From Terribacillus sp. DMT04 (GTDB taxonomy: Bacteria > Bacillota > Bacilli > Bacillales > Amphibacillaceae), in contig NZ_CP077639.1 of the NCBI RefSeq assembly GCF_019056395.1, positions 2,668,001-2,732,000 on the forward strand: 64,000 bases of DNA, in the 5' to 3' direction. Made by a program: the position numbers and the translations under genes. Position 1 is the stretch's first letter. Each line of letters begins with the position of its first letter. The notes under the pieces are model-generated. The model searched no databases and had not been told where the DNA came from. It saw only the letters and a program-made list of their open reading frames with translations. Of the stretch, positions 1 to 64,000 are shown in pieces.

Positions 1-191
1 CCAAACACAGCTATCGGCATACTACTTTGATACATATTGATAAAACCATTTACCGGCAGAAAGCAATACGTCAGCAGCTTGGACAGCGTCCCTAAATGTA
101 ATGAAAATTTTCGCTGCAAAATGACACCAACACCAAGCAGCAGTAATAAAGGCGCAATTACTTCCAAGAAAATAAGCGATAATACAGCCAT
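1..191 (-). CDS. AEC-family (auxin efflux carrier-like) transporter, N-terminal fragment
   Basis: Only the first 63 codons lie in the window; the rest is beyond position 1. The ATG at 191 follows a strong GGAGGGG ribosome-binding site. The product begins with a hydrophobic helix (residues about 3-24), a short basic segment (QRKF) and a second hydrophobic stretch with TYCFLPV. This layout is typical of the start of AEC-family permeases, which export or import small organic acids or similar solutes across the membrane. The family call rests on a short fragment and the substrate cannot be judged. A good -10 box (TATAAT, about 227-232 on the complement) lies upstream. Confidence 0.55.
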   Translation of the reverse strand, partial: MAVLSLIFLEVIAPLLLLLGVGVILQRKFSLHLGTLSKLLTYCFLPVNGFINMYQSSMPIAVF

Positions 192-263
192 AAGTCCCCT
201 CCTCATTTGAAAGCGGATACATATGTATTATACTGCTATCGTTTTTAAATCTCTATAAAATTA

Positions 264-296
264 TTGAAAAAAGCAGCCACCAATTGGCGGCTGCTT
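264..296 (-). terminator. Rho-independent terminator after the LPNTS surface protein
   Basis: On the minus strand an 11-bp stem (AAGCAGCCGCC paired with GGTGGCTGCTT) is followed by a run of six T. It starts four bases past the stop codon of the surface-protein gene. Confidence 0.85.
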
Positions 297-299
297 ATA

Positions 300-2393
300 T
301 TAAGCGCGCTTGCGAAGCTTGTTGATTACAAAGAATATAACACCTGCAGCAATTGCACCAGCTCCTGCTAGCATCCAGTTGAACACATTTGTACTCGTGT
401 TCGGCAGGTGCTGTCCTTTCGGATCTTCACCTGCATCAAGTGCAGCAGCCGCTGTTGGCACAGTTTGTTGCTCAGCTGCATCTGTCCCGTCAGTCTTTTC
501 TGTATTTATCTCTGTTTTTACTTCTTCTGTTTGTTCTGGTTTTTGTTCCGTCTCATCAGCTGGTTTTTCGTTTTCCGCTATTTCTTCTTCCCCAGCCTGT
601 TCAGGTGTTTCTGCTGTTTCTTCCTCTTTTGTGTCTTCTGGTTTAGGCTCTTCTTCTGCCGGGTTCTTCGTTTCATTTTCTGGCTGTTCCGCCTCTTCTT
701 CTGGCGCTGGCTTTACAGCTGGTTCTTCGCCAAGTGCATATGCAGCAATCGTACCAGACACTTCATGCGCTGCTAGGAGAATTGGCTGATTTGTCGGGCT
801 TTCATCAGCTGCAATATATGTCAGCCCTTCTGGCGCAACATCACCGCTATTGCTATCGACTGCCGCTTCATCTCCTTGGAAATTCCGGCTCGTGAAATAT
901 GTTGAAAATGATGGGCTAGCAGGGTTTGACATGTCGTAAGCCATAATACCGCCTGTCCGTTCCAAGCCGATGAAAGCATATGTAGTGCCGTCTACGTCAC
1001 CTGTGATAACAGACTCTGGTTCTGGACCTTTATCATCACTGCGGTTATCGAACTTATCTTCGTCGTTTGTTGCGTTAAAGTACTCTGGGATTGCCGCTGC
1101 CGTTATTTTTTCGAAATCTGCACCGCTATCATAAACCTGCTGCAGTGAATTCGCATCCCAAACAGAGAAACTGCGTGTGCCATAAGCATACACTGCTTCA
1201 TACTTCCCATCTTCATTTTTAGGAGCAACGGTACTTGTTTTCAAGCGTCCCAAGCTCTCCTTTTCGAACAATCTATTCTCTATAAGCTGATCCAGCTGTT
1301 CCTGGTTGTAGCCTTCATATAAGTCAGCATTCAGTGCATACATGTCTTCTTCTGCTAAGTCAGCAACTCTTTCTTCCTCTGAAAAGCCATCCCATTCTTG
1401 GGCATCTCCTTCATTTGCTGTCAGGATATACGTATTACCTCCAGATTGAAAGCTCGTCATTCCGTCTGGCATATACATGCCGAGCACTGGCCAATTTCCA
1501 ATCTCAATACCACCATCCTTATTGGAAGGATCCAGTTCTACACCAGCTTTAGAGAAATCTTTATACCCTAAACTCTTTACTGTCGTGAAGCTGTTTGTTT
1601 GCAAATCAAGTTTTGCAATGGCATTACTTTCTTGGATGGCGACATATGCAAATCGGCTATCTTTGTCGACTGTAATGTATTCTGGTTCAAGATTTTCTGC
1701 ATAAGAGGAATTTTCTGGATCAGGATTAACTTTTCTTACATCATCCTCCACGATATCATCCGTAAATGCCGCTGTTTCAGCTGTTAAGTTATCTGTGCCA
1801 TTTGCGATATTAATAATACTGACAGAACCTTCCGGGTTTACGGTGTAATCTTCGGACGGCTCCCCTTCATTCGCCACAAGCACTTTTGTTCCGTCCGGCG
1901 TGAACGTTACCATATCCGGTAAAGCACCTACTTCTACACTGGCCAATGTATTCCCGTCCGTATCAAGCAGTACCACATGACCAGGATCTGTTTTCACTTC
2001 ACTTGGTACTGCGACTGCGATATAGCTGCCATCAGGATGAATGGCTACGCTCGTTACATCAGAGGCACTTACTCCAAAAGATTCCAATGCAACTCGTTTT
2101 ACGAGCGGTATTTCTTTCCCATCCTTTAATGCAGCCAAATCAAGGATATCCAATGATTTTGCTGCTCCATTTACAGAGAAAGCATGTTGTGTGTTTGCAT
2201 CATACGCGACAATCTCTGTACCACCCTCTCCTACTGCTGCCCCGCTCGTATAACGGCCAATTTGTTCGATGTGAAGCGCTTGTCCCGGATTTTGGCTGTA
2301 CACGTTCAAGTCGTCTGCTGCATGTCCGACAGCAGGAACTGCCAAAGCCGCTGCCGCTAGCGACATGGCCGTGAGTTTCTTCCATTTGTTCAT
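300..2393 (-). CDS. Choice-of-anchor I family cell-wall-anchored protein (LPNTS)
   Basis: Secreted protein of 697 residues. The start is set at the ATG at 2393 because MNKWKK begins a classical signal peptide ending in GHA-ADD, with AGGTGG just upstream; an open frame further upstream lacks such features. Residues about 30-560 form the propeller-like body shared by choice-of-anchor I proteins: repeats such as AIHPDGSYIAVA and TFTPDGTKVLVANEGEP, and a late GDVAPEGLTYI...EVSGTIAAY block typical of the family. The enzymatic role is unproven; relatives are often labelled alkaline phosphatase-like. Residues about 570-655 are a Pro/Glu/Thr-rich wall-spanning linker. The sorting signal is LPNTS (663-667), then a membrane segment and the basic tail NKLRKRA. 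The adjacent sortase could anchor it, but this signal differs from the LPQTG of the giant adhesin. A terminator separates the two transcription units. Confidence 0.85.
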   Translation of the reverse strand: MNKWKKLTAMSLAAAALAVPAVGHAADDLNVYSQNPGQALHIEQIGRYTSGAAVGEGGTEIVAYDANTQHAFSVNGAAKSLDILDLAALKDGKEIPLVKRVALESFGVSASDVTSVAIHPDGSYIAVAVPSEVKTDPGHVVLLDTDGNTLASVEVGALPDMVTFTPDGTKVLVANEGEPSEDYTVNPEGSVSIINIANGTDNLTAETAAFTDDIVEDDVRKVNPDPENSSYAENLEPEYITVDKDSRFAYVAIQESNAIAKLDLQTNSFTTVKSLGYKDFSKAGVELDPSNKDGGIEIGNWPVLGMYMPDGMTSFQSGGNTYILTANEGDAQEWDGFSEEERVADLAEEDMYALNADLYEGYNQEQLDQLIENRLFEKESLGRLKTSTVAPKNEDGKYEAVYAYGTRSFSVWDANSLQQVYDSGADFEKITAAAIPEYFNATNDEDKFDNRSDDKGPEPESVITGDVDGTTYAFIGLERTGGIMAYDMSNPASPSFSTYFTSRNFQGDEAAVDSNSGDVAPEGLTYIAADESPTNQPILLAAHEVSGTIAAYALGEEPAVKPAPEEEAEQPENETKNPAEEEPKPEDTKEEETAETPEQAGEEEIAENEKPADETEQKPEQTEEVKTEINTEKTDGTDAAEQQTVPTAAAALDAGEDPKGQHLPNTSTNVFNWMLAGAGAIAAGVIFFVINKLRKRA

Positions 2394-2500
2394 CTTTATC
2401 AACGCCACCTCTATGTCATATGTATGAAAGTCATCATAGCGAACTGCCGTGAAGTTACTGTTAACTTTGTCTAAATTTCTTGTAATATCGTAAGAGAAAA

Positions 2501-2530
2501 CAAAAAGGGATGCCGGTTCATGGCATCCCT
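2501..2530 (-). terminator. Terminator of the adhesin-sortase operon
   Basis: Minus-strand stem AGGGATGCC / GGCATCCCT with a 7-base loop, followed by TTTTTGTTTT. It lies about 75 nt past the sortase stop codon and upstream of the LPNTS gene, so that gene needs its own promoter. Confidence 0.85.
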
Positions 2531-2605
2531 TGTCATTATGTCTGTTATTCTCGTACACTATCTCCCCATCCACTGAAGGACGAGATGAACAATTCAGAGC
2601 GCTGT

Positions 2606-3196
2606 CTAGCTGTTTTCAATAACCTCTGTTAATTTTCCTGTTACTGCAACCCGCTGCTGACCAGATAGTGTACACGTAACCAACGTAATCTCTGGTTCGT
2701 CTTTATTATCCAGTATGTCAACTGCTTCCGGGTTGACGATTTCTACGCTGTTCACCTCGTAAACATAGGTCGCATCTTTATCTTGCAGCTTAATTTCTGC
2801 TCCTGGTTTCACTTCAGGAAGCTGCCGGAAGAATCGCCCGTCGCGGTAGCCGCGATGACCGGCGATGGTGAAATTATCTTTCGCAGGGTCTTGGTCTGTT
2901 TTAATTTGCGTTAAGGCAACAGCTAAATTGTCTTCTGTTGTTTCATTGAGCACATATTGCTCCAAATCAATAGAAGGAATTTCTAGCTTCATTGTTTCTT
3001 TTAGTTCTTCTTCTGACCATTTCTTACTAGTCTCTCCCTCTGCTTGTGGAGCGTCACCGGCTTCGATACTCGCAAAAGCTTTCTCCAATTCCGTCACTTC
3101 TTTGGCATGCATCTTTTCCATGGTGAAGGGAGTGGCAACAAGTGCCACTCCAATCAGCAGAAAGACAATTCCTATGATCAGTTTTCCTTTTTTCAT
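2606..3196 (-). CDS. Class A-type sortase
   Basis: Transpeptidase of 196 residues that would cut LPXT-G/S sorting signals and join surface proteins to peptidoglycan precursors on the outer membrane face. Residues 5-24 form an N-terminal membrane anchor. The catalytic triad is visible: His114 in IAGHRGY, Cys175 in TLVTCTLSG and Arg182 in QQRVAVTG. There is no C-terminal membrane helix, as pilin-polymerising class C enzymes have, and no class B insertion, so class A fits best. The ATG at 3196 is chosen because GAGGAAG precedes it. It sits one base after the stop codon of the giant adhesin (TAA-G-ATG), so translation is probably coupled. The substrates by context are the LPQTG adhesin and perhaps the LPNTS protein. 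Confidence 0.9.
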   Translation of the reverse strand: MKKGKLIIGIVFLLIGVALVATPFTMEKMHAKEVTELEKAFASIEAGDAPQAEGETSKKWSEEELKETMKLEIPSIDLEQYVLNETTEDNLAVALTQIKTDQDPAKDNFTIAGHRGYRDGRFFRQLPEVKPGAEIKLQDKDATYVYEVNSVEIVNPEAVDILDNKDEPEITLVTCTLSGQQRVAVTGKLTEVIENS

Positions 3197-3197
3197 C

Positions 3198-6100
3198 TTA
3201 CTTCCTCTTTCTGACTGTCTGCGTACGGAAAGCATTCCAAATGAATGTTCCGCCTATACCGACAGAAAGGATACCAGCCATCCAAAGCATAGTAAGCAGC
3301 TGTTCTCCAGTTTGCGGCAAGCTAGCAGGCAATCCTTGCTGGTTATTCGCTGCCGGACGAGCATTTGTTCCGCTGCTCGGTGTAATAGATGTAGCAGGTT
3401 TTACAGACGATCCTGACTTCGGACTTTCTGTTACTGTACCCGTATTTGTAGGTGTTTCACCATCTGTTGGCTGCTCTGGATCTGACGGTGTGTCGCCATC
3501 TGTTGGTTGTTCTGGTTGTTCTGGATTCGGCTCTATCGTGTTTGTTGCTGTGACGATAGCTGGTGTTTGCTGTGCTATTTCAATTGTGAACACAATTGGC
3601 GTGTTATCCAGTTGGTAGCCAGCTGGCGCTTTTGTTTCAACGAATTGATAATCGCCTGGCTGCAATCCTTCCACTGTAATCCGACCTTCTGTGTCTGTGA
3701 CAAGGTCTTCTTTTATCGTGTTACCTTTCTCATCAAACAAGCTAAACACTGCATCTGCTAAACGTTTTGTGTTAGCCTCTGCGTCTACTTTCTCCAAAAT
3801 GACGGTTCCAGGTGTTTGTTCGTTTACTGCCGTTACGACAACAGGTTCTGTCTGACCTTTTTCCACTGTTACGTCAATTGGCGTGTTATCCAATTCATAT
3901 CCTGCTGGTGCTTTTGTTTCAATGAACTGGTATGTTCCTGGCTTCAGATCTTCGACTGCGATTTCGCCGTTCTCATCCGTGACAAGCTGTTCTTTTACTG
4001 CGTCACCTTTCGCATTCACAAGTTGGAAGACCGCGCCTGCTAATTTCTCTGTGTTGTTGTCTGCATCGACTTTTTCAAGCTTAACGTTTCCAGGTGTTAA
4101 GTTGTTCTCTGCTGTGACAACGGCTGTTTCTTGCTGGCCTTTATCAACCTTTACGTTAATCGGTGTTGCATCTAAGTCGTAACCAGCTGGTGCTTTTGTT
4201 TCGATAAATTGATAGTTTCCTGGCTTTAGACGATCCACTGTGATTTGGCCGTTCTCATCAGTAACGAGCTTTTCATTTACTACGTCACCTTCTGCGTTCA
4301 CAAGCTTGAAGACTGCACCTTCCAATTTCACTTCATTGTTATCTGCATCGACTTTTTCAAGGGCGACGCTTCCTGTTGTGAGTTCATTAACAGCCGTCAC
4401 TACTGCTGCTTCTTTTTGCCCTTTTTCAACCGTGACGTTGATAGCTGTATCATCCAACTCATACCCTGCTGGTGCTTTTGTTTCCACAAATGTGTAAGTT
4501 CCTGGCGCTAGATCTTCTACAAGAATACGTCCTTCTCCATCTGTGTGCAGCTGTTCTTTTACTGTGTTTCCTTTTTCATCTAGCAATTTAAATGCTGCAT
4601 TTTCCAAATGTATCTCCGGATTGTCATTGTCTACTTTAATCAGTGATACGATACCTGGCTGCAGGGTATTTTCTGCAGTGACAGTAAGGGCTGTTTGCTG
4701 TCCTTTTTCAATTGTGATCGCAATCGGCGTATCATCCAGCACATAATTCTCTGGTGCGCTTGTTTCGATCAACTGATAGTTGCCTGGTTTCAAGTCGGTA
4801 ATTGTCAGCAAACCATCACTGTTCGTTGTTAATCCTTCTTGCAATGTGTCACCGTTGCTGTCCAGTAAACGGAACACTGCATTGGAAAGCATTATATTGT
4901 TATCTGCGCTGTCGACTTTCTTCAGCTGAACTGCTCCCGTGGAGAGTTCATTTTGCAGCTGAACGACTGCTGTTTCTTGCTGGCTGCGTTCAATTGTTAC
5001 CGGTTTAGCTGTCGGATCTAAATCGTAGCCAAATGGTGCTTTTGTTTCTTTGATAAGATAGCTGCCTGGAACGAGATCTTTGAAAACAAGCTTTCCTTCT
5101 TTATCTGTTGTACCAGACGCAACCTTTTCTCCTTCAGCTGTCAGTAAGTCGAATGAAGCTCCTTCCAGACCTAGCTTCTCATCGACGCTGTCGTGCTTCA
5201 CAATTTCTAAGGATCCTTTTTCCAGATCATTTTCCGCTATAAGTGTCAATTTTTCCTGCTGACTTCTTTCAATTACAAACGGGATTGGTGTTTGATCTGT
5301 TATAAAGTCTGCAGGTGCTGCAGTCTCAACAAATTGGTAGCTTCCTGGTGCCAAATCATTGACTGTAAGGCTGCCTGCCTCGTCTGTCTTCATATCTGCT
5401 TGGATTACCTTGCCATCCTGATTCTGCAGTTCGAAAACAGCTCCTGCCAGTTTCTCTTCACTATCGTGTGCATTGATTTTCGTTAATTCCACACTGCCTG
5501 GAATGAGTTTGTTAGCTGCAGAGACAACAAGCTGCTCTTGCTGATTCTTGCTTATTTCAAAATCGATTGGCTTTTCGTTTAGTACATAATCGGCTGGTGC
5601 TTTTGTTTCAACAAACTGGTAAGCACCTGGTTTCAAATCTTCGACAACGATTCTGCCATTTGCATCTGTTGTTAGCTTTTCTTCAACCGTGTTGCCTTTG
5701 CTGTCGACGAGTTTGAATGTAGCGCCTGCTAGAGTGATGGAATCATCCAGGCTGTCTTTCTTCTCTAAAACAACGCTTCCCGGAATCAGTTCATTCTCAG
5801 CACGTACAACAGCTGCTTCATTTTGACTGCGCGTTACTTCCACGCCAATTGGTGTTTCGTCTAGTACGTAGTTTTCTGGTGCTTTTGTTTCAATAAATTG
5901 ATACTTTCCTGGTGCCAAGTTCGAAACGATAATGCGGCCGTCCGAATCGGTAACCAGCTTTTCTTGTACGGTTGCACCAGCTTCATCAACTAATTTGTAC
6001 TCCGCTCCTTGAAGCGGTACACCTTCATTGTCTTTGTCTACTTTAATCAAGGATACAGCACCTGGTGTAAGTGTATTTTCCACTTCCACTGTCGGAATCA

Positions 6101-9100
6101 CTTGCTGTCCTTTGTCAATTGTAAAGATGATTGGTGTATCATTCAGCACATAATCTGCTGGCGCTTTAGTTTCCACTAGCTGATAATCGCCTGGCTTCAA
6201 GTTGGCGATTGCTAACTCACCAGCTTCATTTGTTGTTAAACCGGTTTGCAATACTTTTCCGTTTTCATCTTGCAGCGTAAATTCTGCTCCTGTTAAGCCA
6301 ATTGTGTTTTCTTCACTGTCGACTTTCTTCAATAGAATAGATCCTGTTGAGAGTTTGTCGACTTGCTGTTTTGTTACGGTTTCTTTTTGGCTGCGTTCTA
6401 CTGTGACAGGAATTGGTGTACGATCCACGTCATAGCCGAATGGTGCTTTCGTTTCTACAATCACATACTCACCTGGAAGCAGATTGCTAAACCGAAGTAT
6501 TCCTGTTTCGTCGGTCTTGCCTGACGCAACAGTTACCCCAGCAGAAGTACGAAGCTCGTATTCTGCTCCTTCCAAGCCTTTCGCTGTATCATCTTCGCCA
6601 ACCTTCTTCATTTCCACAGCGCCTCGTTTTAGCTCATTCGTCGCTGTTACTGAAACTGTTTTTTCCTGGCTGCGTTCCACTTCCACTGTAATTGGTGTGC
6701 CATCCAAAACAAAGTGTTCTGGCGCTTTTACTTCTTCAAATTGATACGTTCCTGGCGCCAAATCTTTCACAACTATTTTGCCATCTTTATCTGTGATCAA
6801 ATTGTCTTTTACGATAGTGCCTGCTGCATCCTTCAGCACATATTCTGCACCAGCTAATGTTTCCTCTGTATGGTGTTTGTTCACTTTCGTCAGTTCCAGT
6901 GAACCTGGTGTTAACGTGTTCGTCTGTTCAATGACAAGTGCTTCTTGCTGGCTCTTATCTACCGTAAATTCAATTGCTTCTTTGTCTAATTCGTAATCGT
7001 TTGGAGCTGTTACTTCAACAAATTGATAGTCACCTGGCTTCAGATTTTCTACTACAATGCGTCCGTCATCACCAGTTGTCAATTTTTCCTCAACAACGTC
7101 GCCTTTACTGTTCACTAGCTGGAAAACTGCGCCTTCTAGTTTGATCGTATGATCCGCACTGTCCACTTTCTCTAAGACAACACTTCCTGGGATGAGCGCA
7201 TTTGCTGCTGTTACGACAGCTGCTGCTTTCTGCCCTTTTTCCACTGTTACTTCTATTGGCGTGTCATCAAGCTGATAGTGTTCAGGTGCTTTTGTTTCTA
7301 CAAACGTATATGTCCCTGGTGCCAAATCTTCCACTACAATTTGCCCTGCTTCATTTGTAACCAGTGCTTCTTTTACTACCTCACCATTTGCATCCAGCAG
7401 CTTAAACTCTGCTCCGGCCAACTTCAAGTTATCATCATCTTCGTCCGTCTTGACCAAAACGACTGCTCCTGGCGTCAATGTGTTCGTTGCTGTTACTTCT
7501 ACCGCAGCGAGTTGTCCGCGTTCAATCGTGAATGGAAGTTTTTCATCATGCAGCTTATAATTTGCTGGTGCTTTTGATTCTTGGAAATAATAGTTACCTG
7601 GATGCAAATCAGCAACAGTCAGTTTGCCGTCTGCATCTGTTTTAAGTCCTTCTTTGACTAGGTCCCCATTCTCCTGGTAAAGCACAAATTCTGCTTCAGC
7701 CAAGACAGTGCCGTCCTTGTCGTCGACTTTTGTCAGCGTTACTTCTCCAGGTGTTAGCTTATTGCTGATTTCACGTTCTACTTGGATTTTTTCTTCGTTG
7801 CTTTTTTCAATCGTAAACTGTATAGGTGTAGCATCTACTTGATAATTGTTGGGTGCAGTTGTTTCAACAAGTTGATAGTTGCCCGGTGCTAGCTGGTCAA
7901 CAACCAATACACCTGCAGCATTTGTAGTCAAGCCTTCTCGAAGTGTGTCACCGTCTGCTGTTTGCAGTTCAAACACTGCTCCTTCCAGCAAGCTCTCTTT
8001 CTGGTCGGCATCCACTTTCGTTAGTTTCATGCTGCCCGTTACTAATTTGTTTTCAATCATACCTAAATCAACTTGCGCTTCTTTATTTGGATCAATTGTA
8101 AATTTATGCACGGTTTGATCCAGCTGGTAAAATTCTGGTGCTTTTGTTTCGACGATCGTATAGGTGCCTGGACGAAGGTCTTTTACTTCAACCAAACCAT
8201 TCTCATCACTTGTGATGCCTTCTTTTACTGCATTTCCCTCAGCATCTTTCACTGTGAAAACAGCGCCTTGCAGCGGATCACCCGCTTCATCTGTTTTTTG
8301 CAGTTTTACACTGCCTCTTTTAATTGTGTTGTCTTTAGTAACCTCTGTTACCCACGTTTGATTTTCTTGAATATTGAAATACACAGGATCTGCATTCAAT
8401 TCATACAAATCTGGTGCTGCTGTTTCAACCCAGCGATAGTTCCCTGCATCCAAATCTTTGACAGAAATAATTCCGTCTTCATTTGTAGTGAGCTTGTTTT
8501 GTCTTTGTTTCCATTCGCCATCGATTTGCTGCTCTAGTTCAAATACAGCACCGGCGATAGGTTTACCTGTTTCAGCATCTCTTTTCGTTATTTGTGCATC
8601 GCGCGTAATTTCTTTATTTTCAATCGTAACTTTCGATTCACCGTCTACGGTTACTTTTTGTGTATCTTGGATACCTACCACATAACCTTCTGGCGCTTTA
8701 TCCTCTTTTAACAGATAGTTTTCATATAGAAGGTTTTTGAAAACGGCTTTGCCATCTTCACCTGTTGTCACACTGCGAATCGCGATCTCACCTGCACTGT
8801 CGTATAACGTAAACGTTGCGCCCTTCAGCGGATCACCTGTAGCTGCGTCCACTTTGGCAACTTCCAAACTGCCGTATTCGCCGGATCCAGAACCACTGCC
8901 TCCGCTTCGTTTAACAACGATTGTTTTACTTGATTCTACGGTTTCTGTCGTAATGTTCTTTCCTGAGAATACCGCTTTATTGCTAACTTGCTGTCCATTT
9001 GCCGCATTGATGTAGGATTGATATTCCAGCATATAAGCACGATCGATATCTTTCAAGAAAGATAGTACGAACGTTTGGCTGCCATCATCAGCATGCGTAA

Positions 9101-12100
9101 TCTCTATCTTGTAATCTTCTTTTGGAACTTCTTCCCCTTTTGAAAGATTGCCTCTTTCATCAACATTTGTTGTGTAAAGCTTGAAGCTATCTTCCAAAAG
9201 GATTTGGTCCGCTCTTAGTTCATCCGTCACCTTTGCTTCGGTCACATGAGATTGCCCTTTATTAATATCGATTCTCCAATTAATTGCATTCCCATTTTGA
9301 GATCCATTTTTTTCGTTATAGTTGCCGCCATTGATGACAGATACATGCGCATCTAGGTTAACAGATTCCAGACCATCACTATCCAGCGTGGCGGTATTAT
9401 TGTAACGATTGACAATCAATTCTCCAGCAAGGCTGGTTTTGTATTCAATCCAGTAGGGCTTACTGTTATCTTTCAATATATTCACTTTAAAGCCTGGTTC
9501 ATCCTTTGCATTAGTTACCTTTTCAACTGTATAGTCTTTTCCTTCTGCTAAAAGCTCACCTTTATTTACACCATTCCACCAGCCCAAAAGGTTGGTGTCA
9601 TATACCTTAATGGAACCTTCTACCAAGTTTTGCTTACCTTGTATATAGTCAGTAACCGTAATATTCTTCAAATCTTTTAGATCATAGTTAACTCCGACGT
9701 TCCAAGTGATTTCTTTCGTTACAGCATTATAGGACCCATTCTTAAAACCGTTGTTCTTTGTATAGTCATCTGGATAGAACTCTGCTGTAGCTTCTTTGGT
9801 TTGCTCTTTCTCCCATTCATCCGTCCAGTCCAGCTGTACTTTGTTTTTAAATACTTTATTTTCCGTTAAGCTGTCATATTTGAAATCAGTAGAATACGTG
9901 ATTTTATGCGGTGTGTTGATTTGATTTTTGAATTCTACTGTAAATCCGTCTGGTGTAACGGTTAGTTCATACTCGTCTCTGGATACCTCTTTATTGCTAT
10001 CGCTATTAATAATCTTGAATGTATCCTCTTTCATCGTAAGACCCTTATTTGGGTACGTATCTGTAATAACGACATTCTTCATTTCATGGGAATCTTTATT
10101 GAAGTCAATGGTCCAATTGTTCGTTTTCTTTTGGTAATTGACATTCGAACTGAACTTAGAAAGTACTTGCTGTTTAATATCTCCGCCAGCACCCTTCTCA
10201 TACTCTCCAGTTGTCACCGTATTATTAATTCGGCCATCCTCTAATACGCGTCCTTCTGCTTTTGTTTGATATGTGATTTTATAGGCATTTTGAATGTCCT
10301 CATCAAATTGCAACTGGAAGCCGCGCTTTCCATCTTTGGCTGTCAATTCGTCTATATGATAGTTTTTAACTTCTGCTGCTGATACTTCTTCTCCGTTCTC
10401 TCCAATCGTAATTCTTTCCACACTAATATTGTCAAGCAGCATATGACTGTCATCAAACAAATCTGTTAATACTGCATCCTGCTGCTGGATTGTTTTTTCA
10501 TTATAGTTGTATTCTATTTCCCAAGTGATGATTTGCTTTTTCTCATCATAATGGGCGTTGGTCTTCTTCAACGGTTCTCCGCGCCTTACATGAACAGAGG
10601 CTTTAGCAGATAAATCCTTCTCAAGATTAGAACCTGTTAATGTAGCAGTGTTTGAATAATTTCTGCCGTCAGCGTCCGTAATATCTGTTGTAAACTCAAC
10701 CCGATACGCATCCTTCAGCTGCCCAAAACTAATGCCAAACGGTTCTTCCTGCACTTGGTAAGTAGAAGGATCTACAAGTTCTCCTTGCTTGACCGTTCCA
10801 TCCAACTGAACATCGAGTTTATATACGTTAATGGAACCCGACTGCAGCTGCAGGTTATCTTGAAGCGGATCTTGCAGTACTGCATCTTCAATCGTCGCCA
10901 GCTTTTTGTTGAAATCTACCGTCCATGTAATTTCTTTAGCATTATAGCCACGGTCGGCTTTGCCGGCTTTATCGATTGCAATCTCTGTTTTTGGTGTGAA
11001 TCTTATCGGAATAATGTCTATAGCTTCTTCTTTAATGGTGAAAACAATTTCCTGCTCAACACTTCCCACAATCTCTTCCTTGAATTCTGTCCACAAATGC
11101 AAGGTTCCTTTTACGTTGGACAGCTTGCTGATGTTGTCATTGAACGTCATCACGACCGTGCCATCCATTTTCATAACGTATGATCCGACACTATCATTGC
11201 CAAAGGCAAGCTCACCTTTTACATCATTGTAGAGCTTAAAGTAATCAGGCAGTTTGAAGGTAAATGTAGATCCTTCCCCATATGGATGCCCATTTTGCAA
11301 TGCCCATTCCATATCAATCGTAACTGCTTCTCCTAATGCTGGCTGGTTCTCAGGGTTTTCCTTAGCATCAATGATATCCCCTTTTTCATCTTTCAAAACA
11401 ACACTTGTAATAATGTTTTCTTCGATTTCACCAGTTTTGCGTTCTACATCTTCTGGTGCTTGTTCTTCTGCTTTCTCTTCATCTGTTTCTTCTTTTTCTG
11501 CTTCCGCTTCCGTTACCTCATCCGTTTTCTCTTCTCCTGCTTCAGGTGTTTCTTCTGTAGCAGGCTCCTTTACTTCTTCTTTTTCTTCCGCTGGCTTTTC
11601 TTCTGATGCACTTTCTTCCGATGCAGGTTCTTCATCGGCTAGCTTTTCTGCCGCTGCATTCTCTTCATCTGTTGATTGTTGATCAGCAGGCTGTTCTGTC
11701 GCTGCATCGTCTGCAGGTGTTTCTTCTGTTTGTTCTTTCTCCGTTGCTGGTTCTGCTGGCGTTTGCTCTGTCTCAGCTGGTACCGTCAAATACAAGGGCA
11801 CAAGCTGCACCTTACTTTCGACTGCGAAAGTTAGTTCCACTTGTTCTTCTTCGCTTTCTTGTACTGCCTGAGTACTGCTAACTAATACTTCTACCGCACC
11901 TTTAGCAGGTTCTTGCTCTCCATTTGTAAACTCGAAAGTTAAAAGGCCATCTTTCAGACTATACTTTCCTACTTCTTTGTTCTCTTCATTTACAAGAATG
12001 GCAGACTCTACTGCCTCAAAATCCAGCTGTTCTGGCAGTATAATCTGGTATGTATTTTCATCTGATGTGTGCTGGGTTTTGTTCCAATTCACTTTCAGCT

Positions 12101-12296
12101 TCAGTTTCGCGTCTCTTTCTGCACGGTGTTCTTGACTGATTAAATTATCTTCTTGATCAGTCAGCTCGATTTCTGCTTGAAATGGGTCAGCATTTGTTCC
12201 TTCTGCAAAAACCTGCGCTGTCCCGAGCGAACCCGATAACACCGTTTGCATAAGCAGAATCATAATCAGCAACATTACAGGAATTTTCCTCTTCAC
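3198..12296 (-). CDS. Giant LPQTG adhesin: collagen-binding-like head plus 19 SpaA/Cna-B stalk domains
   Basis: Surface protein of 3,032 residues starting at GTG 12296 with AAAGGAG eight bases upstream. Order: signal peptide (1-31, cut near VFA-EG); a short beta-rich domain (about 32-165); an acidic Glu/Ala/Thr/Pro linker (about 168-290); about five tandem Cna-A/collagen-binding-like units (about 294-1130) each with a strand such as ITWTVDFNK, ITWEIEYN or INWRIDINKG; a GSGSGSG hinge; 19 SpaA prealbumin-like domains of about 94 residues (about 1139-2916); a Pro/Thr linker; LPQTG (2993-2997), a membrane helix and RKRK. Each stalk domain shows the Lys (KVD), Glu (ETKAP) and Asn (TNTL/ENEL) expected for self-formed isopeptide bonds. 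The head probably binds a host or matrix protein; the ligand is unknown. Co-transcribed with the sortase. No class C sortase is present, so a monomeric stalk is likelier than a pilus. Confidence 0.9.
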   Translation of the reverse strand: MKRKIPVMLLIMILLMQTVLSGSLGTAQVFAEGTNADPFQAEIELTDQEDNLISQEHRAERDAKLKLKVNWNKTQHTSDENTYQIILPEQLDFEAVESAILVNEENKEVGKYSLKDGLLTFEFTNGEQEPAKGAVEVLVSSTQAVQESEEEQVELTFAVESKVQLVPLYLTVPAETEQTPAEPATEKEQTEETPADDAATEQPADQQSTDEENAAAEKLADEEPASEESASEEKPAEEKEEVKEPATEETPEAGEEKTDEVTEAEAEKEETDEEKAEEQAPEDVERKTGEIEENIITSVVLKDEKGDIIDAKENPENQPALGEAVTIDMEWALQNGHPYGEGSTFTFKLPDYFKLYNDVKGELAFGNDSVGSYVMKMDGTVVMTFNDNISKLSNVKGTLHLWTEFKEEIVGSVEQEIVFTIKEEAIDIIPIRFTPKTEIAIDKAGKADRGYNAKEITWTVDFNKKLATIEDAVLQDPLQDNLQLQSGSINVYKLDVQLDGTVKQGELVDPSTYQVQEEPFGISFGQLKDAYRVEFTTDITDADGRNYSNTATLTGSNLEKDLSAKASVHVRRGEPLKKTNAHYDEKKQIITWEIEYNYNEKTIQQQDAVLTDLFDDSHMLLDNISVERITIGENGEEVSAAEVKNYHIDELTAKDGKRGFQLQFDEDIQNAYKITYQTKAEGRVLEDGRINNTVTTGEYEKGAGGDIKQQVLSKFSSNVNYQKKTNNWTIDFNKDSHEMKNVVITDTYPNKGLTMKEDTFKIINSDSNKEVSRDEYELTVTPDGFTVEFKNQINTPHKITYSTDFKYDSLTENKVFKNKVQLDWTDEWEKEQTKEATAEFYPDDYTKNNGFKNGSYNAVTKEITWNVGVNYDLKDLKNITVTDYIQGKQNLVEGSIKVYDTNLLGWWNGVNKGELLAEGKDYTVEKVTNAKDEPGFKVNILKDNSKPYWIEYKTSLAGELIVNRYNNTATLDSDGLESVNLDAHVSVINGGNYNEKNGSQNGNAINWRIDINKGQSHVTEAKVTDELRADQILLEDSFKLYTTNVDERGNLSKGEEVPKEDYKIEITHADDGSQTFVLSFLKDIDRAYMLEYQSYINAANGQQVSNKAVFSGKNITTETVESSKTIVVKRSGGSGSGSGEYGSLEVAKVDAATGDPLKGATFTLYDSAGEIAIRSVTTGEDGKAVFKNLLYENYLLKEDKAPEGYVVGIQDTQKVTVDGESKVTIENKEITRDAQITKRDAETGKPIAGAVFELEQQIDGEWKQRQNKLTTNEDGIISVKDLDAGNYRWVETAAPDLYELNADPVYFNIQENQTWVTEVTKDNTIKRGSVKLQKTDEAGDPLQGAVFTVKDAEGNAVKEGITSDENGLVEVKDLRPGTYTIVETKAPEFYQLDQTVHKFTIDPNKEAQVDLGMIENKLVTGSMKLTKVDADQKESLLEGAVFELQTADGDTLREGLTTNAAGVLVVDQLAPGNYQLVETTAPNNYQVDATPIQFTIEKSNEEKIQVEREISNKLTPGEVTLTKVDDKDGTVLAEAEFVLYQENGDLVKEGLKTDADGKLTVADLHPGNYYFQESKAPANYKLHDEKLPFTIERGQLAAVEVTATNTLTPGAVVLVKTDEDDDNLKLAGAEFKLLDANGEVVKEALVTNEAGQIVVEDLAPGTYTFVETKAPEHYQLDDTPIEVTVEKGQKAAAVVTAANALIPGSVVLEKVDSADHTIKLEGAVFQLVNSKGDVVEEKLTTGDDGRIVVENLKPGDYQFVEVTAPNDYELDKEAIEFTVDKSQQEALVIEQTNTLTPGSLELTKVNKHHTEETLAGAEYVLKDAAGTIVKDNLITDKDGKIVVKDLAPGTYQFEEVKAPEHFVLDGTPITVEVERSQEKTVSVTATNELKRGAVEMKKVGEDDTAKGLEGAEYELRTSAGVTVASGKTDETGILRFSNLLPGEYVIVETKAPFGYDVDRTPIPVTVERSQKETVTKQQVDKLSTGSILLKKVDSEENTIGLTGAEFTLQDENGKVLQTGLTTNEAGELAIANLKPGDYQLVETKAPADYVLNDTPIIFTIDKGQQVIPTVEVENTLTPGAVSLIKVDKDNEGVPLQGAEYKLVDEAGATVQEKLVTDSDGRIIVSNLAPGKYQFIETKAPENYVLDETPIGVEVTRSQNEAAVVRAENELIPGSVVLEKKDSLDDSITLAGATFKLVDSKGNTVEEKLTTDANGRIVVEDLKPGAYQFVETKAPADYVLNEKPIDFEISKNQQEQLVVSAANKLIPGSVELTKINAHDSEEKLAGAVFELQNQDGKVIQADMKTDEAGSLTVNDLAPGSYQFVETAAPADFITDQTPIPFVIERSQQEKLTLIAENDLEKGSLEIVKHDSVDEKLGLEGASFDLLTAEGEKVASGTTDKEGKLVFKDLVPGSYLIKETKAPFGYDLDPTAKPVTIERSQQETAVVQLQNELSTGAVQLKKVDSADNNIMLSNAVFRLLDSNGDTLQEGLTTNSDGLLTITDLKPGNYQLIETSAPENYVLDDTPIAITIEKGQQTALTVTAENTLQPGIVSLIKVDNDNPEIHLENAAFKLLDEKGNTVKEQLHTDGEGRILVEDLAPGTYTFVETKAPAGYELDDTAINVTVEKGQKEAAVVTAVNELTTGSVALEKVDADNNEVKLEGAVFKLVNAEGDVVNEKLVTDENGQITVDRLKPGNYQFIETKAPAGYDLDATPINVKVDKGQQETAVVTAENNLTPGNVKLEKVDADNNTEKLAGAVFQLVNAKGDAVKEQLVTDENGEIAVEDLKPGTYQFIETKAPAGYELDNTPIDVTVEKGQTEPVVVTAVNEQTPGTVILEKVDAEANTKRLADAVFSLFDEKGNTIKEDLVTDTEGRITVEGLQPGDYQFVETKAPAGYQLDNTPIVFTIEIAQQTPAIVTATNTIEPNPEQPEQPTDGDTPSDPEQPTDGETPTNTGTVTESPKSGSSVKPATSITPSSGTNARPAANNQQGLPASLPQTGEQLLTMLWMAGILSVGIGGTFIWNAFRTQTVRKRK
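3540..8890 (-). repeat. Array of 19 tandem SpaA-domain coding repeats (about 282 bp each)
   Basis: In-frame repeats inside the adhesin gene, each coding for about 94 residues from (T/I)PG.V.L.KVD to .NTL. A higher order is visible: units 5-9 (about 7766-6350), 10-14 (about 6349-4948) and 15-19 (about 4947-3540) line up with a period near 1.41 kb. Units 9 and 14 share APFGYD and VASG features that others lack, units 10 and 15 share STG...LTTN, and units 7 and 12 share IPGSVVLEK. Boundaries are approximate. Confidence 0.9.
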
Positions 12297-12343
12297 TGCA
12301 TCGTTCTCCTTTGCGCTTTTCTAGTCTTTGAAATACTGAACTC

Positions 12344-12372
12344 CAAAGCTTTTCTCACATTAGCAAAGCTTT
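12344..12372. promoter_or_regulatory. Direct repeat of CAAAGCTTT, possible operator
   Basis: Two copies of CAAAGCTTT at 12344-12352 and 12364-12372, 20 bp apart (two helical turns), each with a self-complementary AAAGCTTT core. They lie in the adhesin leader, between the adhesin and the divergent two-component system. A role as a binding site for the adjacent response regulator is inference. Confidence 0.35.
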
Positions 12373-12479
12373 CTGAACAAAAACTGTACATTTTATCCAG
12401 AAATACACGGAAATAGACCTGCAAAGATTGTCGAATGGCAATAAATCTTCCAAAATTAGGACGCTTATCTAGTAAAAAT

Positions 12480-12488
12480 TGTTATAAT
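12480..12488 (+). promoter_or_regulatory. Extended -10 promoter of the two-component operon
   Basis: TGTTATAAT fits the extended -10 pattern TGnTATAAT. No good -35 box is seen at the usual distance, as is common for such promoters. It lies 35 nt before the response-regulator start. Confidence 0.6.
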
Positions 12489-12522
12489 ACAGCTAGGAAA
12501 ACGACATGCGGGAGGCTTGATG

Positions 12523-13638
12523 ATGAGGGTTATGTTAGTTGATGATGAGCCGTTGGCACTGCAATTTTTAGAATCACAGTTACATAGCATTGGAGACTTT
12601 ACAATTGTTGGTGCTTATGACTCTACACGGGGACTAACGGAAAAAATCATAGAACAGCAGCCAGAGCTGCTTTTTTTAGATATACAGATTGGCGCGGTAA
12701 ATGGTGTCGAGCTGGCATCAACGATACAAGAAGTGAAACCGGAGCTCCCCATTGTCTTCGTGACAGGATTTCATGAATTCGCAGTCCAGGCATTCGAGGT
12801 AAATGCGCTGGACTATATTGTGAAGCCGATACAGAAAGATAGATTAATTAAAACGATTCAACGTTTGCGGCGAGATAATATCACCGAGAGTGCATCTGAG
12901 GCACCCGTTGAAATTATGTGTATGCCCACTTTACAGTTTATTCAGAACGATACAGCAATACCTGTTCAATGGCGGACGTCTAAGGCAAAAGAAGTGTTTT
13001 GTTATTTGCTTCACCATGCAGGAAAGCCAGTTCGCAAGGATATCCTTATTGAAGAATTTTGGGGAGAAGCAGAATTATCCAAATCAACTACCCAGCTGTA
13101 TTCTACTATCTATGTAATACGGAAAACGTTAGCTAAATCGCTGCCATCCTTGTCCTTAACCAGCAAGGATCAGTGCTATCAGCTTCATGTAGGAGATACC
13201 AAAATTGATGTGAAGGAATGGGAGGAGCAATTACATCAATTGCCCCCTTTACAGCAAGATGCACTGCCTAGCTATCAAGCATTTCTGCGAGCATATAAAG
13301 GAGATTATTTTGCTACCGAAGGCTATGAATGGGCGGAGACGAAACGAAGACATTTGCGAGAGTCTTGGTATAATACTGCTGCTCAAGCAGGAAAATGTCT
13401 GGAGGATTTGCAAATGGTTGAAGACGCACTTTCTCTATACTTCATCATGCAAGCACATTTTCCGTACATTGCACATAGTTACCATCGTATGCTGCATTTG
13501 TATGATGCATTAGGAGAATCCGGGGAAGTAATGAACCAATATGAACGCTTAGAAGTTATGCTGGCAGATGAATACGGCGTCCAGCCAGATCCAGAAATAA
13601 CAGCGTGGTACAAATCTTGGAGAATGCAGCATATGTAG
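12523..13638 (+). CDS. Response regulator with winged-helix and BTAD (SARP-like) output
   Basis: Cytoplasmic transcription regulator of 371 residues. The receiver domain (1-118) carries the acidic pair in LVDDEP, phosphoacceptor Asp53 in LFLDIQ, a Thr/Gly segment in VTGF and the conserved Lys in YIVKPIQ. It is followed by an OmpR-type winged-helix region (about 125-225, with ILIEEFWGEAEL and STTQLYSTIYVIRKTL) and a helical bacterial transcriptional activator domain (about 235-370, with FLRAYKGDYF and EYGVQPDPEI), an arrangement more familiar from SARP activators. Starts TTG 12517, ATG 12520 and ATG 12523 are all in frame; GGGAGG favours 12523. The kinase gene follows after 20 bp, so the two form an operon. 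Likely targets are its neighbours, including the divergent adhesin. Confidence 0.85.
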   Translation: MRVMLVDDEPLALQFLESQLHSIGDFTIVGAYDSTRGLTEKIIEQQPELLFLDIQIGAVNGVELASTIQEVKPELPIVFVTGFHEFAVQAFEVNALDYIVKPIQKDRLIKTIQRLRRDNITESASEAPVEIMCMPTLQFIQNDTAIPVQWRTSKAKEVFCYLLHHAGKPVRKDILIEEFWGEAELSKSTTQLYSTIYVIRKTLAKSLPSLSLTSKDQCYQLHVGDTKIDVKEWEEQLHQLPPLQQDALPSYQAFLRAYKGDYFATEGYEWAETKRRHLRESWYNTAAQAGKCLEDLQMVEDALSLYFIMQAHFPYIAHSYHRMLHLYDALGESGEVMNQYERLEVMLADEYGVQPDPEITAWYKSWRMQHM

Positions 13639-13658
13639 CAGCATACAGGAGGAACATT

Positions 13659-16600
13659 ATGAGAGGTAGAACAAAGCTGCTCCTTATTTTAGCTTTTGCT
13701 GTACTACTGACTTTAGGCAGATTCGTCTGGTATCACTTTCAGACACCGGCTATACAGCCGACAGCAGTAGATGGTCAGTTAGATGTACGAGAAATTGATT
13801 TGGCCAATAGCCACTCGATTGAATTGAATGGCGATTGGATGTTTACTGATGCAGAAACGCCGGATGCATATGGCCCGCTGCCAGCATACATGACGCATGA
13901 TGCAATCGGTGCATACGAATTAGACATACATACTGGAGACAGCGCAGCGCAATACGCACTCTCCATGCGCGCACTCTATGCGGATGTGACCGTGTTTGCT
14001 AATGACAAGCTCGTCTACCAAACACCAGATTTCCATCAAGGACCAGCGACTCCTATTGCTATTTCGAATTTAAAAGCAGCTAGAGACGGCTATATAAGAC
14101 TGCATGTGCGATTCCATGCATTCCATGGAAATGACCATGCGAGAGCATTGATTGAGACAAGATTTGGTTCCAGCAAACAGATCCAGCAGGAAACGTTTTT
14201 AGCTGCAGGTGTCCAATTTTTTGTTGGAGCCATTCTGTTTATCCATGCGGTTTATGCGTTTGTCCTTTATTTGATGCGACCAAAGAAGATAGGGACGTTC
14301 TATTTCTCCATTGCTGTTCTATTGACCGGGATAGCTGTTGTTACATCTGATTACAATGCGTTCGGATATATAATTAATTTGTCTCACAACTGGCATGTGC
14401 GAATTGTCTATTTTAGTTATATTGGGTTGAGTTTCTTCTTCCTGCTATTTGCCGTAGTCACGTTCACGAACGCAGCAAACAAGTGGTTCTTTCGCGTGCT
14501 TTCTTTGTTGTATGCAGCTTACCTAGTTTATATCCTTTTAGCGCCAATTGATTATGTGCGTTATGTACTCGGTATAGGCATTTCTTTAATGATTGCTTTT
14601 TCCATCGTATGCTGGATTTTATTCCGAACCGTAATTACAACCGGGGAAAGAGCACTGCCGCTGTTTCTGGCAGGTGCGGCAGCTGTCTCACACGTTGTTT
14701 GGACTGTTTTAGTCGGAAATCTTCCCTTCATTGATGATGCTTTGCAAGCAGCAATTAAAAGCGGCTTTTATCCATTCGATATAACCGTCGCTTTCATATG
14801 TTTCTGCAGCTTTTGGTTTATCCGTTTCTTCCAGACAGAAACAGAAAACAAACGGTATATCGAACAGCTGGAAACGGAACAAAAGCGGAAAGATCAGTTC
14901 CTGGCGAACACGTCACATGAGTTGCGTACTCCGCTACATGGGATGATGAACATGGCCCAAAGTGTAATCGAGCAGGAAAGTAAGCTGAACAATCAAAGCA
15001 AATATAAGCTGCAGCTCATTCAAACGATCAGCCGGAAGATGTCTTATCTTCTGAATGACTTGATCGATGTGACACAGATGAAGCAAAATCGGCTGCGTCT
15101 GGAACCTGCAGCCATGCAAATAGAGCCTCTTCTTATTGGAACTGTAGACATGCTTCGTTTCATGGCTGAGGAAAAACACGTGGACATTCATGTAGACATG
15201 CCAGAATCCCTTCCTTGTGTGTATGCTGACGAACACCGCGTCACACAAATTGTGACGAACATGCTTCATAATGCCTTAAAATTCACACCAGAAGGCAGCA
15301 TTCGCTTAGTTGTCTCGGCGGATGAGACACAGCTTTATGTAAAAGTGATTGATACAGGAATAGGTATAGATGCGCATACACAAGAACGCATTTTTCTTCC
15401 TTATGAAAAGGGAGATAATACAATCTCGGAAAGTGAAGGAATCGGCCTTGGTCTCGGTATTAGTAAACAGCTGGCAGAAATGCATGGCGGGACATTGACT
15501 GTCGAGTCCGAAATAAATAAGGGTTCTGTCTTTACATTATCTTTACCTCTGGCTGTTGATCAGTATGTTCGTTCGACTTCCAAGACTCCAGCTTATACAG
15601 AAGTGGCTTCTACCCTTGCAGAAAGAATAGAAACGGATCTAGCAACAACCTCTGGCCGACGTATCTTAGCAATAGATGATGATGCGGTTAACTTGGTCGT
15701 CTTAAGACAAGCATTAGAACCAGATGGCTATCATATTCACACAGTTTCCACACCAACTGCATTTTTGGAGTGCTTAACAAAAGAACAGTATGATCTGCTC
15801 GTTATTGATGTCATGATGCCCGAGATGTCTGGTTTCCGATTGACAGAAATCGTCCGGCAAACGTACAGTCTGACGGAATTGCCCGTTTTACTGCTAACAG
15901 CTCGCTCTCAAGCGACAGATGCGTATGCAGGTTTTCGGGCAGGTGCAAATGAGTACGTCTCCAAACCAATCGACATGCTGGAGCTAAAAACACGAATTAA
16001 CTCCATGTTGGAGCTTAAAAGCTCCATCGAAGACCGCTTGCGCATGGAAGCAGCCTGGCTTCAAGCCCAAATTCATCCGCATTTCCTGTTCAATACGTTG
16101 AATACGATTGCTTCCTTAAGTGCGATAGATACAGATCGGATGATGCGCTTGCTCCAAGAATTCGGTAATTATTTGCAGTCCAGCTTTAATGGAAAGAATA
16201 TATCCAGCTGCATTCCGCTTGAAGAGGAACTCGATTTGGTCCGCTCCTATTTATATATCCAGCAAGAACGTTTTGGCAGACGGCTTCAAGTGAAATGGCA
16301 TATCGATCGGCATGTGCAATTGCGCATTCCCCCGCTCACGCTGCAGCCTTTGGTCGAGAATGCCGTACTTCATGGACTGCAAGCAAAAGAGGATGGCGGC
16401 ACCATTATTATCGAGGTATATAAAGAAGATGCCACAGCGGTTATCTTCATTAAAGACAACGGCGTTGGAATACCTTCCGCTAAGCTGCAAGATTTATCTG
16501 TTTTCTGTGAACATAAAGACAGTATTGGCTTGCTTAATACACATACACGTCTGCAAAAAATAAATGGATCCGGATTGCTTGTTTGCAGTGAAGAAGGTGT

Positions 16601-16664
16601 TGGAACGACCATTCAAATTCGCCTTCCGTTACCTAACAAAAATGCAGAAGACCAGCAGCCCTAA
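13659..16664 (+). CDS. Hybrid sensor histidine kinase, 7TM with two kinase cores
   Basis: Membrane sensor of 1,001 residues; ATG at 13659 after AGGAGG. Order: membrane helix (7-27); extracellular beta-sandwich of 7TMR-DISM type (about 30-185); seven membrane helices (about 187-388); HisKA with the phosphorylated His near residue 420 in ANTSHELRTPLHG; first ATPase domain with HNALKFTPEG and GLGLGISKQLAEMHGG; receiver domain (about 667-785) with IDDDAVNL and an Asp near 717 in LLVIDVMMPEM; then a LytS/YehU-type kinase core with IHPHFLFNTLNTI (about 804-816) and a second ATPase domain with PLVENAVLHG and DNGVGIP. Two phosphodonor histidines from different families in one chain are notable. It probably phosphorylates the upstream regulator. 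The stimulus is unknown; DISM domains often sense small ligands such as carbohydrates. Confidence 0.88.
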   Translation: MRGRTKLLLILAFAVLLTLGRFVWYHFQTPAIQPTAVDGQLDVREIDLANSHSIELNGDWMFTDAETPDAYGPLPAYMTHDAIGAYELDIHTGDSAAQYALSMRALYADVTVFANDKLVYQTPDFHQGPATPIAISNLKAARDGYIRLHVRFHAFHGNDHARALIETRFGSSKQIQQETFLAAGVQFFVGAILFIHAVYAFVLYLMRPKKIGTFYFSIAVLLTGIAVVTSDYNAFGYIINLSHNWHVRIVYFSYIGLSFFFLLFAVVTFTNAANKWFFRVLSLLYAAYLVYILLAPIDYVRYVLGIGISLMIAFSIVCWILFRTVITTGERALPLFLAGAAAVSHVVWTVLVGNLPFIDDALQAAIKSGFYPFDITVAFICFCSFWFIRFFQTETENKRYIEQLETEQKRKDQFLANTSHELRTPLHGMMNMAQSVIEQESKLNNQSKYKLQLIQTISRKMSYLLNDLIDVTQMKQNRLRLEPAAMQIEPLLIGTVDMLRFMAEEKHVDIHVDMPESLPCVYADEHRVTQIVTNMLHNALKFTPEGSIRLVVSADETQLYVKVIDTGIGIDAHTQERIFLPYEKGDNTISESEGIGLGLGISKQLAEMHGGTLTVESEINKGSVFTLSLPLAVDQYVRSTSKTPAYTEVASTLAERIETDLATTSGRRILAIDDDAVNLVVLRQALEPDGYHIHTVSTPTAFLECLTKEQYDLLVIDVMMPEMSGFRLTEIVRQTYSLTELPVLLLTARSQATDAYAGFRAGANEYVSKPIDMLELKTRINSMLELKSSIEDRLRMEAAWLQAQIHPHFLFNTLNTIASLSAIDTDRMMRLLQEFGNYLQSSFNGKNISSCIPLEEELDLVRSYLYIQQERFGRRLQVKWHIDRHVQLRIPPLTLQPLVENAVLHGLQAKEDGGTIIIEVYKEDATAVIFIKDNGVGIPSAKLQDLSVFCEHKDSIGLLNTHTRLQKINGSGLLVCSEEGVGTTIQIRLPLPNKNAEDQQP

Positions 16665-16686
16665 TTGCAGGGAAGCTGGTCTTCTC
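16646..16686 (+). terminator. Terminator of the two-component operon
   Basis: Stem AGAAGACCAGC / GCTGGTCTTCT with a loop that contains the kinase stop codon. The downstream T-rich stretch is modest. Confidence 0.65.
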
Positions 16687-16687
16687 T

Positions 16688-16822
16688 TCATTTCAATTTC
16701 TCCGGCAAACTGTGAATGGAAGCAATCAGCGTATTTAATTTGTTCTCAATCCGGTGCATCAGATAAAAGGTGACTGCCGCCGGAAAGCCAAATTCTTTTA
16801 TGATTGCAAGCCATGGTTCCAT
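16688..16822 (-). CDS. YvrJ-family small membrane-associated protein
   Basis: Short protein of 44 residues beginning MEPWLAIIKEFGFPAAVTFY. The FGFPxAVTFYLxxRIExKL pattern marks the YvrJ family. One hydrophobic helix (about 4-22) is followed by an amphipathic, charged helix, somewhat like phage holin-type or small anchoring proteins; the function is not known. The ATG at 16822 has AGGAGGCGG upstream. It lies downstream of the DUF1659 and DUF2922 genes, as is common in Bacilli, but a terminator sits between it and DUF2922, so it may depend on read-through or its own promoter. Confidence 0.85.
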   Translation of the reverse strand: MEPWLAIIKEFGFPAAVTFYLMHRIENKLNTLIASIHSLPEKLK

Positions 16823-16844
16823 TAGAACCGCCTCCTCTCCTTAT

Positions 16845-16880
16845 AAGAAAAAGGGCGCAGCTTCCAAAAGCTGCACCCCT
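16845..16880 (-). terminator. Terminator between DUF2922 and yvrJ-like gene
   Basis: Minus-strand stem GGGTGCAGCTT / AAGCTGCGCCC with a short loop, followed by TTTTTCTT. Confidence 0.8.
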
Positions 16881-16885
16881 TGGTA

Positions 16886-17095
16886 TCAGAATATTTCTTG
16901 GACAGTACGATCAACAATGCGGGCGCCCTTTTTCGAAACCAATAGTCCACCGCTTGATGTGATAACATTTTGGGCTAAAATTGTATCCATTGCTTCATTG
17001 ATAAGTGCTTCATCGGCTGGTTCTACCGGCTGTTCTAAGCTGATTGTTACCGTTCTGCCCATCTCATTTAAAAACTGCAAGTCCAGTTTCTTCAT
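16886..17095 (-). CDS. DUF2922 family protein
   Basis: Small protein of 69 residues beginning MKKLDLQFLNEMGRTVTISL, the usual DUF2922 opening, and ending in GARIVDRTVQEIF. It is predicted to be a compact alpha/beta cytoplasmic protein of unknown function. The ATG at 17095 is preferred over an in-frame ATG six codons upstream because GGAGGCGG falls between the two at the proper distance. It follows the DUF1659 gene by 26 bp and the pair is almost certainly one operon. Confidence 0.85.
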   Translation of the reverse strand: MKKLDLQFLNEMGRTVTISLEQPVEPADEALINEAMDTILAQNVITSSGGLLVSKKGARIVDRTVQEIF

Positions 17096-17121
17096 GCTTT
17101 CCGCCTCCTTCATTTGTCGAA

Positions 17122-17349
17122 TTACGCGTTACGCAAAGTGGATTGATCGTTTTTCTCTACTGTATACAATTCACGCTGCTGAAGGGGTACTAAAGCACTA
17201 GTGAATGCGTACAGCTCTTCCGGTGTTGCATCCAGACGAACGTTGTTAAAAGATTTTGTTTTGTATTTGTCTTTGCCTGTTTCCGCGTCTACTCCATCGT
17301 TTAGTACGATGCTGAGTCGCGTTTTCATATGGGATGATGTAACTGCCAT
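17122..17349 (-). CDS. DUF1659 family protein
   Basis: Small protein of 75 residues. It has the DUF1659 pattern: LSIVLNDGVDAETGKDKYKT, then a KSFNNVR segment and an amphipathic helix rich in Leu/Ala. Function unknown; the protein is predicted to be soluble. ATG at 17349 with GGAGGCGAG upstream. First gene of the DUF1659-DUF2922-(YvrJ) group, which recurs in Bacillaceae. Confidence 0.85.
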   Translation of the reverse strand: MAVTSSHMKTRLSIVLNDGVDAETGKDKYKTKSFNNVRLDATPEELYAFTSALVPLQQRELYTVEKNDQSTLRNA

Positions 17350-17478
17350 GTCTCTCGCCTCCTTTCACCCCTATAATCGGCGCTCTCGATAAAAAAGTGT
17401 GGAAAAAGTTTAGAAAAATGACAGCAATCACTGCAGAACCCGCATGAGAGCAGACTCTGCTTGTAATCTAATAGTAAT

Positions 17479-17507
17479 TTTACGTCGATCGGCTTTCATA
17501 GTACAAT
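17479..17507 (+). promoter_or_regulatory. Sigma-A-type promoter of the LCP gene
   Basis: TTTACG, 17-bp spacer, TACAAT. It lies about 90 nt upstream of the LCP start codon. Confidence 0.55.
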
Positions 17508-17596
17508 AAAGGATAGTATGTATGACTTTAGGCACCATTTTCCCATAACAGACAACGAATAAATATACAGATACATTCATATAAAGGAGCTTAATT

Positions 17597-18904
17597 ATGT
17601 CAAGAAGGTCACCTAATCAATCTCAGCCTCCTAGGCGAACAGTAAAGAAGAAACTCAAAAAAAAGCGAATTATAATGCTCATCCTTCTCCCGATTTTAAT
17701 TTTGGGAGCTGGCGGTGCAGCGTATGCGGCGCACTTGTACAGTTCTGCTGCCAGTGCTATCGAAAAATCGCATGTCGCAGATGCACGGGAAAAATCCAAC
17801 TTGCGTGAAGCAGCAGTCGACCCCGTTGAAGATAATGTTTCGATTTTATTTATGGGAGTGGATGACAGCGACACAAGAGATCAGTCAAATTCACGTTCCG
17901 ACGCCATGATTCTAGCTACTTTCAACAAAGAAGAGCATAGTGTAGACTTGCTAAGCATTCCGCGTGACTCGTACGTGTACGTTCCAGAAGTGGACAGAAA
18001 GACGAAAATCACGCATGCACATGCTTATGGCGGCGCCCAAGCCAGCGTTGAAACAGTAGAAAACTTCCTTAACGTTCCGGTCGATTATTATGCCGAAATC
18101 AACTTCAACGCCTTCATGGACATTATCGATACACTAGGCGGAATTGAAGTAGAAGTACCTTATGAACTATATGAACAAAACTCAAAAGACCAGAAGAACG
18201 CCATCCACTTAGAGGAAGGCTTACAAGAACTTAATGGAGAAGAAGCACTTGCACTTGCACGTACCCGCCACTACGACAATGATATCGAACGCGGAAAGCG
18301 TCAGCAGGAGATCATTAAAGCAATGATCAGCAAAGCTTCCTCTGCAAGTTCTATCTTTAAGTATGATGACTTAATTCAAGATGTTGGGGACAACCTAACG
18401 ACGAGCTTAACATTTGATCAAATTAAGAGCTTTGTCTCTTATGGTACAAGCAACGAGTTAACAATTAATACGCTGAACCTTGACGGTACCGGAGGCAAAC
18501 TCTCCGACGGCATTTGGTATTACCAAGTCGATCCGGCATCCCTGGCAGATGCACAGAAAGAACTGCGTGAACATCTTGGGTTATCGGTGAAGATAGACAC
18601 GGATAGCGTTGAAACTGGAAGCAGCGGTGTATATGATAGTACAGGAACGACTGATGGGACAGACGGCACTGGTACTACCGATGCTGCTGGAAACAGCAGT
18701 TCTAATGGATATACAGACAGCAGTACAGATACTGGCTCTGCTTATGACAGTACAGGCTCTAACGACTCTACTGGCAGCAGTTCTAATGGATATACAGAGA
18801 GCAGCACAGATACTGGCTCTACTTATAACAGTACTGACTCTTCCAGTTCTTACGATAGCACGAGCCAACCATATGGCACGTCAGAAAGCACGACAACACC
18901 ATAA
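17597..18904 (+). CDS. tagU: LytR-CpsA-Psr (LCP) family glycopolymer transferase
   Basis: Membrane-anchored enzyme of 435 residues that would move undecaprenyl-linked WTA or other glycopolymers onto peptidoglycan. A basic cytoplasmic start (about 1-25) precedes one membrane helix (26-48). The LCP domain (about 80-235) shows FMGVDDSD, SRSDAMILATF, LLSIPRDSYV and ALARTRHYDNDIERGKRQQ with the conserved Asp and Arg residues that bind the lipid pyrophosphate. The tail (about 345-435) is Ser/Thr/Gly-rich with a 27-residue repeat (81 bp at DNA level, starting near 18694 and 18775), probably a flexible wall segment; such a long tail is unusual for LCP proteins. Neighbouring tagGH and other WTA genes support a WTA role, though Bacilli have several LCP paralogues. 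Strong AAAGGAG upstream. Confidence 0.85.
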   Translation: MSRRSPNQSQPPRRTVKKKLKKKRIIMLILLPILILGAGGAAYAAHLYSSAASAIEKSHVADAREKSNLREAAVDPVEDNVSILFMGVDDSDTRDQSNSRSDAMILATFNKEEHSVDLLSIPRDSYVYVPEVDRKTKITHAHAYGGAQASVETVENFLNVPVDYYAEINFNAFMDIIDTLGGIEVEVPYELYEQNSKDQKNAIHLEEGLQELNGEEALALARTRHYDNDIERGKRQQEIIKAMISKASSASSIFKYDDLIQDVGDNLTTSLTFDQIKSFVSYGTSNELTINTLNLDGTGGKLSDGIWYYQVDPASLADAQKELREHLGLSVKIDTDSVETGSSGVYDSTGTTDGTDGTGTTDAAGNSSSNGYTDSSTDTGSAYDSTGSNDSTGSSSNGYTESSTDTGSTYNSTDSSSSYDSTSQPYGTSESTTTP

Positions 18905-18912
18905 ACTAATAA

Positions 18913-18940
18913 AACTGCCACCTCATTTTGGGTGGCAGTT
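18913..18940. terminator. Hairpin after the LCP gene
   Basis: Perfect stem AACTGCCACC / GGTGGCAGTT, eight bases past the stop codon. The T-run is poor on the plus strand, so efficiency is uncertain. Confidence 0.5.
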
Positions 18941-18984
18941 CCTTATGTCCATCAGCTTGAAAGTAAAGGCAATGTAAAATAAAA

Positions 18985-19013
18985 TTGTTTTCTAGCATTG
19001 TTGCTAGTATAAT
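18985..19013 (+). promoter_or_regulatory. Promoter of tagGH
   Basis: TTGTTT, 17-bp spacer, TATAAT, about 48 nt before tagG. The spacer is largely occupied by a perfect inverted repeat. Confidence 0.65.
18992..19007. promoter_or_regulatory. Inverted repeat within the tagGH promoter spacer
   Basis: CTAGCA-TTGT-TGCTAG, a 16-bp perfect inverted repeat between the -35 and -10 boxes. Its place suits a repressor operator; no regulator is known for it. Confidence 0.4.
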
Positions 19014-19060
19014 TTAAGAGGTCTGAACAAAAAGAACATCCTAGCAGGAAGGACGCTTTT

Positions 19061-19894
19061 ATGAAATCAGCAATTACTGTTCTAAAAGAACAATTTAAGC
19101 ATTTTAATCTCATTCGACGCATTTCACTTTATGAATTAAGAAATAACAATAGTGCTAATTATCTTGGATTGGCATGGGAGATTCTAAGCCCTCTTATTCA
19201 GATTGCTATTTACTGGCTTGTATTCGGCTATCTTATCAGCGGAGGCGAGAAGAAGGAAATAGACAATCCATCTGGAGGAGAACCTATACAGTTTCTGCCG
19301 TGGTTAATAACCGGGCTCATTCTTTGGATGTTTTTCCAGCCTGCTGCTACTCAAGGAGCCAAATCAATTTATACAAGGCTGCGATTGTTGTCTAAGATGA
19401 ACTTCCCAATGAGTGTTATCCCTAACATTACGATCTTTTCTAAGTTCTATCCGCATTTAATACTAATTGTGATAGCACTTGTTATAGCGCAAATAACTGG
19501 TTATACAATCAGTATCTATATCCTTCAGCTACCTTATTTTATATTTGCGGGATTTGCATTTACGTATGCATTTGCTTTACTAATGACGACTTTGACTACA
19601 CTTATACGTGATATTCAGTTATTGTTACAAGCAGTACTGCGCATGGTATTGTATTTAACACCGATATTATGGACATCACAAAATCTTCCCGGTTTTCTGG
19701 ATACATTAATGAAGCTTAATCCACTTTATTACTTAGTGGAGGGCTACCGAGCAGGTTTGCTAGGTCAACATGGCTGGTACTTAATCAACTCCTGGCAATA
19801 CTCTATCTATTTCTGGGTAGTAACGATTATTCTGTTTACAATAGGTTCAATATTACATGTTAGATTCCGAAGACATTTTATAGACTTTCTTTAA
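19061..19894 (+). CDS. tagG: Teichoic acid ABC exporter, permease TagG
   Basis: Integral membrane protein of 277 residues, close to the usual TagG length. It begins with a cytoplasmic amphipathic stretch (LIRRISLYELRNNNSANYLG) typical of ABC-2 polysaccharide permeases, then about six membrane helices between residues 38 and 265. With TagH it carries the finished undecaprenyl-pyrophosphoryl WTA chain across the membrane. The motif LAWEILSPLIQIAIYW near residue 43 is characteristic. tagH follows after 15 bp. A ribosome-binding site AGGAAGG is present. Confidence 0.9.
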   Translation: MKSAITVLKEQFKHFNLIRRISLYELRNNNSANYLGLAWEILSPLIQIAIYWLVFGYLISGGEKKEIDNPSGGEPIQFLPWLITGLILWMFFQPAATQGAKSIYTRLRLLSKMNFPMSVIPNITIFSKFYPHLILIVIALVIAQITGYTISIYILQLPYFIFAGFAFTYAFALLMTTLTTLIRDIQLLLQAVLRMVLYLTPILWTSQNLPGFLDTLMKLNPLYYLVEGYRAGLLGQHGWYLINSWQYSIYFWVVTIILFTIGSILHVRFRRHFIDFL

Positions 19895-19909
19895 ACGAAA
19901 GGGTTTATT

Positions 19910-20692
19910 ATGGAAAAATCAATTATTGTGGAGAACGTGAGTAAAAAGTATAAATTATATAGCAAGAGTTCAGACCGCATTAAAGATATCATCTTGCCGA
20001 AGAATTATGGTGAAGACTTCTATGCACTGCGCAATGTCAACTTTACAGCAGACAAAGGAGACGTAGTTGGGTTTATCGGAATAAATGGTTCTGGTAAGTC
20101 TACTTTGTCCAACATCATCTCAGGCATTGTCCCCGAGACGACTGGTACCGTTACATTAAACGGTGAAGCAGCCTTAATTGCTGTTGCAGCTGGATTAAAG
20201 GGAGATCTGACAGGCAGGCAGAACATTGAATTGAAATGCCTGATGCTCGGTTTAAGCCAGAAAGAAATACGCAAGTTAGAACCAGAAATAATAGAATTTG
20301 CAGAACTCGAGAAATTTATCGACCAGCCTGTTAAGAACTATTCCAGCGGGATGAAATCAAGGCTCGGATTTTCGATTTCGGTCAACATCGATCCAGAAAT
20401 ACTCATTATTGACGAAGCTCTCTCTGTAGGAGATAAAGCTTTTGCTGAAAAAAGCTTGGCAAAGATGCAGGAATTCAAAGATAGAGGTAAGACAATGATT
20501 TTTGTAAGTCACTCTATCGGCCAGATGAAACAATTCTGCGACAAGATACTTTGGCTGGAATTTGGACACGTACGTGAATACGGTACAATTGAGGAAGTAA
20601 TTCCTAAATATGAAGCCTTCTTGAATGACTATAAGAAGAAAACAAAAGCAGAAAAAGACGCTTATCGACAAAGCGTCTTAGAAAGCAAATAA
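19910..20692 (+). CDS. tagH: Teichoic acid ABC exporter, ATPase TagH (short form)
   Basis: ATPase of 260 residues for WTA export. Walker A is GINGSGKS (57-64), the signature is YSSGMKSRL (about 143-151), Walker B is ILIIDEALSVGD, and the switch His lies in VSHSIG. The start VENVSKKYKLY is typical of polysaccharide ABC ATPases. B. subtilis 168 TagH is about twice as long, with an extra membrane helix and extracellular domain; here the chain ends soon after the ATPase core with a basic tail, resembling the TarH form. It shares a terminator with convergent tagA. Confidence 0.9.
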   Translation: MEKSIIVENVSKKYKLYSKSSDRIKDIILPKNYGEDFYALRNVNFTADKGDVVGFIGINGSGKSTLSNIISGIVPETTGTVTLNGEAALIAVAAGLKGDLTGRQNIELKCLMLGLSQKEIRKLEPEIIEFAELEKFIDQPVKNYSSGMKSRLGFSISVNIDPEILIIDEALSVGDKAFAEKSLAKMQEFKDRGKTMIFVSHSIGQMKQFCDKILWLEFGHVREYGTIEEVIPKYEAFLNDYKKKTKAEKDAYRQSVLESK

Positions 20693-20728
20693 GGCAGGAA
20701 GCTTAGCTTCCTGCCTTATTTTTGTTTC
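20691..20728. terminator. Bidirectional terminator between tagH and tagA
   Basis: Stem AAGGCAGGAAGC / GCTTCCTGCCTT with a 3-base loop; T-rich flank ATTTTTGTTT on the plus side. It overlaps the last codons of tagA and begins near the tagH stop. Confidence 0.8.
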
Positions 20729-21443
20729 GACCGAGAACAATCCGGAACATAAACTCAAATGCCTTTAATATTCTTTTCCAGCGGAATGGCTGTTTTACTA
20801 AGCGATACGCCCACTCCAAATTTAATTTGATCCAAATACGCGGTGCACGGCTAACCTGTCCAGCAAGTATATCGAAAACACCGCCAACGCCCATCAAAAC
20901 GCCTTTTTCAAATAGGTGTTGATGTGCAGCAATCCACTTTTCTTGCTTCGGAAATCCAAGTGCAGCAAAAACAAAGTCAGGTTTAGTTGCAGCCACATGC
21001 TCAGCAACTTCTTCATCGTTTGTAAAGTAGCCGTTGTGCCTTCCAGCAATAACGATACCTGGATATTGTGACATCACGTGGTTAACAGCCCGCTCATTTA
21101 CCTCCTCGGTAGCACCTAAAAAGTAGCAGCTCAAATTATGCTTGTCTGCATAACTAAGCAATCTGAACATCAAGTCAAAGCCCGTCACACGTTCTTCTAT
21201 TGGATTTCCTAATATTTTCGATGCAACAACGATACCAGCACCATCAGGAATAATGTAATCAGCACTTTGTACGCTCTCTTTATATATATGATCAATGCGT
21301 GTCTGCATCACAATTTCAGGATTTGCTGTTACAATAAATGTCCTTTGATTCTTCTCTATACGCTTATACAAATGCTTTAATAATTCCTTTTGAGTTAGTT
21401 TATCGAAAGGAATTTGCATTACCTCTACTTTTTCATTATCCAA
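20703..21443 (-). CDS. tagA: UDP-ManNAc transferase TagA/TarA (WecG/TagA/CpsF family)
   Basis: Enzyme of 246 residues that adds N-acetylmannosamine to undecaprenyl-PP-GlcNAc, the second step of the WTA linkage unit, at the inner membrane face. Family marks: TANPEIVMQTR, the catalytic Asp in IIPDGAGIV (about residue 67), VFAALGFPKQEKW, and the C-terminal LNLEWAYRLVKQPFRW segment involved in membrane contact. The start is TTG at 21443 with AAAGG about 10 nt upstream; an in-frame ATG eight codons later is a weaker option. It works after TagO and before TagB, all encoded in this window. Confidence 0.9.
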   Translation of the reverse strand: MDNEKVEVMQIPFDKLTQKELLKHLYKRIEKNQRTFIVTANPEIVMQTRIDHIYKESVQSADYIIPDGAGIVVASKILGNPIEERVTGFDLMFRLLSYADKHNLSCYFLGATEEVNERAVNHVMSQYPGIVIAGRHNGYFTNDEEVAEHVAATKPDFVFAALGFPKQEKWIAAHQHLFEKGVLMGVGGVFDILAGQVSRAPRIWIKLNLEWAYRLVKQPFRWKRILKAFEFMFRIVLGRNKNKAGS

Positions 21444-21572
21444 GTCCTAACAACCTTTCAAGACTATAACAGACTTCTTTAGTCTCTAGAATAGACTTTC
21501 CCATTATGCCATGAAAACAAAAACTTTACAATTATACACAATAACTTTACATTTCAATTCATTAGAGACACA

Positions 21573-21623
21573 AATAAAAAAGAACACAATGAGCACGATG
21601 AGCTCTAATGTGTTCTTTTTTCA
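21573..21623. terminator. Terminator after the amidase gene
   Basis: AAAAAAGAACACA ... TGTGTTCTTTTTT, a symmetrical stem with T-runs on both sides. The rest of the 310-bp gap 21444-21753 is AT-rich leader and trailer with no gene. Confidence 0.75.
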
Positions 21624-21753
21624 ATGTTTACTATAGTCAGTACCTTCCTTACTTTGTGATATTCCAGCTGCTCATTTCGGTTACCTTACAGACTGTAAGC
21701 CATATATATAAGAACTTATTTACAAAGTAAAGTAACTGTACTATATCCATCAA

Positions 21754-23590
21754 TTATCTGACATAAGAAGAGTGAATAAATACATTCTTACCACGTAGTA
21801 TTCCTCGGTACCATGTATTGGTTCCGACTTTTTCTGTCAGGTTAACTTCAAACTTTTCTCCCTTTAATGAAGACAATGAATAAACTTTGTTTTTTGAGCC
21901 ACCCCATGCTTTTGTAAATGCCTCACCAGAACCTTTTACATACAATGTTTTCCTATTTTTACTAATTGATTTATGTGATCGATGATTAAATTCAGATGCT
22001 TTCACCCATCCGATAACACCCGATGAGCTACTTGGTTTTGTACTTATTTTGTAGTATAGTACCCCATTGAGCTTGGCTTGTCTCTTGGCATAATAAACTG
22101 CATTTGTATAGCTATCTCTCCCCGCAACTTTGTAAGATGAGAGATTACCTAAATCCCTATAGATATGCGTGTTATTCCTAAGATGACCCAGCATGCTTGT
22201 TCTGCTTTGCACACTCTCGCTCACATAGGAAGAATGAATAAACACATTCTTTCCATTCAGCATTCCTCGGTACCATGTATTGCTGCCGACTTTTTCTGTT
22301 AGGTTCACTTCGAATTTTTCTCCTTTTAACGAAGAAAGTGTGTAAACTTTATTTTTAGAACCGCCCCATGCTTTTGTAAAAGCTTCGCCAGTTCCCTTCA
22401 CATACAATGTTTTTCTGTTATGACTGATTGATTTATGCCCTCGGTGGTTAAAGTCAGAAGCTTTTACCCAGCCGACAACACCTGCTGTGCTGCTTGGCTG
22501 GGTGCTTATTTTATAATACAATTCTCCATTTAGCTTCGCTTGTCTTTTTGCATAGTAGACGGCATTTGTAAAGCCATCTTTCCCTGCAACCTTGTAGGAA
22601 GAGGGATTAGACAGATTTGTATAAATGCGTGCATTATCTCCTAGATGCCCTAGCTGACTCGTCTTAACTTCCATACTAGTCGTGACGAATGAAGAGTGTA
22701 TAAAAACATTCTTTCCATGAAGCATCCCTCGGTACCATGTATTACTGCCGACTTTTTCTGTCAGGTTTACTTTAAACTTCTCTCCTTTTAGAGAAGAGAG
22801 CTTGTAAATCTTGTTTTTTGATCCGCCCCAAGCTTTATTATAAGCGGTACCTGTACCTTTAACGTAGAGTGTTTTAGGTGTTTTGGATACTCCCTTATGC
22901 TCGTGAACTGACATATCCGTTGCTTTGACCCAACCTAATGTACCACTAGTACTGCTCGGTGAATAGCTGATTAAGTAATACCTTTCACCGTTCGAGTCTA
23001 TTTGCTTCTTGATATAGTAAACTTGATTTAGGTCTTTGTTTCCAGCAATTCGTACAGTGCTAGGCTTTAATGGGTCTTTATATATTTTAGAATTGCTCTT
23101 CAAGTGCCCTAGCTTACTTGTATAAGATGTTTTCCCCTTTGCTGTTACATAGCTGGAGTGAACCCATACCTGCTTGCCATTCAATGTTCCGCGCAGCCAC
23201 AAATTACTGCCTACAGCTTCTGATAAATTAACGTGAAGTGTGCTTCCCCTATAAGAAGAAAGATTATATACAAAGTTCTTAGAACCACCCCAAGCCTTTG
23301 TATAAGCTTTTCCATTTCCATTAATGATATAGTCTCTCTTTGTCTTATCAATGGATTTATGGTGGTAAACAGTCACGTCACTGGCGCGCATCCATCCGAT
23401 AGTACCCGAAGTGCTGCTTGGCTTCTTACTAAGAAGATAGTAAAGCTGTCCATTACGCTTTGCTTCTTTTTTAATATAATATACTTGATTAGTGTATGTG
23501 CTGCCCGCTTTCTTGCTAGATTGCAGATTTGCGAGATTGCTGTAAATCTTTGATTGACTGGATCGAATATGACCTAGCTTACTAGTTGAT
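21754..23590 (-). repeat. Four tandem GW-module repeats (amidase)
   Basis: Period about 460 bp, with repeat starts (LGH codons) near 23580, 23110, 22650 and 22190. The last two copies are the most alike. Related to the repeats of the neighbouring glucosaminidase gene. Confidence 0.85.
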
Positions 23591-24804
23591 GATTCTTTTA
23601 TTGATTTAGCCGCATACTTTAGTTTTACTAATTCAACAAATTCATTCCAACTATAGCCCCATCTTCCAAAGTAGCCAATGGGATCTGTATGGTTTGTTCC
23701 TCCTAAGAACTTAGATACTGCATTATGAGACCAGAGTGTACCAGTGCCACTTCTTTCTGCATCTGTTACACCAAGATTATATTTATATAAAATCGATGCT
23801 AAGTAATCAGAGTAGTTATTAATAGACTTAGCAAAATCAACAAATCTATCTTCTTCTACTAGCTCTACATGCACAAAGCGTTGATTAGCAAAGAATCCTG
23901 CTCCCCATGCTGCACGATTTGTCGGATGAATCTCAATAATGTTACCGTGATCAACAAAGGCATGTACAAAAGCATTGTTATGATTTCTTGACATAAAATC
24001 TATTTCCGAACGGATAGTAGAGTGTGGATTTGCTGTTTCATGTGCTACAACACCTTCTACCTTGCCATATCCATATCTATAGTTGAATTGTGCAAAGAAA
24101 TTTTTATACTCATATTTTACATTTGCAGTTGACGGCGTATTCTTTAAGATCCAGTCATTCACATCTGGATATGCACTCTTCGAATAGAACTTTGGCTCCT
24201 CAGGAGATTCAGCTTCTTTTTCCTCTATACCATCTCGCCAATCTTTTGGTATGTATTGAAGCTCTTCTTCCGTTAGTTTACTAATGTCCATTCCGTAAAC
24301 CATTGTTCCTTCTTTGATTCCAAATTCATTAACCTTTGATTCGCTATCGGTTGCATCTATTGGATCTGCGTTCTCAGATTCAGAGACTCTCGGTTCTTCT
24401 GTTTCAACCTCGGTATCTTCCTTCTCTGTACTCTTTTTTACAGCTGCTGTTTCACTTGCTGTATCTTCTTTCTTATCTTCATTTTCAGCTTGAACATTAT
24501 TCCTATTATCTTGATTTAGACTTTCTGTGTCTTCTGATTGCTTTGTGACATTATCTGAAGTTAGCTCTTCAGCACTTTCATCACTTGTGTCATTGTTTTC
24601 TATTGTATTCTTTTCGGCAGGTACCTCTGTCTCTACTATTTCACTCTCTTCTTCACCTACATTTTGATTGTTGGTTTCTTGTGAACCCTCTAATATATCT
24701 GCAGGTTTTTCTGTGTCTTTTGGTATGGACTGCCCTTTAACATCTATTGGGATAGAACTAACTACTAATATGGCAACCAAGATCATACTTAATACTCTTC
24801 TCAT
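21754..24804 (-). CDS. N-acetylmuramoyl-L-alanine amidase with four GW modules
   Basis: Secreted autolysin of 1,016 residues; ATG 24804 is chosen because AAGGGG lies seven bases upstream. Signal peptide (1-25); long acidic Glu/Thr/Asn-rich region (about 26-210); amidase_2 domain (about 225-400) with GVVAHETAN (zinc His), HAFVDHGNIIEIHP, RFVHVELVEED and LWSHNAVSKFLGGTNHTDP (second zinc His and catalytic region); then four GW modules of about 153 residues (from about 410 to the end), each starting TSKLGHL...IY and holding GWVKAS and NTWYRGMLNGKNVFIHSSYV blocks. GW modules bind (lipo)teichoic acids and hold the enzyme at the wall. It cuts the bond between muramic acid and L-Ala of the stem peptide. 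It resembles the amidase half of staphylococcal Atl. Confidence 0.9.
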   Translation of the reverse strand: MRRVLSMILVAILVVSSIPIDVKGQSIPKDTEKPADILEGSQETNNQNVGEEESEIVETEVPAEKNTIENNDTSDESAEELTSDNVTKQSEDTESLNQDNRNNVQAENEDKKEDTASETAAVKKSTEKEDTEVETEEPRVSESENADPIDATDSESKVNEFGIKEGTMVYGMDISKLTEEELQYIPKDWRDGIEEKEAESPEEPKFYSKSAYPDVNDWILKNTPSTANVKYEYKNFFAQFNYRYGYGKVEGVVAHETANPHSTIRSEIDFMSRNHNNAFVHAFVDHGNIIEIHPTNRAAWGAGFFANQRFVHVELVEEDRFVDFAKSINNYSDYLASILYKYNLGVTDAERSGTGTLWSHNAVSKFLGGTNHTDPIGYFGRWGYSWNEFVELVKLKYAAKSIKESSTSKLGHIRSSQSKIYSNLANLQSSKKAGSTYTNQVYYIKKEAKRNGQLYYLLSKKPSSTSGTIGWMRASDVTVYHHKSIDKTKRDYIINGNGKAYTKAWGGSKNFVYNLSSYRGSTLHVNLSEAVGSNLWLRGTLNGKQVWVHSSYVTAKGKTSYTSKLGHLKSNSKIYKDPLKPSTVRIAGNKDLNQVYYIKKQIDSNGERYYLISYSPSSTSGTLGWVKATDMSVHEHKGVSKTPKTLYVKGTGTAYNKAWGGSKNKIYKLSSLKGEKFKVNLTEKVGSNTWYRGMLHGKNVFIHSSFVTTSMEVKTSQLGHLGDNARIYTNLSNPSSYKVAGKDGFTNAVYYAKRQAKLNGELYYKISTQPSSTAGVVGWVKASDFNHRGHKSISHNRKTLYVKGTGEAFTKAWGGSKNKVYTLSSLKGEKFEVNLTEKVGSNTWYRGMLNGKNVFIHSSYVSESVQSRTSMLGHLRNNTHIYRDLGNLSSYKVAGRDSYTNAVYYAKRQAKLNGVLYYKISTKPSSSSGVIGWVKASEFNHRSHKSISKNRKTLYVKGSGEAFTKAWGGSKNKVYSLSSLKGEKFEVNLTEKVGTNTWYRGILRGKNVFIHSSYVR

Positions 24805-24916
24805 AAACAAACCCCTTATGTTAGATTAAGTCTAAGATAGTTGTAAAACTTTTTCCTCCTTTAGGCCTACAGAGGGCATATAGCTCATTTTATAAACTTC
24901 ACCCCTCCATACCTAT

Positions 24917-24941
24917 ATATCGGTATTTCGCTTTCAATTTA
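24917..24941 (-). promoter_or_regulatory. Possible sigma-D promoter of the amidase gene
   Basis: On the minus strand TAAA, 13 bases, ACCGATAT; the sigma-D consensus is TAAA-N15-GCCGATAT. The -10 matches 7 of 8, but the spacing is short. Autolysins such as lytD are sigma-D genes in B. subtilis, which gives the match some weight. Confidence 0.35.
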
Positions 24942-24952
24942 AAGTTATAAAT

Positions 24953-24990
24953 GCAAAAAAAATACATTGCCCTGTTTAGGACAATGTACT
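24953..24990 (-). terminator. Terminator after the glucosaminidase gene
   Basis: Minus-strand stem TACATTGTCC / GGGCAATGTA with a 6-base loop, followed by eight T. It separates the glucosaminidase gene from the amidase gene. Confidence 0.85.
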
Positions 24991-24995
24991 TTTTA

Positions 24996-27900
24996 TTAAT
25001 TATAGTGTGGTATGTCTAAGTAAAGCGTGTAAACGCCAATTTCTTGATAAAGGTTAAACATTGTTGAAACTTGCTTGGATGCCCATCCAATATCTGTTGC
25101 ATATTGGTGACTAGCTGTACCTAAATTTGCCATTCCCTCAGGATTCCAACGCATTTTGTACAATGTATTTTGACCATTTTTTATATAACCATTCCCAATA
25201 TATTGTGCTCCGCCTACAATCGCATCATAAGGTGTAAACCAACCTTCTTCATATGCTCGCTTCACACCACATTCAAGTGGACACTTATCAAAAGCACCAA
25301 TACCGTACATATTATATACTGTCTTACCTTTGTAACTATTCCCTTTAGCCAATGAAGACGTTCCATTTCCTGTCTCTAATAAAGCATGAGAAACCAGGTA
25401 AATATCATTAATCCCATAAAGCTTACTAGCCTCAATGAATGCTTCCGCTTGGCCGCGCAATGTACTGTCTTTCGGAGCTTTTTTCTCAATGTAAGCATTT
25501 AGTGTTTCTTTATCAATCTCACTTGCGCGTGTTAAGTCTAGAAATTGAAACTTTTGTTTCTCATTATCTAGAAAATTATTTGGATTTAAGTAGTAAGCAA
25601 TGTCGCTAGGGCTGGCATTCACCCATTGACGATCGCCGGTAAATTCAATCTTATACCAGCTGCCTGACTTACCAATAATATTCACTTTAGAGTCTTTACT
25701 TAAAGTCCCTAGAATCCAGTAATCTTTACTTGGACCTCCTCTTACATTAAGTAAGTCAGCGGTTACTTTACTATTATCGATATAATCCATTGATACATAA
25801 GCACTATACTCATTATCTGTTTGAGCGCCTGCATCTTTCTGAATATTGATTGCTTCTTGAAGAGTCAAATCATACTGTGTGTTTCTTTGATAACTTTCGG
25901 TAACAAAAGACTCGTGAAGCCACATTGTTTTGTTATTCATCACACCTCGGTACCAAACATTACTTCCTACTCTCTCCGTTAGTGTCACAGAGAATGTTTC
26001 GCCCGCATAATCGGATAAATTAGCTTTAACAATATCTTTTGACCCACCCCAAGCCTTAGTATAGGATGTACCTTTCCCATTTACATAGAAAGTTTTATGT
26101 TCTTTATCAATTCCTTTATGAGATCGGCTGTTTAGATCTCTGCTTCGCACCCAGCCTAAAACTCCGTTTTTTGCACTCGGTTCTAAGCTAATCAAATAAA
26201 ACACTTCGTCAGCTGCCTTCACTTGGCGTTTAACGTAGTAAACAGTATCCGTAAGGTTTGCCTCGGAGGCAACTTTTCCTTCTGACTGATCATACCAATG
26301 CTTATAAACAACTGCATCTTTTCTCAAATGGCCTAATCGGCTTGTAGAACTTTCCACACCAATGTCTTTATATGATTCAACGTAGGAAGAATGGATAAAG
26401 ACATTCTTGCCTTTAAGCATTCCGCGGTACCATGTGTTCGAACCAACAGTTTCAGTCAAATTAACTTCGAACTTTTCTCCTTTTAATGAAGACAGTGTAT
26501 AAACTTTGTTTTTAGAACCGCCCCATGCTTTCGTAAAAGCTTCGCCAGTTCCTTTAACATATAAAGTCTTTCTATCATTATTGATAGATTTGTGTGTTCG
26601 CTCATTAAATTCTGATGCCTTCACCCAACCTACTACACCATTTTTGCTGCTTGGCTGCGTGCTAATCTTGTAATATAATTCACCATTTAGATCTGCTTTC
26701 AGCTTTGCATAATACACTGCATTTGTAAGCCCAGCTTCTTCAGCAACTTTGTATGAAGACAGATTAGATAGATCCGCATATATACGTGAATTGTTGCCAA
26801 GATGTCCTAACTTACTCGTAGAACTTTCTTTTGCTACAACTTCTTTAACATAAGAAGAATGGATAAATACATTCTTACCGTCCAGCATTCCACGGTACCA
26901 TGTATTGGTACCTACAGTTTCAGTCAAATTAACCTCAAACTTTTCTCCTTTTAGTGAAGACAGCGTATAAACTTTGTCTTTAGAACCACCCCATGCTTTA
27001 GTAAAAGCTTCGCCAGTTCCTTTTACATACAAAGTCTTTCTATCATTACTGATAGATTTATGAGTACGTTCATTAAACTGAGAAGCTTTTACCCAGCCCA
27101 CTACACCATGTTTACTGCTTGGCTGTGTACTAATCTTGTAAAATAACTCACCATTCAAATCTGCTTGCTGCTTTGCATAATATACTGCATTTGTAAGTCC
27201 AGTATCTTTGGCAACTTTGTATGAAGACAGATTAGATAAATCTGTGTATATACGAGAACTATTACCAAGATGCCCTAACTTACTTGTTGCACTCACTGTT
27301 GCACCGTTGGGACTAGTTGTAAGGTAAGCAGAATGGATAAATACATTCTTGCCATTGAGCATTCCGCGGTACCATGTATTGGTACCAACAGTTTCAGTTA
27401 AATTAACCTCAAACTTTTCTCCTTTTAATGAAGACAATGTATAAACTTTGTCTTTAGAACCGCCCCATGCTTTTGTAAAAGCTTCACCAGTTCCTTTTAC
27501 ATACAAAGTCTTTCTATCATTGCTGATAGATTTGTGAGTGCGTTCATTAAACTCAGATGCTTTCACCCAGCCTACTACACCACTATGCGGCTGCGTACTA
27601 ATACGATAAAATAACTCACCGTTTCTTTTCGCTTGTTGTTTTGCATAATATACCGCATTTGTAAGTCTAGCTTCTTTGGCAACTTTGTACGATGATAGAC
27701 TAGCTAAATCTGCGTATATACGGGAGTTGTTGCCAAGGTGTCCTAGCTTGCTCGTAGAACCCCACTCTAATACGTTCTCAGCTTTTGCGGATATGCTGCC
27801 AGATGAAGAAATTGTTTTCTCCTCTTGAACTTTTTCTTTCGCCTGTGTGACCTTGTCTTCTGCTACTGGTGCTTTTTGTGCATTTGTTTCATCTTCGGAC

Positions 27901-28265
27901 TTCTTCTCTTCAGGAGCAGAATTTACTTCTTCATCATTTTCAGTCGCACTATTGTTCTCTTCTGATAATGATTCGGGCGTAACTTGTTTAGTGGATGCCT
28001 CTTCCGTTGATTTTTCCTTCTCTGTTTCAACTGGATTTTCAGCTTCTATCTTCTCCACCTCAACAGCTTTTGTATCTTTAGTTTCCACTTCGGCTTCTAA
28101 ATTTACATCATCTTGACTAGTTGCAGGGACAACCTTATCCTGATCAATGACTTCTGTTGTTGTTTGGGATGATGTTTTTTCAGTATTTTCTGCAGCTGAA
28201 CTATAAACAGGTGCAGTTAAGTTTAATAATAGCAGCAGTACAATAAGACTTGCGACTTTTCTCAT
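24996..28265 (-). CDS. Endo-beta-N-acetylglucosaminidase with four GW modules and SH3 domain
   Basis: Secreted autolysin of 1,089 residues; ATG 28265 with GGGGGAG upstream. Signal peptide (1-25); acidic Glu/Thr/Ser region (about 26-165); four GW modules (about 175-780), the first three very similar and the fourth diverged (TSRLGHLRKDAVVYKHWYD); a bacterial SH3 domain (about 820-880, with LNVRGGPSKDYWILG); C-terminal glucosaminidase domain (about 905-1089) with catalytic Glu in SHALLETGNGTS and YNMYGIGAFD, as in LytD and Atl. It hydrolyses the glycan strand. Compared with Atl, the catalytic domain is at the C-terminus after the wall-binding modules, just as the Atl glucosaminidase half would be if the protein were cut in two. 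Separately transcribed from the amidase. Confidence 0.9.
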   Translation of the reverse strand: MRKVASLIVLLLLLNLTAPVYSSAAENTEKTSSQTTTEVIDQDKVVPATSQDDVNLEAEVETKDTKAVEVEKIEAENPVETEKEKSTEEASTKQVTPESLSEENNSATENDEEVNSAPEEKKSEDETNAQKAPVAEDKVTQAKEKVQEEKTISSSGSISAKAENVLEWGSTSKLGHLGNNSRIYADLASLSSYKVAKEARLTNAVYYAKQQAKRNGELFYRISTQPHSGVVGWVKASEFNERTHKSISNDRKTLYVKGTGEAFTKAWGGSKDKVYTLSSLKGEKFEVNLTETVGTNTWYRGMLNGKNVFIHSAYLTTSPNGATVSATSKLGHLGNSSRIYTDLSNLSSYKVAKDTGLTNAVYYAKQQADLNGELFYKISTQPSSKHGVVGWVKASQFNERTHKSISNDRKTLYVKGTGEAFTKAWGGSKDKVYTLSSLKGEKFEVNLTETVGTNTWYRGMLDGKNVFIHSSYVKEVVAKESSTSKLGHLGNNSRIYADLSNLSSYKVAEEAGLTNAVYYAKLKADLNGELYYKISTQPSSKNGVVGWVKASEFNERTHKSINNDRKTLYVKGTGEAFTKAWGGSKNKVYTLSSLKGEKFEVNLTETVGSNTWYRGMLKGKNVFIHSSYVESYKDIGVESSTSRLGHLRKDAVVYKHWYDQSEGKVASEANLTDTVYYVKRQVKAADEVFYLISLEPSAKNGVLGWVRSRDLNSRSHKGIDKEHKTFYVNGKGTSYTKAWGGSKDIVKANLSDYAGETFSVTLTERVGSNVWYRGVMNNKTMWLHESFVTESYQRNTQYDLTLQEAINIQKDAGAQTDNEYSAYVSMDYIDNSKVTADLLNVRGGPSKDYWILGTLSKDSKVNIIGKSGSWYKIEFTGDRQWVNASPSDIAYYLNPNNFLDNEKQKFQFLDLTRASEIDKETLNAYIEKKAPKDSTLRGQAEAFIEASKLYGINDIYLVSHALLETGNGTSSLAKGNSYKGKTVYNMYGIGAFDKCPLECGVKRAYEEGWFTPYDAIVGGAQYIGNGYIKNGQNTLYKMRWNPEGMANLGTASHQYATDIGWASKQVSTMFNLYQEIGVYTLYLDIPHYN
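25890..27750 (-). repeat. Four tandem GW-module repeats (glucosaminidase)
   Basis: Period about 465 bp, with repeat starts near 27735, 27270, 26800 and 26325. The first three copies contain long, nearly identical stretches around the KTLYVKGTGEAFTKAWGGSK codons, which suggests recent duplication or gene conversion. Confidence 0.85.
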
Positions 28266-28414
28266 AATTCTCCCCCAACGGCTTATTTGATTTTCAATGT
28301 GCAAAGAATAGAGACTAATATGTATGTCTATCTATAAACCCGAGACTATAAGAGCACCACCTTCAGAGAATTCATAGGTATAAAGTCTATACGCATATAA
28401 ACTTACCAATGTTA

Positions 28415-28443
28415 ATTATATTACAAACTTAAACAATTTTTAA
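28415..28443 (-). promoter_or_regulatory. Promoter of the glucosaminidase gene
   Basis: TTAAAA, 17-bp spacer, TATAAT on the minus strand, giving a leader of about 145 nt. The rest of the 385-bp gap 28266-28650 is AT-rich and holds only the terminator of the next gene. Confidence 0.5.
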
Positions 28444-28583
28444 CAATAATCATCAAAAATTTACTCATTTATAAATTTGTTGGCAAATCTACTAAAACAA
28501 ACACAAGGAAAGTAGTGCAAAGTAGCCCTTTTGGATTAGTTCAGTAATAGACTCCACTTCGCCTAGGTTAGGATATAAGAAAA

Positions 28584-28631
28584 TAAAAAAAACCAAACAA
28601 CCTGCAATTAAAGACAGTGTTGTTTGGTTTT
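28584..28631 (-). terminator. Terminator of the TarM-like gene
   Basis: Minus-strand stem AAACCAAACAAC / GTTGTTTGGTTT closed by a long loop, followed by eight T. Confidence 0.85.
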
Positions 28632-28650
28632 TCCATATAGCTCTATGACA

Positions 28651-30549
28651 TTAATTTATCTTAAAACTTAAATTACCATGTTTCTCAGTGAAATAAGGTT
28701 TGACTTTACGGTTTGATATCTTACTTAAGTCCCCTTTTACTTCTCTTTTATTTCCCACTCTTATATTATGATAAGTAGTTCCGTCTTGAACTTCAATACT
28801 GAAATCGTACGTTTCATTTTTTTGCATAGATTTTGCATCAAAGGTTACAGAATATATCTTTTTTCCTTCTCTGCTGTCTGTAAGTTCTGCATTTAAAGCA
28901 ACAGACTCTCGTTTTTCTTTATTTTCCAACGTTGATCGTAAATAAAACAGACCTTTAATTGTCGGATGTACATCGCGTTCCGTCTTACACGTTATTTCTA
29001 CTAGAAGCTTGTATACATACTTATTACTTTCTTTAATATCTAATAATTTGGTGCTTACATCATATGGACTAACCTTCTTTTCAGTATCTCTGAATAACTG
29101 CAGCCACTTCTCTGCAAACTTTTCATGGGTGAAGTCCTTAATATAATACAGTGCTTTTTCTTGGAACATTGCTTTTTCATCCTGGCTCAAATTCAAATAA
29201 TGTGTAATCTTCTCTGCCAATCTTTCCACATTCTTATCTTCTACCAGAAAACCATTCTCACCATTATGAATCATATCAGATGGACCATATTTTATATCAT
29301 AAGCTATAACAGGCGTCCCATTTGCAAGACTTTCCTGTACCACGAGCCCAAATCCTTCATAGTTAGACGTAAGTATTGAACAATCTGCTTTTTGCAGTAC
29401 CTCATCAACATTACTGGAATATCCTTTTAAAATTACATTATCTTTCACTTTTAAGTCTGTAATTAACTTGTCTAAAATACTTCGATGTGGGCCCTCACCG
29501 TAGATAAGAAGTTTTGCATCATGCACCTTCTTACTAACTATGCTGAAAGCTTTGATTGCATCTTCTATATTTTTTTCCTCATGTAATCTTGAAATGAGTA
29601 CAACTTCTTTATTATTTTTCTTATGCTTTATTTCTTTCTCTTCAATAGAATGCGGTATAACACAATAATTGCTTCGATTTCCGAATCTATTAATTACATC
29701 TTTTTTTTGTTTTTCCGTGAGCAGTACAAGGGAATCGACATCATTTAAGTTATTTAATACGGGTCTATTACCCGCTCGGATAATATCTGTGCCAGGGCGA
29801 ATATGTATACTGTGGGTCATAAATACTTTTCTTACATTTTCATTGTCTATACTAAGTATAACCGAATCCAAACCTCTGGCTTCTCCTACCAGATAGGTTA
29901 ACGAAGCTTCTACAAATTCCATAACAAAATATTTTTTAAAAGCATCAAAATCAGTAAACCTTTGATACCTTCCATTCGAAAGGAATAATATAATACTCTT
30001 GATTGTATCCTTACCGTTTGCTGCATCGAACTCTCTAGTCAGATATACAGACTGATCTTTCCTATATAAAACCTGTCTTGATATGTAACCATTCAAATAA
30101 AAGCTTCTGGAATATAGGTAACCATCCGGATCCAGTGTTTCTTTTTTATACATTTCGTTATTAGGGTTGAAATATAATAACTCTGCTAGATTATCATCTT
30201 TATATACTTTTTCCATTACTTTAATGCCATCTTTGTAGAGCTCGCGTTTTGTATTTGAAATGTTTACCTCTAAACAGTCATTCTCTAGAATCTCGAACTT
30301 AATCATTTCATGGAGTTGATTCCTGCTTCTGTAAAAATCATTTATATTTTCTATACGAATATTATTGGATAAATTATAACGCGCCGCAATCTCTTTTCTA
30401 ACTTCTGTGAATTTTTGATCCAAGTGAAAAGTAAGTATTGTTGATCCTAAGTCCTTCAATTCATCCAATATCCTGGCTTTATTAAGTAATGAAGCGGTTA
30501 ACCCACCGTGATCCTTATCTAACCTGCTCGTAATATATACTACATTCAT
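28651..30549 (-). CDS. TarM/TagE-like GT4 glycosyltransferase
   Basis: Cytoplasmic glycosyltransferase of 632 residues with GT-B fold. It opens VVYITSRLDKDHGGLTAS, followed by an extended beta region (about 80-230, with KRELYKDGIKVMEK and repeated strands) as in the DUF1975 part of TarM and TagE. The GT4 donor-site half has VVLISRLHEEKNIEDAI, LLIYGEGPHR and the E-x7-E motif in EGFGLVVQES (about residue 410). About 130 extra residues (500-632) form a predicted beta-sandwich. TarM adds alpha-GlcNAc to ribitol phosphate and TagE adds glucose to glycerol phosphate; the tarIJL genes upstream favour ribitol phosphate as acceptor, but this is inference. It follows tarL after 255 bp with a hairpin between, so it may be its own unit. 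GGAGG precedes the ATG. Confidence 0.75.
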   Translation of the reverse strand: MNVVYITSRLDKDHGGLTASLLNKARILDELKDLGSTILTFHLDQKFTEVRKEIAARYNLSNNIRIENINDFYRSRNQLHEMIKFEILENDCLEVNISNTKRELYKDGIKVMEKVYKDDNLAELLYFNPNNEMYKKETLDPDGYLYSRSFYLNGYISRQVLYRKDQSVYLTREFDAANGKDTIKSIILFLSNGRYQRFTDFDAFKKYFVMEFVEASLTYLVGEARGLDSVILSIDNENVRKVFMTHSIHIRPGTDIIRAGNRPVLNNLNDVDSLVLLTEKQKKDVINRFGNRSNYCVIPHSIEEKEIKHKKNNKEVVLISRLHEEKNIEDAIKAFSIVSKKVHDAKLLIYGEGPHRSILDKLITDLKVKDNVILKGYSSNVDEVLQKADCSILTSNYEGFGLVVQESLANGTPVIAYDIKYGPSDMIHNGENGFLVEDKNVERLAEKITHYLNLSQDEKAMFQEKALYYIKDFTHEKFAEKWLQLFRDTEKKVSPYDVSTKLLDIKESNKYVYKLLVEITCKTERDVHPTIKGLFYLRSTLENKEKRESVALNAELTDSREGKKIYSVTFDAKSMQKNETYDFSIEVQDGTTYHNIRVGNKREVKGDLSKISNRKVKPYFTEKHGNLSFKIN

Positions 30550-30757
30550 ACTAAGACCTCCATGTTATATGTAAAATGAATGACCGCAATTACTAATTAT
30601 ACTATTTTCTGTAACTAATAAGGGAAGAAATTATACTATAAAAGCTTACACACAAAAGCGCAAACTTAAAAGTATTTTCATTTAGTTAGGTGTTCGTATT
30701 ACTACCTCTGCACTAGGCGTCTGTATTCTCTCAAAGTATTCCTAAGCATTATATATT

Positions 30758-30797
30758 ACAAAGAAACCGACCAACGAATATATTCGATGCTCGGTTT
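30758..30797 (-). terminator. Terminator of the tarIJ-tarF/K-tarL operon
   Basis: Minus-strand stem AAACCGA / TCGGTTT around an inner perfect palindrome CGAATATATTCG, followed by CTTTG; it begins eight bases past the tarL stop codon. Confidence 0.6.
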
Positions 30798-30804
30798 TCT
30801 ACTA

Positions 30805-32718
30805 TCAGTCATCTGCTTCTTCACTCTTCTGCATTGACCGCTCAAATAACTCTATGCGTGAAACTGGAGGAGACAAAATTACCTTCTCTTTATCAACTGC
30901 TTCTGCTTTATTCTCAAGGCCTGGCAGTATTAATTGATCGACAACATTTTGTGAAGCTTTTCCAAGTGTATCATCGAAGAAGTAATCGACAAAAGGTTTA
31001 ATTTTATGCATTTCAAATTCCTGATTCTTAATTGCATAAATCATCTCATCCGTTGTTTTTAAGAGAGGCCCAGGGATAAATTCAAAGAAATTATAATAAA
31101 AATCTCTGTCCTGAATATATTTCTCTACGTCGAAACCAAAGAATAACATAGGACGATTTAGCAAGGCGAATTCAAAGCAAACGGAAGAATAATCGGTAAT
31201 CAAGATATCTGTTACAAGTAACAAGTCATTAATTTCCCGATATTCGCTAAAGTCATAAAAGAAATCAGCGTACTCATATGGTATTGTGAGATTATTCTTT
31301 ACGAATGGATGAATCTTGAATAAGAATACATACTCTTCATGTAGCTGCTCATAAAGCTGCTTTAAATTCAACGTTTCAAAAGGATAGTGAGCAGATGCCT
31401 GTCCGTTTCCTCTAAAAGTCGGGGCAAACAATATCACTTTCTTCTCTTTTAAATGAGGATACTTATCAAAAAGTCGATTTCTCACATATGATTTATATTC
31501 CTCATCACTAAATATATCTGCACGCGGAACGCCTGTTGGAACTACTTTATCTAAAGAAATTCCAAATCCTTCTGAATAGTTCTTTCGTACACCTTCACTG
31601 CTGACTACAGCCTTTGTATAGTTACGATGATTTTTTGAGTGCGGAGATGGTCCGCCTGGGCGGCCTATTCTGCTGTAACCAAACGTTTTAAAAGCACCTG
31701 CCGCATGCCATATTTGTATTAATTCTGAATTCGTTCTAATCTTCAATGGATATATTAACGGATAGAAATCATCTAGCAAAATAATCTTCGAAGTTGCGAA
31801 ATGATAAGCCATCTTTAATAAATCCGAAATCGTTTTCTTATTATTTATCCGTTCATTGAATAAAAATAAGATATCCAAATCCAGATTTCTTCGATGTAGT
31901 TCTTCATAAACAAAGTAGAAATTACCATCTAATTCAGATCTGCTGTCAGAAGCAAATACAACTTTCTTTGATTTAATTGGAAGCAAACAAAACAGCATAT
32001 AAAATAGTCTAAAGAATCGTCTCTTAAATGCTTTGACAAGTCTATGCTCTTTTGTTTCTTCGTTATCCGGCATATCTCTTGGATCATACGATTGTAATAG
32101 CGAATTCTTAAGATTTAAAGTCTTCGTATGCGTGTTAAAAGATACAAGTAGGTTATACTTCTGTACCTTTTTTGCCGAAAAGTATTCCAATTTTGTTGTT
32201 AGAAGGTCACTTTTAAAGAACGTCTTCACATTTGACAAGGGAATAATTTTTTCATATTTAATTGTATCCTCTTCGGCTGCCATCTGCTCTAATTTAATAA
32301 AACAGTCGTATTCCCCTGCCTGAAGTGGTTTTCCGTTATTCATTGCCGATAGGTTAATAACGCCCTTAAAACCATCCAATAAGTCTAGATCCTCTGCAAT
32401 AAAAGGATCAACATTCTTAAGCTCCCCATACTTACAGTTATCTAATGCGATAGTAATTGTATGCATTTCAAGTATTTCCATTGGGTCTATGTCTTGTAGA
32501 TTTTCATTATCTTTTTGAAGCTTCTCAATATCAAGATTTGGAACAAGCAATAATGATTTTCGTGTACGGTCTTCCGTATATGCCTTAATATCTTTTACAG
32601 AAGCATACCCTTCTATTTCAAGATAAGGCCCATTTATACTTAGATCTGTGATATCACTCTCGACGATAGCATTCCTATCAACCGGTATATTTTTATTATC
32701 AATAGAGGAAATAAACAA
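30805..32718 (-). CDS. tarL: TarL-like poly(ribitol phosphate) polymerase (CDP-glycerol/ribitol transferase family)
   Basis: Polymerase of 637 residues, expected to add ribitol phosphate units from CDP-ribitol to the lipid-linked WTA chain at the inner membrane face. The N-terminal part (about 1-215) is an accessory beta domain, then a basic, hydrophobic membrane-contact stretch (about 228-255), then the GT-B transferase with IWHAAGAFKTFGYSRIG (catalytic His), VPTGVPRADIF, LFKIHPF and ITDYSSVCFEFAL. The length matches TarL and it ends the operon after tarI and tarJ. The start is TTG 32718 with AGAGAGG upstream. Specificity for ribitol rather than glycerol is inferred from the neighbouring tarIJ genes. 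Confidence 0.82.
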   Translation of the reverse strand: MFISSIDNKNIPVDRNAIVESDITDLSINGPYLEIEGYASVKDIKAYTEDRTRKSLLLVPNLDIEKLQKDNENLQDIDPMEILEMHTITIALDNCKYGELKNVDPFIAEDLDLLDGFKGVINLSAMNNGKPLQAGEYDCFIKLEQMAAEEDTIKYEKIIPLSNVKTFFKSDLLTTKLEYFSAKKVQKYNLLVSFNTHTKTLNLKNSLLQSYDPRDMPDNEETKEHRLVKAFKRRFFRLFYMLFCLLPIKSKKVVFASDSRSELDGNFYFVYEELHRRNLDLDILFLFNERINNKKTISDLLKMAYHFATSKIILLDDFYPLIYPLKIRTNSELIQIWHAAGAFKTFGYSRIGRPGGPSPHSKNHRNYTKAVVSSEGVRKNYSEGFGISLDKVVPTGVPRADIFSDEEYKSYVRNRLFDKYPHLKEKKVILFAPTFRGNGQASAHYPFETLNLKQLYEQLHEEYVFLFKIHPFVKNNLTIPYEYADFFYDFSEYREINDLLLVTDILITDYSSVCFEFALLNRPMLFFGFDVEKYIQDRDFYYNFFEFIPGPLLKTTDEMIYAIKNQEFEMHKIKPFVDYFFDDTLGKASQNVVDQLILPGLENKAEAVDKEKVILSPPVSRIELFERSMQKSEEADD

Positions 32719-32736
32719 AGGTAACGCCTCTCTCTT

Positions 32737-33885
32737 TTACTTAAAGTCACGGACTATTAATTCTGAAACTCGACTTGTATTATCAAAATTCAGTGATACC
32801 ATCCGTGATGAATCAAAGTACTCATTTTTACTTCTTGCGTTAATCCATTCAACCAGCTGCTCACTTGTTTCCAACATATCACCATCTGAGATGACTTCTA
32901 ATTGCTGATATAATCCCCGATTTGTTTCGTATTCATGCAAATCTGGAATAAAATGAGCAAATGGTTTCCTTAACAAGGCAAATTCGAAAACGGAAGAAGA
33001 ATAATCTGTCATAAATGCATCAGCTATAAGCATCCATTCATTAATGAAACCTGACGAAGCAACTAATACATTACTGAATTCTGCAAGCTTATTCAGTTCT
33101 TCAACAGGTGTATATGGATGTGCTTTGTAAATAATTTGAACGTTGGGGTTAATTGCTTTAGCAATATCTTTGATTACCTTCTCCATGTTCAAATTTGATT
33201 CTCGCTGCGCTCCTCCTGCCCGGTAAGTTGGAGCAATTAACACACGGACCGTATCGACATTGTTCCAAATTGGAAAGCTGCTGAAAAGTTTCTTTTCAAC
33301 AGCTTCAACGTCCTTAACGGATGTAAATAAATCTGTTCGGGGAACACCAATAGGAATAACGCGTTCTTGCGGAAGATTAAAAGCTTCTGCATAAAAAGGT
33401 ACAACGCTAGTAGAAGAAACATACACATGCGTATACGTGGCATGGATCGGTACAAGCTTTAAATAAGATGGATTCGGGCCGAAATTGGTTCCTATTGTGC
33501 TGTATCCAAACTTTTTAAATGCTCCTGCGGCATGCCATAATTGGACTATCTTAAGGTTTTGGTCTTCCTTAATCAAGTACACTGGCAAGTAGTAATCATC
33601 TAAGATGACACATTTAGCTTCAGCAAGATAGGGAATTTCTTTCAGCATGGAGAGATTCCACTTATTTGCCCCTCTTATAAAGCGAACCTTTGCATTCGGC
33701 ACCTGGCGCAATAGTTCATCATATACATAAGCCAGATTGCCTTCTGGTTTATCAGTTCTATATAGAGCAAATAAGTAGTACTCTCTATTCCCATTGTTCT
33801 TAAATCTATAAAGTTTATAAGCTAGACGGAATAAACTTCTATACAGCCAGATAAAAATTCTCTTCCATGGTGACAGAGAATCCAT
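32737..33885 (-). CDS. TarF/TarK-like CDP-glycerol/ribitol phosphotransferase (primer enzyme)
   Basis: Transferase of 382 residues lacking the accessory N-terminal domain of TarL. It starts with a basic amphipathic segment (WKRIFIWLYRSLFRLAYKLYR) for membrane contact, then family motifs LWHAAGAFKKFGYST, IPIGVPRTD, IYKAHPYTP and TDYSSSVFEFALLRKP. By size and operon position between tarJ and tarL it should add the first glycerol or ribitol phosphate unit(s) to the linkage unit, as TarF or TarK do; sequence alone does not decide which. Its ATG follows directly on the tarJ stop codon (TAAATG). Confidence 0.8.
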   Translation of the reverse strand: MDSLSPWKRIFIWLYRSLFRLAYKLYRFKNNGNREYYLFALYRTDKPEGNLAYVYDELLRQVPNAKVRFIRGANKWNLSMLKEIPYLAEAKCVILDDYYLPVYLIKEDQNLKIVQLWHAAGAFKKFGYSTIGTNFGPNPSYLKLVPIHATYTHVYVSSTSVVPFYAEAFNLPQERVIPIGVPRTDLFTSVKDVEAVEKKLFSSFPIWNNVDTVRVLIAPTYRAGGAQRESNLNMEKVIKDIAKAINPNVQIIYKAHPYTPVEELNKLAEFSNVLVASSGFINEWMLIADAFMTDYSSSVFEFALLRKPFAHFIPDLHEYETNRGLYQQLEVISDGDMLETSEQLVEWINARSKNEYFDSSRMVSLNFDNTSRVSELIVRDFK

Positions 33886-34911
33886 TTAAATAAGCCACCT
33901 CATGACAGTCTTACCCCATGAATTGGACAAGTCGCTCTCAAAAGCGTCCGTCGCATCTTCTATTTTTTTAACTTCGTGTACCTCTCCGATGATGGTACTA
34001 AGGTATTCCACAATCTCTGGATAATCTCTGTAGATATCGACCGTTCTTTGGAAATCAGCTGCTCCGCTGCGGCTGCTGCCAAGCAAAGTCAATCCTTTTT
34101 CTAGTACCATTCTAGTGTTCACTTCAATAGGATATTCACTAACTCCCAGTAAGCAAACAGTACCTTCAGGTTTGATATGATCGATAATCTGATCCAGCGC
34201 ATACTGACTGCCTTTCCCGCCTGCACATTCAATTGCATGGTCAATGGAAACTTCATCCGGTATCTCGTCAATCTTATATGCATTATCTACGAAAGAGAAT
34301 CTTGCCAGCTTGTAGTCCGTCTTGCCGAAGATGGAAACAATGCTTTCTGGGTACAATTTCTTAAGAAGAAGGCATGTAATGAATCCTAGATTTCCGTCAC
34401 CCCATACACCAAATGAATCCTTCTGTATGTGTGATTTCTTCTCAAACCTACTTATCGCATGTACTGCAATTGTAACCAATTCGGTAAAAGCAGCTACATT
34501 CATATTTATATCTTCAGGAAGTTCTACGATACGATCTTCATCAAGAAACACGTAGTCTTGCATGAATCCATCATATCCACTGGAACGAAATTTACTTGAC
34601 CGTAAATAATTTTCAGCAATCACTTCATTTTTTTCTGTCGGAGTGTTTGGTACCAAAACAACTTTTGTTCCAACTTTACGTTTTCCGGTAGGGTCATAGA
34701 CCACCTCACCAACGCCTTCATGAATTAAAGCCATTGGCAATTTCTTTTTCATCGCTTCTTTTCCTCTAGTGCCTGTATAGTATCTTTGATCAGCAGCACA
34801 GATAGAGAGATGCGTAGGTCTAACCACAACTTGATTACCCATTACGGTTTTATCTCGGTAGGTTACTTCAAATTGTCTTGGAGAGACAAGACGGTATACT
34901 TGATTAATCAT
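33886..34911 (-). CDS. tarJ: Ribulose-5-phosphate reductase TarJ
   Basis: Enzyme of 341 residues of the medium-chain alcohol dehydrogenase family that makes ribitol 5-phosphate from ribulose 5-phosphate with NADPH. Zinc-site region: [12 protein letters not shown] with Cys38 and [10 protein letters not shown]. The nucleotide-binding segment is [17 protein letters not shown]. The phrase [10 protein letters not shown] and the absence of the four-Cys structural zinc site fit TarJ. It overlaps tarI by 4 bp (ATGA), the standard arrangement because TarI and TarJ form a complex. The product feeds CDP-ribitol to TarL. Confidence 0.9.
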
Positions 34912-35621
34912 TGGTTCAAGCTCCCTTTAATAATAGCATTCGATACATTCAAGTCATAAGGTGTTGTTACTTTGATGTTAAAGATCTCACCTTGTACAAG
35001 TTTTACTTGTTCGCCTTTTAAAGAGAATATCTTACAAGCATCAGTAAGAATCGTTCTCTCTTCTTCTGATAACTTACTGTATAGATCTTTAAATACACTT
35101 ATTTTAAATGTTTGAGGAGTCTGCCCCTGGTACATATGGTCTCTTCTAGGGATTGAAGTAATATAATCCTTATCTTCCGACTCTACAATCGTATCTATTG
35201 CCGGGATCACTGTATCAACAGCACTATTCTCAAGACCATGTTCAATATTCTCTTGAATGATACGATGTGTCAAAAATGGACGAACGGCATCATGTGTTAC
35301 TAAAATATCTTCATCCGTAAGTTCATTCTCTTTTTCAATATAATTTACAATACTCATAATTGTTTCATTTCGATCACTGCCGCCAGTAATTACTTCTACT
35401 ACAGGAAGGTTAAGTTTGTACTTTTTTAAAATATCTAACGTATGATTGACCCACTCTTTAGGCGTTGCGATGATAATTTTATCAAACTGACTATTCAAGA
35501 TAAACTTTTCTACTGTATGCACTATAATAGGTTTCTCGTTTAATAACAAAAATTGCTTAGGCATTGGTACGTTTCCCATTCTTGTACCTTTTCCACCTGC
35601 CAATATTCCAGCGTAAATCAT
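34908..35621 (-). CDS. tarI: Ribitol-5-phosphate cytidylyltransferase TarI
   Basis: Enzyme of 237 residues of the IspD-like family. The CTP-binding start is [13 protein letters not shown] with [14 protein letters not shown]; further marks are [24 protein letters not shown] and [16 protein letters not shown]. It forms CDP-ribitol from ribitol 5-phosphate and CTP. IspD itself is the alternative, but the overlap with tarJ and the WTA setting make TarI near certain. First gene of a four-gene operon with a good promoter 135 nt upstream. Confidence 0.92.
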
Positions 35622-35755
35622 ATAGTCACCTCTTCGGTTAATTTTCTCAAGACTTTAACTAAAATAATGATTCAATCGTTAAGCTGATCATTTACGTTTG
35701 TTTCACAATTAAAATGGATTTTGTTCATTTTTTGTAAAATAAAATATCCAGATAA

Positions 35756-35784
35756 ATGATATATGATTTCATAACGTTTGGCAA
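35756..35784 (-). promoter_or_regulatory. Promoter of the tarIJ-tarF/K-tarL operon
   Basis: Minus strand TTGCCA, 17-bp spacer, TATCAT, each box 5 of 6 to consensus. Leader about 128 nt. The surrounding 690-bp gap (35622-36310) separates the two divergent WTA operons, is AT-rich, and holds no convincing gene. Confidence 0.6.
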
Positions 35785-36182
35785 CGACAACACTGTAACA
35801 TTCTAGCACTACCTGTAATATAGAAGTAGTATTTGTCGACAAACAGACACTTATTCCCAAATAGATAAAAAGCGCTTCTTTCAGTAACAGCACCATATTA
35901 AAGAACTTTATTACTGTAGTTAAATGAGGTTATCTAGTTATTACAGAAAGAAGAATCTAAAAATTACTTATTGGTTAGTACTTTGCTGCTGTTCAACGAA
36001 GCGTGTTAAGAAAAGAATACTTATTGATCTGAATAACTATAAGATTATTGTCATTTGGGGAAAAGGTGAAAAAAGGTGCAGTTAACAAATTGATCGTATT
36101 CCATAAAAACAAATAAATTTTATTTTTACGATTTATAAAGGTTGTATCTGCACATGAAATTAATGTAAGGTAAAGAGTTTAC

Positions 36183-36211
36183 TTGATATTTAAGTTAAAC
36201 GTTAATATAAT
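36183..36211 (+). promoter_or_regulatory. Strong promoter upstream of tagD-tagB
   Basis: TTGATA, 17-bp spacer, TATAAT. The expected start site is near 36218, at the base of a terminator-like hairpin. Confidence 0.75.
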
Positions 36212-36218
36212 GTTAAGG

Positions 36219-36256
36219 AGGTGTAAATTGCTCATATATGCATTTACACCTTTTTA
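36219..36256 (+). terminator. Promoter-proximal terminator-like hairpin in the tagD leader
   Basis: Perfect 10-bp stem AGGTGTAAAT / ATTTACACCT followed by TTTTTATTT. No gene ends here on the plus strand, so it lies within the tagD leader and could act as an attenuator, or mark a very short RNA. Confidence 0.6.
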
Positions 36257-36310
36257 TTTAACTCAATCATATTCCATATATATTTCTATAAATTTGGAAG
36301 GAGCTTCTCA

Positions 36311-36709
36311 ATGAAAAAGGTATTAACGTATGGAACGTTTGACTTGTTGCATTGGGGCCACGTGAATTTACTTCATCGCGCAAAAGAAATGGGCGACTAT
36401 TTGATTGTCGGTATTTCTTCTGACGCTTTTAATAAAGAAAAAAACAAGAAATCTTATCATAGTTTTGATAATAGAAAAATGATCTTAGAGTCTATTCGCT
36501 ACGTTGATAAAGTGATTGCTGAAGATAGCTGGGAACAAAAAATTGAGGATATTAAGAAGTATGAAATTGACACTTTTGTCATGGGAGATGACTGGGAAGG
36601 AAAATTTGACTATTTGAAGGATTACTGTAATGTCATTTATCTTCCTAGAACGATTGGAATATCTACTACTAAAATAAAGGGTGATTTGTTGGACGTGGAT
36701 AATGGTTAG
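36311..36709 (+). CDS. tagD: Glycerol-3-phosphate cytidylyltransferase TagD/TarD
   Basis: Enzyme of 132 residues, the usual TagD length. It makes CDP-glycerol from glycerol 3-phosphate and CTP. Family marks: YGTFDLLHWGHVNLLHRAK with the HxGH-type motif HWGH, DDWEGKFDYLK, and the RTIGISTTKIK motif near the C-terminus. CDP-glycerol is used by TagB and TarF-type enzymes for the WTA linkage unit. It overlaps tagB by 8 bp. GGAAGGAG precedes the ATG. Confidence 0.95.
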   Translation: MKKVLTYGTFDLLHWGHVNLLHRAKEMGDYLIVGISSDAFNKEKNKKSYHSFDNRKMILESIRYVDKVIAEDSWEQKIEDIKKYEIDTFVMGDDWEGKFDYLKDYCNVIYLPRTIGISTTKIKGDLLDVDNG

Positions 36710-37901
36710 AGAGCTTGCCATTTCTCTTTATCTACTTTTCTTCAAAACAATTTTCATAGTATGTAAGTTATTTCCTCAAAAGAACAAAACCACTCTGGTT
36801 TCTTCTTTTGGGGATAATGTCTTATATACGGCAGAATCGTTGGAGAAATGGAATACAGGAGAAATAATAATATTAAAAACCCCATCTTGTCGTGAAGATT
36901 TTAGTAGTATTCAATCAAAAGTGATTCCTTTTTCCTTAGTAAATTTCTCAGCATATGTAAAAGGCATTTATCATCTAGCAACCTCTCGCATTGTCATGGT
37001 AGATAACTATTTTGGATTTTTAGCTGTAACTGACTTTAATGAGAATGTGGAGTGCATCCAATTATGGCACGCAGCTGGCGCACTTAAAAAGTTTGGATTA
37101 ATGGATCCTTCTGCCAAGTTGAGAACCTCCAGAGCACAGGAAAGATTCAAAAAGGTGTATAGCAAGTTCTCTTATGTCACAGTAGGTTCTGAAAAGATGG
37201 CTACTATTTTTAAAGAAAGCTTCGGGCTATCTAATACGAACATATTGCGTACTGGTGTGCCTAGAACGGACTTCTTTTTCAACCAGGACAATATAGCAGT
37301 TTGTGAAGCGAGCTTATTAGAACAGTATCCTGTGCTAAAGAAGCGCAAGGTCATTATGTACGCGCCAACTTACCGTGATGATGAATTAGATAAGCCGAAG
37401 ATAGCACTCGATATTGAGCGTCTCTATCGGGAACTTGGTCAAGAATATGTCTTATTCCTGCGCCTCCATCCTGCGGTTTCTTGGGATTTGGCTAATGTTT
37501 ACCCAAACTTTGTCATTGATGTTACACACCATAAAAATATCAATCCGCTTTTATTAGTGACAGACATTCTAATTACCGATTATTCCTCCATTCCATTTGA
37601 ATATTCTCTTCTAAATCGGCCAATCATCTTCTTTACCTATGACTTAGAAGATTACCAGAGAAAACGGGGAGTACCGGATGAATATCTCGAATCTTTACCT
37701 GGTCCAATGGTAAGAGATACAAAAGCAATAATTAAAACGATCAAAAAGAACGATTTCTATTTGGAAAAAGTTCAAGCTTTCGCTAAACAATGGAACCAGT
37801 ATTCCAATGGCCATGCGAGCGATCAGCTCGTCCAAGCTATGTATTCGTCCCATACGGCTGTGGCTGCCACCGTAAAGCCGTCTGCACAGACAACACGCTG
37901 A
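36702..37901 (+). CDS. tagB: Teichoic acid primase TagB/TarB
   Basis: CDP-glycerol phosphotransferase family, 399 residues. It should add the first glycerol phosphate to ManNAc-GlcNAc-PP-undecaprenol. The N-terminal hydrophobic, basic helix (ELAISLYLLFFKTIFIVCKL) suits membrane attachment. Motifs: LWHAAGALKKFGL (catalytic His), RTGVPRTDFF, RLHPAVSWD and ITDYSSIPFEYSLLNRP. The start at 36702 lies within the tagD end (ATGGTTAG), so the two are translationally coupled; this also supports TagB over a main-chain polymerase. Alternative: a TarF-type enzyme. Confidence 0.82.
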   Translation: MVRELAISLYLLFFKTIFIVCKLFPQKNKTTLVSSFGDNVLYTAESLEKWNTGEIIILKTPSCREDFSSIQSKVIPFSLVNFSAYVKGIYHLATSRIVMVDNYFGFLAVTDFNENVECIQLWHAAGALKKFGLMDPSAKLRTSRAQERFKKVYSKFSYVTVGSEKMATIFKESFGLSNTNILRTGVPRTDFFFNQDNIAVCEASLLEQYPVLKKRKVIMYAPTYRDDELDKPKIALDIERLYRELGQEYVLFLRLHPAVSWDLANVYPNFVIDVTHHKNINPLLLVTDILITDYSSIPFEYSLLNRPIIFFTYDLEDYQRKRGVPDEYLESLPGPMVRDTKAIIKTIKKNDFYLEKVQAFAKQWNQYSNGHASDQLVQAMYSSHTAVAATVKPSAQTTR

Positions 37902-37926
37902 TTTTCTATCAGCGTGTTTTTTTTGT
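37892..37926 (+). terminator. Terminator after tagB
   Basis: Stem ACACGCTGAT / ATCAGCGTGT followed by eight or more T; overlaps the tagB stop codon. Confidence 0.9.
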
Positions 37927-37963
37927 ACAAAAAGAACCCTTCTCCGATTAGAGAAGGGTTCTT
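37926..37963 (-). terminator. Terminator after tagO
   Basis: Minus-strand stem AAGAACCCTTCTC / GAGAAGGGTTCTT followed by TTTTG, between convergent tagO and tagB. Confidence 0.9.
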
Positions 37964-37967
37964 CCTC

Positions 37968-39059
37968 TTATTGATGCTGTCGTTTACGTTTTTCTTCTTC
38001 TGTTTCTTTATGGAAACCGACCATATTGAGCAGCGGACGATAGCGTTCACTAATCAATCCTGTAATCTCAACAATCAGTTCAATGAGTATTGCCAGTGAA
38101 ATAATTAGGATAGCTGATCCCCACATCGTTGCTTCTGTATACAGGACACCTGTAATACTGAAGATACCGCTAATGGCATAAATGACGATAACCGTCTGAC
38201 GATGCGAGAATCCTAGATTCAACAGACAGTGATGCAGGTGGAACTTATCCGGCGCTGACAATGGTTTCTTTTGTACGATCCGGCGGATGATTGCGAACGT
38301 CGTATCCAAGATTGGTACTCCAAGGATGATAATCGGCACAATCAAGGAGAATAAAGCGACGTTCTTGAATAGTCCGCTAACAGATAGCACGGCTATCATA
38401 TAGCCAAGAAACAGCGCTCCTGTATCTCCCATGAATATCTTCGCCGGGTGGAAGTTAAAGACTAGGAATCCAAGCGTGCTTCCCAAAAGGAGCACACCCA
38501 TCATGGCGGAAATTGGGTTCCCCATGCTGATTGCGATCATGGAAATGGTGAACAGCGCGATAGCGGAAACACCTGCTGCTAATCCATCCAATCCATCAAT
38601 TAAGTTGATTGCGTTTGTGATACCAACAATCCACAGAATTGTAATTGGAATTGCCCATGCGCCAAATTCAATTCGGCCTGTGAAAGGCAGTGTGACAAAG
38701 TCAATCTGAATGCCGCCAAGGACTGTTACAGTCGCTGCTGCAATCTGACCGATAAGCTTTACTTTTGCTGATAAGATAAATTTATCATCAAGCATTCCAA
38801 TTAATGTAATCATTGTTGCACCAATTAAAATCGGTGCAGTATTCGAATCATTTGGCATGAAAATCAGATAACCAAGAATGAAACTGATGTAAATGGCCAG
38901 TCCGCCAAGCCGCGGCATAATTTTCTGGTGTACTTTTCTAGCGTTTGGTTTATCCGTTGCTCCGATTGCGAATGCCAGCTTTTTCACCATAGGTGTCAGC
39001 ACTAGCGATAAAACGAAGCAGGCTGCCAACGCTATGATTAAAGGCGTTATGTGTACCAT
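37968..39059 (-). CDS. tagO: UDP-GlcNAc:undecaprenyl-phosphate GlcNAc-1-phosphate transferase TagO
   Basis: Membrane enzyme of 363 residues that starts WTA synthesis and often also other wall polysaccharides. About 10-11 membrane helices. Motifs of the MraY/WecA family: DKPNARKVHQKIMPRLGG, GMLDD (metal-binding Asp pair), NAINLIDGLDGLAAG, KIFMGDTGALFLGY and the His motif FHLHHCLL. The ATG at 39059 follows AGGAGG. Since it lies beside both the WTA genes and a Wzy/flippase operon, it may feed both pathways. A basic C-terminal tail (EEEKRKRQHQ) lies in the cytoplasm. Confidence 0.93.
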   Translation of the reverse strand: MVHITPLIIALAACFVLSLVLTPMVKKLAFAIGATDKPNARKVHQKIMPRLGGLAIYISFILGYLIFMPNDSNTAPILIGATMITLIGMLDDKFILSAKVKLIGQIAAATVTVLGGIQIDFVTLPFTGRIEFGAWAIPITILWIVGITNAINLIDGLDGLAAGVSAIALFTISMIAISMGNPISAMMGVLLLGSTLGFLVFNFHPAKIFMGDTGALFLGYMIAVLSVSGLFKNVALFSLIVPIIILGVPILDTTFAIIRRIVQKKPLSAPDKFHLHHCLLNLGFSHRQTVIVIYAISGIFSITGVLYTEATMWGSAILIISLAILIELIVEITGLISERYRPLLNMVGFHKETEEEKRKRQHQ

Positions 39060-39167
39060 TCGTATCCTCCTAAAATAGCTTGCTTGCAAACGTAAATGCG
39101 TATTTTTTTATTTTCCGAGTATTATAAGCTACTAGATTTCGACAGTATTCTATTCATGTTCTGTACT

Positions 39168-39196
39168 ATTATAATGTTTCTGGCAGCAAAACTCAA
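39168..39196 (-). promoter_or_regulatory. Promoter of tagO
   Basis: Minus strand TTGAGT, 17-bp spacer, TATAAT; leader about 100 nt. A second TATAAT (39121-39126, complement) lies nearer to the gene without a good -35 box. Confidence 0.55.
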
Positions 39197-39260
39197 TTAC
39201 ATCCATTGTAAAGTTTGTATGACGAGCCTATGACAGCCGTTTACATTCTCTTAATATTCC

Positions 39261-39746
39261 TTAGGCTTCTTTTAGGAAGTTGTTTAGAATGGAGAACATT
39301 TGCTCTTTACCAGATTTGAACGGGACTGGCTCAAAGCTTGCTGTCTGTTCCATGACCTTACCGAGATCTTCGCCTTCTCCCCAGCTTAGAATATGCTTTT
39401 GTTCCAGGAAAATAGATAAAAGCTGCAGCTGGTGATCATCATTATGTTCGCCATACTTTTTCAGCCGTGCTGCTGCAATCACTTTCTTTCCTTTCTTTAA
39501 AGCAGAAATAACGGATCCAGTGCCGGCATGTGTAATGACAATTCTAGCATCTGCCATTAGCTGATCCATTACGTCATAGTTAACAAATGGCTTGATGTTC
39601 AATACATCACTTTCGTACTTTGTGTGGCCTGCCTGGACGACGACTTCTTCTGTTTCTGTTATAATTCCTTCCCTCTTGAGCCGCTCTACTTCTTCTAAAA
39701 GCCGTGTAAAGGGAAGTTCATGGGTTCCTAAAACAACGAGTATCAA
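39261..39746 (-). CDS. Alg13/EpsF-type glycosyltransferase half (donor-binding)
   Basis: Protein of 161 residues matching the C-terminal, nucleotide-sugar-binding half of MurG-like GT-B enzymes. It starts ILVVLGTHELPFTRLLEEV and contains VVVQAGHTKY and the donor-site motif ITHAGTGSVISALKKGKKVIAAARLKKYGEHNDDHQ. The start is TTG 39746, overlapping the stop of the previous gene (TTGA) behind a G-rich site, so the two halves are coupled and surely act together as a two-subunit enzyme, like Alg13-Alg14 or PssE-PssD. Sugar and acceptor unknown. Last gene of a four-gene polysaccharide operon. Confidence 0.85.
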   Translation of the reverse strand: MILVVLGTHELPFTRLLEEVERLKREGIITETEEVVVQAGHTKYESDVLNIKPFVNYDVMDQLMADARIVITHAGTGSVISALKKGKKVIAAARLKKYGEHNDDHQLQLLSIFLEQKHILSWGEGEDLGKVMEQTASFEPVPFKSGKEQMFSILNNFLKEA

Positions 39747-40213
39747 TAGATGGACCCCCCGTAGACCGCTTTCGGGTAAATCTGCTTCATTGTTTCCCAT
39801 TGCACAATGAATAAGTCGGCAATTGGATAGATCATCTTTCCTGATAAAGTTGGCGACGTGGACTTTGCAAAGCTTTCAATAAAGATAACTCTTTTCCCAA
39901 AGAGTTTAGCGATATAGCACATCGGAACGGATGTATGCGCACCTGTGGAGATAACGACATCCGGGCGATGTTTCAGGAATAAAAAGATCGACTTGATGAT
40001 GTTATAACTGAACTTAAAAATATAGCGAAAAGGATAGTTTCGTGCTCCGTAGACAAGAAAGCTCATTGGGTGCTTCCCTTTCATCTGTTCCGTAATTTCG
40101 GATTTCTCCGTCACAATATGATAATCATATTCCTTGAACAATGGTTCCAGCTGCAATAGCTGGGTTAAATGTCCGCCGATGGATGAGATTAGAAGCAGTT
40201 TTTTCTTTTTCAT
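39743..40213 (-). CDS. Alg14/PssD-type glycosyltransferase half (membrane-anchor and acceptor side)
   Basis: Protein of 156 residues matching the N-terminal half of MurG-like enzymes. Marks: LLISSIGGHLTQLLQLEPL (glycine loop), the middle basic amphipathic segment FKFSYNIIKSIFLFLKHRPDVVISTGAHTSVPMCYIAKLFG, and IESFAKSTSPTLSGKMIYPIAD near the end (shortened here). It binds the Alg13-like partner and docks it to the membrane. ATG 40213 with GGAG ten bases upstream. Preceded by the Wzy-like gene with a 33-bp gap. Confidence 0.85.
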   Translation of the reverse strand: MKKKKLLLISSIGGHLTQLLQLEPLFKEYDYHIVTEKSEITEQMKGKHPMSFLVYGARNYPFRYIFKFSYNIIKSIFLFLKHRPDVVISTGAHTSVPMCYIAKLFGKRVIFIESFAKSTSPTLSGKMIYPIADLFIVQWETMKQIYPKAVYGGSIY

Positions 40214-40246
40214 CAAGAATTCGCTCCATTCCGTTATGGTTAGATG

Positions 40247-41632
40247 CTATTGAAAGAACTTCTCCGGTTTCTGTCTGAGTAATCCATATAGGAACCCGAG
40301 GAGCAGTGCTAAATAAAATCCAGATGCTGGTGATGATAGAATATGACCAGCTATGAACGCTGCTCCAAGTCCGATACAAGCGCCGGCACCTGTAAATAAT
40401 GCCGAAGCATGTAAGGTCCGGAAACGCTGTTTGAAAATAAATACAAGAATGCTGCCGATAACAAACAATAAAGGAAGTATCAGAATGAATGTGCCTAAAT
40501 AACCGAAACCAAAGAACCAATCAAGAATATCCATCTCAATAATACGCGGTTGTTCACCTGTATAGTTCCCGCCAATACCCATACCAAAGACTTTTTGGAT
40601 AACTGGTGCATGTTCAAAATAGTAAAGAACTGTACCGAAATACTCCTCTCGGCCGTTTAAAGCCATGAGCTGCCAGGAGCTCCACTGCCTGACACTTCCC
40701 GGAGGCGGGACCTCTCCTTCTTCCACTTCTTCTGGAAGCGGTGCTGTTTCTAGGGCCTCTTCCTGCTGCTGCGCTTTTTCATTGGCCATTTCAACAGATA
40801 AACCGAGGTTGTTGCCGATTGGCATCTCCGGTGTAACAAATATGGTCACCGCCAATAATACAAGCACAACACCTGCCTGTATGAGATTGCTTCGCTTCAC
40901 AATGACTTGTACAAGCAGCAGAACAAACGCAAAACCTAAAACAACTAAAGCTGCGCCAAACGCAACCTTCGTTCCGATTGTGAGCATTGCCCATATCATG
41001 ACAGCGACGAGTGCTGTGCAGATAATTTGTGCGAGCATCCCCTTCTTAACGAACAGATAGTAGATGATTGCTCCGCAGAAGCCCATGCCTAAAATGGCAC
41101 TGATTTCATTGCCGGAAAAGAACCAACCGGAATGACCTTGTTTCGCCAAGTAATCGTAGCTTCGTTTGCCTGTTCCTGTTAACTCGGCAATCAGCATAAC
41201 GACGCTAACAACGCTTGTATTGATGAACAGGTACTTTGGCACCGTGACCTTCCAATCACGATTCTTACCAAGATGGCGGAAGATCATGACATAAACGAGC
41301 AGCGCCGTGATGAAGAAGAAAGTCTTCAGGATAAACGTCAGCTCACCCACAGCCGAGACGGGATCTTTCCATACCATATTGACTGCAAAATTGGCTGCAA
41401 AATAAACAGCTAGAACAGCCATGTAAATGAACGTATTTCTGCTCCATCGTCTATCCGGGTAACTAAGCATGTACAGCATGCCAATCGGAATGACGAGAAG
41501 TCGTATCGGATTGGAAACCGGTATAGAGAAATACGCCAGTAAATCAAGAAAAGGCTGAGCTAGTATAAAGAAGATGAATAGTTTTTCTAATGTATGATGA
41601 TTATCCTTAAGTCTTTGCATCAATGCTTGCAA
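40247..41632 (-). CDS. O-antigen ligase/polymerase (Wzy/TuaE-like) membrane protein
   Basis: Integral membrane protein of 461 residues with about 10-12 helices. A large extracellular loop (about 275-345) is rich in Glu/Pro (EEALETAPLPEEVEEGEVPP) before GSVRQWSSWQLMALNGREEYF and FGMGIGGNYTG, the layout of O-antigen ligase/Wzy polymerases. It likely joins lipid-linked repeat units into a polymer outside the membrane. The TTG start at 41632 has GGAGG eight bases upstream. It sits between the flippase gene and the Alg14/Alg13 pair. Confidence 0.8.
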   Translation of the reverse strand: MQALMQRLKDNHHTLEKLFIFFILAQPFLDLLAYFSIPVSNPIRLLVIPIGMLYMLSYPDRRWSRNTFIYMAVLAVYFAANFAVNMVWKDPVSAVGELTFILKTFFFITALLVYVMIFRHLGKNRDWKVTVPKYLFINTSVVSVVMLIAELTGTGKRSYDYLAKQGHSGWFFSGNEISAILGMGFCGAIIYYLFVKKGMLAQIICTALVAVMIWAMLTIGTKVAFGAALVVLGFAFVLLLVQVIVKRSNLIQAGVVLVLLAVTIFVTPEMPIGNNLGLSVEMANEKAQQQEEALETAPLPEEVEEGEVPPPGSVRQWSSWQLMALNGREEYFGTVLYYFEHAPVIQKVFGMGIGGNYTGEQPRIIEMDILDWFFGFGYLGTFILILPLLFVIGSILVFIFKQRFRTLHASALFTGAGACIGLGAAFIAGHILSSPASGFYLALLLGFLYGLLRQKPEKFFQ

Positions 41633-41665
41633 CTGAATGTCCTCCTTCGTGCCACTCTTGCCAAT

Positions 41666-43177
41666 TTACTTAGCAGCAGAGCCGCCTCTTCCCAATAGGA
41701 TATAAAATGATTGTATTTTCATCAGGAATACGCAGAGCAGAAATACGATGACTCCGCTAATTGAACAAAGCAGGATCGTGATTATCGGCTGCAGCTGATT
41801 AACTACATCTTTTAGCAGGTAAACAGCAATTCCCATGATAAGTACACTGATTGTCGTTTTCGCAACATCCAGGAGCATTCCTTTAATCGGCAGCTCACCC
41901 ATCAGCTTGCGGAACAAAAGGAAACAAGTCAGCGCATAAATAAAGCCTGTTACCGATGATGACAGCGGAATGCCGATAAAACCGAAGCTTGCTGTAAATA
42001 TGTAGTTTAGCAAGAGCTTTAAAGCAATGGACAAAAAGCCGAGCCGCATCATGTAGTGCCCTTTTTCCATTGTATAAAAGCCATTGTTTACGATAATAAC
42101 CAAGCTGTAGAACAGAATCGTTCCAAAATAATAATATGCTGCTATGCTCGTCTCTTCTGTATGCTGCGCAGTAAATTTTCCATTTTCAAATAATACAGAA
42201 ACAATCTCGGGCATGAGCAGCATCATCCCTGTCAGAACTGGCAGAAGCACGAAGTACATAATTTGTAAGCCGCGCGTAATATTCGCCTTAAATCCTGCTA
42301 TATCTCCTTTTGTGTATGCAGCTGCCAGGAGCGGAAATACAATCGTCCCTATCGTAACGCCGACAATATTCTGGGGAAATTGCGTCAAATTCTTGGCTAT
42401 ATTCAGATAAGTAACGAAGCTGTCTCCAAGTCTGTTAGCAAACGATGTATCAATCGTTAATGTAATCTGCCCAATCATAGCCGTGAGTGCTACAGGTATG
42501 AAAATGTGGAAAAACCGCTTGTTCTCTGCCCAATTAATCTTGCCTTCCAACCGAAGAGTGCGTTTTGGCATAAGCAGTATTAATTTAAAAAGCAAGCTCA
42601 GGATGACTCCTGCTAAATTACCGAAAGCGAAAGCATACGCGCCAATTTGATCCGCAAAGAGTAAAGCACTCCCAATCGTTCCTAACAAGACGATTGCTTG
42701 GGCTAAGACGGATAAGTAATACTTGTTCTCTGCGTCAAAGTAGGCCTCCAGCACAGCATTGACTCCGACGAATAATAACGAAGAAAGAAATATAATCGTC
42801 ATGATTGTCGCCATCTGCGCTGTGTCACCTGTTAAGTTGGGAAACAAAAGCTGAATATAAACAGGTGCAATAGCAATGAACAGAATGGATAGCAGCAAAC
42901 TGAACAGCAGCGTGCCTTTCCATACATTTTGAAGATGAGACAAGCCTTTATTCTTTTCCTCATATTTAATGAAACTAGGTACAAATGCGCTCTTCATTCC
43001 TGTTGTCAGGAACAGAATGAACATATTCGGTAATGCAAATGCCGCATAGTAAGCATCTGCTTCACTGGTTGCTCCGAAGTAAAAGGTAATCAGCTGATCA
43101 CGAATCAAACCAGATACCTTCAGTAAGAGCGTCACCAATAACAGCAGCAAACTGGCGATGCGAAGTTTCGACTTCAT
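41666..43177 (-). CDS. MurJ/MviN-family lipid-linked oligosaccharide flippase
   Basis: Integral membrane protein of 503 residues with about 14 helices. It starts with the typical SGLIRDQLITFYFGATSEADAYYAAFALPN segment of MVF-family flippases (in short pieces GLIRDQL and EADAYY), and has PQNIVGVTIGTIVFPLLA. The family includes the lipid II flippase MurJ; the operon with a Wzy-like polymerase and a glycosyltransferase pair suggests a role as a polysaccharide-unit flippase (Wzx-like) rather than the essential MurJ. ATG 43177 is chosen (GAGAGG upstream, hydrophobic start); a longer in-frame start at 43270 has no support. Confidence 0.78.
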   Translation of the reverse strand: MKSKLRIASLLLLLVTLLLKVSGLIRDQLITFYFGATSEADAYYAAFALPNMFILFLTTGMKSAFVPSFIKYEEKNKGLSHLQNVWKGTLLFSLLLSILFIAIAPVYIQLLFPNLTGDTAQMATIMTIIFLSSLLFVGVNAVLEAYFDAENKYYLSVLAQAIVLLGTIGSALLFADQIGAYAFAFGNLAGVILSLLFKLILLMPKRTLRLEGKINWAENKRFFHIFIPVALTAMIGQITLTIDTSFANRLGDSFVTYLNIAKNLTQFPQNIVGVTIGTIVFPLLAAAYTKGDIAGFKANITRGLQIMYFVLLPVLTGMMLLMPEIVSVLFENGKFTAQHTEETSIAAYYYFGTILFYSLVIIVNNGFYTMEKGHYMMRLGFLSIALKLLLNYIFTASFGFIGIPLSSSVTGFIYALTCFLLFRKLMGELPIKGMLLDVAKTTISVLIMGIAVYLLKDVVNQLQPIITILLCSISGVIVFLLCVFLMKIQSFYILLGRGGSAAK

Positions 43178-43240
43178 GATAGGACCTCTCTCTATATGCC
43201 CATACAGCATGCAGCTGATGAGATGCGTATTGCTGGGTAA

Positions 43241-43270
43241 ATTATAAGGCGGAAACGAAAGCCGTTTCAA
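43241..43270 (-). promoter_or_regulatory. Promoter of the flippase-polymerase operon
   Basis: Minus strand TTGAAA, 18-bp spacer, TATAAT; leader about 57 nt. It lies in the 290-bp divergent gap 43178-43469. Confidence 0.65.
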
Positions 43271-43469
43271 GGCAATTTACAGTAACTTAACGTTTGCTCA
43301 TGGGCTCAAGATGCCTGAACCCTTTACGCTATTGATCTCGGGGATTTCTTTACAATATATTCGCATAAACAGACTATTTACAATTACTTCACCCTTTATT
43401 AACAGATCCACAATAATCCTTTGCTAGACTTGGTTCGACATATCCTAGATAAGGAATGGAGTGTGCGTA

Positions 43470-44438
43470 TTGAAAATAGCTGTATTGATTCCATGCTACA
43501 ACGAGGAACAGACTATCGGTGACGTAATTGAGTCTTTCAGGAAACAGCTGCCGAATGCAGATATATATGTGTTCGACAATAATTCAAAAGACAAAACGAG
43601 TGAAGTAGCACGAAAGCATGGTGCGATTGTCCGCCAAGAATTCCAGCAAGGGAAAGGACATGTGGTTCGATCCATGTTTCGCAATATTGATGCTGACTGT
43701 TATGTGATGGTGGATGGTGACAACACATATCCGGCTGAATTTGTCCATGATCTGATTGCACCAATCCAAGAAGGACGAGCCAACATGGTTATTGGTGACA
43801 GACTGTCCAATGGTACGTATGTGAAAGAAAATAAACGCAAGTTCCATAACCTTGGCAATACGATGGTAAAAAACTGCATCAACTTTCTTTATAAAAAGAA
43901 ACTTAGCGACATTATGACCGGCTACCGTGCTTTTGACCGCTTGTTTGTTAAAACAATGCCGATTATGAGCCCTGGTTTCGAGATTGAAACAGAAATGACA
44001 ATCCACGCATTAGACAAGCGGCTGTCGATTGTCGAAGTGCCGATTTTGTATCGGGACCGTCCAGAAGGAAGTTATTCAAAACTGAATACATTAGCAGACG
44101 GACGCAAAGTATTGTATAAGATTTTTACGCTATTCAAGGAGTATAAACCGATGCTGTTTTTCACAGCGTGGTCCATGCTGTTTTTTGTGCTCGGTTTAGT
44201 TGTCGGAATACCAGTTATCGTTGAATACTTCAATACGCAATTCATCACTCGGGTGCCTTCTGCGATTCTGGCTGTCGGGTTGATTGTCCTATCGGTGCTG
44301 AGCTTCGGCTGCGGTGCCATACTGGATACTGTAGCTTCCAATCAGCGCAAGCAGTACGAATTAGAATTGAATCGAATTCAAGCTGAAACGAAACCAAAAC
44401 CTGTCCAAGGTATGACCAGAACTGGAGGCTCTATGTAA
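43470..44438 (+). CDS. Polyprenyl-phosphate glycosyltransferase (GT2, DPM1/CsbB-like)
   Basis: Enzyme of 322 residues. The GT2 domain (about 1-225) has VLIPCYNEEQTIGDVI, metal-binding VDGDNTYP, and MTGYRAFDR, as in dolichol-phosphate-mannose synthase-like enzymes. Two C-terminal membrane helices (about 235-258 and 268-292) resemble those of CsbB and GtrB. It should link a sugar to undecaprenyl phosphate on the inner face. TTG 43470 is chosen because GGAG lies eight bases upstream; GTG 43461 overlaps that site. The next gene starts on the last base of its stop codon (TAATG), so a tight operon with the DUF6020 and SMR-type genes is certain. Confidence 0.85.
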   Translation: MKIAVLIPCYNEEQTIGDVIESFRKQLPNADIYVFDNNSKDKTSEVARKHGAIVRQEFQQGKGHVVRSMFRNIDADCYVMVDGDNTYPAEFVHDLIAPIQEGRANMVIGDRLSNGTYVKENKRKFHNLGNTMVKNCINFLYKKKLSDIMTGYRAFDRLFVKTMPIMSPGFEIETEMTIHALDKRLSIVEVPILYRDRPEGSYSKLNTLADGRKVLYKIFTLFKEYKPMLFFTAWSMLFFVLGLVVGIPVIVEYFNTQFITRVPSAILAVGLIVLSVLSFGCGAILDTVASNQRKQYELELNRIQAETKPKPVQGMTRTGGSM

Positions 44439-46177
44439 TGCTGCAATTCCGGAACTTTTTAATAAGTGTGGCTGCAGGATTTGCAGCCACTATTTCTGTA
44501 TTAGCTGTTATGCAGGAAAGACAGGATACCTCCCTTTTGAAGTATGCTGTTCTTACTGTGATTAGCATTTGTTTCTTTTTTGCTTTCTTGACATTTCGCA
44601 GAGGGATTACACATGCGGTTCTGGAGCGTCGTTACATATTAGTTGGTATCATGATTCTCTCGGTGTTTACACTGATTAGCTTAATTGACTGGCCGCTGTT
44701 TCTGAATCGGCCTTGGTATGAGACAGTGATTATTGATTTCATTTCACTGGCAACAATTTTCTGTTTCTTTTCCTTTATCGCCTTTCTTTTATTGAAGGGC
44801 GGCTATGTATGGCAGCGGACAGAGGTAAGCAAGTGGACAATATTGTGGTATATGCTGCCGATGATTTTTGTCTGGATGTTTTACTTGCTTGCCTTCTTCC
44901 CAGGAAATATGAGTCCAGATTCCTTGAACCATTGGCGGCAAGTGGAGAACATGGAATTCAATAACTGGCATCCATTTGCTTATACAATGGTCATTCTTGT
45001 ATTGACGCAAATTTGGGATTCACCAGCTGTTATTGTTATTTTCCAAATGCTGCTGTTGTCTTTTGTTTATTCATTTGGACTGTATTCTTTCCGCCAATAT
45101 GGACTTGGTAAGAGAATCGCCTGGGTAGCCGCAATCCTTTGGGCAGTACTGCCAATCAACGGTATCTTCTCCACCATTCTCTGGAAAGATGTTGTTTATA
45201 GTACGTTTATCGTCTTCCTGACTATCTTTGTGATGAAGACTGTATTACAAGAAGGGAAAAATCTGCGCACCTGGAGCGGCATTGCTACTTTTACCATTGT
45301 GTTAGTAGGCATTGCGTTTTTCCGAAATAACGGATTGCCGATTGCCATTCTGACTGCAATTGGCATGCTAATCGCTTACCGTCACATTTGGAAGCAGCTG
45401 CTGACACCGCTTGTGCTCGTCTCTGCGCTTTATGTGATTGTGACGGGACCCGTGTTTACAGCTTATAACATTCAATCAGCCAATCCGAATGAATCCATGA
45501 GCATCCCAACACAGCAAATAGCTGCTGTTGTCTCTCAGGACGGAGAGCTGACAGAAGAACAGCTTGCTTACCTTGATACGATTTTGCCAATCAATGACTG
45601 GAATGCTTATAACCCGTATTTAACCGATCGAATTAAATTCCATGACAACTTTCATGAAGATGTCATTATAGAAGATATGGGGAAATATTTGTCTGTATGG
45701 TTTGATATTGTGAAGCAGAATCCCGCCTTGGTAGTAGAAGCTTATTTGAAACAAACGTCATTAGTATGGCAAATTAATAAGCCAGTTGACGGCTATACGA
45801 ATCCTTACACAATTGACGTGGACCCGAATGAAATGGGTCTGGAAACGAAACCGGTCAGCCAAACATTGTACGATGGGGTAGAATATTTACTGGAGACATC
45901 TCGCTATCATACAGAAGAGCTGTTCTGGCGCCCAGCGGTATTCAGTATACTCATCATCTTTTTCAGCTTGATTGCTTCACGTAAATTAGGAGCAGTAGCT
46001 TGGCTGCCGATCTTACCAGTTCTCTTTAATACAGCGACAATCTCTGTCGGCTTGCCGGCACAGGATTACCGTTACCTTGTAAGCAATGCAATGGTAAGTA
46101 TCTTCTTCCTGCTCTTTGCTAGTCTGTATAAGAAAGGAAAGGAGCCAGCTTATGGCGTACACGCATCCCGAAAGTAA
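44438..46177 (+). CDS. DUF6020-family polytopic membrane protein, putative GT-C glycosyltransferase
   Basis: Membrane protein of 579 residues with about 12-13 helices. After the fifth helix a loop reads FFPGNMSPDSLNHWRQ followed by NNWHPFAY, characteristic of DUF6020 and like the first outer loop of GT-C enzymes, where acidic residues act in catalysis. A soluble segment of about 110 residues (about 345-460) is flanked by helices, again as in GT-C proteins. The function is not established. Its place behind a GT2 lipid-carrier enzyme and ahead of a flippase-like pair argues that it transfers the lipid-borne sugar to an acceptor outside the cell, as YfhO does with CsbB. The acceptor may be WTA or lipoteichoic acid. 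Confidence 0.7.
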   Translation: MLQFRNFLISVAAGFAATISVLAVMQERQDTSLLKYAVLTVISICFFFAFLTFRRGITHAVLERRYILVGIMILSVFTLISLIDWPLFLNRPWYETVIIDFISLATIFCFFSFIAFLLLKGGYVWQRTEVSKWTILWYMLPMIFVWMFYLLAFFPGNMSPDSLNHWRQVENMEFNNWHPFAYTMVILVLTQIWDSPAVIVIFQMLLLSFVYSFGLYSFRQYGLGKRIAWVAAILWAVLPINGIFSTILWKDVVYSTFIVFLTIFVMKTVLQEGKNLRTWSGIATFTIVLVGIAFFRNNGLPIAILTAIGMLIAYRHIWKQLLTPLVLVSALYVIVTGPVFTAYNIQSANPNESMSIPTQQIAAVVSQDGELTEEQLAYLDTILPINDWNAYNPYLTDRIKFHDNFHEDVIIEDMGKYLSVWFDIVKQNPALVVEAYLKQTSLVWQINKPVDGYTNPYTIDVDPNEMGLETKPVSQTLYDGVEYLLETSRYHTEELFWRPAVFSILIIFFSLIASRKLGAVAWLPILPVLFNTATISVGLPAQDYRYLVSNAMVSIFFLLFASLYKKGKEPAYGVHASRK

Positions 46178-46508
46178 TCCGCAGCATAAGCCAAAGCTTG
46201 GCCTTGCGTTAATTCTGCTGTCTGCAGCTTTCACGAGTGTTGGACAGCTATTATGGAAAATTGCGGATGGAGAGATTAATTTTCCGCTCCTGGTTGGGTG
46301 CGTTTGTTATGGTGCAGGTGCAGTAACGATGATAACGGCGTTTCGATTTGGGAAGCTAAGCGTACTGCATCCGATGCTGAGCCTTGGTTATGTATTTGCT
46401 CTATTCATGGGAGCGTTTTTCTTAGAAGAGCCTATTTCGCTCATGCATATCATTGGCACAGCGTTAATTATTGTAGGTGCTATCTTGATTGGAGGCGGTG
46501 ACAATTAG
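46152..46508 (+). CDS. SMR/EamA-type half-transporter, first subunit
   Basis: Small membrane protein of 118 residues with four helices (about 18-38, 45-67, 74-93, 97-115). ATG 46152 has AAAGGAG seven bases upstream and lies inside the end of the DUF6020 gene. The pattern SAAFTSVGQLLWKIADG and HPMLSLGYVFALFMGAFFLEEPI is that of EamA/SMR proteins such as ArnE/ArnF, which flip undecaprenyl-phosphate-aminoarabinose. It is followed by an overlapping paralogue, so the two probably form a heterodimer. Confidence 0.8.
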   Translation: MAYTHPESNPQHKPKLGLALILLSAAFTSVGQLLWKIADGEINFPLLVGCVCYGAGAVTMITAFRFGKLSVLHPMLSLGYVFALFMGAFFLEEPISLMHIIGTALIIVGAILIGGGDN

Positions 46509-46815
46509 CTGGGTCTTGTTACTGTCTTGCACACTGCTCGGAGCCATTGGCGGATTCTACTTCAAACGCGCCAGCGATCCGCTGATGAACACCTATCGTA
46601 CTTTATTTATTGGCCTTGTCTGCTACGGTTCAGCAGCTTTAATCAATATTTACGTGCTGACGTTGCTTCCCTACTCGGTCGTCTTCCCACTGACGGCGAT
46701 CACCTATGTGTGGACGCTCTTACTTTCGTATTATTTTCTAAAGGAGCGTATTAAGATGAGGCAAACAATCGGTGTCGGGCTGCTTGTTGCCGGCGCCGCA
46801 TGCCTTGTCCTCTAG
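46489..46815 (+). CDS. SMR/EamA-type half-transporter, second subunit
   Basis: Membrane protein of about 108 residues with four helices; FKRASDPLMNTYRTLFIG and VVFPLTAITYVWTLLLSYYFLKERI match EamA/SMR half-transporters and the first subunit. The start is uncertain. TTG 46489 has only a weak site; GTG 46498 is too close to GGAGG; ATT 46504 is ideally placed eight bases after GGAGG but would be a rare start codon. It ends the operon at a terminator. With its partner it is a good candidate to flip the lipid-linked sugar made by the GT2 enzyme. Confidence 0.78.
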   Translation: MEAVTISWVLLLSCTLLGAIGGFYFKRASDPLMNTYRTLFIGLVCYGSAALINIYVLTLLPYSVVFPLTAITYVWTLLLSYYFLKERIKMRQTIGVGLLVAGAACLVL

Positions 46816-46858
46816 AAAAAGACTCCCATTTCATACATCATGAATGGGAGTCTTTTTC
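46815..46858. terminator. Bidirectional terminator
   Basis: AAAAAGACTCCCATT ... AATGGGAGTCTTTTT, strong stem with T-runs on both strands, between the convergent SMR-type and TetR genes. Confidence 0.9.
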
Positions 46859-47452
46859 TTCTGCTATATTCTTATTAATTAGCCTGTAAGGACGCACCCT
46901 CACGAGCTCTGTGAATTGCTGGGATAAATGTAAAGTGGAAAACTTAAAGTCTGTATCCGCCCAACGCATGATAAAACCAACAGTAGCTGCCATTTGAAAA
47001 TGAATCATCAAATCATAATCTACTGGGATACTTGGTTCCTCCGTTTCCATATATATATCACCAGATAAGCACTCCACGAAAACGTTCAGCATCTTGTCAT
47101 GGATATCTGAATACAAAATGCGCAGCGCCTGCAATACGTGTCTCTCCTCATAGATATGCGTAAATATCCGCATCGTTGACGGAGCCTGCTCTTGCAGATT
47201 AACATACGCACTATGTTTATACGGCTCTAGCAATGCTATTGCAATACCATCCAAAAAATCCTGCAAAATTCTTTCTTTCAAGCTCTCTTTATCAGCAAAG
47301 TGCTTGTAAAAAGTACCACGATTATAATCCGCTTTATCAGCAATTTGCTGAATGCTGATACGTTTCTCTTCTTCTGCTAAAACCAAGTCAACGTATGCTC
47401 GCTTGAGTGCATTGATGCTTCTCCTGCTGCGACGATCTGTCTTCCCATTCAT
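46838..47452 (-). CDS. TetR/AcrR family regulator
   Basis: Repressor-type protein of 204 residues. The N-terminal helix-turn-helix reads ISIQQIADKADYNRGTFYKHFADKESL, the TetR signature; the C-terminal helical domain (TetR_C_33-like, about 80-190) would bind a ligand. ATG 47452 is chosen; a TTG two codons upstream is possible, with AAAGGA near. Divergent from the SDR gene by about 180 bp, so it probably controls that gene and itself. The C-terminus overlaps the bidirectional terminator. Confidence 0.85.
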   Translation of the reverse strand: MNGKTDRRSRRSINALKRAYVDLVLAEEEKRISIQQIADKADYNRGTFYKHFADKESLKERILQDFLDGIAIALLEPYKHSAYVNLQEQAPSTMRIFTHIYEERHVLQALRILYSDIHDKMLNVFVECLSGDIYMETEEPSIPVDYDLMIHFQMAATVGFIMRWADTDFKFSTLHLSQQFTELVRVRPYRLINKNIAEEKDSHS

Positions 47453-47630
47453 CAACAAAACAGTCCTTTTTGTTCGTTTATTATTATGCTGCTGTATTAT
47501 TTTTATACGAGTGTTGATTAGGTTACATTACCCAGATTATTGCGTATTGTTACTTCCCTGTCAATGAGCTAAGATTAATATAATAAGGTAACTATCAATT
47601 TTTCTGTTCGAATTTTAGGAGGCTGGCACA

Positions 47631-48401
47631 GTGAAAGAATTCCAAAATAAGGTCATATTAATCACTGGTGCTGCGGGCGGTATTGGATCAGCTGCAGCCG
47701 TAGCTTTTGCAGAAGCAGGTGCAAAACTCGCTTTAGTTGATCTATCACGAACAGCTTTAGAAGAAGCAGCTGCTTCTATTGATACAGAAAAGCTTCTGCT
47801 GGCGGCTGATGTGACGAATGAACAAGATACAGCACGCTACGTTCAAGAAACGCTCAACCGCTTTGGACGTATTGATGTATTTATTAATCATGCTGGCGTT
47901 AGTGGTGATTTTCTTCCCATAACAGAACAGACAGCAGAAAGTCTTCATGAAGTGCTCCAAGTCAATGTTGTCGGCGCTTTTCTTGGATTAAAGCATGTGC
48001 TGCGTGTTATGATACAGCAAAAAGGCGGTGCTGTCGTCAATACTGCATGTGCTGGGAGCTTGCTGGGCGGTCCTGGCATGAGCACGTATGTAGCTTCCAA
48101 GCACGCTCTGCTTGGCTTGAATAAGACTGCCGCATTAGAGGTAGCAGAGTATGGAATACGTGTGAACGCCATATGTCCTTCGGCAGCTGATACAGAGTGG
48201 ATGGATGCGATTGAAACCAAAGCCGCCAGCGGACTTGAAGAAGCCGCACGCCGCGGTTTTGAAGCGAGTGTACCGATGAATCGATATGCAGAAGTGAAAG
48301 AAATTACCGATGTTATGCTCTTTCTTGCTTCTAATAAAGCTAGTTTTATTACTGGTTCTTATTTCCGCATTGACGGCGGACAAGGAACTACTTCCGTATA
48401 A
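47631..48401 (+). CDS. Short-chain dehydrogenase/reductase with Cys in place of catalytic Ser
   Basis: Oxidoreductase of 256 residues with classical SDR fold. The cofactor site is ITGAAGGIGSA (12-22), with Asp37 in VDLSR suggesting preference for NAD(H). The usual NNAG is NHAG (86-89). The active-site pair Tyr153 and Lys157 is present in YVASK, but the residue 13 before Tyr, normally Ser, is Cys140 (TGT at 48048). The sequence otherwise ends with the usual TGSYFRIDGG. The GTG start at 47631 has GGAGG eight bases upstream. Substrate unknown; the divergent TetR gene suggests induction by a small molecule. Confidence 0.85.
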   Translation: MKEFQNKVILITGAAGGIGSAAAVAFAEAGAKLALVDLSRTALEEAAASIDTEKLLLAADVTNEQDTARYVQETLNRFGRIDVFINHAGVSGDFLPITEQTAESLHEVLQVNVVGAFLGLKHVLRVMIQQKGGAVVNTACAGSLLGGPGMSTYVASKHALLGLNKTAALEVAEYGIRVNAICPSAADTEWMDAIETKAASGLEEAARRGFEASVPMNRYAEVKEITDVMLFLASNKASFITGSYFRIDGGQGTTSV

Positions 48402-48404
48402 AAA

Positions 48405-48446
48405 AAGAAAGACGAGCGACATAGATTGTCAGTCTCGTCTTTTTTA
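48405..48446. terminator. Bidirectional terminator between SDR and abh-like genes
   Basis: AAAGACGAG ... CTCGTCTTT stem with an inner GAC/GTC pairing; A-run before and T-run after, so it serves both convergent genes. Confidence 0.8.
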
Positions 48447-48722
48447 TTTGGACTCTAATTCATCTTTCAATCTATCGTAAAGAATACGCGCACCTTCCGG
48501 ACTAAGGTATAAATTATCTGCGTACTGCTTATTCTCTGCTGTAATCTCTCCGGTTATTGCACAAGTAAAACCAGGCTGATATTTTCGGAAGATGATCTTA
48601 TCTCCTTCAACAAAGATCTCCACTGGATCTTTTTCCTCAATGCCGAACTCTCTTCTAATCTCTTTCGGTACAACAACACGGCCAAGATGGTCCACGCGTC
48701 TTGTAATTCCAGTGCTTTTCAT
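48444..48722 (-). CDS. abh: AbrB/Abh-type transition-state regulator
   Basis: DNA-binding protein of 92 residues. The N-terminal swapped-hairpin barrel is TGITRRVDHLGRVVVPKEIRR and IFVEGDKIIFRKYQP, as in AbrB. The C-terminal part (TGEITAENKQYADNLYLSPEGA) is closer to Abh of B. subtilis than to AbrB by my reading, hence the symbol; AbrB is the alternative. Such proteins control transition-phase genes, including antimicrobial and wall functions. Strong AAAGGAGG before the ATG. Confidence 0.8.
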   Translation of the reverse strand: MKSTGITRRVDHLGRVVVPKEIRREFGIEEKDPVEIFVEGDKIIFRKYQPGFTCAITGEITAENKQYADNLYLSPEGARILYDRLKDELESK

Positions 48723-48796
48723 GAGAACGCCTCCTTTACTGTGATAGACTTACTATACTATATTTTTCTAATTATTGAAAATCTTATGGTTGAAGA

Positions 48797-48828
48797 AAGA
48801 GCACAAACATAGCTATGTTCATGCTCCT
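48797..48828 (-). terminator. Terminator after the CWB2 protein gene
   Basis: Minus-strand stem GAGCA..ACATAGCTATGT..TGCTC followed by TTTCTTC. Confidence 0.6.
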
Positions 48829-48833
48829 TCCTA

Positions 48834-51233
48834 TTACTGCAGAATACGTTGAAGCTCGCTGCGTGTACGATCCGCTATTGCTGCTTCTGATCCGAGATAG
48901 AATACCTCTGGTTGCTTCCCAATTCGGCTTAAGAATGCTCGTGTAGGTTTCGTCACTGCGTTTGGTCTCGTTAACACGATTGGAGCATCATACTTTGCTC
49001 CCAGCGGCGCTCCGGACAAGCTATCTACTGTCGTTTGACCATTAGCAAAGAACACTTTATCCGGATTAGATCCATAGTACTTCTTAATAACAGCTGTATT
49101 GGTTGCATAACGGTCAGGTCCATAAACTCGTTCGACAGATGCTCCTAGTTGCTTCACCTGGTTCACTACACGTTTTGAAACGACTGTTTCACTGCCGATG
49201 ATGGTTACTTTTCTAATAGCATTGTTTCTTATATACTTCTTCACTTCTTCGTGCAGTGTACCTGTTCTTGTCAATAAGATTGGGATACCTTCTTTACCGG
49301 CATGCGGTCCAATTGTCAGCGCATCTGGTGATTTTTCATCTCCGACAGCCAAGAAAATCTCCGAAGGCTTACTAGCCACTTCTCTCACTTCTCCTGCTAC
49401 CTCAACAGCTGTTGCATATCGGTGGGAGCCAGCAATACGTTTTATGCTGCTTCCTGGGAACTTTTTACGCAGCTCATTTTCTACATTTCTTGAGATAGCT
49501 GGTTCTGCGCCGATAATATAGATTGTTGAAGGATTTAATCTGTCAATTTCCGTTATCGTCACTTGTTCTAAGCGATCTTGGTCTGTCAGTAATAACGGTG
49601 AATCCAGCTGTGCTGCCAAGACGCTTCCGGTAAAAGCATCAATCGGCAAATCACTGCGTCCCAGCACAACTGCTTTCGGAGATTCTAAGTGCCAGCCGTA
49701 ATTGGAAATACTGGCGCTAGTCGCGTTGCGTCGGGCACCTTCTAAATTGTGCACCACAACAGGTGCTTTGCTTAAGTACCCACTAGCAACGTAACCGCTT
49801 TTCCCGCTGCTTGTTCGAACAGGATACCAAACGTAATGATTCACATTTGAATTATTTGTTTGGTAGTTTCCTGTTATTGTTAGTTTCTCTCCCCTAGGCA
49901 GTGAGCCGATTTTTGAACCATTTGGGCTGCTGCGTAATGTCAGATTGCTAGCCGTGACATAAGCGGTGCTGCCTTTCTGGAAGTTCTGTGTGCTTTCGTG
50001 CAAGGGGCCTGGAGTAGCTATGTGATCAGTTTGAAACGAGAAGTACGTGCCGAGCTTTCCTGTGATCCTGCCAGGAGTCAGTAAGTGCGTCGGGAATGGT
50101 GTCGTGGAAATTAACGACTGATTCTCCATCTCCTTATAAACAAGCTCCTGATATGCTGTTTGGGGGTTGGCAATCGGATCATTGCGTTCTAACCTGCCGT
50201 TATAAGCTAGAATAGCAAAATACCAGTTTTCCAGTTTATCAGGATTTCCATCGTTTACTACCGGAATTAAGTTATAAGGCAAGCCCGATTCCGCTTTTGC
50301 ATTTGCTTCGTTCCACTTATCCTTTAGAATCTTCATTCCGCGCTCAATGTTATAATCGATGTCATGCATGAGACGATTTATCTCTTCTTTATCGCCGCGA
50401 TTATAATCGGAAACCTGCATAATACCGATTCCGATACAATCATAGCCTATTACGACATTTGAACCATCTGCAATTGAGCATGATTGCTGATAGGAAGGTG
50501 TGCTGCCCGTCCAGTACTGCTTCCAGCCGCTTTCGCGAAAGGCGATTGACTTCACAATCTCCGGCGGCACATTGTACGCATTGGCTGCGTCCGTCAGCTT
50601 CTGGCTAATTTCAGCATAACTTGGATTCGCATGATCCACAGAACTTGCGCGGAACATACTTCGTTTCACACCCTTATCTGCCGCTTCGGTACGCTTTCCT
50701 TCTGACTGTACTTGCTGCGGCGTAACTTTAAATGCCTCGATATACACTTCGGTTGGGGCTGCCAACGGGACATGTTGTTCTATCTTTGGATAGCTGACTT
50801 CCACTGCTGCTTTTTCTTGATCTACTGTCAGTCGAGCTCCTTCAAATAATTCAGATTGATAAATACGTTCCAGACTTTCTGCTGTGACATGTAAGATATC
50901 AAACCGCAGCGCCTGTGCAGTACCGTGCGTTCGGTACTCCACAACCAAATAAGATTCATTCTTCATGATTGCTTCTTTAATGGAAGCTACATCTGCATCC
51001 GGAATAGTGGATGTATAAAGTTCCCCTATGTCTCCAGTAATTTGCAGCGTGCCATTCTCTTGGTTCGTAACCTTAGCTGCTTTTCCATCTGACAATTGCA
51101 CGGTGTTTGTACCTGTGGCAAAAGTATAGATATTTTCTTCGGCTTGAACATGTAATGGCTGAAACACTGCCAAGCAAGCGAGAAATAGGCCCGCAAAAAG
51201 GACAAACGCTATCGATGATCTGTTCTTTTCCAC
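48834..51233 (-). CDS. Secreted wall protein: SLT-like domain, SH3, and CWB2 repeats
   Basis: Exported protein of 799 residues starting at GTG 51233 (GAGGG upstream). Signal peptide (1-31); beta-rich unknown domain (about 32-160); lytic transglycosylase-like domain (about 205-350) with catalytic Glu in IAFRESGWKQYW and GIGIMQVSDYN; SH3b domain (about 425-490, NLTLRSSPNGSKIGSLPRGE); three cell-wall-binding repeat 2 units (about 510-799) with RIAGSHRYATAVEVA, RVYGPDRYATNTAV and SPDALTIGP-type blocks. CWB2 repeats bind anionic wall polymers, so the WTA made by neighbouring genes may be the anchor. Likely role: wall remodelling. Single gene with its own terminator. Confidence 0.88.
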   Translation of the reverse strand: MEKNRSSIAFVLFAGLFLACLAVFQPLHVQAEENIYTFATGTNTVQLSDGKAAKVTNQENGTLQITGDIGELYTSTIPDADVASIKEAIMKNESYLVVEYRTHGTAQALRFDILHVTAESLERIYQSELFEGARLTVDQEKAAVEVSYPKIEQHVPLAAPTEVYIEAFKVTPQQVQSEGKRTEAADKGVKRSMFRASSVDHANPSYAEISQKLTDAANAYNVPPEIVKSIAFRESGWKQYWTGSTPSYQQSCSIADGSNVVIGYDCIGIGIMQVSDYNRGDKEEINRLMHDIDYNIERGMKILKDKWNEANAKAESGLPYNLIPVVNDGNPDKLENWYFAILAYNGRLERNDPIANPQTAYQELVYKEMENQSLISTTPFPTHLLTPGRITGKLGTYFSFQTDHIATPGPLHESTQNFQKGSTAYVTASNLTLRSSPNGSKIGSLPRGEKLTITGNYQTNNSNVNHYVWYPVRTSSGKSGYVASGYLSKAPVVVHNLEGARRNATSASISNYGWHLESPKAVVLGRSDLPIDAFTGSVLAAQLDSPLLLTDQDRLEQVTITEIDRLNPSTIYIIGAEPAISRNVENELRKKFPGSSIKRIAGSHRYATAVEVAGEVREVASKPSEIFLAVGDEKSPDALTIGPHAGKEGIPILLTRTGTLHEEVKKYIRNNAIRKVTIIGSETVVSKRVVNQVKQLGASVERVYGPDRYATNTAVIKKYYGSNPDKVFFANGQTTVDSLSGAPLGAKYDAPIVLTRPNAVTKPTRAFLSRIGKQPEVFYLGSEAAIADRTRSELQRILQ

Positions 51234-51419
51234 CTGTTACCCTCTTTCTTTTTCTAAATTTGCAGTTCAAGGTTTCTGTCGAATAATGTAACTGCTTCTT
51301 TTTCACTATAGAAAGAGCAGGTGGATTTTACTAGACACAAAGATGAAACTTAACACTCTATCATACGGTTTTACATGTAGTTAACATAAAAGGCGGCTGG
51401 GACATAGATACTTTGGCTA

Positions 51420-51474
51420 TATAAAAAAATCCAAACAATACTGCGATTAACAGCAGCGTTGTTTGGATTTTTGC
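51420..51474. terminator. Bidirectional terminator in the 51.2-51.8 kb gap
   Basis: AAAAATCCAAACAA ... TTGTTTGGATTTTT, 14-bp stem with T-runs on both sides. It may end transcripts that pass beyond the GT4 gene on the minus strand. Confidence 0.75.
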
Positions 51475-51482
51475 ATTGGAAA

Positions 51483-51625
51483 CTTAGTTGCGAGCATCGC
51501 TTCGGAAATATACTCCGCTTTCCTGCGGGCGGCTGGTGAGCCTCCTCGTGCAAAAAAACGCACTGCGCGGGGTCTTCCCTAGCCTTCCTCCCGCGGGAGT
51601 CTCCGTGTATTTCCTACGCTGATTT
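51483..51625. repeat. Imperfect-palindrome intergenic repeat of Bacillaceae type
   Basis: A GC-rich island in AT-rich surroundings. The outer arms GGAAATATAC and GTGTATTTCC pair, as do GCGGG segments inside (CCTGCGGGCGG, CTCCCGCGGGAG). I recognise this general pattern as a repeat found many times between genes in Bacillaceae. It carries no gene. The rest of the gap 51234-51847 is AT-rich without a supported gene. Confidence 0.7.
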
Positions 51626-51847
51626 TTGTTATTGGAAGTCTTCACTCGTGTAGTCAGAATACGTAGACTCCTCGAAAATAAGAAGCAATTTTCTTGTCGG
51701 TTTCTACTTCAAAAGCTATTTCTTGTCAGACGATAACAGCTAGAGCCAGCAGCTGTCAGAGGGTTGCATTAAAAAAGTACGGATCTAGTAATCTTTTGCT
51801 TTTAGGATTATTTAATCTTGTTTTGTTTCAGACTCTTTCGGTCGGTA

Positions 51848-52936
51848 TTAAACGGAAAATATCTTTGTAAGACGTGGCTTTATTGCGTCCACCTCATAGG
51901 AGGCAGCAGTTTTTCGGGCACCTGCTTTTATCATCTGCTTGGTTTCTTCCGGCAGATCCATATAGGTAATGATGCTGGCAGCCAGTTCATCTGCTGAACC
52001 AGGCTCAAAAAAAAAGCCATTTTGGCCATGCTCCATATAATCAAGCAATCCGGCCATACGGCTGCCAATTACAGGTGTGCCGCAGGCCATCGCCTCCAAT
52101 CCAACTAAACCAAGACTTTCTCCTTCGCGCATGGTTGGAAAACAGAAAATCTCCATACTATTGTAGACACTGTTCAGCTTTTGTTGGGGCAGCAGCGGGA
52201 AATGAACAAGCACTTCCCTTAGACCATAGCTGTCTACCATCTCCTCAAATGCTTCCTTTTCTAAACCATCACCGATGAACAATAGCTTGTAGTTGTTCAA
52301 TCTGCCTTGCTGCTTTAATAGTTTCGCAGCTTTCAAATAAACATCCCAGCCTTTGCCCCGGTCGATGCGGCCGACAAACCCAATATATTTATAGGAAGTA
52401 TTCAGCTGTAATTCTTGATAAGCATGCTGCGGATCTTTTTCATAGAAGGTTTCCTTATTAATGCCGCCTGAAGGGAAGATTTCAATCCGATTGGTCAGTC
52501 CGTATTTTTGCAGTACGAGCTGCTTGTAATACGCGCTTGGCGTAATTACAGTGTCAGATACCTCCAACAGCCGCTTTACATAAGGCTGGTATTTCTCCCT
52601 TTTCTTGAATTCAGGCACCACATCACTGCCATGCACATTTGTATAAACTACCATATTTTTATTCAGCTTTTTCGCTATTAACACGGGAATGGAATTATGC
52701 GTGGCATAGTGCACATAAGTAACATCATACTTCCGAAAGATAGATTTACCGATTATGCGAAAAAAATGACTTCCGTATGCTAGCAGCTTGCCGATGGAGC
52801 TTGATTGTTTCGTGACGACAGTGCGGTCAAAACTTGCACCAGCCTGTGCAAGTATCTTTTCTGTATTCTCGACGAACACGCCATAGTTGGGATGTTCTTT
52901 GCTTGGATACATGTTAGCGATTAAATGAACTTTCAT
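51848..52936 (-). CDS. GT4-family glycosyltransferase
   Basis: Cytoplasmic GT-B enzyme of 362 residues. It starts KVHLIANMYPSKEHPNYGVF and carries the usual marks: VHGSDVVPEF, IEIFPSGGIN, GFVGRIDRGKGWDVYL, LLFIGDGLEKE and the E-x7-E motif within TMREGESLGLVGLEAMACGTPV (about residue 290). ATG 52936 is chosen (AAGGGG seven bases upstream) over an upstream in-frame ATG. It resembles TuaC or EPS-type enzymes, but donor and acceptor cannot be told. It stands apart from the other polysaccharide genes, beside an intergenic repeat and facing no partner. Confidence 0.82.
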   Translation of the reverse strand: MKVHLIANMYPSKEHPNYGVFVENTEKILAQAGASFDRTVVTKQSSSIGKLLAYGSHFFRIIGKSIFRKYDVTYVHYATHNSIPVLIAKKLNKNMVVYTNVHGSDVVPEFKKREKYQPYVKRLLEVSDTVITPSAYYKQLVLQKYGLTNRIEIFPSGGINKETFYEKDPQHAYQELQLNTSYKYIGFVGRIDRGKGWDVYLKAAKLLKQQGRLNNYKLLFIGDGLEKEAFEEMVDSYGLREVLVHFPLLPQQKLNSVYNSMEIFCFPTMREGESLGLVGLEAMACGTPVIGSRMAGLLDYMEHGQNGFFFEPGSADELAASIITYMDLPEETKQMIKAGARKTAASYEVDAIKPRLTKIFSV

Positions 52937-53065
52937 AAATGAGCCCCTTACGTACGTGATTGTAAACAAATTGTACGCTTATTCACCAATTGTTGCAGTA
53001 TGATTGTAGATAACTTTAAAAACACTTTACAAACCATGATCTAACAATCCACTAAACTCCAACAA

Positions 53066-54325
53066 TCAATAATCCAGCAATCCTAGCAGAAATTCATAGC
53101 TTGTAAACGATTCTCGGAAGTCTGACCAACTGATCTGCTGTGGTTTCCATGGTGTTACAAACGGTTCGTTGTCATAATAATCGCCTGCTCGAGCTGGTAT
53201 CGTTGTGCCCGGTTCCATTCCTGAAGTAATAGCTGCTTGCTTGTCGTTCGTAGCTCCGACTTTGACATTCGTCGTGAAGGCCTGTCCGTTAGCCATTGTC
53301 CAAACCTTTCCATCTTTAATCTGATCTGGTTTCACTGCAGGAGCTTGACTAGCATATGCAAGCAGTATATCTGTTTTCAGGTGATAACCTGCCACTAGTT
53401 TCTCCGCTTGTTCTTCCTCGGATTGATAAGTTGCTTCAAAGGTATAAAAGCTTGTCTTATCCTTGATGGATGCAGGCTGATCTGCCAGCTCCGTAATTTC
53501 GCCTTCTAAAACAATACCATCATCTGCTACCGCTGCTTTTACTGTCATGCCGCTTTGCACTTGTTTTCGTTCTGCTTCTTCTAGCTCCCCGGAAATAACC
53601 AAGTCGCTGCTATTAATGGTAATGACAGGCGCTTCTCCAGGCACAGCAATATCTTTGATTGTGCCAGCAGCTGGACTTGTGACCGTGATGTATTCACCTG
53701 TATCTTCTAACGCTGACAGCTGTTCTTCTGCCGCAGCCAGGGCCGCTTGTTTCTCGGCAAGCTCTTTTTCCAGACTGATGCGATAATGCTCCTGAATTTG
53801 AGCTGTCTGTTCTTCCGAGGCCTGCTGCAATGCTTCACTTATTGCTTCTGTCCCGGCACTTTCTTCATTTACCACATCTGCATTCTCAAAAGTTTCCGGA
53901 ATAGCGATATCCGTTGGTAGCGCACCTGCAGCAACATCTATTTCATCTATTTGGTTCATTGCTTGTTCGACAGCGGCTGTCTGCTCCTCTAGCGTTGTAA
54001 TAGATGCGGAGAGCTCTTGATGCGTTGTCGTATAATCTCTAACGTGATAAGTAAAGAGGTCATCGCCTTCTTCAACTGCATCCCCTTTTTCCACAAGCAT
54101 TTCCGATAACGAACCAGAAGCTGGTTGGAGGTACACGGGAATTTCATCTGCGGAAGTGAGTACAGCCGGAGCAGATAACGTCTCTTCCACATCCTGTGCC
54201 ATCACCTGTTCCCAGTCTTGAATAAAATTCGTTCGTCCGATTCGACCTTCATCGTCCCAGAACAGAAGACCTATGTTAAGCAGCACAAGGACGGCTGCTG
54301 CTGGCAGAAAAATTTTCTTGATCAC
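53066..54325 (-). CDS. YknX-like HlyD/RND-type membrane-fusion adaptor
   Basis: Membrane-anchored extracytoplasmic protein of 419 residues. N-terminal helix (2-22); barrel-sandwich half with VYLQPASGSLSEMLVEKGDAVEEGDDLF; a coiled coil (about 105-215, rich in Glu/Ala/Gln); second barrel half VTSPAAGTIKDIAVPGEAPVI; beta-barrel domain and membrane-proximal C-terminal part. The GTG start at 54325 has GGAGG nine bases upstream and follows the YIP1 gene by 13 bp. In B. subtilis YknX works with YknW and the ABC pair YknYZ. No ATPase or permease follows here. Confidence 0.8.
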   Translation of the reverse strand: MIKKIFLPAAAVLVLLNIGLLFWDDEGRIGRTNFIQDWEQVMAQDVEETLSAPAVLTSADEIPVYLQPASGSLSEMLVEKGDAVEEGDDLFTYHVRDYTTTHQELSASITTLEEQTAAVEQAMNQIDEIDVAAGALPTDIAIPETFENADVVNEESAGTEAISEALQQASEEQTAQIQEHYRISLEKELAEKQAALAAAEEQLSALEDTGEYITVTSPAAGTIKDIAVPGEAPVITINSSDLVISGELEEAERKQVQSGMTVKAAVADDGIVLEGEITELADQPASIKDKTSFYTFEATYQSEEEQAEKLVAGYHLKTDILLAYASQAPAVKPDQIKDGKVWTMANGQAFTTNVKVGATNDKQAAITSGMEPGTTIPARAGDYYDNEPFVTPWKPQQISWSDFRESFTSYEFLLGLLDY

Positions 54326-54338
54326 CCTTTAAGCCCTC

Positions 54339-55013
54339 CTATGCGAAGATGAATGCAACAAGTTTATTCCCAATACCGCCAAGCAAAGTAAGTAACAGCA
54401 TATAGCAAAGATATATCATGCTTACGACAATCCATACATGCCACCGCTTTGCCGGAAATAAGACAAGCAGGCATCGAGTCTGAAAATATAAAATGAACAG
54501 TTGGAATATAGACACTGTGCCAAATAAACTGATGATCCACGGTTTATCTGTAAACAGGTCTGCAAGCACACCAAGTGAAAATGGCGATCGGTTCCATTCT
54601 AATCCGGCAGCCGGCAATAAAACCAGCCAGGTAAGTGCCTCAAATAGAAACACGATACCAACACTTAGCTGCAAAACCAGCAGTTTTTGATACGAAATTT
54701 CATAAAATAAATAGAATACTAGCGAAACGACAAATAAAACGAGGAGACCTATTACGAACCCAAGCACTAACCGCCCAATCACAAACCACAGTTTGGCGTA
54801 TTCGTAGTCCGCTCCAGTATAGTCGGCTCTCAGTTGATTCAATGTTTCGGTCCCGGCTCCAATCCATCCTAAAGCCGCATAAACGATGCAAAAAGCAACT
54901 AGGAGCAAAGTCGTCCATAGCCAATGTCCCCGCAGAGTTTCTGCCTCCCGCAGCTTGAATAATGTCTCTTTTGGACTCGTCAAAAGGCGGAAAGGATTTG
55001 TATGATATGTCAT
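54339..55013 (-). CDS. YknW-like YIP1-family membrane protein
   Basis: Membrane protein of 224 residues with five or six helices (about 33-52, 80-105, 112-135, 150-170, 180-222). The start NPFRLLTSPKETLFKLRE is typical of bacterial YIP1 proteins such as YknW. It may help assemble or regulate the partner adaptor encoded next. AAGGA precedes the ATG. Confidence 0.78.
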   Translation of the reverse strand: MTYHTNPFRLLTSPKETLFKLREAETLRGHWLWTTLLLVAFCIVYAALGWIGAGTETLNQLRADYTGADYEYAKLWFVIGRLVLGFVIGLLVLFVVSLVFYLFYEISYQKLLVLQLSVGIVFLFEALTWLVLLPAAGLEWNRSPFSLGVLADLFTDKPWIISLFGTVSIFQLFILYFQTRCLLVLFPAKRWHVWIVVSMIYLCYMLLLTLLGGIGNKLVAFIFA

Positions 55014-55083
55014 GTTCGGCCATCCTTTTTCTATGTATATAGTAAAAGATTAACTTAATTTCTTAAAATTTGCACATTATTTA

Positions 55084-55120
55084 CAATAAAAAAATAGACT
55101 GGCGAAATACCAGTCTATTT
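55084..55120 (-). terminator. Terminator of the acyltransferase gene
   Basis: Minus-strand stem AATAGACTGG / CCAGTCTATT followed by TTTTT; overlaps the stop codon. Confidence 0.8.
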
Positions 55121-56233
55121 GGCGAATGTACTGTTCGGTCTGAGTGCTCTGTTTGTTTTGGCCTGACGAGGTACAACCGGACTGCTTAGTTTCGCTTTCC
55201 CATATTGCAGCAGCATATACGTAACAAGTGATAGTCCATATAAGATCGGCGCATAAATCAATCCCCAAGCAAAGGTATGGATAAATGGTGACTGTTCCAA
55301 TGCCTGATCAAAGATGCTGCGCCATAGTGTGTGAATCAAATAGATTCCTACTACGTTTTTAGCGACAATCCCTACATAACGATGCTTGCCGATATTCCGC
55401 GTCTTCAAGGTGAACAACAGCAGGAAAACAGTTAACGGAATCGTACTAATGAGGTACTCTCCTTGCGGTAAATCCATGTTGTAATGAAGGATGAATCGCT
55501 CAATCAGATGCAGTGCAAAGCCAGATACCGCAAGCATCCCAACTGTTCTAGCTTTTATGCTGCCCATTGCTTGCACGATCTGCTTTTCATATAAACCAAA
55601 ACAAGCTCCAAGTGCTGTATAAAACAATCCGAAGTAGATTCCATTCCGTGTTGTCTCCTCCATCGTAACATGGAATAGGGGACCATATGACTGCCCCATC
55701 AATCCAATTAGATTGAGCAAGAGACCTGCCAATAATGTCAGTTTAAGCAGGTGCAAACGGTATGCTGCGTAAATGATTATAATGGAAAAGATTAAGGCGA
55801 ACATAAACCACAGCTGGTATTGCGTATAAGATATGCCATCTAATAGTGTACGCCATTGGAATGTATCTTGGAAATAAGCTGTGAGTGCTGCTTTTTGCTG
55901 ATTCATCGTGCCAGTTGAAGTGGTAATAATTTTAATAAAGTCATATATCCAATAAAAGGAAAACCATGCTGCCAAAAGTCCAATGAGCTTGCCGGTATAG
56001 CGCTTGAAATAAGCAAATGTATCTTCCGTTCGTTCCAATTTCATAGCAAATAAATAGCCGGATGCAGCAAAGAAAAATGGCACAGAGAATCGTGCGAGTG
56101 TATCAATGATGAATGCCCATGTTTCCCCAGTCCCGAATGGGACAGCCGTATCACGGAACGTGTGTGTATGAATACAAACGACACCGAAAATGGCCAAGCA
56201 TTTAAAAAAGTCGATGGAGTAATTTCTCGTCAT
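55115..56233 (-). CDS. Acyltransferase 3 family membrane protein
   Basis: Integral membrane protein of 372 residues with about ten helices. It opens NYSIDFFKCLAIFGVVCIHTHTF, where the His pair fits the acyltransferase-3 active site, and VPFFFAASGYLF follows. Such proteins carry acetyl or succinyl groups across the membrane to sugars of peptidoglycan or polysaccharides. ATG 56233 is chosen because GCAGGTAG is six bases upstream; an ATG two codons earlier touches the site. The fit to a specific polymer is unknown, but the nearby polysaccharide genes make an exported glycan a fair guess. Single gene. Confidence 0.82.
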   Translation of the reverse strand: MTRNYSIDFFKCLAIFGVVCIHTHTFRDTAVPFGTGETWAFIIDTLARFSVPFFFAASGYLFAMKLERTEDTFAYFKRYTGKLIGLLAAWFSFYWIYDFIKIITTSTGTMNQQKAALTAYFQDTFQWRTLLDGISYTQYQLWFMFALIFSIIIIYAAYRLHLLKLTLLAGLLLNLIGLMGQSYGPLFHVTMEETTRNGIYFGLFYTALGACFGLYEKQIVQAMGSIKARTVGMLAVSGFALHLIERFILHYNMDLPQGEYLISTIPLTVFLLLFTLKTRNIGKHRYVGIVAKNVVGIYLIHTLWRSIFDQALEQSPFIHTFAWGLIYAPILYGLSLVTYMLLQYGKAKLSSPVVPRQAKTNRALRPNSTFAK

Positions 56234-56394
56234 GTGCATCTACCTGCTTTCTTTGTTCTACAGAATACTATCCGTCCTTCCTTCTTTATATACCCCCTGC
56301 CGCCCCGCTCACAAGGCTTTTAACAGAACTGTAATGACAATACAATCTAGGTGCAATATGATTACAAACTCTATCCACCAGACCTTATTTTTTC

Positions 56395-56426
56395 CATAAA
56401 AAAAAGCACTCACTTTCGTGAGCACT
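56395..56426 (-). terminator. Terminator after the 56.4 kb hypothetical gene
   Basis: Minus-strand stem AAGTGCTCAC-GAAA-GTGAGTGCTT with a GAAA tetraloop, followed by eight T. Confidence 0.9.
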
Positions 56427-57052
56427 TAATTGGTGGTTACTAATGCCTTTAGATACAGATCCAATTTCTTAGCACGGCTCGGCGTTTCCCATCCTGGCTG
56501 CATGAAATATTCATCGAATATATCAGACAGTTCATCGAAGCGGCTATCTTGTAAAATCGCTTGGTTCCATTCATATAGCTGGCTGTATTGTTCGATATAC
56601 CGTTTCATCTTCTTCTCAAATCCGGCCAAGTGATTTGCTGACGGCATACCGAAAAACGCAGCTCGCGCCGGATCGAATATGGGATAATGCACATTCAGTA
56701 AATGCAGCAGATGTGTTACTTGGGGGAACTGCATAGAAGGATTACCCCGGCGGTTCTTCACTTCATACAGTGCTCTTGTTAACTCGACAATACTACGCTT
56801 GTCCGGGTTTTGGGCAGCTCTTTGAAACAAATGGTAAAAGGTCTGTTCAAATTCCTCGGTCAAATTGGGATTTACTAAACCTATGTAATGCTTTAACACG
56901 TATCGGAATACCGGGTGGTGTTCGTTCTTCCTGGCTTCCCGGCGTAAATACGCATCAAGCGCGATGTCGTCTTGGCTGATGGATGTCAAAAGCTGTCCTT
57001 TATGCAGCAGCAGCTGCTCTAAAAGTCCCACTTCGGTGTATGTGTCGCGCAT
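56426..57052 (-). CDS. Hypothetical helical protein
   Basis: Soluble protein of 208 residues that I do not recognise by name. It is predicted almost wholly alpha-helical, with a central conserved-looking segment NRRGNPSMQFPQVTHLLHLL followed by HYPIFDPARAAFFG, a pattern of a small family of uncharacterised proteins in which the phrase 'PI-D--V' follows a 'TKLLH'-like helix. No signal peptide or membrane segment. ATG 57052 with GGAGG 11 bases upstream is chosen; GTG 57073 is a longer alternative. It follows comK in direction but is separated from it by about 90 bp. Confidence 0.65.
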   Translation of the reverse strand: MRDTYTEVGLLEQLLLHKGQLLTSISQDDIALDAYLRREARKNEHHPVFRYVLKHYIGLVNPNLTEEFEQTFYHLFQRAAQNPDKRSIVELTRALYEVKNRRGNPSMQFPQVTHLLHLLNVHYPIFDPARAAFFGMPSANHLAGFEKKMKRYIEQYSQLYEWNQAILQDSRFDELSDIFDEYFMQPGWETPSRAKKLDLYLKALVTTN

Positions 57053-57142
57053 AAGACAGTTGTCCTCCTCCACTTCTAAGCTACTATTGATAGTTTACAT
57101 GATAACATATTCAGCTTAGGAAGAAGAAGCAATGCGCCAGCC

Positions 57143-57628
57143 TTAAGACAAGCTTTGTCCAGCGAAAAAATGTTCGTTATTCAGTAACGCAATTACAGTG
57201 CCAGTACGTTTGTATTGCTGATCAAAGGAACGCTCCGATGTTTCGACAAACAAAGCAGTACCATTATAAAAGCCTACTTGGGTGCGGCTTTTCGTTTCTT
57301 TATAAGATTGGATGTGATAGAAGGATAGCCAGACACAATGTGTATTCGTAGGTGAGGATGATGGAAGCATATAAACGCCATGTGCTGGATGCACTGGGAT
57401 TGGCACCTTCTTATCTGTCCGCAGCAGTCTGCCAATCGCATGTACCCTGCCTTCATAGGAGGAACCATACTGCATGCAGCTATGGTCGATTATGGAAAGA
57501 GGTGATTGTTCAACTAAAATCTCTTTGTCTGTTTCCAATACGCGGGATTGATAAATTGGGTCATACAGACGAAGAATGGCTACGGTATTTCGTGTAATTG
57601 TATACTGTTCCCTTTTTTCTGTGTGCAT
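57143..57628 (-). CDS. comK: Competence transcription factor ComK (short form)
   Basis: Protein of 161 residues with clear ComK marks: TIAIL-like start TRNTVAILRLYD, SPLSIIDHSCMQYGSSYEGRVHAIGRLL, PIPVHPAHGVYMLPSSSPTNTHCVWLSFYHI, and SFDQQYKRTG. ComK is the master activator of DNA-uptake genes and binds AT-boxes as a tetramer. B. subtilis ComK has 192 residues; this copy ends about 30 residues sooner, lacking the C-terminal part linked to MecA binding and multimer formation. The ATG at 57628 has GGAGG upstream. It is single and its promoter region is AT-rich. Confidence 0.85.
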   Translation of the reverse strand: MHTEKREQYTITRNTVAILRLYDPIYQSRVLETDKEILVEQSPLSIIDHSCMQYGSSYEGRVHAIGRLLRTDKKVPIPVHPAHGVYMLPSSSPTNTHCVWLSFYHIQSYKETKSRTQVGFYNGTALFVETSERSFDQQYKRTGTVIALLNNEHFFAGQSLS

Positions 57629-57711
57629 GGTTTCCTCCTTCAGTAATCGCTTGTACAAGACTATATTACTATAAAAGAGGATTTTAAACTGTAAAGCAAA
57701 TGTAAAAAATA

Positions 57712-57741
57712 GTAAAAAAGAACGAAGCGTGTCGCTTCGTC
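57712..57741 (-). terminator. Terminator of fabZ
   Basis: Minus-strand stem GACGAAGCG-ACA-CGCTTCGTT followed by CTTTTTTA. Confidence 0.85.
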
Positions 57742-57744
57742 CGT

Positions 57745-58167
57745 TTATTTAATCGCAAATGTAATTTCTGCTTCGCAAGCTAGCTCGCCGTCCACTGTAG
57801 CAGTTGCTTTTCCTTTGCCGATAGGCCCTTTCAAGCGGATGATCTCCACTTCAAGCTTCAATGTATCACCAGGAACTACTTGGCGTTTAAAGCGGCATTT
57901 ATCAACACCTGCAAGGAAGCCAATTTTTCCTTTGTTTTCTTCTTTCATTAGCATTGCAAACGCTCCAGTTTGCGCCAGCGCTTCAATAATTAGTACACCA
58001 GGCATTACAGGATGATCTGGGAAATGGCCTTGGAAGAACGGTTCGTTGATTGTTACGTTCTTTTTCGCTACAGCACGTTTGCCTTCTTCAATCTCTGTTA
58101 TTTGATCCACAAGTAAAAATGGATAGCGGTGGGGGATTATTTCTTTGATTTGTTGTACATCATACAT
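57745..58167 (-). CDS. fabZ: 3-hydroxyacyl-ACP dehydratase FabZ
   Basis: Fatty-acid synthesis enzyme of 140 residues, usual length. It removes water from 3-hydroxyacyl-ACP. The hot-dog fold active site is seen: His48 in [15 protein letters not shown] and Glu62 in [12 protein letters not shown]. It begins [19 protein letters not shown], the FabZ consensus. In B. subtilis the same gene (ywpB) lies beside flhO-flhP-mbl, as it does here. GGAGG lies upstream of the ATG. Confidence 0.95.
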
Positions 58168-58291
58168 AATATGGTGAGCCTCCTGAATGGTTGTCTTTCC
58201 TAAGGTATTATAACAAAAACAAGGCGTGTATGTTTAGCTTGTCTGCTATGAAGGGTATGTTTTTACAAAACAGTTGTAGGGAGGTAGCCAA

Positions 58292-58450
58292 ATGCTTAAT
58301 TTATTACTATGGATTGGCATCATTGTTGTTGCTTTCTGGCTTCTTGGTGTCATTTTTAATATTCTTGGAGGAATCATTCATATTCTCCTCGTCGTCGCGG
58401 TTATTATGTTTGTTATTTATGCGATTAAGAAGAGCAGGAGTAAGCGATAG
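58292..58450 (+). CDS. lmo0937-family small membrane protein
   Basis: Small protein of 52 residues, below the usual length cut-off. Two hydrophobic helices (about 3-21 and 29-44) surround FNILGGIIHILLVV, the pattern of lmo0937-type proteins, and the tail is basic (KKSRSKR). Function unknown; relatives are often stress-induced. GGGAGGT precedes the ATG by five bases, and a terminator follows. Confidence 0.85.
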   Translation: MLNLLLWIGIIVVAFWLLGVIFNILGGIIHILLVVAVIMFVIYAIKKSRSKR

Positions 58451-58452
58451 AA

Positions 58453-58486
58453 AAAAGCTGGTCCGGATTCCGGAGCCAGCTTCTTT
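58453..58486. terminator. Bidirectional terminator after lmo0937-type gene and epuA-like gene
   Basis: Stem AAGCTGG-CCGGA-TTC-CCGG-CCAGCTT; TTCTTTT on the plus side and TTTTTT on the minus side. Confidence 0.8.
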
Positions 58487-58749
58487 TATGATTTCTCATT
58501 AACCAAGTTATAAATATGTGTCCATGTATCTCGTTTCAGGACGTCAAAGGCATTGCCGTCGCCTAGTACGCCATATCCGAAGAGCATACCAAGCAGAAGG
58601 AATATGATCAAAATGACCGGCACGACAAGTAATCGAAGCCAAATGGGGAAGGCTCTTCTGCGTTGCTTTTTCGGCGCTTTCTTTCCTTCTGCCTGCTTCT
58701 TGTTGTCGTGCTCTTCTTTTGTTTGAAGTTTGGATGCATTATCCGGCAT
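58486..58749 (-). CDS. EpuA-family small membrane protein (annotated elsewhere as RNA polymerase beta-like)
   Basis: Protein of 87 residues: a charged cytoplasmic start rich in Lys/Gln/Glu, one membrane helix (about 38-60, LRLLVVPVILIIFLLLGMLF) and a short outer segment YGVLGDGNAFDVLKRDTW. This is the EpuA pattern, often mislabelled as RNA polymerase beta subunit; there is no polymerase domain. The role is unknown. It follows flhP by 20 bp and probably belongs to that operon. Confidence 0.8.
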   Translation of the reverse strand: MPDNASKLQTKEEHDNKKQAEGKKAPKKQRRRAFPIWLRLLVVPVILIIFLLLGMLFGYGVLGDGNAFDVLKRDTWTHIYNLVNEKS

Positions 58750-58769
58750 AACGTACTGGCTCCTTACTA

Positions 58770-59567
58770 TTATCTAATCTGGTTGATAAGGCCGCTCATC
58801 TGATCACTCATGGAGATGGAGCGAGCATTAAACTGATAGGCTCGCTGCGTATTAATCATTGCTGTCATCTGCTGACTCAGATCAACGTTCGATCCTTCCA
58901 AGCTGCCTGCTTGCAGCTCTGCTTCATCTTGCCCTATTGCTCGGGCGAGTGTTGGGTCAGCCAATGTATACTTGTTATCTCCTGTGTGTGTCAAAACACG
59001 AGGATTATCAATGGCTGTGATTGCTAAATTTGCTTCTACAGCATTTACGCCGTTACGGCCTACCACAATCTCTCCGCGGTCATTGATTGTAATACTATCA
59101 AAATCAGCTTGCAATGCAATAGGACCTTCGGCACTGTTCACAAAATCTCCATCAGCAGTCGTTAAGGCAACTGTTCCATTATCTTGCGGCTGCAGATAGA
59201 AGTTCCCTGCGCGTGTATATAGTTCCTGCCCATCTTCTGCTGTAATTGTGAAAAATTGGTTGTCATTCACAAGTGCAGCATCTAAATTTCGGTCTGTTGT
59301 CTGGATGGTACCCATAGTCATAAGCGGGTTGGTGCTGCTTAAATAAGAACCAGCTCCGATGCGGATCCCGTCGCTGGTGGCGCGATTTTGCTCATTCGCT
59401 TCGTCAGCGGGCGGATTGTTCATCTGCTGAAAAAGCAAGGAAGAGAAATTCGCATTTTGTGTCTTATAGCCTGTTGTATTCGTGTTCGCCATATTATTGG
59501 AGATTACATCCAATTTATTCTGCAGCTGCCCCATTGTGACCGCTGCCTGCGTCATCATTCTGCTCAT
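58770..59567 (-). CDS. flhP: Flagellar basal-body rod/hook protein FlhP
   Basis: Rod-type protein of 265 residues (FlgG/FlgF family). The N-terminal D0 helix carries NKLDVISNNMANTNTTGYK, the flagellar rod signature; a mid beta domain has GIRIGAGSYL and TAEDGQELYTRAGNF; the C-terminal D0 part ends LEGSNVDLSQQMTAMINTQRAYQFNARS. Exported by the flagellar secretion system to the rod. It pairs with FlhO, 15 bp upstream. Confidence 0.92.
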   Translation of the reverse strand: MSRMMTQAAVTMGQLQNKLDVISNNMANTNTTGYKTQNANFSSLLFQQMNNPPADEANEQNRATSDGIRIGAGSYLSSTNPLMTMGTIQTTDRNLDAALVNDNQFFTITAEDGQELYTRAGNFYLQPQDNGTVALTTADGDFVNSAEGPIALQADFDSITINDRGEIVVGRNGVNAVEANLAITAIDNPRVLTHTGDNKYTLADPTLARAIGQDEAELQAGSLEGSNVDLSQQMTAMINTQRAYQFNARSISMSDQMSGLINQIR

Positions 59568-59582
59568 ATTGCTCTTCCTCCC

Positions 59583-60401
59583 TTACAGCTTCCCAACTTC
59601 ATTAACTGCTTTTCCTAAGCTCCCATCGTAAGCTGTCATCACTTTTTGGTTCATTTCAAATGTCCGATAAGCCTGCATCATGTCAGCCATTGTTTGCTGC
59701 AAGTTAACATTTGATCCTTCCACTGCGCCTTGGACCATATTGTAGGTAACGCCGTCCGTCGCTCGAGCATCTGCCACTTGTGCTTCTTCGCTCGCACTAT
59801 ATACATTTTCTCCTTGCTTGTCCAGCAGGTTGCTATCTTGTACATACGCTAAGCCTAGCTGTATATTACGGCCGTCTGCAAACTGCATCGTTCCATCCGC
59901 TGTTAGCTTATACGTTTGATTGTTTGTCTGGATAGCATTGCCTTCTGTATCCAGAACATAGCTGCCTTGGTCGTTTGTCAAAAAGCCTTCTGCATCAATC
60001 GTGAAATTACCGTTCCGTGTATACGCTTCTCCTTCAGCTGTTTGTACCGTGAAGAAAATAGAGCCATTGTCATCTGGGACATTGCCATCTACAAGCGCGG
60101 CATCTGTACGAATACCAGTCTCCCGTAAATCACCCTGCACGAAATTCGGAATTGTTTCTTGTACGTATACGCCCGAATTGATGCTGCCGATCTCCTTAGA
60201 TGTGGTGGTGAATCCTGATCCGTTCATAGAAGTCGGTTTACTTTCCATGGACTTCAAAAGCATCTCAGGAAAAGCACGCAGCTGTCCTTGGTCCGCTTTG
60301 TATCCATTCGTATTCACATTGGCTAAGTTGTTGGACAGAACTTCTTGCCGGCGCTGCTGGGCAAGCATACCGGATGCTGCTGTATATAATCCTTTTAGCA
60401 A
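59583..60401 (-). CDS. flhO: Flagellar basal-body rod protein FlhO
   Basis: Rod-type protein of 272 residues. LSNNLANVNTNGYKADQG near the start and VEGSNVNLQQTMADMMQAYRTFEMNQKV near the end are the paired D0 helices of rod proteins; the middle domain includes EAYTRNGNFTIDAEGFL. The TTG start at 60401 has AGGAGG nine bases upstream. Together with flhP and mbl it keeps the B. subtilis order. Confidence 0.92.
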   Translation of the reverse strand: MLKGLYTAASGMLAQQRRQEVLSNNLANVNTNGYKADQGQLRAFPEMLLKSMESKPTSMNGSGFTTTSKEIGSINSGVYVQETIPNFVQGDLRETGIRTDAALVDGNVPDDNGSIFFTVQTAEGEAYTRNGNFTIDAEGFLTNDQGSYVLDTEGNAIQTNNQTYKLTADGTMQFADGRNIQLGLAYVQDSNLLDKQGENVYSASEEAQVADARATDGVTYNMVQGAVEGSNVNLQQTMADMMQAYRTFEMNQKVMTAYDGSLGKAVNEVGKL

Positions 60402-60477
60402 AGCGTAAATCCTCCTAGGTTCATTACCATGTTATCTGTTTCTCTTCCCTATATATCGGCTGAATGCTAAACAAATG

Positions 60478-60506
60478 AAACCCCTTCTGCAAACAGAAGA
60501 GGTTAA
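60478..60506 (-). terminator. Hairpin after mbl
   Basis: Minus-strand stem CCTCTTCTG-TTTG-CAGAAGGGG followed by TTTCATTT; modest T-run. Confidence 0.6.
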
Positions 60507-60509
60507 TTT

Positions 60510-61508
60510 TTAAACTACTTTGCGTTTTTCCAACTTGTCAATGTTCTCCAGCATAATACCAGTACCTTTTGCTACGCAGTCCATTGGTTCTTCCGCTATG
60601 AAAACAGGAACCTTCAACTGCTCTGCAAGCAGCTGATCAATGCCGTGCAGCATCGCACCGCCGCCAGTCAAGATAATACCGCGGTCAATAATATCGGCAG
60701 ACAGCTCAGGAGGTGTCTGTTCCAGTACAGTTCTCGCCGCTTGTACAATCAATGCTACTGATTCACGAAGTGCTTCTTCGATTTCTTCTGAATAGACTGT
60801 AATCGTACGCGGAAGACCGCTTACCATGTCACGCCCTCTAATATCAATTGATTCCTGGCGTGAGCCTTGGAAGACAGTTGCAATCTCAATTTTAATATTC
60901 TCTGCTGTTCGTTCTCCGATCAGCAGTTTGTATTTTCGTTTGATATATTGCAGGATTTCGGCATCAAACTTATCTCCGGCCATACGGATTGATTGTGCGG
61001 TAACAATGTCGCCCATGGATAGGACAGCTACGTCTGTTGTACCGCCGCCAATGTCAACAACCATATTACCGCTTGGCTGGAAGATATCCATTCCCGCGCC
61101 AATTGCAGCGATTTTCGGCTCTTCTTCCAAGTATACTTTCTTACCGCCTGATTTTTCCGCTGCTTCTTTGATTGCTTTTTGTTCCACTTTCGTGATGTTT
61201 GTCGGGCAGCAGATCAGCATGCGCGGTTTGGAAAGAAAACCTTTTACATTGATCTTGTTGATGAAGTAGCGAAGCATTGCTTCTGTTACATCAAAATCAG
61301 CGATTACGCCGTCTTTCAACGGACGAATCGCCTCAATATTGCCAGGTGTTCTGCCTACCATGCGTCGTGCTTCTTCCCCAACTTCCAGTACATTCCCTGT
61401 ATTCCTGTCCATCGCGACAACGGATGGTTCATTGAGAACGATTCCTTTTCCTTTTACATGTATTAGTACATTTGCCGTACCGAGGTCAATTCCTATATCT
61501 CGTGCCAA
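60510..61508 (-). CDS. mbl: Actin-like rod-shape protein Mbl
   Basis: MreB-family ATPase of 332 residues that forms membrane-bound filaments guiding lateral wall synthesis. Actin-fold motifs: IGIDLGTANVLIHVKGKGIV (phosphate 1), VVDIGGGTTDVAVLSMG (phosphate 2), EEEPKIAAIGAGMDI, and GIILTGGGAMLHGID (adenosine). The GKGIVLNEPSVVA start and context with spoIIID and flhO identify Mbl. The TTG start at 61508 has GGGAGG upstream. Links the wall-polymer theme of the window to cell shape. Confidence 0.95.
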   Translation of the reverse strand: MARDIGIDLGTANVLIHVKGKGIVLNEPSVVAMDRNTGNVLEVGEEARRMVGRTPGNIEAIRPLKDGVIADFDVTEAMLRYFINKINVKGFLSKPRMLICCPTNITKVEQKAIKEAAEKSGGKKVYLEEEPKIAAIGAGMDIFQPSGNMVVDIGGGTTDVAVLSMGDIVTAQSIRMAGDKFDAEILQYIKRKYKLLIGERTAENIKIEIATVFQGSRQESIDIRGRDMVSGLPRTITVYSEEIEEALRESVALIVQAARTVLEQTPPELSADIIDRGIILTGGGAMLHGIDQLLAEQLKVPVFIAEEPMDCVAKGTGIMLENIDKLEKRKVV

Positions 61509-61690
61509 TATCCTCAGATCCTCCCTGTAAGATAGAAACTTTGTCGCATCCGTTCGAGAACATAATGCTACTTAGTATATATTCTAGCATAAAACATGGA
61601 GAATAGTAGCAAATTATGAAAGAAAATAAGGATAAAAGTAGCAATGTCAGGAAGAGAATGGATGTTCGCTTTCAGGCTAAAAGTTGGATT

Positions 61691-61960
61691 TCAAGCAGGT
61701 GATTCGGTATTTGTTTCGACACTATATTTCAATTTTGTAGCTTCTCCGCCTCGCAAATGACGAATTGCTTTATGATAATCAAGGATTTCCTTTACTTCGT
61801 TTGCAAGATCGGGGTTGATTTCAGGCAGCCTTTCTGTCAGATCCTTATGCACCGTACTTTTAGATACACCAAATTCTTTTGCAATTACACGTACCGTTTT
61901 CTTCGTCTCCACAATGTGCTTGCCTATGCGCACCGTGCGCTCTTTAATATAATCATGCAC
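61691..61960 (-). CDS. spoIIID: Sporulation regulator SpoIIID
   Basis: DNA-binding protein of 89 residues that modulates sigma-E genes in the mother cell. It begins MHDYIKERTVRIGKHIVETK, then a helix-turn-helix VRVIAKEFGVSKSTVHKDLTERLP and the C-terminal basic helix AIRHLRGGEATKLKY. GTG start at 61960 behind AAGGAGG. It sits directly upstream of mbl, as in B. subtilis. Confidence 0.95.
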   Translation of the reverse strand: MHDYIKERTVRIGKHIVETKKTVRVIAKEFGVSKSTVHKDLTERLPEINPDLANEVKEILDYHKAIRHLRGGEATKLKYSVETNTESPA

Positions 61961-62158
61961 AGCTCATGCCTCCTTAAGTTGACGGTTCTTGATGTTCGTG
62001 AGACAAGATGAGAAGCAGACGTGAATCATATATGTACGATTTTATGAGGAGTCTAATGATGATGGCGTGTCCGCGGCGTTGAGCGCTTCACACTCGTTCC
62101 CTTCAATCACTTGCATTGGTTTGTAACATCTTATTAGCTGCTTCATTCTTTTATGCCA

Positions 62159-62193
62159 CAAAAAAGACCTTCTCAGCGCGGAGAAGGTCTGCG
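62159..62193 (-). terminator. Terminator of the AimR-like gene
   Basis: Minus-strand stem AGACCTTCTC-CGCGCT-GAGAAGGTCT followed by TTTTTT. It overlaps the last codons of the gene. Confidence 0.85.
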
Positions 62194-63240
62194 GTTATCC
62201 ATATCTTGAATAGCATACATCGGCAAGCGGGAAAAATAGAAGTCTTTATGTCGTCGGATGAATTGATGATAGGAGTCAACAAGAAAATCTTTCTTTTGAT
62301 AAATGAGGCCGTAGAAGTATTTATAAAATGCAGTCTGTTTTTCAGGTTTCCGGACAGGATACCGTTTTCTTGCACTGCTCGTCTGCCCAAGCTGGAACTC
62401 AATATAAGCGAGTGCATACGGATCATCAGTCACGAACCTGTGCGGCAGATCAAAGTGCGCAGCTACAATCGGCAGGACTTGCCTCTCCAGAAGCGGGGCA
62501 AGAAATGTAATCTCGTATTGTTTCGCTAACTTACTTCCTTCAGCTAGATGTGAAAAGCTCGCAATTTTGTCATCAAAGAGGAATGTCAATCCCATCTTAT
62601 AATGCTGCATCGCTCGCTGGCCTGGCAAATATGTATGATCCAGAATATTATTACTGTGCTTCCGGGCTATGATTAATTCGTTTCGCTTCCAATGATATTG
62701 GAATAGCAGTTTTTCTAATCGAACCGTCATCATACGCTGCAGCATGTAATCTTTAATATGCAGGATAGTCTCCTGAAGATCGTCGAGATAATGTCCGAGA
62801 ATATAGTAGTCAGAGCAATAGAAGTGCTGATAAATCTTGCCGATTAATACAAGTGCCTTTGTCTCTGGATAATCAGCACAAACTCGGCTCGTTTGTCGTT
62901 CATATTCATCTCCTGGCAGTTTGTATATTTGATACTGAATAATCAACTCGTATAATTGGGCATATGATTTATTGCGCGCATGTAAGGATTGCTTATTTTT
63001 GTCAATCAGCAGCTGCAGTTCTTTTTCATAGAAATTCATCCCAAGGTAATCTATTCCCGCCAGCTGAACGTCAGCGGAAGCGGATTGTAAACAAAATCTG
63101 GCGGCTAAGTCAGCAGTCTGCTTCACCTCATGACTCGGCGCTACAAGCTGGACAAACGACCACAAGTCTGTTATTCGGCCAGATGCCGCAGATAACTTGC
63201 CCAAGTCAATCGCTTCTTTACGTACACTAGATTGATTCAA
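62173..63240 (-). CDS. AimR-like TPR/helical protein without DNA-binding domain
   Basis: Helical-repeat protein of 355 residues. By eye its pattern matches the AimR family of peptide-pheromone receptors: paired helices with LLIDKNKQSLHARNKSYAQLYELI, TKALVLIGKIYQHFY, ILHIKDYMLQRMMTVRLEKLLFQY and GQRAMQHYKMGLTFLFDD. AimR controls lysis-lysogeny choice in Bacillus phages upon binding a short peptide; relatives also exist on chromosomes. The usual N-terminal helix-turn-helix is missing, so this form may act through protein contacts, like Rap proteins. The TTG start at 63240 has GAGGAG nine bases upstream. No convincing peptide gene lies downstream. Located between spoIIID and spoIIQ, so a link to sporulation is possible but unproven. 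Confidence 0.6.
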   Translation of the reverse strand: MNQSSVRKEAIDLGKLSAASGRITDLWSFVQLVAPSHEVKQTADLAARFCLQSASADVQLAGIDYLGMNFYEKELQLLIDKNKQSLHARNKSYAQLYELIIQYQIYKLPGDEYERQTSRVCADYPETKALVLIGKIYQHFYCSDYYILGHYLDDLQETILHIKDYMLQRMMTVRLEKLLFQYHWKRNELIIARKHSNNILDHTYLPGQRAMQHYKMGLTFLFDDKIASFSHLAEGSKLAKQYEITFLAPLLERQVLPIVAAHFDLPHRFVTDDPYALAYIEFQLGQTSSARKRYPVRKPEKQTAFYKYFYGLIYQKKDFLVDSYHQFIRRHKDFYFSRLPMYAIQDMDNRRPSPR

Positions 63241-63504
63241 CTTCCTTTTCTCCTCTCACATTTCCCAATATTACCCCCATAAAGTCACTTGACTTCGACT
63301 TTTTATTTATGCATGGCACCTTTACATTATTCCATCTTTTCAGATAATTACAACCTCTTTCAAGTTTGATTCGTTCGACAAATTACTGCTTTTCCTATTC
63401 ATTTTGGAGGGCGGCTTTCTGACTAAGACGCAGCATACTTAGCGACTCCCAGACAATTACCGATCAATTTATCATTGATTAAAAGAATCTTTCTTTAAAC
63501 AGCA

Positions 63505-63556
63505 AAAAACCGAACGCCTGTGATTCCTGTTACGGATTCTAGCGGTTCGGTTTTTT
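63505..63556. terminator. Terminator of spoIIQ
   Basis: AAAAACCGAAC ... GTTCGGTTTTT-type stem (AAAAAACCGAAC with its complement CGGTTCGGTTTTTT); T-runs on both strands. The gap 63241-63581 otherwise holds the leader of the AimR-like gene and nothing else I can support. Confidence 0.8.
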
Positions 63557-63581
63557 CTAATCCATTCATGCTCACTTTAGA

Positions 63582-64000
63582 TCAAGTTTGAGCGGAAGAG
63601 CGAGAAGATGTTGCATCTTCTTCTGGCTGTTTCTCGTCATCTTGTTTAGGAGCTTCTTCTTCACCAGCGTCAGGCTTTGGCTCTTCTTCATCTTCAGAAG
63701 GTGCTGGCTCTGCATCTGCGTTTTCATCTGCTGGTGCTTCAGCGTCCGTGTTCTCATCTGCTGGTGCTTCAGCATCTGCTTGCTGTTGTTCGGTCTGACC
63801 AGCTGTATCTGCTGCATCTTCTTGTACTGCTTCTGATTCAGCTTTTGCTTCTTGAAGCTTGCTTACAGGCTGGTTAAGGAATGTTTCTGGGTTCACGGCT
63901 GTTTCTCCGTTACGCACTTCAAAGTGTACATGCGTTGCTTTGTCTTTAGCAAACAAGCTTTGTCCAGCTGCTGCTAATACATCGCCTTGCTTCACTTCTT
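63582..64000 (-). CDS. spoIIQ: SpoIIQ, M23-type sporulation protein (C-terminal part; cut by window end)
   Basis: The last 139 codons of a gene that continues past position 64000. The fragment starts in the LytM/M23 fold (EVKQGDVLAAAGQS) and has THVHFEVRNGETAVNPETFL, typical of the end of SpoIIQ. SpoIIQ in the forespore membrane binds SpoIIIAH of the mother cell to form the engulfment channel. After the domain comes a long, very acidic tail (about 95 residues) with 11-residue repeats EAPADENTDA / EAPADENADA. The gene order with spoIIID and mbl nearby supports SpoIIQ, but another M23 protein cannot be ruled out from this part alone. Confidence 0.72.
   Translation of the reverse strand, partial: EVKQGDVLAAAGQSLFAKDKATHVHFEVRNGETAVNPETFLNQPVSKLQEAKAESEAVQEDAADTAGQTEQQQADAEAPADENTDAEAPADENADAEPAPSEDEEEPKPDAGEEEAPKQDDEKQPEEDATSSRSSAQT

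Follow-up and report, generated by a model that had tools for sequence, protein, structure and literature searches.

A predicted transmembrane glycosylation operon with a DUF6020 protein and paired SMR half-transporters in Terribacillus sp. DMT04

Organization of the operon

The analyzed window is a stretch of 64,000 nucleotides of the Terribacillus sp. DMT04 genome (NZ_CP077639.1), and the positions below refer to it. It contains an operon of four plus-strand genes, each overlapping the next, which encode an AglJ-type glycosyltransferase (GT2), a DUF6020 protein and two four-helix SMR half-transporters. The GT2 gene (43470–44438), encoding an AglJ/DPM1-type enzyme and proposed C55-P-hexose synthase for the loading step, may start at TTG 43470 or GTG 43461 and ends at 44438. 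The TTG codon is favoured because a GGAG stands 8 bases before it (judged by sight) and homologues begin at the same residue. The DUF6020 gene (44438–46177) starts with ATG, overlaps the GT2 gene by 1 base and encodes 579 aa; the product, a predicted GT-C glycosyltransferase, has four additional TM helices at its N-terminus and is assigned to the transfer step. SMR1 (46152–46508, ATG start), the predicted N-in first half of an SMR/EamA flippase pair, overlaps the DUF6020 gene by 26 bases. The gene of the predicted N-out second half, SMR2 (46498–46815), starts at TTG 46489 or GTG 46498 and overlaps SMR1 by 20 or 11 bases, respectively. Thus, the four overlapping genes described in the first-pass annotation are all present as ORFs.

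A strong, nearly symmetric hairpin (46814–46859; −26.4 kcal/mol, z −9.1) lies between the operon and a convergent TetR-family gene and marks the end of the unit. It was found by separate folding and was missed by the terminator rule of the promoter scan. The scan itself gave 6 sites, where chance alone would give 7.7, and was not used as evidence.

Properties of the encoded proteins

The GT2 protein matched PF00535 with 77.1 bits (Pfam cut-off 23.3) and the AglJ model TIGR04182 with 257.4 bits over residues 3–296 of 322, below the equivalog cut-off of 325. Its best relative with a solved structure was the Dol-P-mannose synthase 5mlz (E 2e-14). The DGD, QGKG, GDR and RxxGSxSK residues are invariant in 26 sequences, and two hydrophobic stretches were found at the C-terminus. 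At the level of family and motifs, we propose that this protein is a membrane-linked GT-A/GT2 enzyme predicted to load C55-P. It had been described as DPM1/CsbB-like with two C-terminal helices; the DPM1 (AglJ) likeness and the two hydrophobic stretches were confirmed, whereas the CsbB likeness was ruled out. The genome's own CsbB shows 25% identity to it over 177 residues and is closest to the PgfS (388 bits) and ArnC (160 bits) models, both below cut-off, while AglJ is the best model for the window GT2. The earlier assignment to the CsbB-type GT2 module of Gram-positive teichoic-acid glycosylation is therefore replaced by an AglJ/DPM1-like one.

The DUF6020 protein matched PF19484 with 79.5 bits at profile positions 213–468 (gathering score 28.3). 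A match to PMT_2 (PF13231; 20.7 bits, E 5.3e-4, residues 178–335), which begins at H178, was below the gathering score of 26.1. Among the best 50 of 171 Foldseek matches of the AF2 model (pLDDT 91.1, pTM 0.91), seven had a probability above 0.9 and all of these were GT-C proteins, yet no match had E ≤ 0.001 (E 0.04–0.59 for the seven, TM-score about 0.3). They included Pmt4 (1.00), Pmt1-Pmt2 (0.99) and ALG9 (0.91); EmbB (0.75), ALG3 (0.66), ArnT (0.54) and an archaeal oligosaccharyltransferase (0.54) followed lower in these 50. A comparison of the DUF6020 alignment with PDB sequences gave one chance match (E 0.17). In 64 aligned sequences, D161, K250, D251, R296, Q359, Q360, R545 and Y546 are invariant and a DxD motif is absent, the only candidates being D161 and the K250-D251 pair. 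By the positive-inside rule, D161 and H178-P179 lie in an extracytoplasmic loop. The model agrees with the GT-C-like layout noted earlier, and the protein is probably a GT-C transferase acting in the transfer step. Some DUF6020 paralogues stand without the other genes (a second copy in locus L051, and L137), and locus L091 of an uncultured Ruminococcus carries four DUF6020 genes in tandem.

Both small proteins passed the EamA cut-off (PF00892, 28.2 bits) with 32.4 bits for SMR1 and 42.6 bits for SMR2, in line with the two four-helix SMR/EamA halves described before. The AF2 model of SMR2 (pLDDT 93.1) had a TM-score of 0.81 to EmrE. The K+R bias was positive in SMR1 and negative in SMR2 in 42 of 42 pairs each, which points to opposite topology. 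At the position of the central glutamate of EmrE, SMR1 has T (39 loci), S (1) or I (1) and SMR2 has Gly in all 41 loci, taken from the best 80 of 237 relatives. Since both lack the central glutamate, proton coupling is probably absent. The predicted SMR fold and the antiparallel bias make SMR1-SMR2 a candidate flippase of a lipid-P-sugar. The idea of an ArnEF-like heterodimer stands as to the paired genes, opposite topology and missing glutamate, but not as to family membership: the NCBIfam equivalog cut-offs exceed the best scores of both proteins (at best 40.4 vs 92 for ArnE and 25.9 vs 99 for ArnF).

Distribution and natural variants of the operon

The best 80 of 237 DUF6020 relatives were taken, of which 41 loci (L035–L075) belong to 18 named Bacillales-type genera, grouped by us from organism names. 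The 39 others are mostly Clostridia-type and include three uncultured Bacilli (L090, L092, L113), which have no cassette. L041 (Virgibacillus sp. 7505), with a DUF6020 protein 88% identical to that of the window, was counted as Terribacillus; L046, L047, L059 and L067 end at contig ends. Alignment A1 kept 26 sequences from the first 34 loci, leaving out the weak L032 and L034 and six near-identical rows. The rows of alignments A2–A6 (64, 17, 15, 26 and 32) were picked by us, and A2 (DUF6020) includes 8 of the 39 other loci. Operon copies served to build the ortholog profiles A3 and A5, the latter with six additional Clostridia-type loci, and the thresholds were of our choice, so genome counts obtained with them refer to orthologues and not to all GT2 or SMR proteins.

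All four genes were found together in 41/41 loci of the named genera (best 80 of 237), which speaks against a chance grouping. Gene order differs in three of them (Geomicrobium), in one of which, L046, the GT2 gene is broken into two ORFs. DUF6020 was present in 24 of 249 genomes of the order; GT2 orthologues (E ≤ 1e-60) and SMR1 orthologues (E ≤ 1e-12) were confined to one and the same set of 22 of these 24, so the expected co-occurrence of DUF6020 with a GT2 and an SMR pair was borne out. Divergence between pairs of loci is correlated among the four proteins (r 0.70–0.89), with a mean divergence of 28% for GT2 vs 62% for DUF6020. In the 39 other loci, no adjacent SMR pair was found, and a strong GT2 adjoined DUF6020 in 8.

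Modules of the operon are swapped naturally. In genome G175 (GT2(no TM)-DUF2304-EamA-GT4-DUF6020-MurJ-OAgLig; DUF6020 62% identical to that of its congener G201) and in G533 (GT2-DUF2304-DUF6020-EamA-like, with a sub-threshold EamA-like match), DUF6020 stands with another GT2-DUF2304-EamA set. These variants resemble GacI-GacJ, of which GacJ is a DUF2304 protein. Conversely, GT2-SMR-SMR stands with DUF2142 in G361 (DUF2142-GT2-SMR-SMR) and with DUF7657 in G492 (GT2-DUF7657-SMR-SMR). An hhalign comparison of the DUF6020 alignment with DUF2142, DUF7657, a PMT_2 protein and MurJ (negative control) gave probabilities under 1% for all four; the known PMT_2 control failed too, so the comparison had no power, and the GT-C assignment of DUF2142 and DUF7657 is drawn from gene position.

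These data bear on an improbable alternative, in which DUF6020 would serve the polysaccharide cluster as a polymerase- or ligase-like protein, or a different substrate, e.g., free C55-P, would pass through the SMR pair. The missing DxD motif, Foldseek E-values above 0.001, the failure of our search to find a DUF6020 study and the tandem array of L091, which is unlike a single decorating enzyme, would fit it. However, GT2 stands beside DUF6020 in 41/41 named-genus loci (best 80 of 237), G175 and G533, which lack the GT2-SMR set, have a GT2-DUF2304-EamA set in its place, and the O-antigen-ligase-like genes described below are separate from DUF6020.

Proposed mechanism

The gene content, conservation, predicted folds, topology bias and module swaps allow us to assume, with a probability of about 0.8, that the operon encodes a self-contained multi-component transmembrane glycosylation system of the load-flip-transfer type, whose catalytic and transport steps we infer. 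This logic, already suggested in the first-pass annotation, is well supported by the linkage, the GT-C-like model, the paired SMR proteins and the swaps. On the inner side of the membrane, the AglJ-type GT2 would charge undecaprenyl phosphate with a hexose, for which glucose supplied by UDP-glucose is the best candidate; glucose as the donor sugar has about an even chance of being correct. The loaded lipid would then reach the outer face through the antiparallel SMR1-SMR2 heterodimer, a passage that probably involves no proton coupling, and DUF6020 would hand the sugar over to a surface polysaccharide, most likely a secondary cell-wall polysaccharide. This acceptor may come from the neighbouring Wzx/Wzy-like genes (TagO/WecA-like, PssDE, O-antigen-ligase-like and MurJ-like).

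Neighbouring genes and the putative acceptor

The following neighbours lie on the minus strand. The divergent neighbour of the operon (41666–43270) encodes a MurJ-family (Wzx-like) flippase (PF03023, 227 bits), the proposed exporter of the acceptor repeat unit; since it passes the MurJ equivalog cut-off (TIGR01695, 243.5 vs 235.55), it may instead be a lipid II flippase. Next to it are genes of an O-antigen-ligase-like protein (40247–41632; PF13425, 260.6 bits), proposed as Wzy-type polymerase or ligase of the acceptor, a PssD/Cps14F-type polysaccharide glycosyltransferase subunit (39746–40216; NF041549, 195.9 vs cut-off 110), its PssE/Cps14G-type partner (39264–39800; NF041548, 119.9, just below the cut-off of 120) and a TagO/WecA-like initiating sugar-phosphate transferase (37968–39056; PF00953, 145.5 bits). 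A GT4 glycosyltransferase gene is located at 51848–52969.

Within 8 kb in the 41 loci (from the best 80 of 237 relatives), MurJ-like genes were found in 15 loci (6/18 genera) and O-antigen-ligase-like genes in 14 (6/18); each class was absent in 12/18 genera and both in 11/18. GT4 genes recur near the operon in 14/41 loci (6/18 genera) and TagO/WecA-like genes in 12/41 (5/18), while a GalU-type gene lies within 8 kb in 7/18 genera and is absent in 11/18 (all from the same 80). GT4 is the first gene of a seven-gene run in three Priestia loci (L065, L066, L068). In Pontibacillus L053, the GalU-type gene, the one copy compared with the galU model, is directly upstream in the same run. The occurrence is patchy within genera: MurJ-like/O-antigen-ligase-like neighbours were found in 1/4 Halobacillus loci and O-antigen-ligase-like ones in 1/3 Geomicrobium loci. 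Neighbour enrichment gave binomial P of 1e-10 to 7e-5 for 1–10 copies per genome, with genera taken as independent. The neighbour classes are similarity clusters, most of which were checked with Pfam or NCBIfam through one to three of their members; UGDH, LCP, TarG, TarH, TarI, TarJ and TagD were named by eye.

Wall teichoic acid (WTA) or lipoteichoic acid (LTA), the acceptor favoured in the earlier annotation, appears unlikely for the same three-step machine. The window does contain a WTA gene set, with TarL-like (32740–33885, PF04464) and TagA-like (20706–21443, PF03808) genes, the 8-kb surroundings in Terribacillus loci include TagD- and TarL-like genes, and sulfatase-family genes ("LtaS-like" is our label; one checked, PF00884) were found near the operon in 3/18 genera (best 80 of 237). 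However, the genome already contains a separate CsbB-GtrA-YfhO set (G000:C1:427981-431927), which is of the LTA/WTA type in characterised species according to the excerpts of PMC8035078, and YfhO with an adjacent GtrA gene was present in 10/10 genomes of the genus examined. The four operon proteins had no match to PF09586 (YfhO) or PF04138 (GtrA) at E ≤ 0.1. The tar region also carries a GT4 with a TarS_C1 match just below threshold (25.2 vs 26.3), which may be the glycosyltransferase of this region. Homologues of the window's TagA, TarI, TarJ, TarG and TarH, most of which lie farther off in the window, were found within 8 kb in 0/41 loci, and TarL-like homologues only in Terribacillus and Sporolactobacillus (best 80 of 237). 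Thus, its own CsbB-GtrA-YfhO set and the recurring MurJ/Wzx-like, O-antigen-ligase-like, GT4 and GalU neighbours, which are polysaccharide and not WTA genes, argue against WTA/LTA here. In 9 of the 14 other DUF6020 genomes tested (14 of 22 outside the genus) YfhO was absent, which counts in favour of a WTA/LTA acceptor, and LTA may be the acceptor there.

Less likely still, the same machine would act on S-layer or CWB2 proteins of the surface by O-glycosylation, in the manner of Pmt. Pmt4 and Pmt1-Pmt2, the top Foldseek matches of the DUF6020 model (best 50 of 171), are protein O-mannosyltransferases; AglJ, which the GT2 resembles, belongs to the N-glycosylation of S-layer glycoproteins; and genes of an SLH cluster (one member checked as SLH) and CWB2 genes occur near the operon in 5/18 and 4/18 genera, respectively (best 80 of 237). 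But the Pmt4 likeness reflects the general GT-C core, and protein O-glycosylation leaves the MurJ/O-antigen-ligase/GT4 linkage unexplained. S-layer/CWB2-type surface proteins bind secondary cell-wall polymers, so their genes are expected near polymer genes anyway. With confidence close to one half, we prefer as acceptor a secondary cell-wall polysaccharide of the Wzx/Wzy type that the adjacent genes would produce.

Comparison with known systems

Multi-component transmembrane glycosylation systems of Gram-positives presented in the excerpts of a 2021 review (PMC8035078) include GtsABC of B. anthracis, acting on a Wzx/Wzy-type SCWP, CsbB-GtcA-YfhO and CsdC-CflA-CsdD. The operon shares with them a GT-A enzyme loading C55-P, a small flippase and a GT-C transferase, and with GtsABC the link to Wzx/Wzy-like polysaccharide genes. 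It differs in its SMR heterodimer, where these excerpts give GtrA or Wzx types, its AglJ-type rather than CsbB/ArnC-type GT2, its GT-C of the uncharacterised DUF6020 family and the location of all parts in one operon. GacI-GacJ-GacK-GacL of S. pyogenes likewise combines a GT2, a flippase and a GT-C to decorate a cell-wall polysaccharide, but GacK is Wzx-type and GacL is PMT_2 (excerpts of PMC8035078 and PMC10821137).

ArnC-ArnE/ArnF-ArnT, acting in lipid A aminoarabinose modification, also has a paired lipid SMR flippase without the central Glu, a GT2 and a GT-C (PMC9574504, in part). The central TM1 glutamate is often replaced by Asn in ArnE/ArnF lipid SMRs, whereas the operon has T/S/I in SMR1 and G in SMR2 and never Asn (41/41 loci each, best 80 of 237), and its GT2 and GT-C belong to other families. 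AglJ, which puts the first sugar on dolichol phosphate in haloarchaeal N-glycosylation, is similar to the operon GT2 along almost its entire length, and this extends to the C-terminal membrane part (excerpts of PMC3871713 and PMC4335974). The operon GT2 is unlike AglJ in being bacterial, in scoring under the AglJ cut-off and in its partners, which are paired flippase proteins and a GT-C from a different family.

In the open-access journal articles searched, no mention of DUF6020 was found, nor a paper on an SMR pair as undecaprenyl-phosphate flippase in Bacillus, EamA within the "transmembrane glycosylation system" literature on flippases and GT-C, anything relevant on Terribacillus teichoic acid or a description of the GT2-DUF6020-SMR-SMR set. 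Three-component systems with an SMR-like flippase have a precedent, since PMC7389260 counts GtrA of phage SfX as an SMR member, too. In the excerpts of an SMR review, lipid SMRs of the reference genome set are singletons and pairs are noted in some bacteria.

With the proposed system, a Gram-positive glycosylation machinery would have an SMR heterodimer as its flippase, a part for which the excerpts of the 2021 review give GtrA and Wzx types (PMC8035078). The same excerpts list unknown flippases for YkoT-YkoS and YkcC-YkcB of B. subtilis, and small SMR pairs are a candidate flippase class for both. Somewhat short of an even chance, GT2-SMR-SMR may be a portable platform that brings undecaprenyl-phosphate-glucose outside, its passive flippase being a paired lipid SMR that lacks the central glutamate, with DUF6020, DUF2142, DUF7657 and perhaps DUF6080 as interchangeable plug-in GT-C transferases. 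If so, the conserved donor side (GT2, 28%) vs the fast-diverging acceptor side (DUF6020, 62%) would mean one donor sugar and many acceptor polysaccharides, and the pairs would form a subclass of Gram-positive heterodimeric lipid SMRs, a description of which we did not find. The naturally swapped modules make it possible to approach genetically which component determines the donor and which the acceptor, and DUF6020 gains a concrete, testable role, the first working role suggested for this family of unknown function.

Organization and conservation of the operon

The four genes at 43470-46815 on the + strand each overlap the next, and the ORFs and family matches confirmed the first-pass annotation, which had described them as a GT2, a DUF6020 protein and two four-helix SMR proteins. 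The first gene encodes the GT2 (322 aa, two C-terminal hydrophobic stretches), the second the DUF6020 protein (579 aa) and the last two SMR1 and SMR2 (118 aa and 105 aa, four helices each). A strong hairpin is located 3' of the operon, and a TetR-family regulator is encoded downstream in convergent orientation. Genes for a MurJ-family protein, an O-antigen-ligase-like protein, a PssD/PssE pair and a TagO/WecA-like enzyme are located upstream and are divergent. The host genome is 3.52 Mb long and its DUF6020 protein is 94% identical to that of T. aidingensis. Elsewhere in the window, inspection by eye revealed a very large repetitive surface protein (3198-12296; 3032 aa) carrying an LPQTG motif close to the C-terminus, a small sortase-like gene beside it (2606-3235) and two large autolysin-like proteins with long near-alike repeat modules (21754-28304).

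A profile of 26 DUF6020 proteins was compared with genome contigs; 237 relatives were found, and the sets of 41 and 39 loci counted below come from the best 80 of them. By name, 41 of these best 80 of 237 (L035-L075) belong to 18 Bacillales-type genera, and all four genes of the operon are adjacent in 41/41. The order is SMR-SMR-GT2-DUF6020 in three Geomicrobium loci. In Geomicrobium sp. JCM 19039 (L046, 6597-7564), the GT2 is broken into two overlapping ORFs, either genuinely or through a mistake in the draft sequence. The other 39 loci are mostly Clostridia-type, three being titled uncultured Bacilli; an adjacent SMR pair was found in none of them and a strong GT2 (at least 135 bits, no more than 200 bp from DUF6020) in eight.

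DUF6020 is present in 10/10 genomes of the genus examined. At the level of the order it was found in 24 of 249 genomes, 23 of them scoring above the family cut-off, and at the level of the phylum in 8 of 398, 5 of them above it. Orthologues of the GT2 (E ≤ 1e-60) and SMR1 (E ≤ 1e-12) were each found in 22 of the 249 order genomes, and these are the identical 22, all among the 24 with DUF6020 (Fisher P 1.5e-29 for each, relatedness ignored). The remaining two are G191, with a sub-threshold DUF6020 fragment, and G175. Both the loci and the genomes therefore bear out the co-occurrence of the three families on which the earlier reading depended. Pairwise distances among the four operon proteins correlate (Mantel r 0.70-0.89, P 0.001), so the proteins have mostly travelled together.

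Other arrangements were also observed, namely four tandem DUF6020 genes in an uncultured Ruminococcus (L091, 3761-11275), DUF6020 with four GT2 genes and an SMR pair on the opposite strand in a Lachnospiraceae locus (L102, 7704-16731), and DUF6020 paralogues without a GT2-SMR set of their own in L051 (10695-12446) and, as a distant copy on C4 of genome G160, in L137.

Analysis of the encoded proteins

The structure model of DUF6020 built from 64 sequences had a pLDDT of 91.1 and a pTM of 0.91. A Foldseek search against the PDB gave 171 matches; among the 50 listed, all seven with a probability above 0.9 were GT-C proteins, namely Pmt4 chains, Pmt1-Pmt2 and ALG9, and the next (0.75 to 0.54) were EmbB, ALG3, ArnT and an archaeal oligosaccharyltransferase. 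The GT-C-like layout noted in the first-pass annotation is thus supported, as a probable GT-C fold, by the structure comparison, in which E-values were at least 0.04 and TM-scores about 0.3. The Pmt matches (ranks 1-3, 7 and 13) align over approximately 270-290 columns, which we take as a predicted conserved core. D161 and H178-P179 are located past a four-helix N-terminal bundle and one further helix, in a loop that the positive-inside rule places on the extracytoplasmic side. Pmt and ArnT have their catalytic acid at the corresponding place. The sub-threshold PMT_2 match within DUF6020 starts at H178, and a DxD motif is absent from the protein.

The GT2 had been described as DPM1/CsbB-like. 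A CsbB/ArnC type was ruled out: identity to the CsbB of the same genome is 25% over 177 residues, and the GT2 matches the AglJ model instead (257.4 bits over residues 3-296, below the cut-off of 325). The genome's own CsbB scored 388 bits with PgfS and 160 bits with ArnC, both below cut-off. The best relative of the GT2 with a solved structure is a Dol-P-mannose synthase (5mlz, E 2e-14), and the active-site motifs of the GT2 are invariant across 26 sequences. Dolichol phosphate receives its first sugar from AglJ (PMC3871713, PMC4335974). In 12/41 loci (7/18 genera) a GalU-type gene is no more than 8 kb away from the operon; in Pontibacillus (L053) it directly precedes the GT2 in one run, and this copy, the only one checked, passes the galU equivalog cut-off (398.6 versus 326.8 bits). 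Phosphoglucomutase genes are nearby in two genera (one copy checked), and a UDP-glucose-dehydrogenase-like gene, named by eye, in three. These neighbours and the likeness to AglJ point to UDP-glucose as the donor, as we infer.

The AF2 model of SMR2 (pLDDT 93.1) matched EmrE with a TM-score of 0.81 (probability 1.00, E 0.0028). The K+R bias is positive for SMR1 (N-in) and negative for SMR2 (N-out) in 42/42 pairs (the window and the 41 loci), and therefore an antiparallel heterodimer is expected from the sequences. Where drug SMRs have their proton-binding glutamate, SMR1 has T, S or I and SMR2 has G in 41/41 loci. In lipid SMRs asparagine often replaces this glutamate, and it has been suggested, though not established experimentally, that they might act through facilitated diffusion (PMC9574504). 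The pair differs from ArnE/ArnF in that both proteins score below the cut-offs of the equivalog models.

Natural module swaps

The DUF6020 proteins of G175 and its congener G201 share 62% identity over 569 residues, and orthologues of the operon GT2 and SMR are missing from G175. Its gene order is GT2 (no membrane part), DUF2304, EamA, GT4, DUF6020, MurJ and O-antigen ligase. G533 contains GT2-DUF2304-DUF6020 and a sub-threshold EamA-like protein (23.9 versus 28.2). In the other kind of swap DUF6020 is absent at the spot, the order being DUF2142-GT2-SMR-SMR in G361 and GT2-DUF7657/DUF7654-SMR-SMR in G492. Each kind of swap retains a single predicted loader, a single predicted flippase and a single large membrane protein, DUF2142 and DUF7657 being candidate GT-C proteins by gene position. 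This agrees with a three-step model (load, flip, transfer), which would need one of each.

Three genomes of the same class, all from a single family (L171, L172 and L173), also contain a related SMR pair within a gene set of similar size. The L172 set, the only one examined further, also encodes a HAD phosphatase, a UbiA-family prenyltransferase and a membrane protein of the DUF6080 family, and no gene in it scored as a GT2 homologue. The set is reminiscent of the decaprenyl-phosphoryl-arabinose pathway and might represent a glycosylation system that uses polyprenyl-P-pentose.

Possible acceptor

Among the 41 loci (from the best 80 of 237 relatives), MurJ-like genes are near the operon in 15 (6/18 genera), O-antigen-ligase-like and GT4 genes in 14 each (6/18 genera each) and TagO-like genes in 12 (5/18 genera), seven loci in each case being from Terribacillus. 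Three Priestia loci contain the single run GT4-GT2-DUF6020-SMR-SMR-MurJ-OAgLig. Assuming independence and 4-Mb genomes, a single-copy gene would be a neighbour in 6/18 genera with a chance of 1e-10, and a gene with ten copies with a chance of 7e-5. Neither a MurJ-like nor an O-antigen-ligase-like gene was found within 8 kb in 11/18 genera. SLH-cluster genes are near the operon in five genera and CWB2 genes in four. SLH and CWB2 proteins bind secondary cell-wall polysaccharide (SCWP), and these neighbours fit either an SCWP acceptor or protein glycosylation. The published arrangement nearest to the operon with Wzx/Wzy-like neighbours is GtsABC of B. anthracis, for which decoration of SCWP units of the Wzx/Wzy type has been proposed (PMC8035078).

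WTA or LTA had been suggested from the window's neighbours. The WTA genes do not recur: homologues of the window's TagA, TarI, TarJ, TarG and TarH were found within 8 kb in 0/41 loci, TagD only in Terribacillus, and TarL-like genes only in Terribacillus and Sporolactobacillus. As for LTA, YfhO with adjoining GtrA was found in 10/10 Terribacillus genomes (CsbB-GtrA-YfhO in one run in the window's genome), and LTA in this genus therefore probably has its own glycosylation system. Of the 22 DUF6020 genomes from other genera, 14 were tested for YfhO and just 5 have it, and so LTA may be the acceptor outside Terribacillus. The teichoic-acid region of the window also encodes a GT4 protein (28651-30549; TarS_C1 25.2 versus 26.3, just sub-threshold; SdgA 187 bits, cut-off 800), by its matches perhaps a WTA glycosyltransferase.

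Relation to known systems

The table of Gram-positive systems in PMC8035078 contains flippases of the GtrA and Wzx types, and its text does not mention SMR, EamA or ArnE. An earlier paper recognizes a third class of lipid-linked-sugar translocators, the SMR transporters, with ArnE/ArnF of E. coli as an example, and also counts phage SfX GtrA among them (PMC7389260). A search of mostly open-access literature found no paper on DUF6020 or on an SMR pair as the flippase of a Gram-positive three-step system. The load-flip-transfer kind of system is already known, so the version with an SMR pair is a variant of it, and DUF6020 is newly assigned as its probable transferase.
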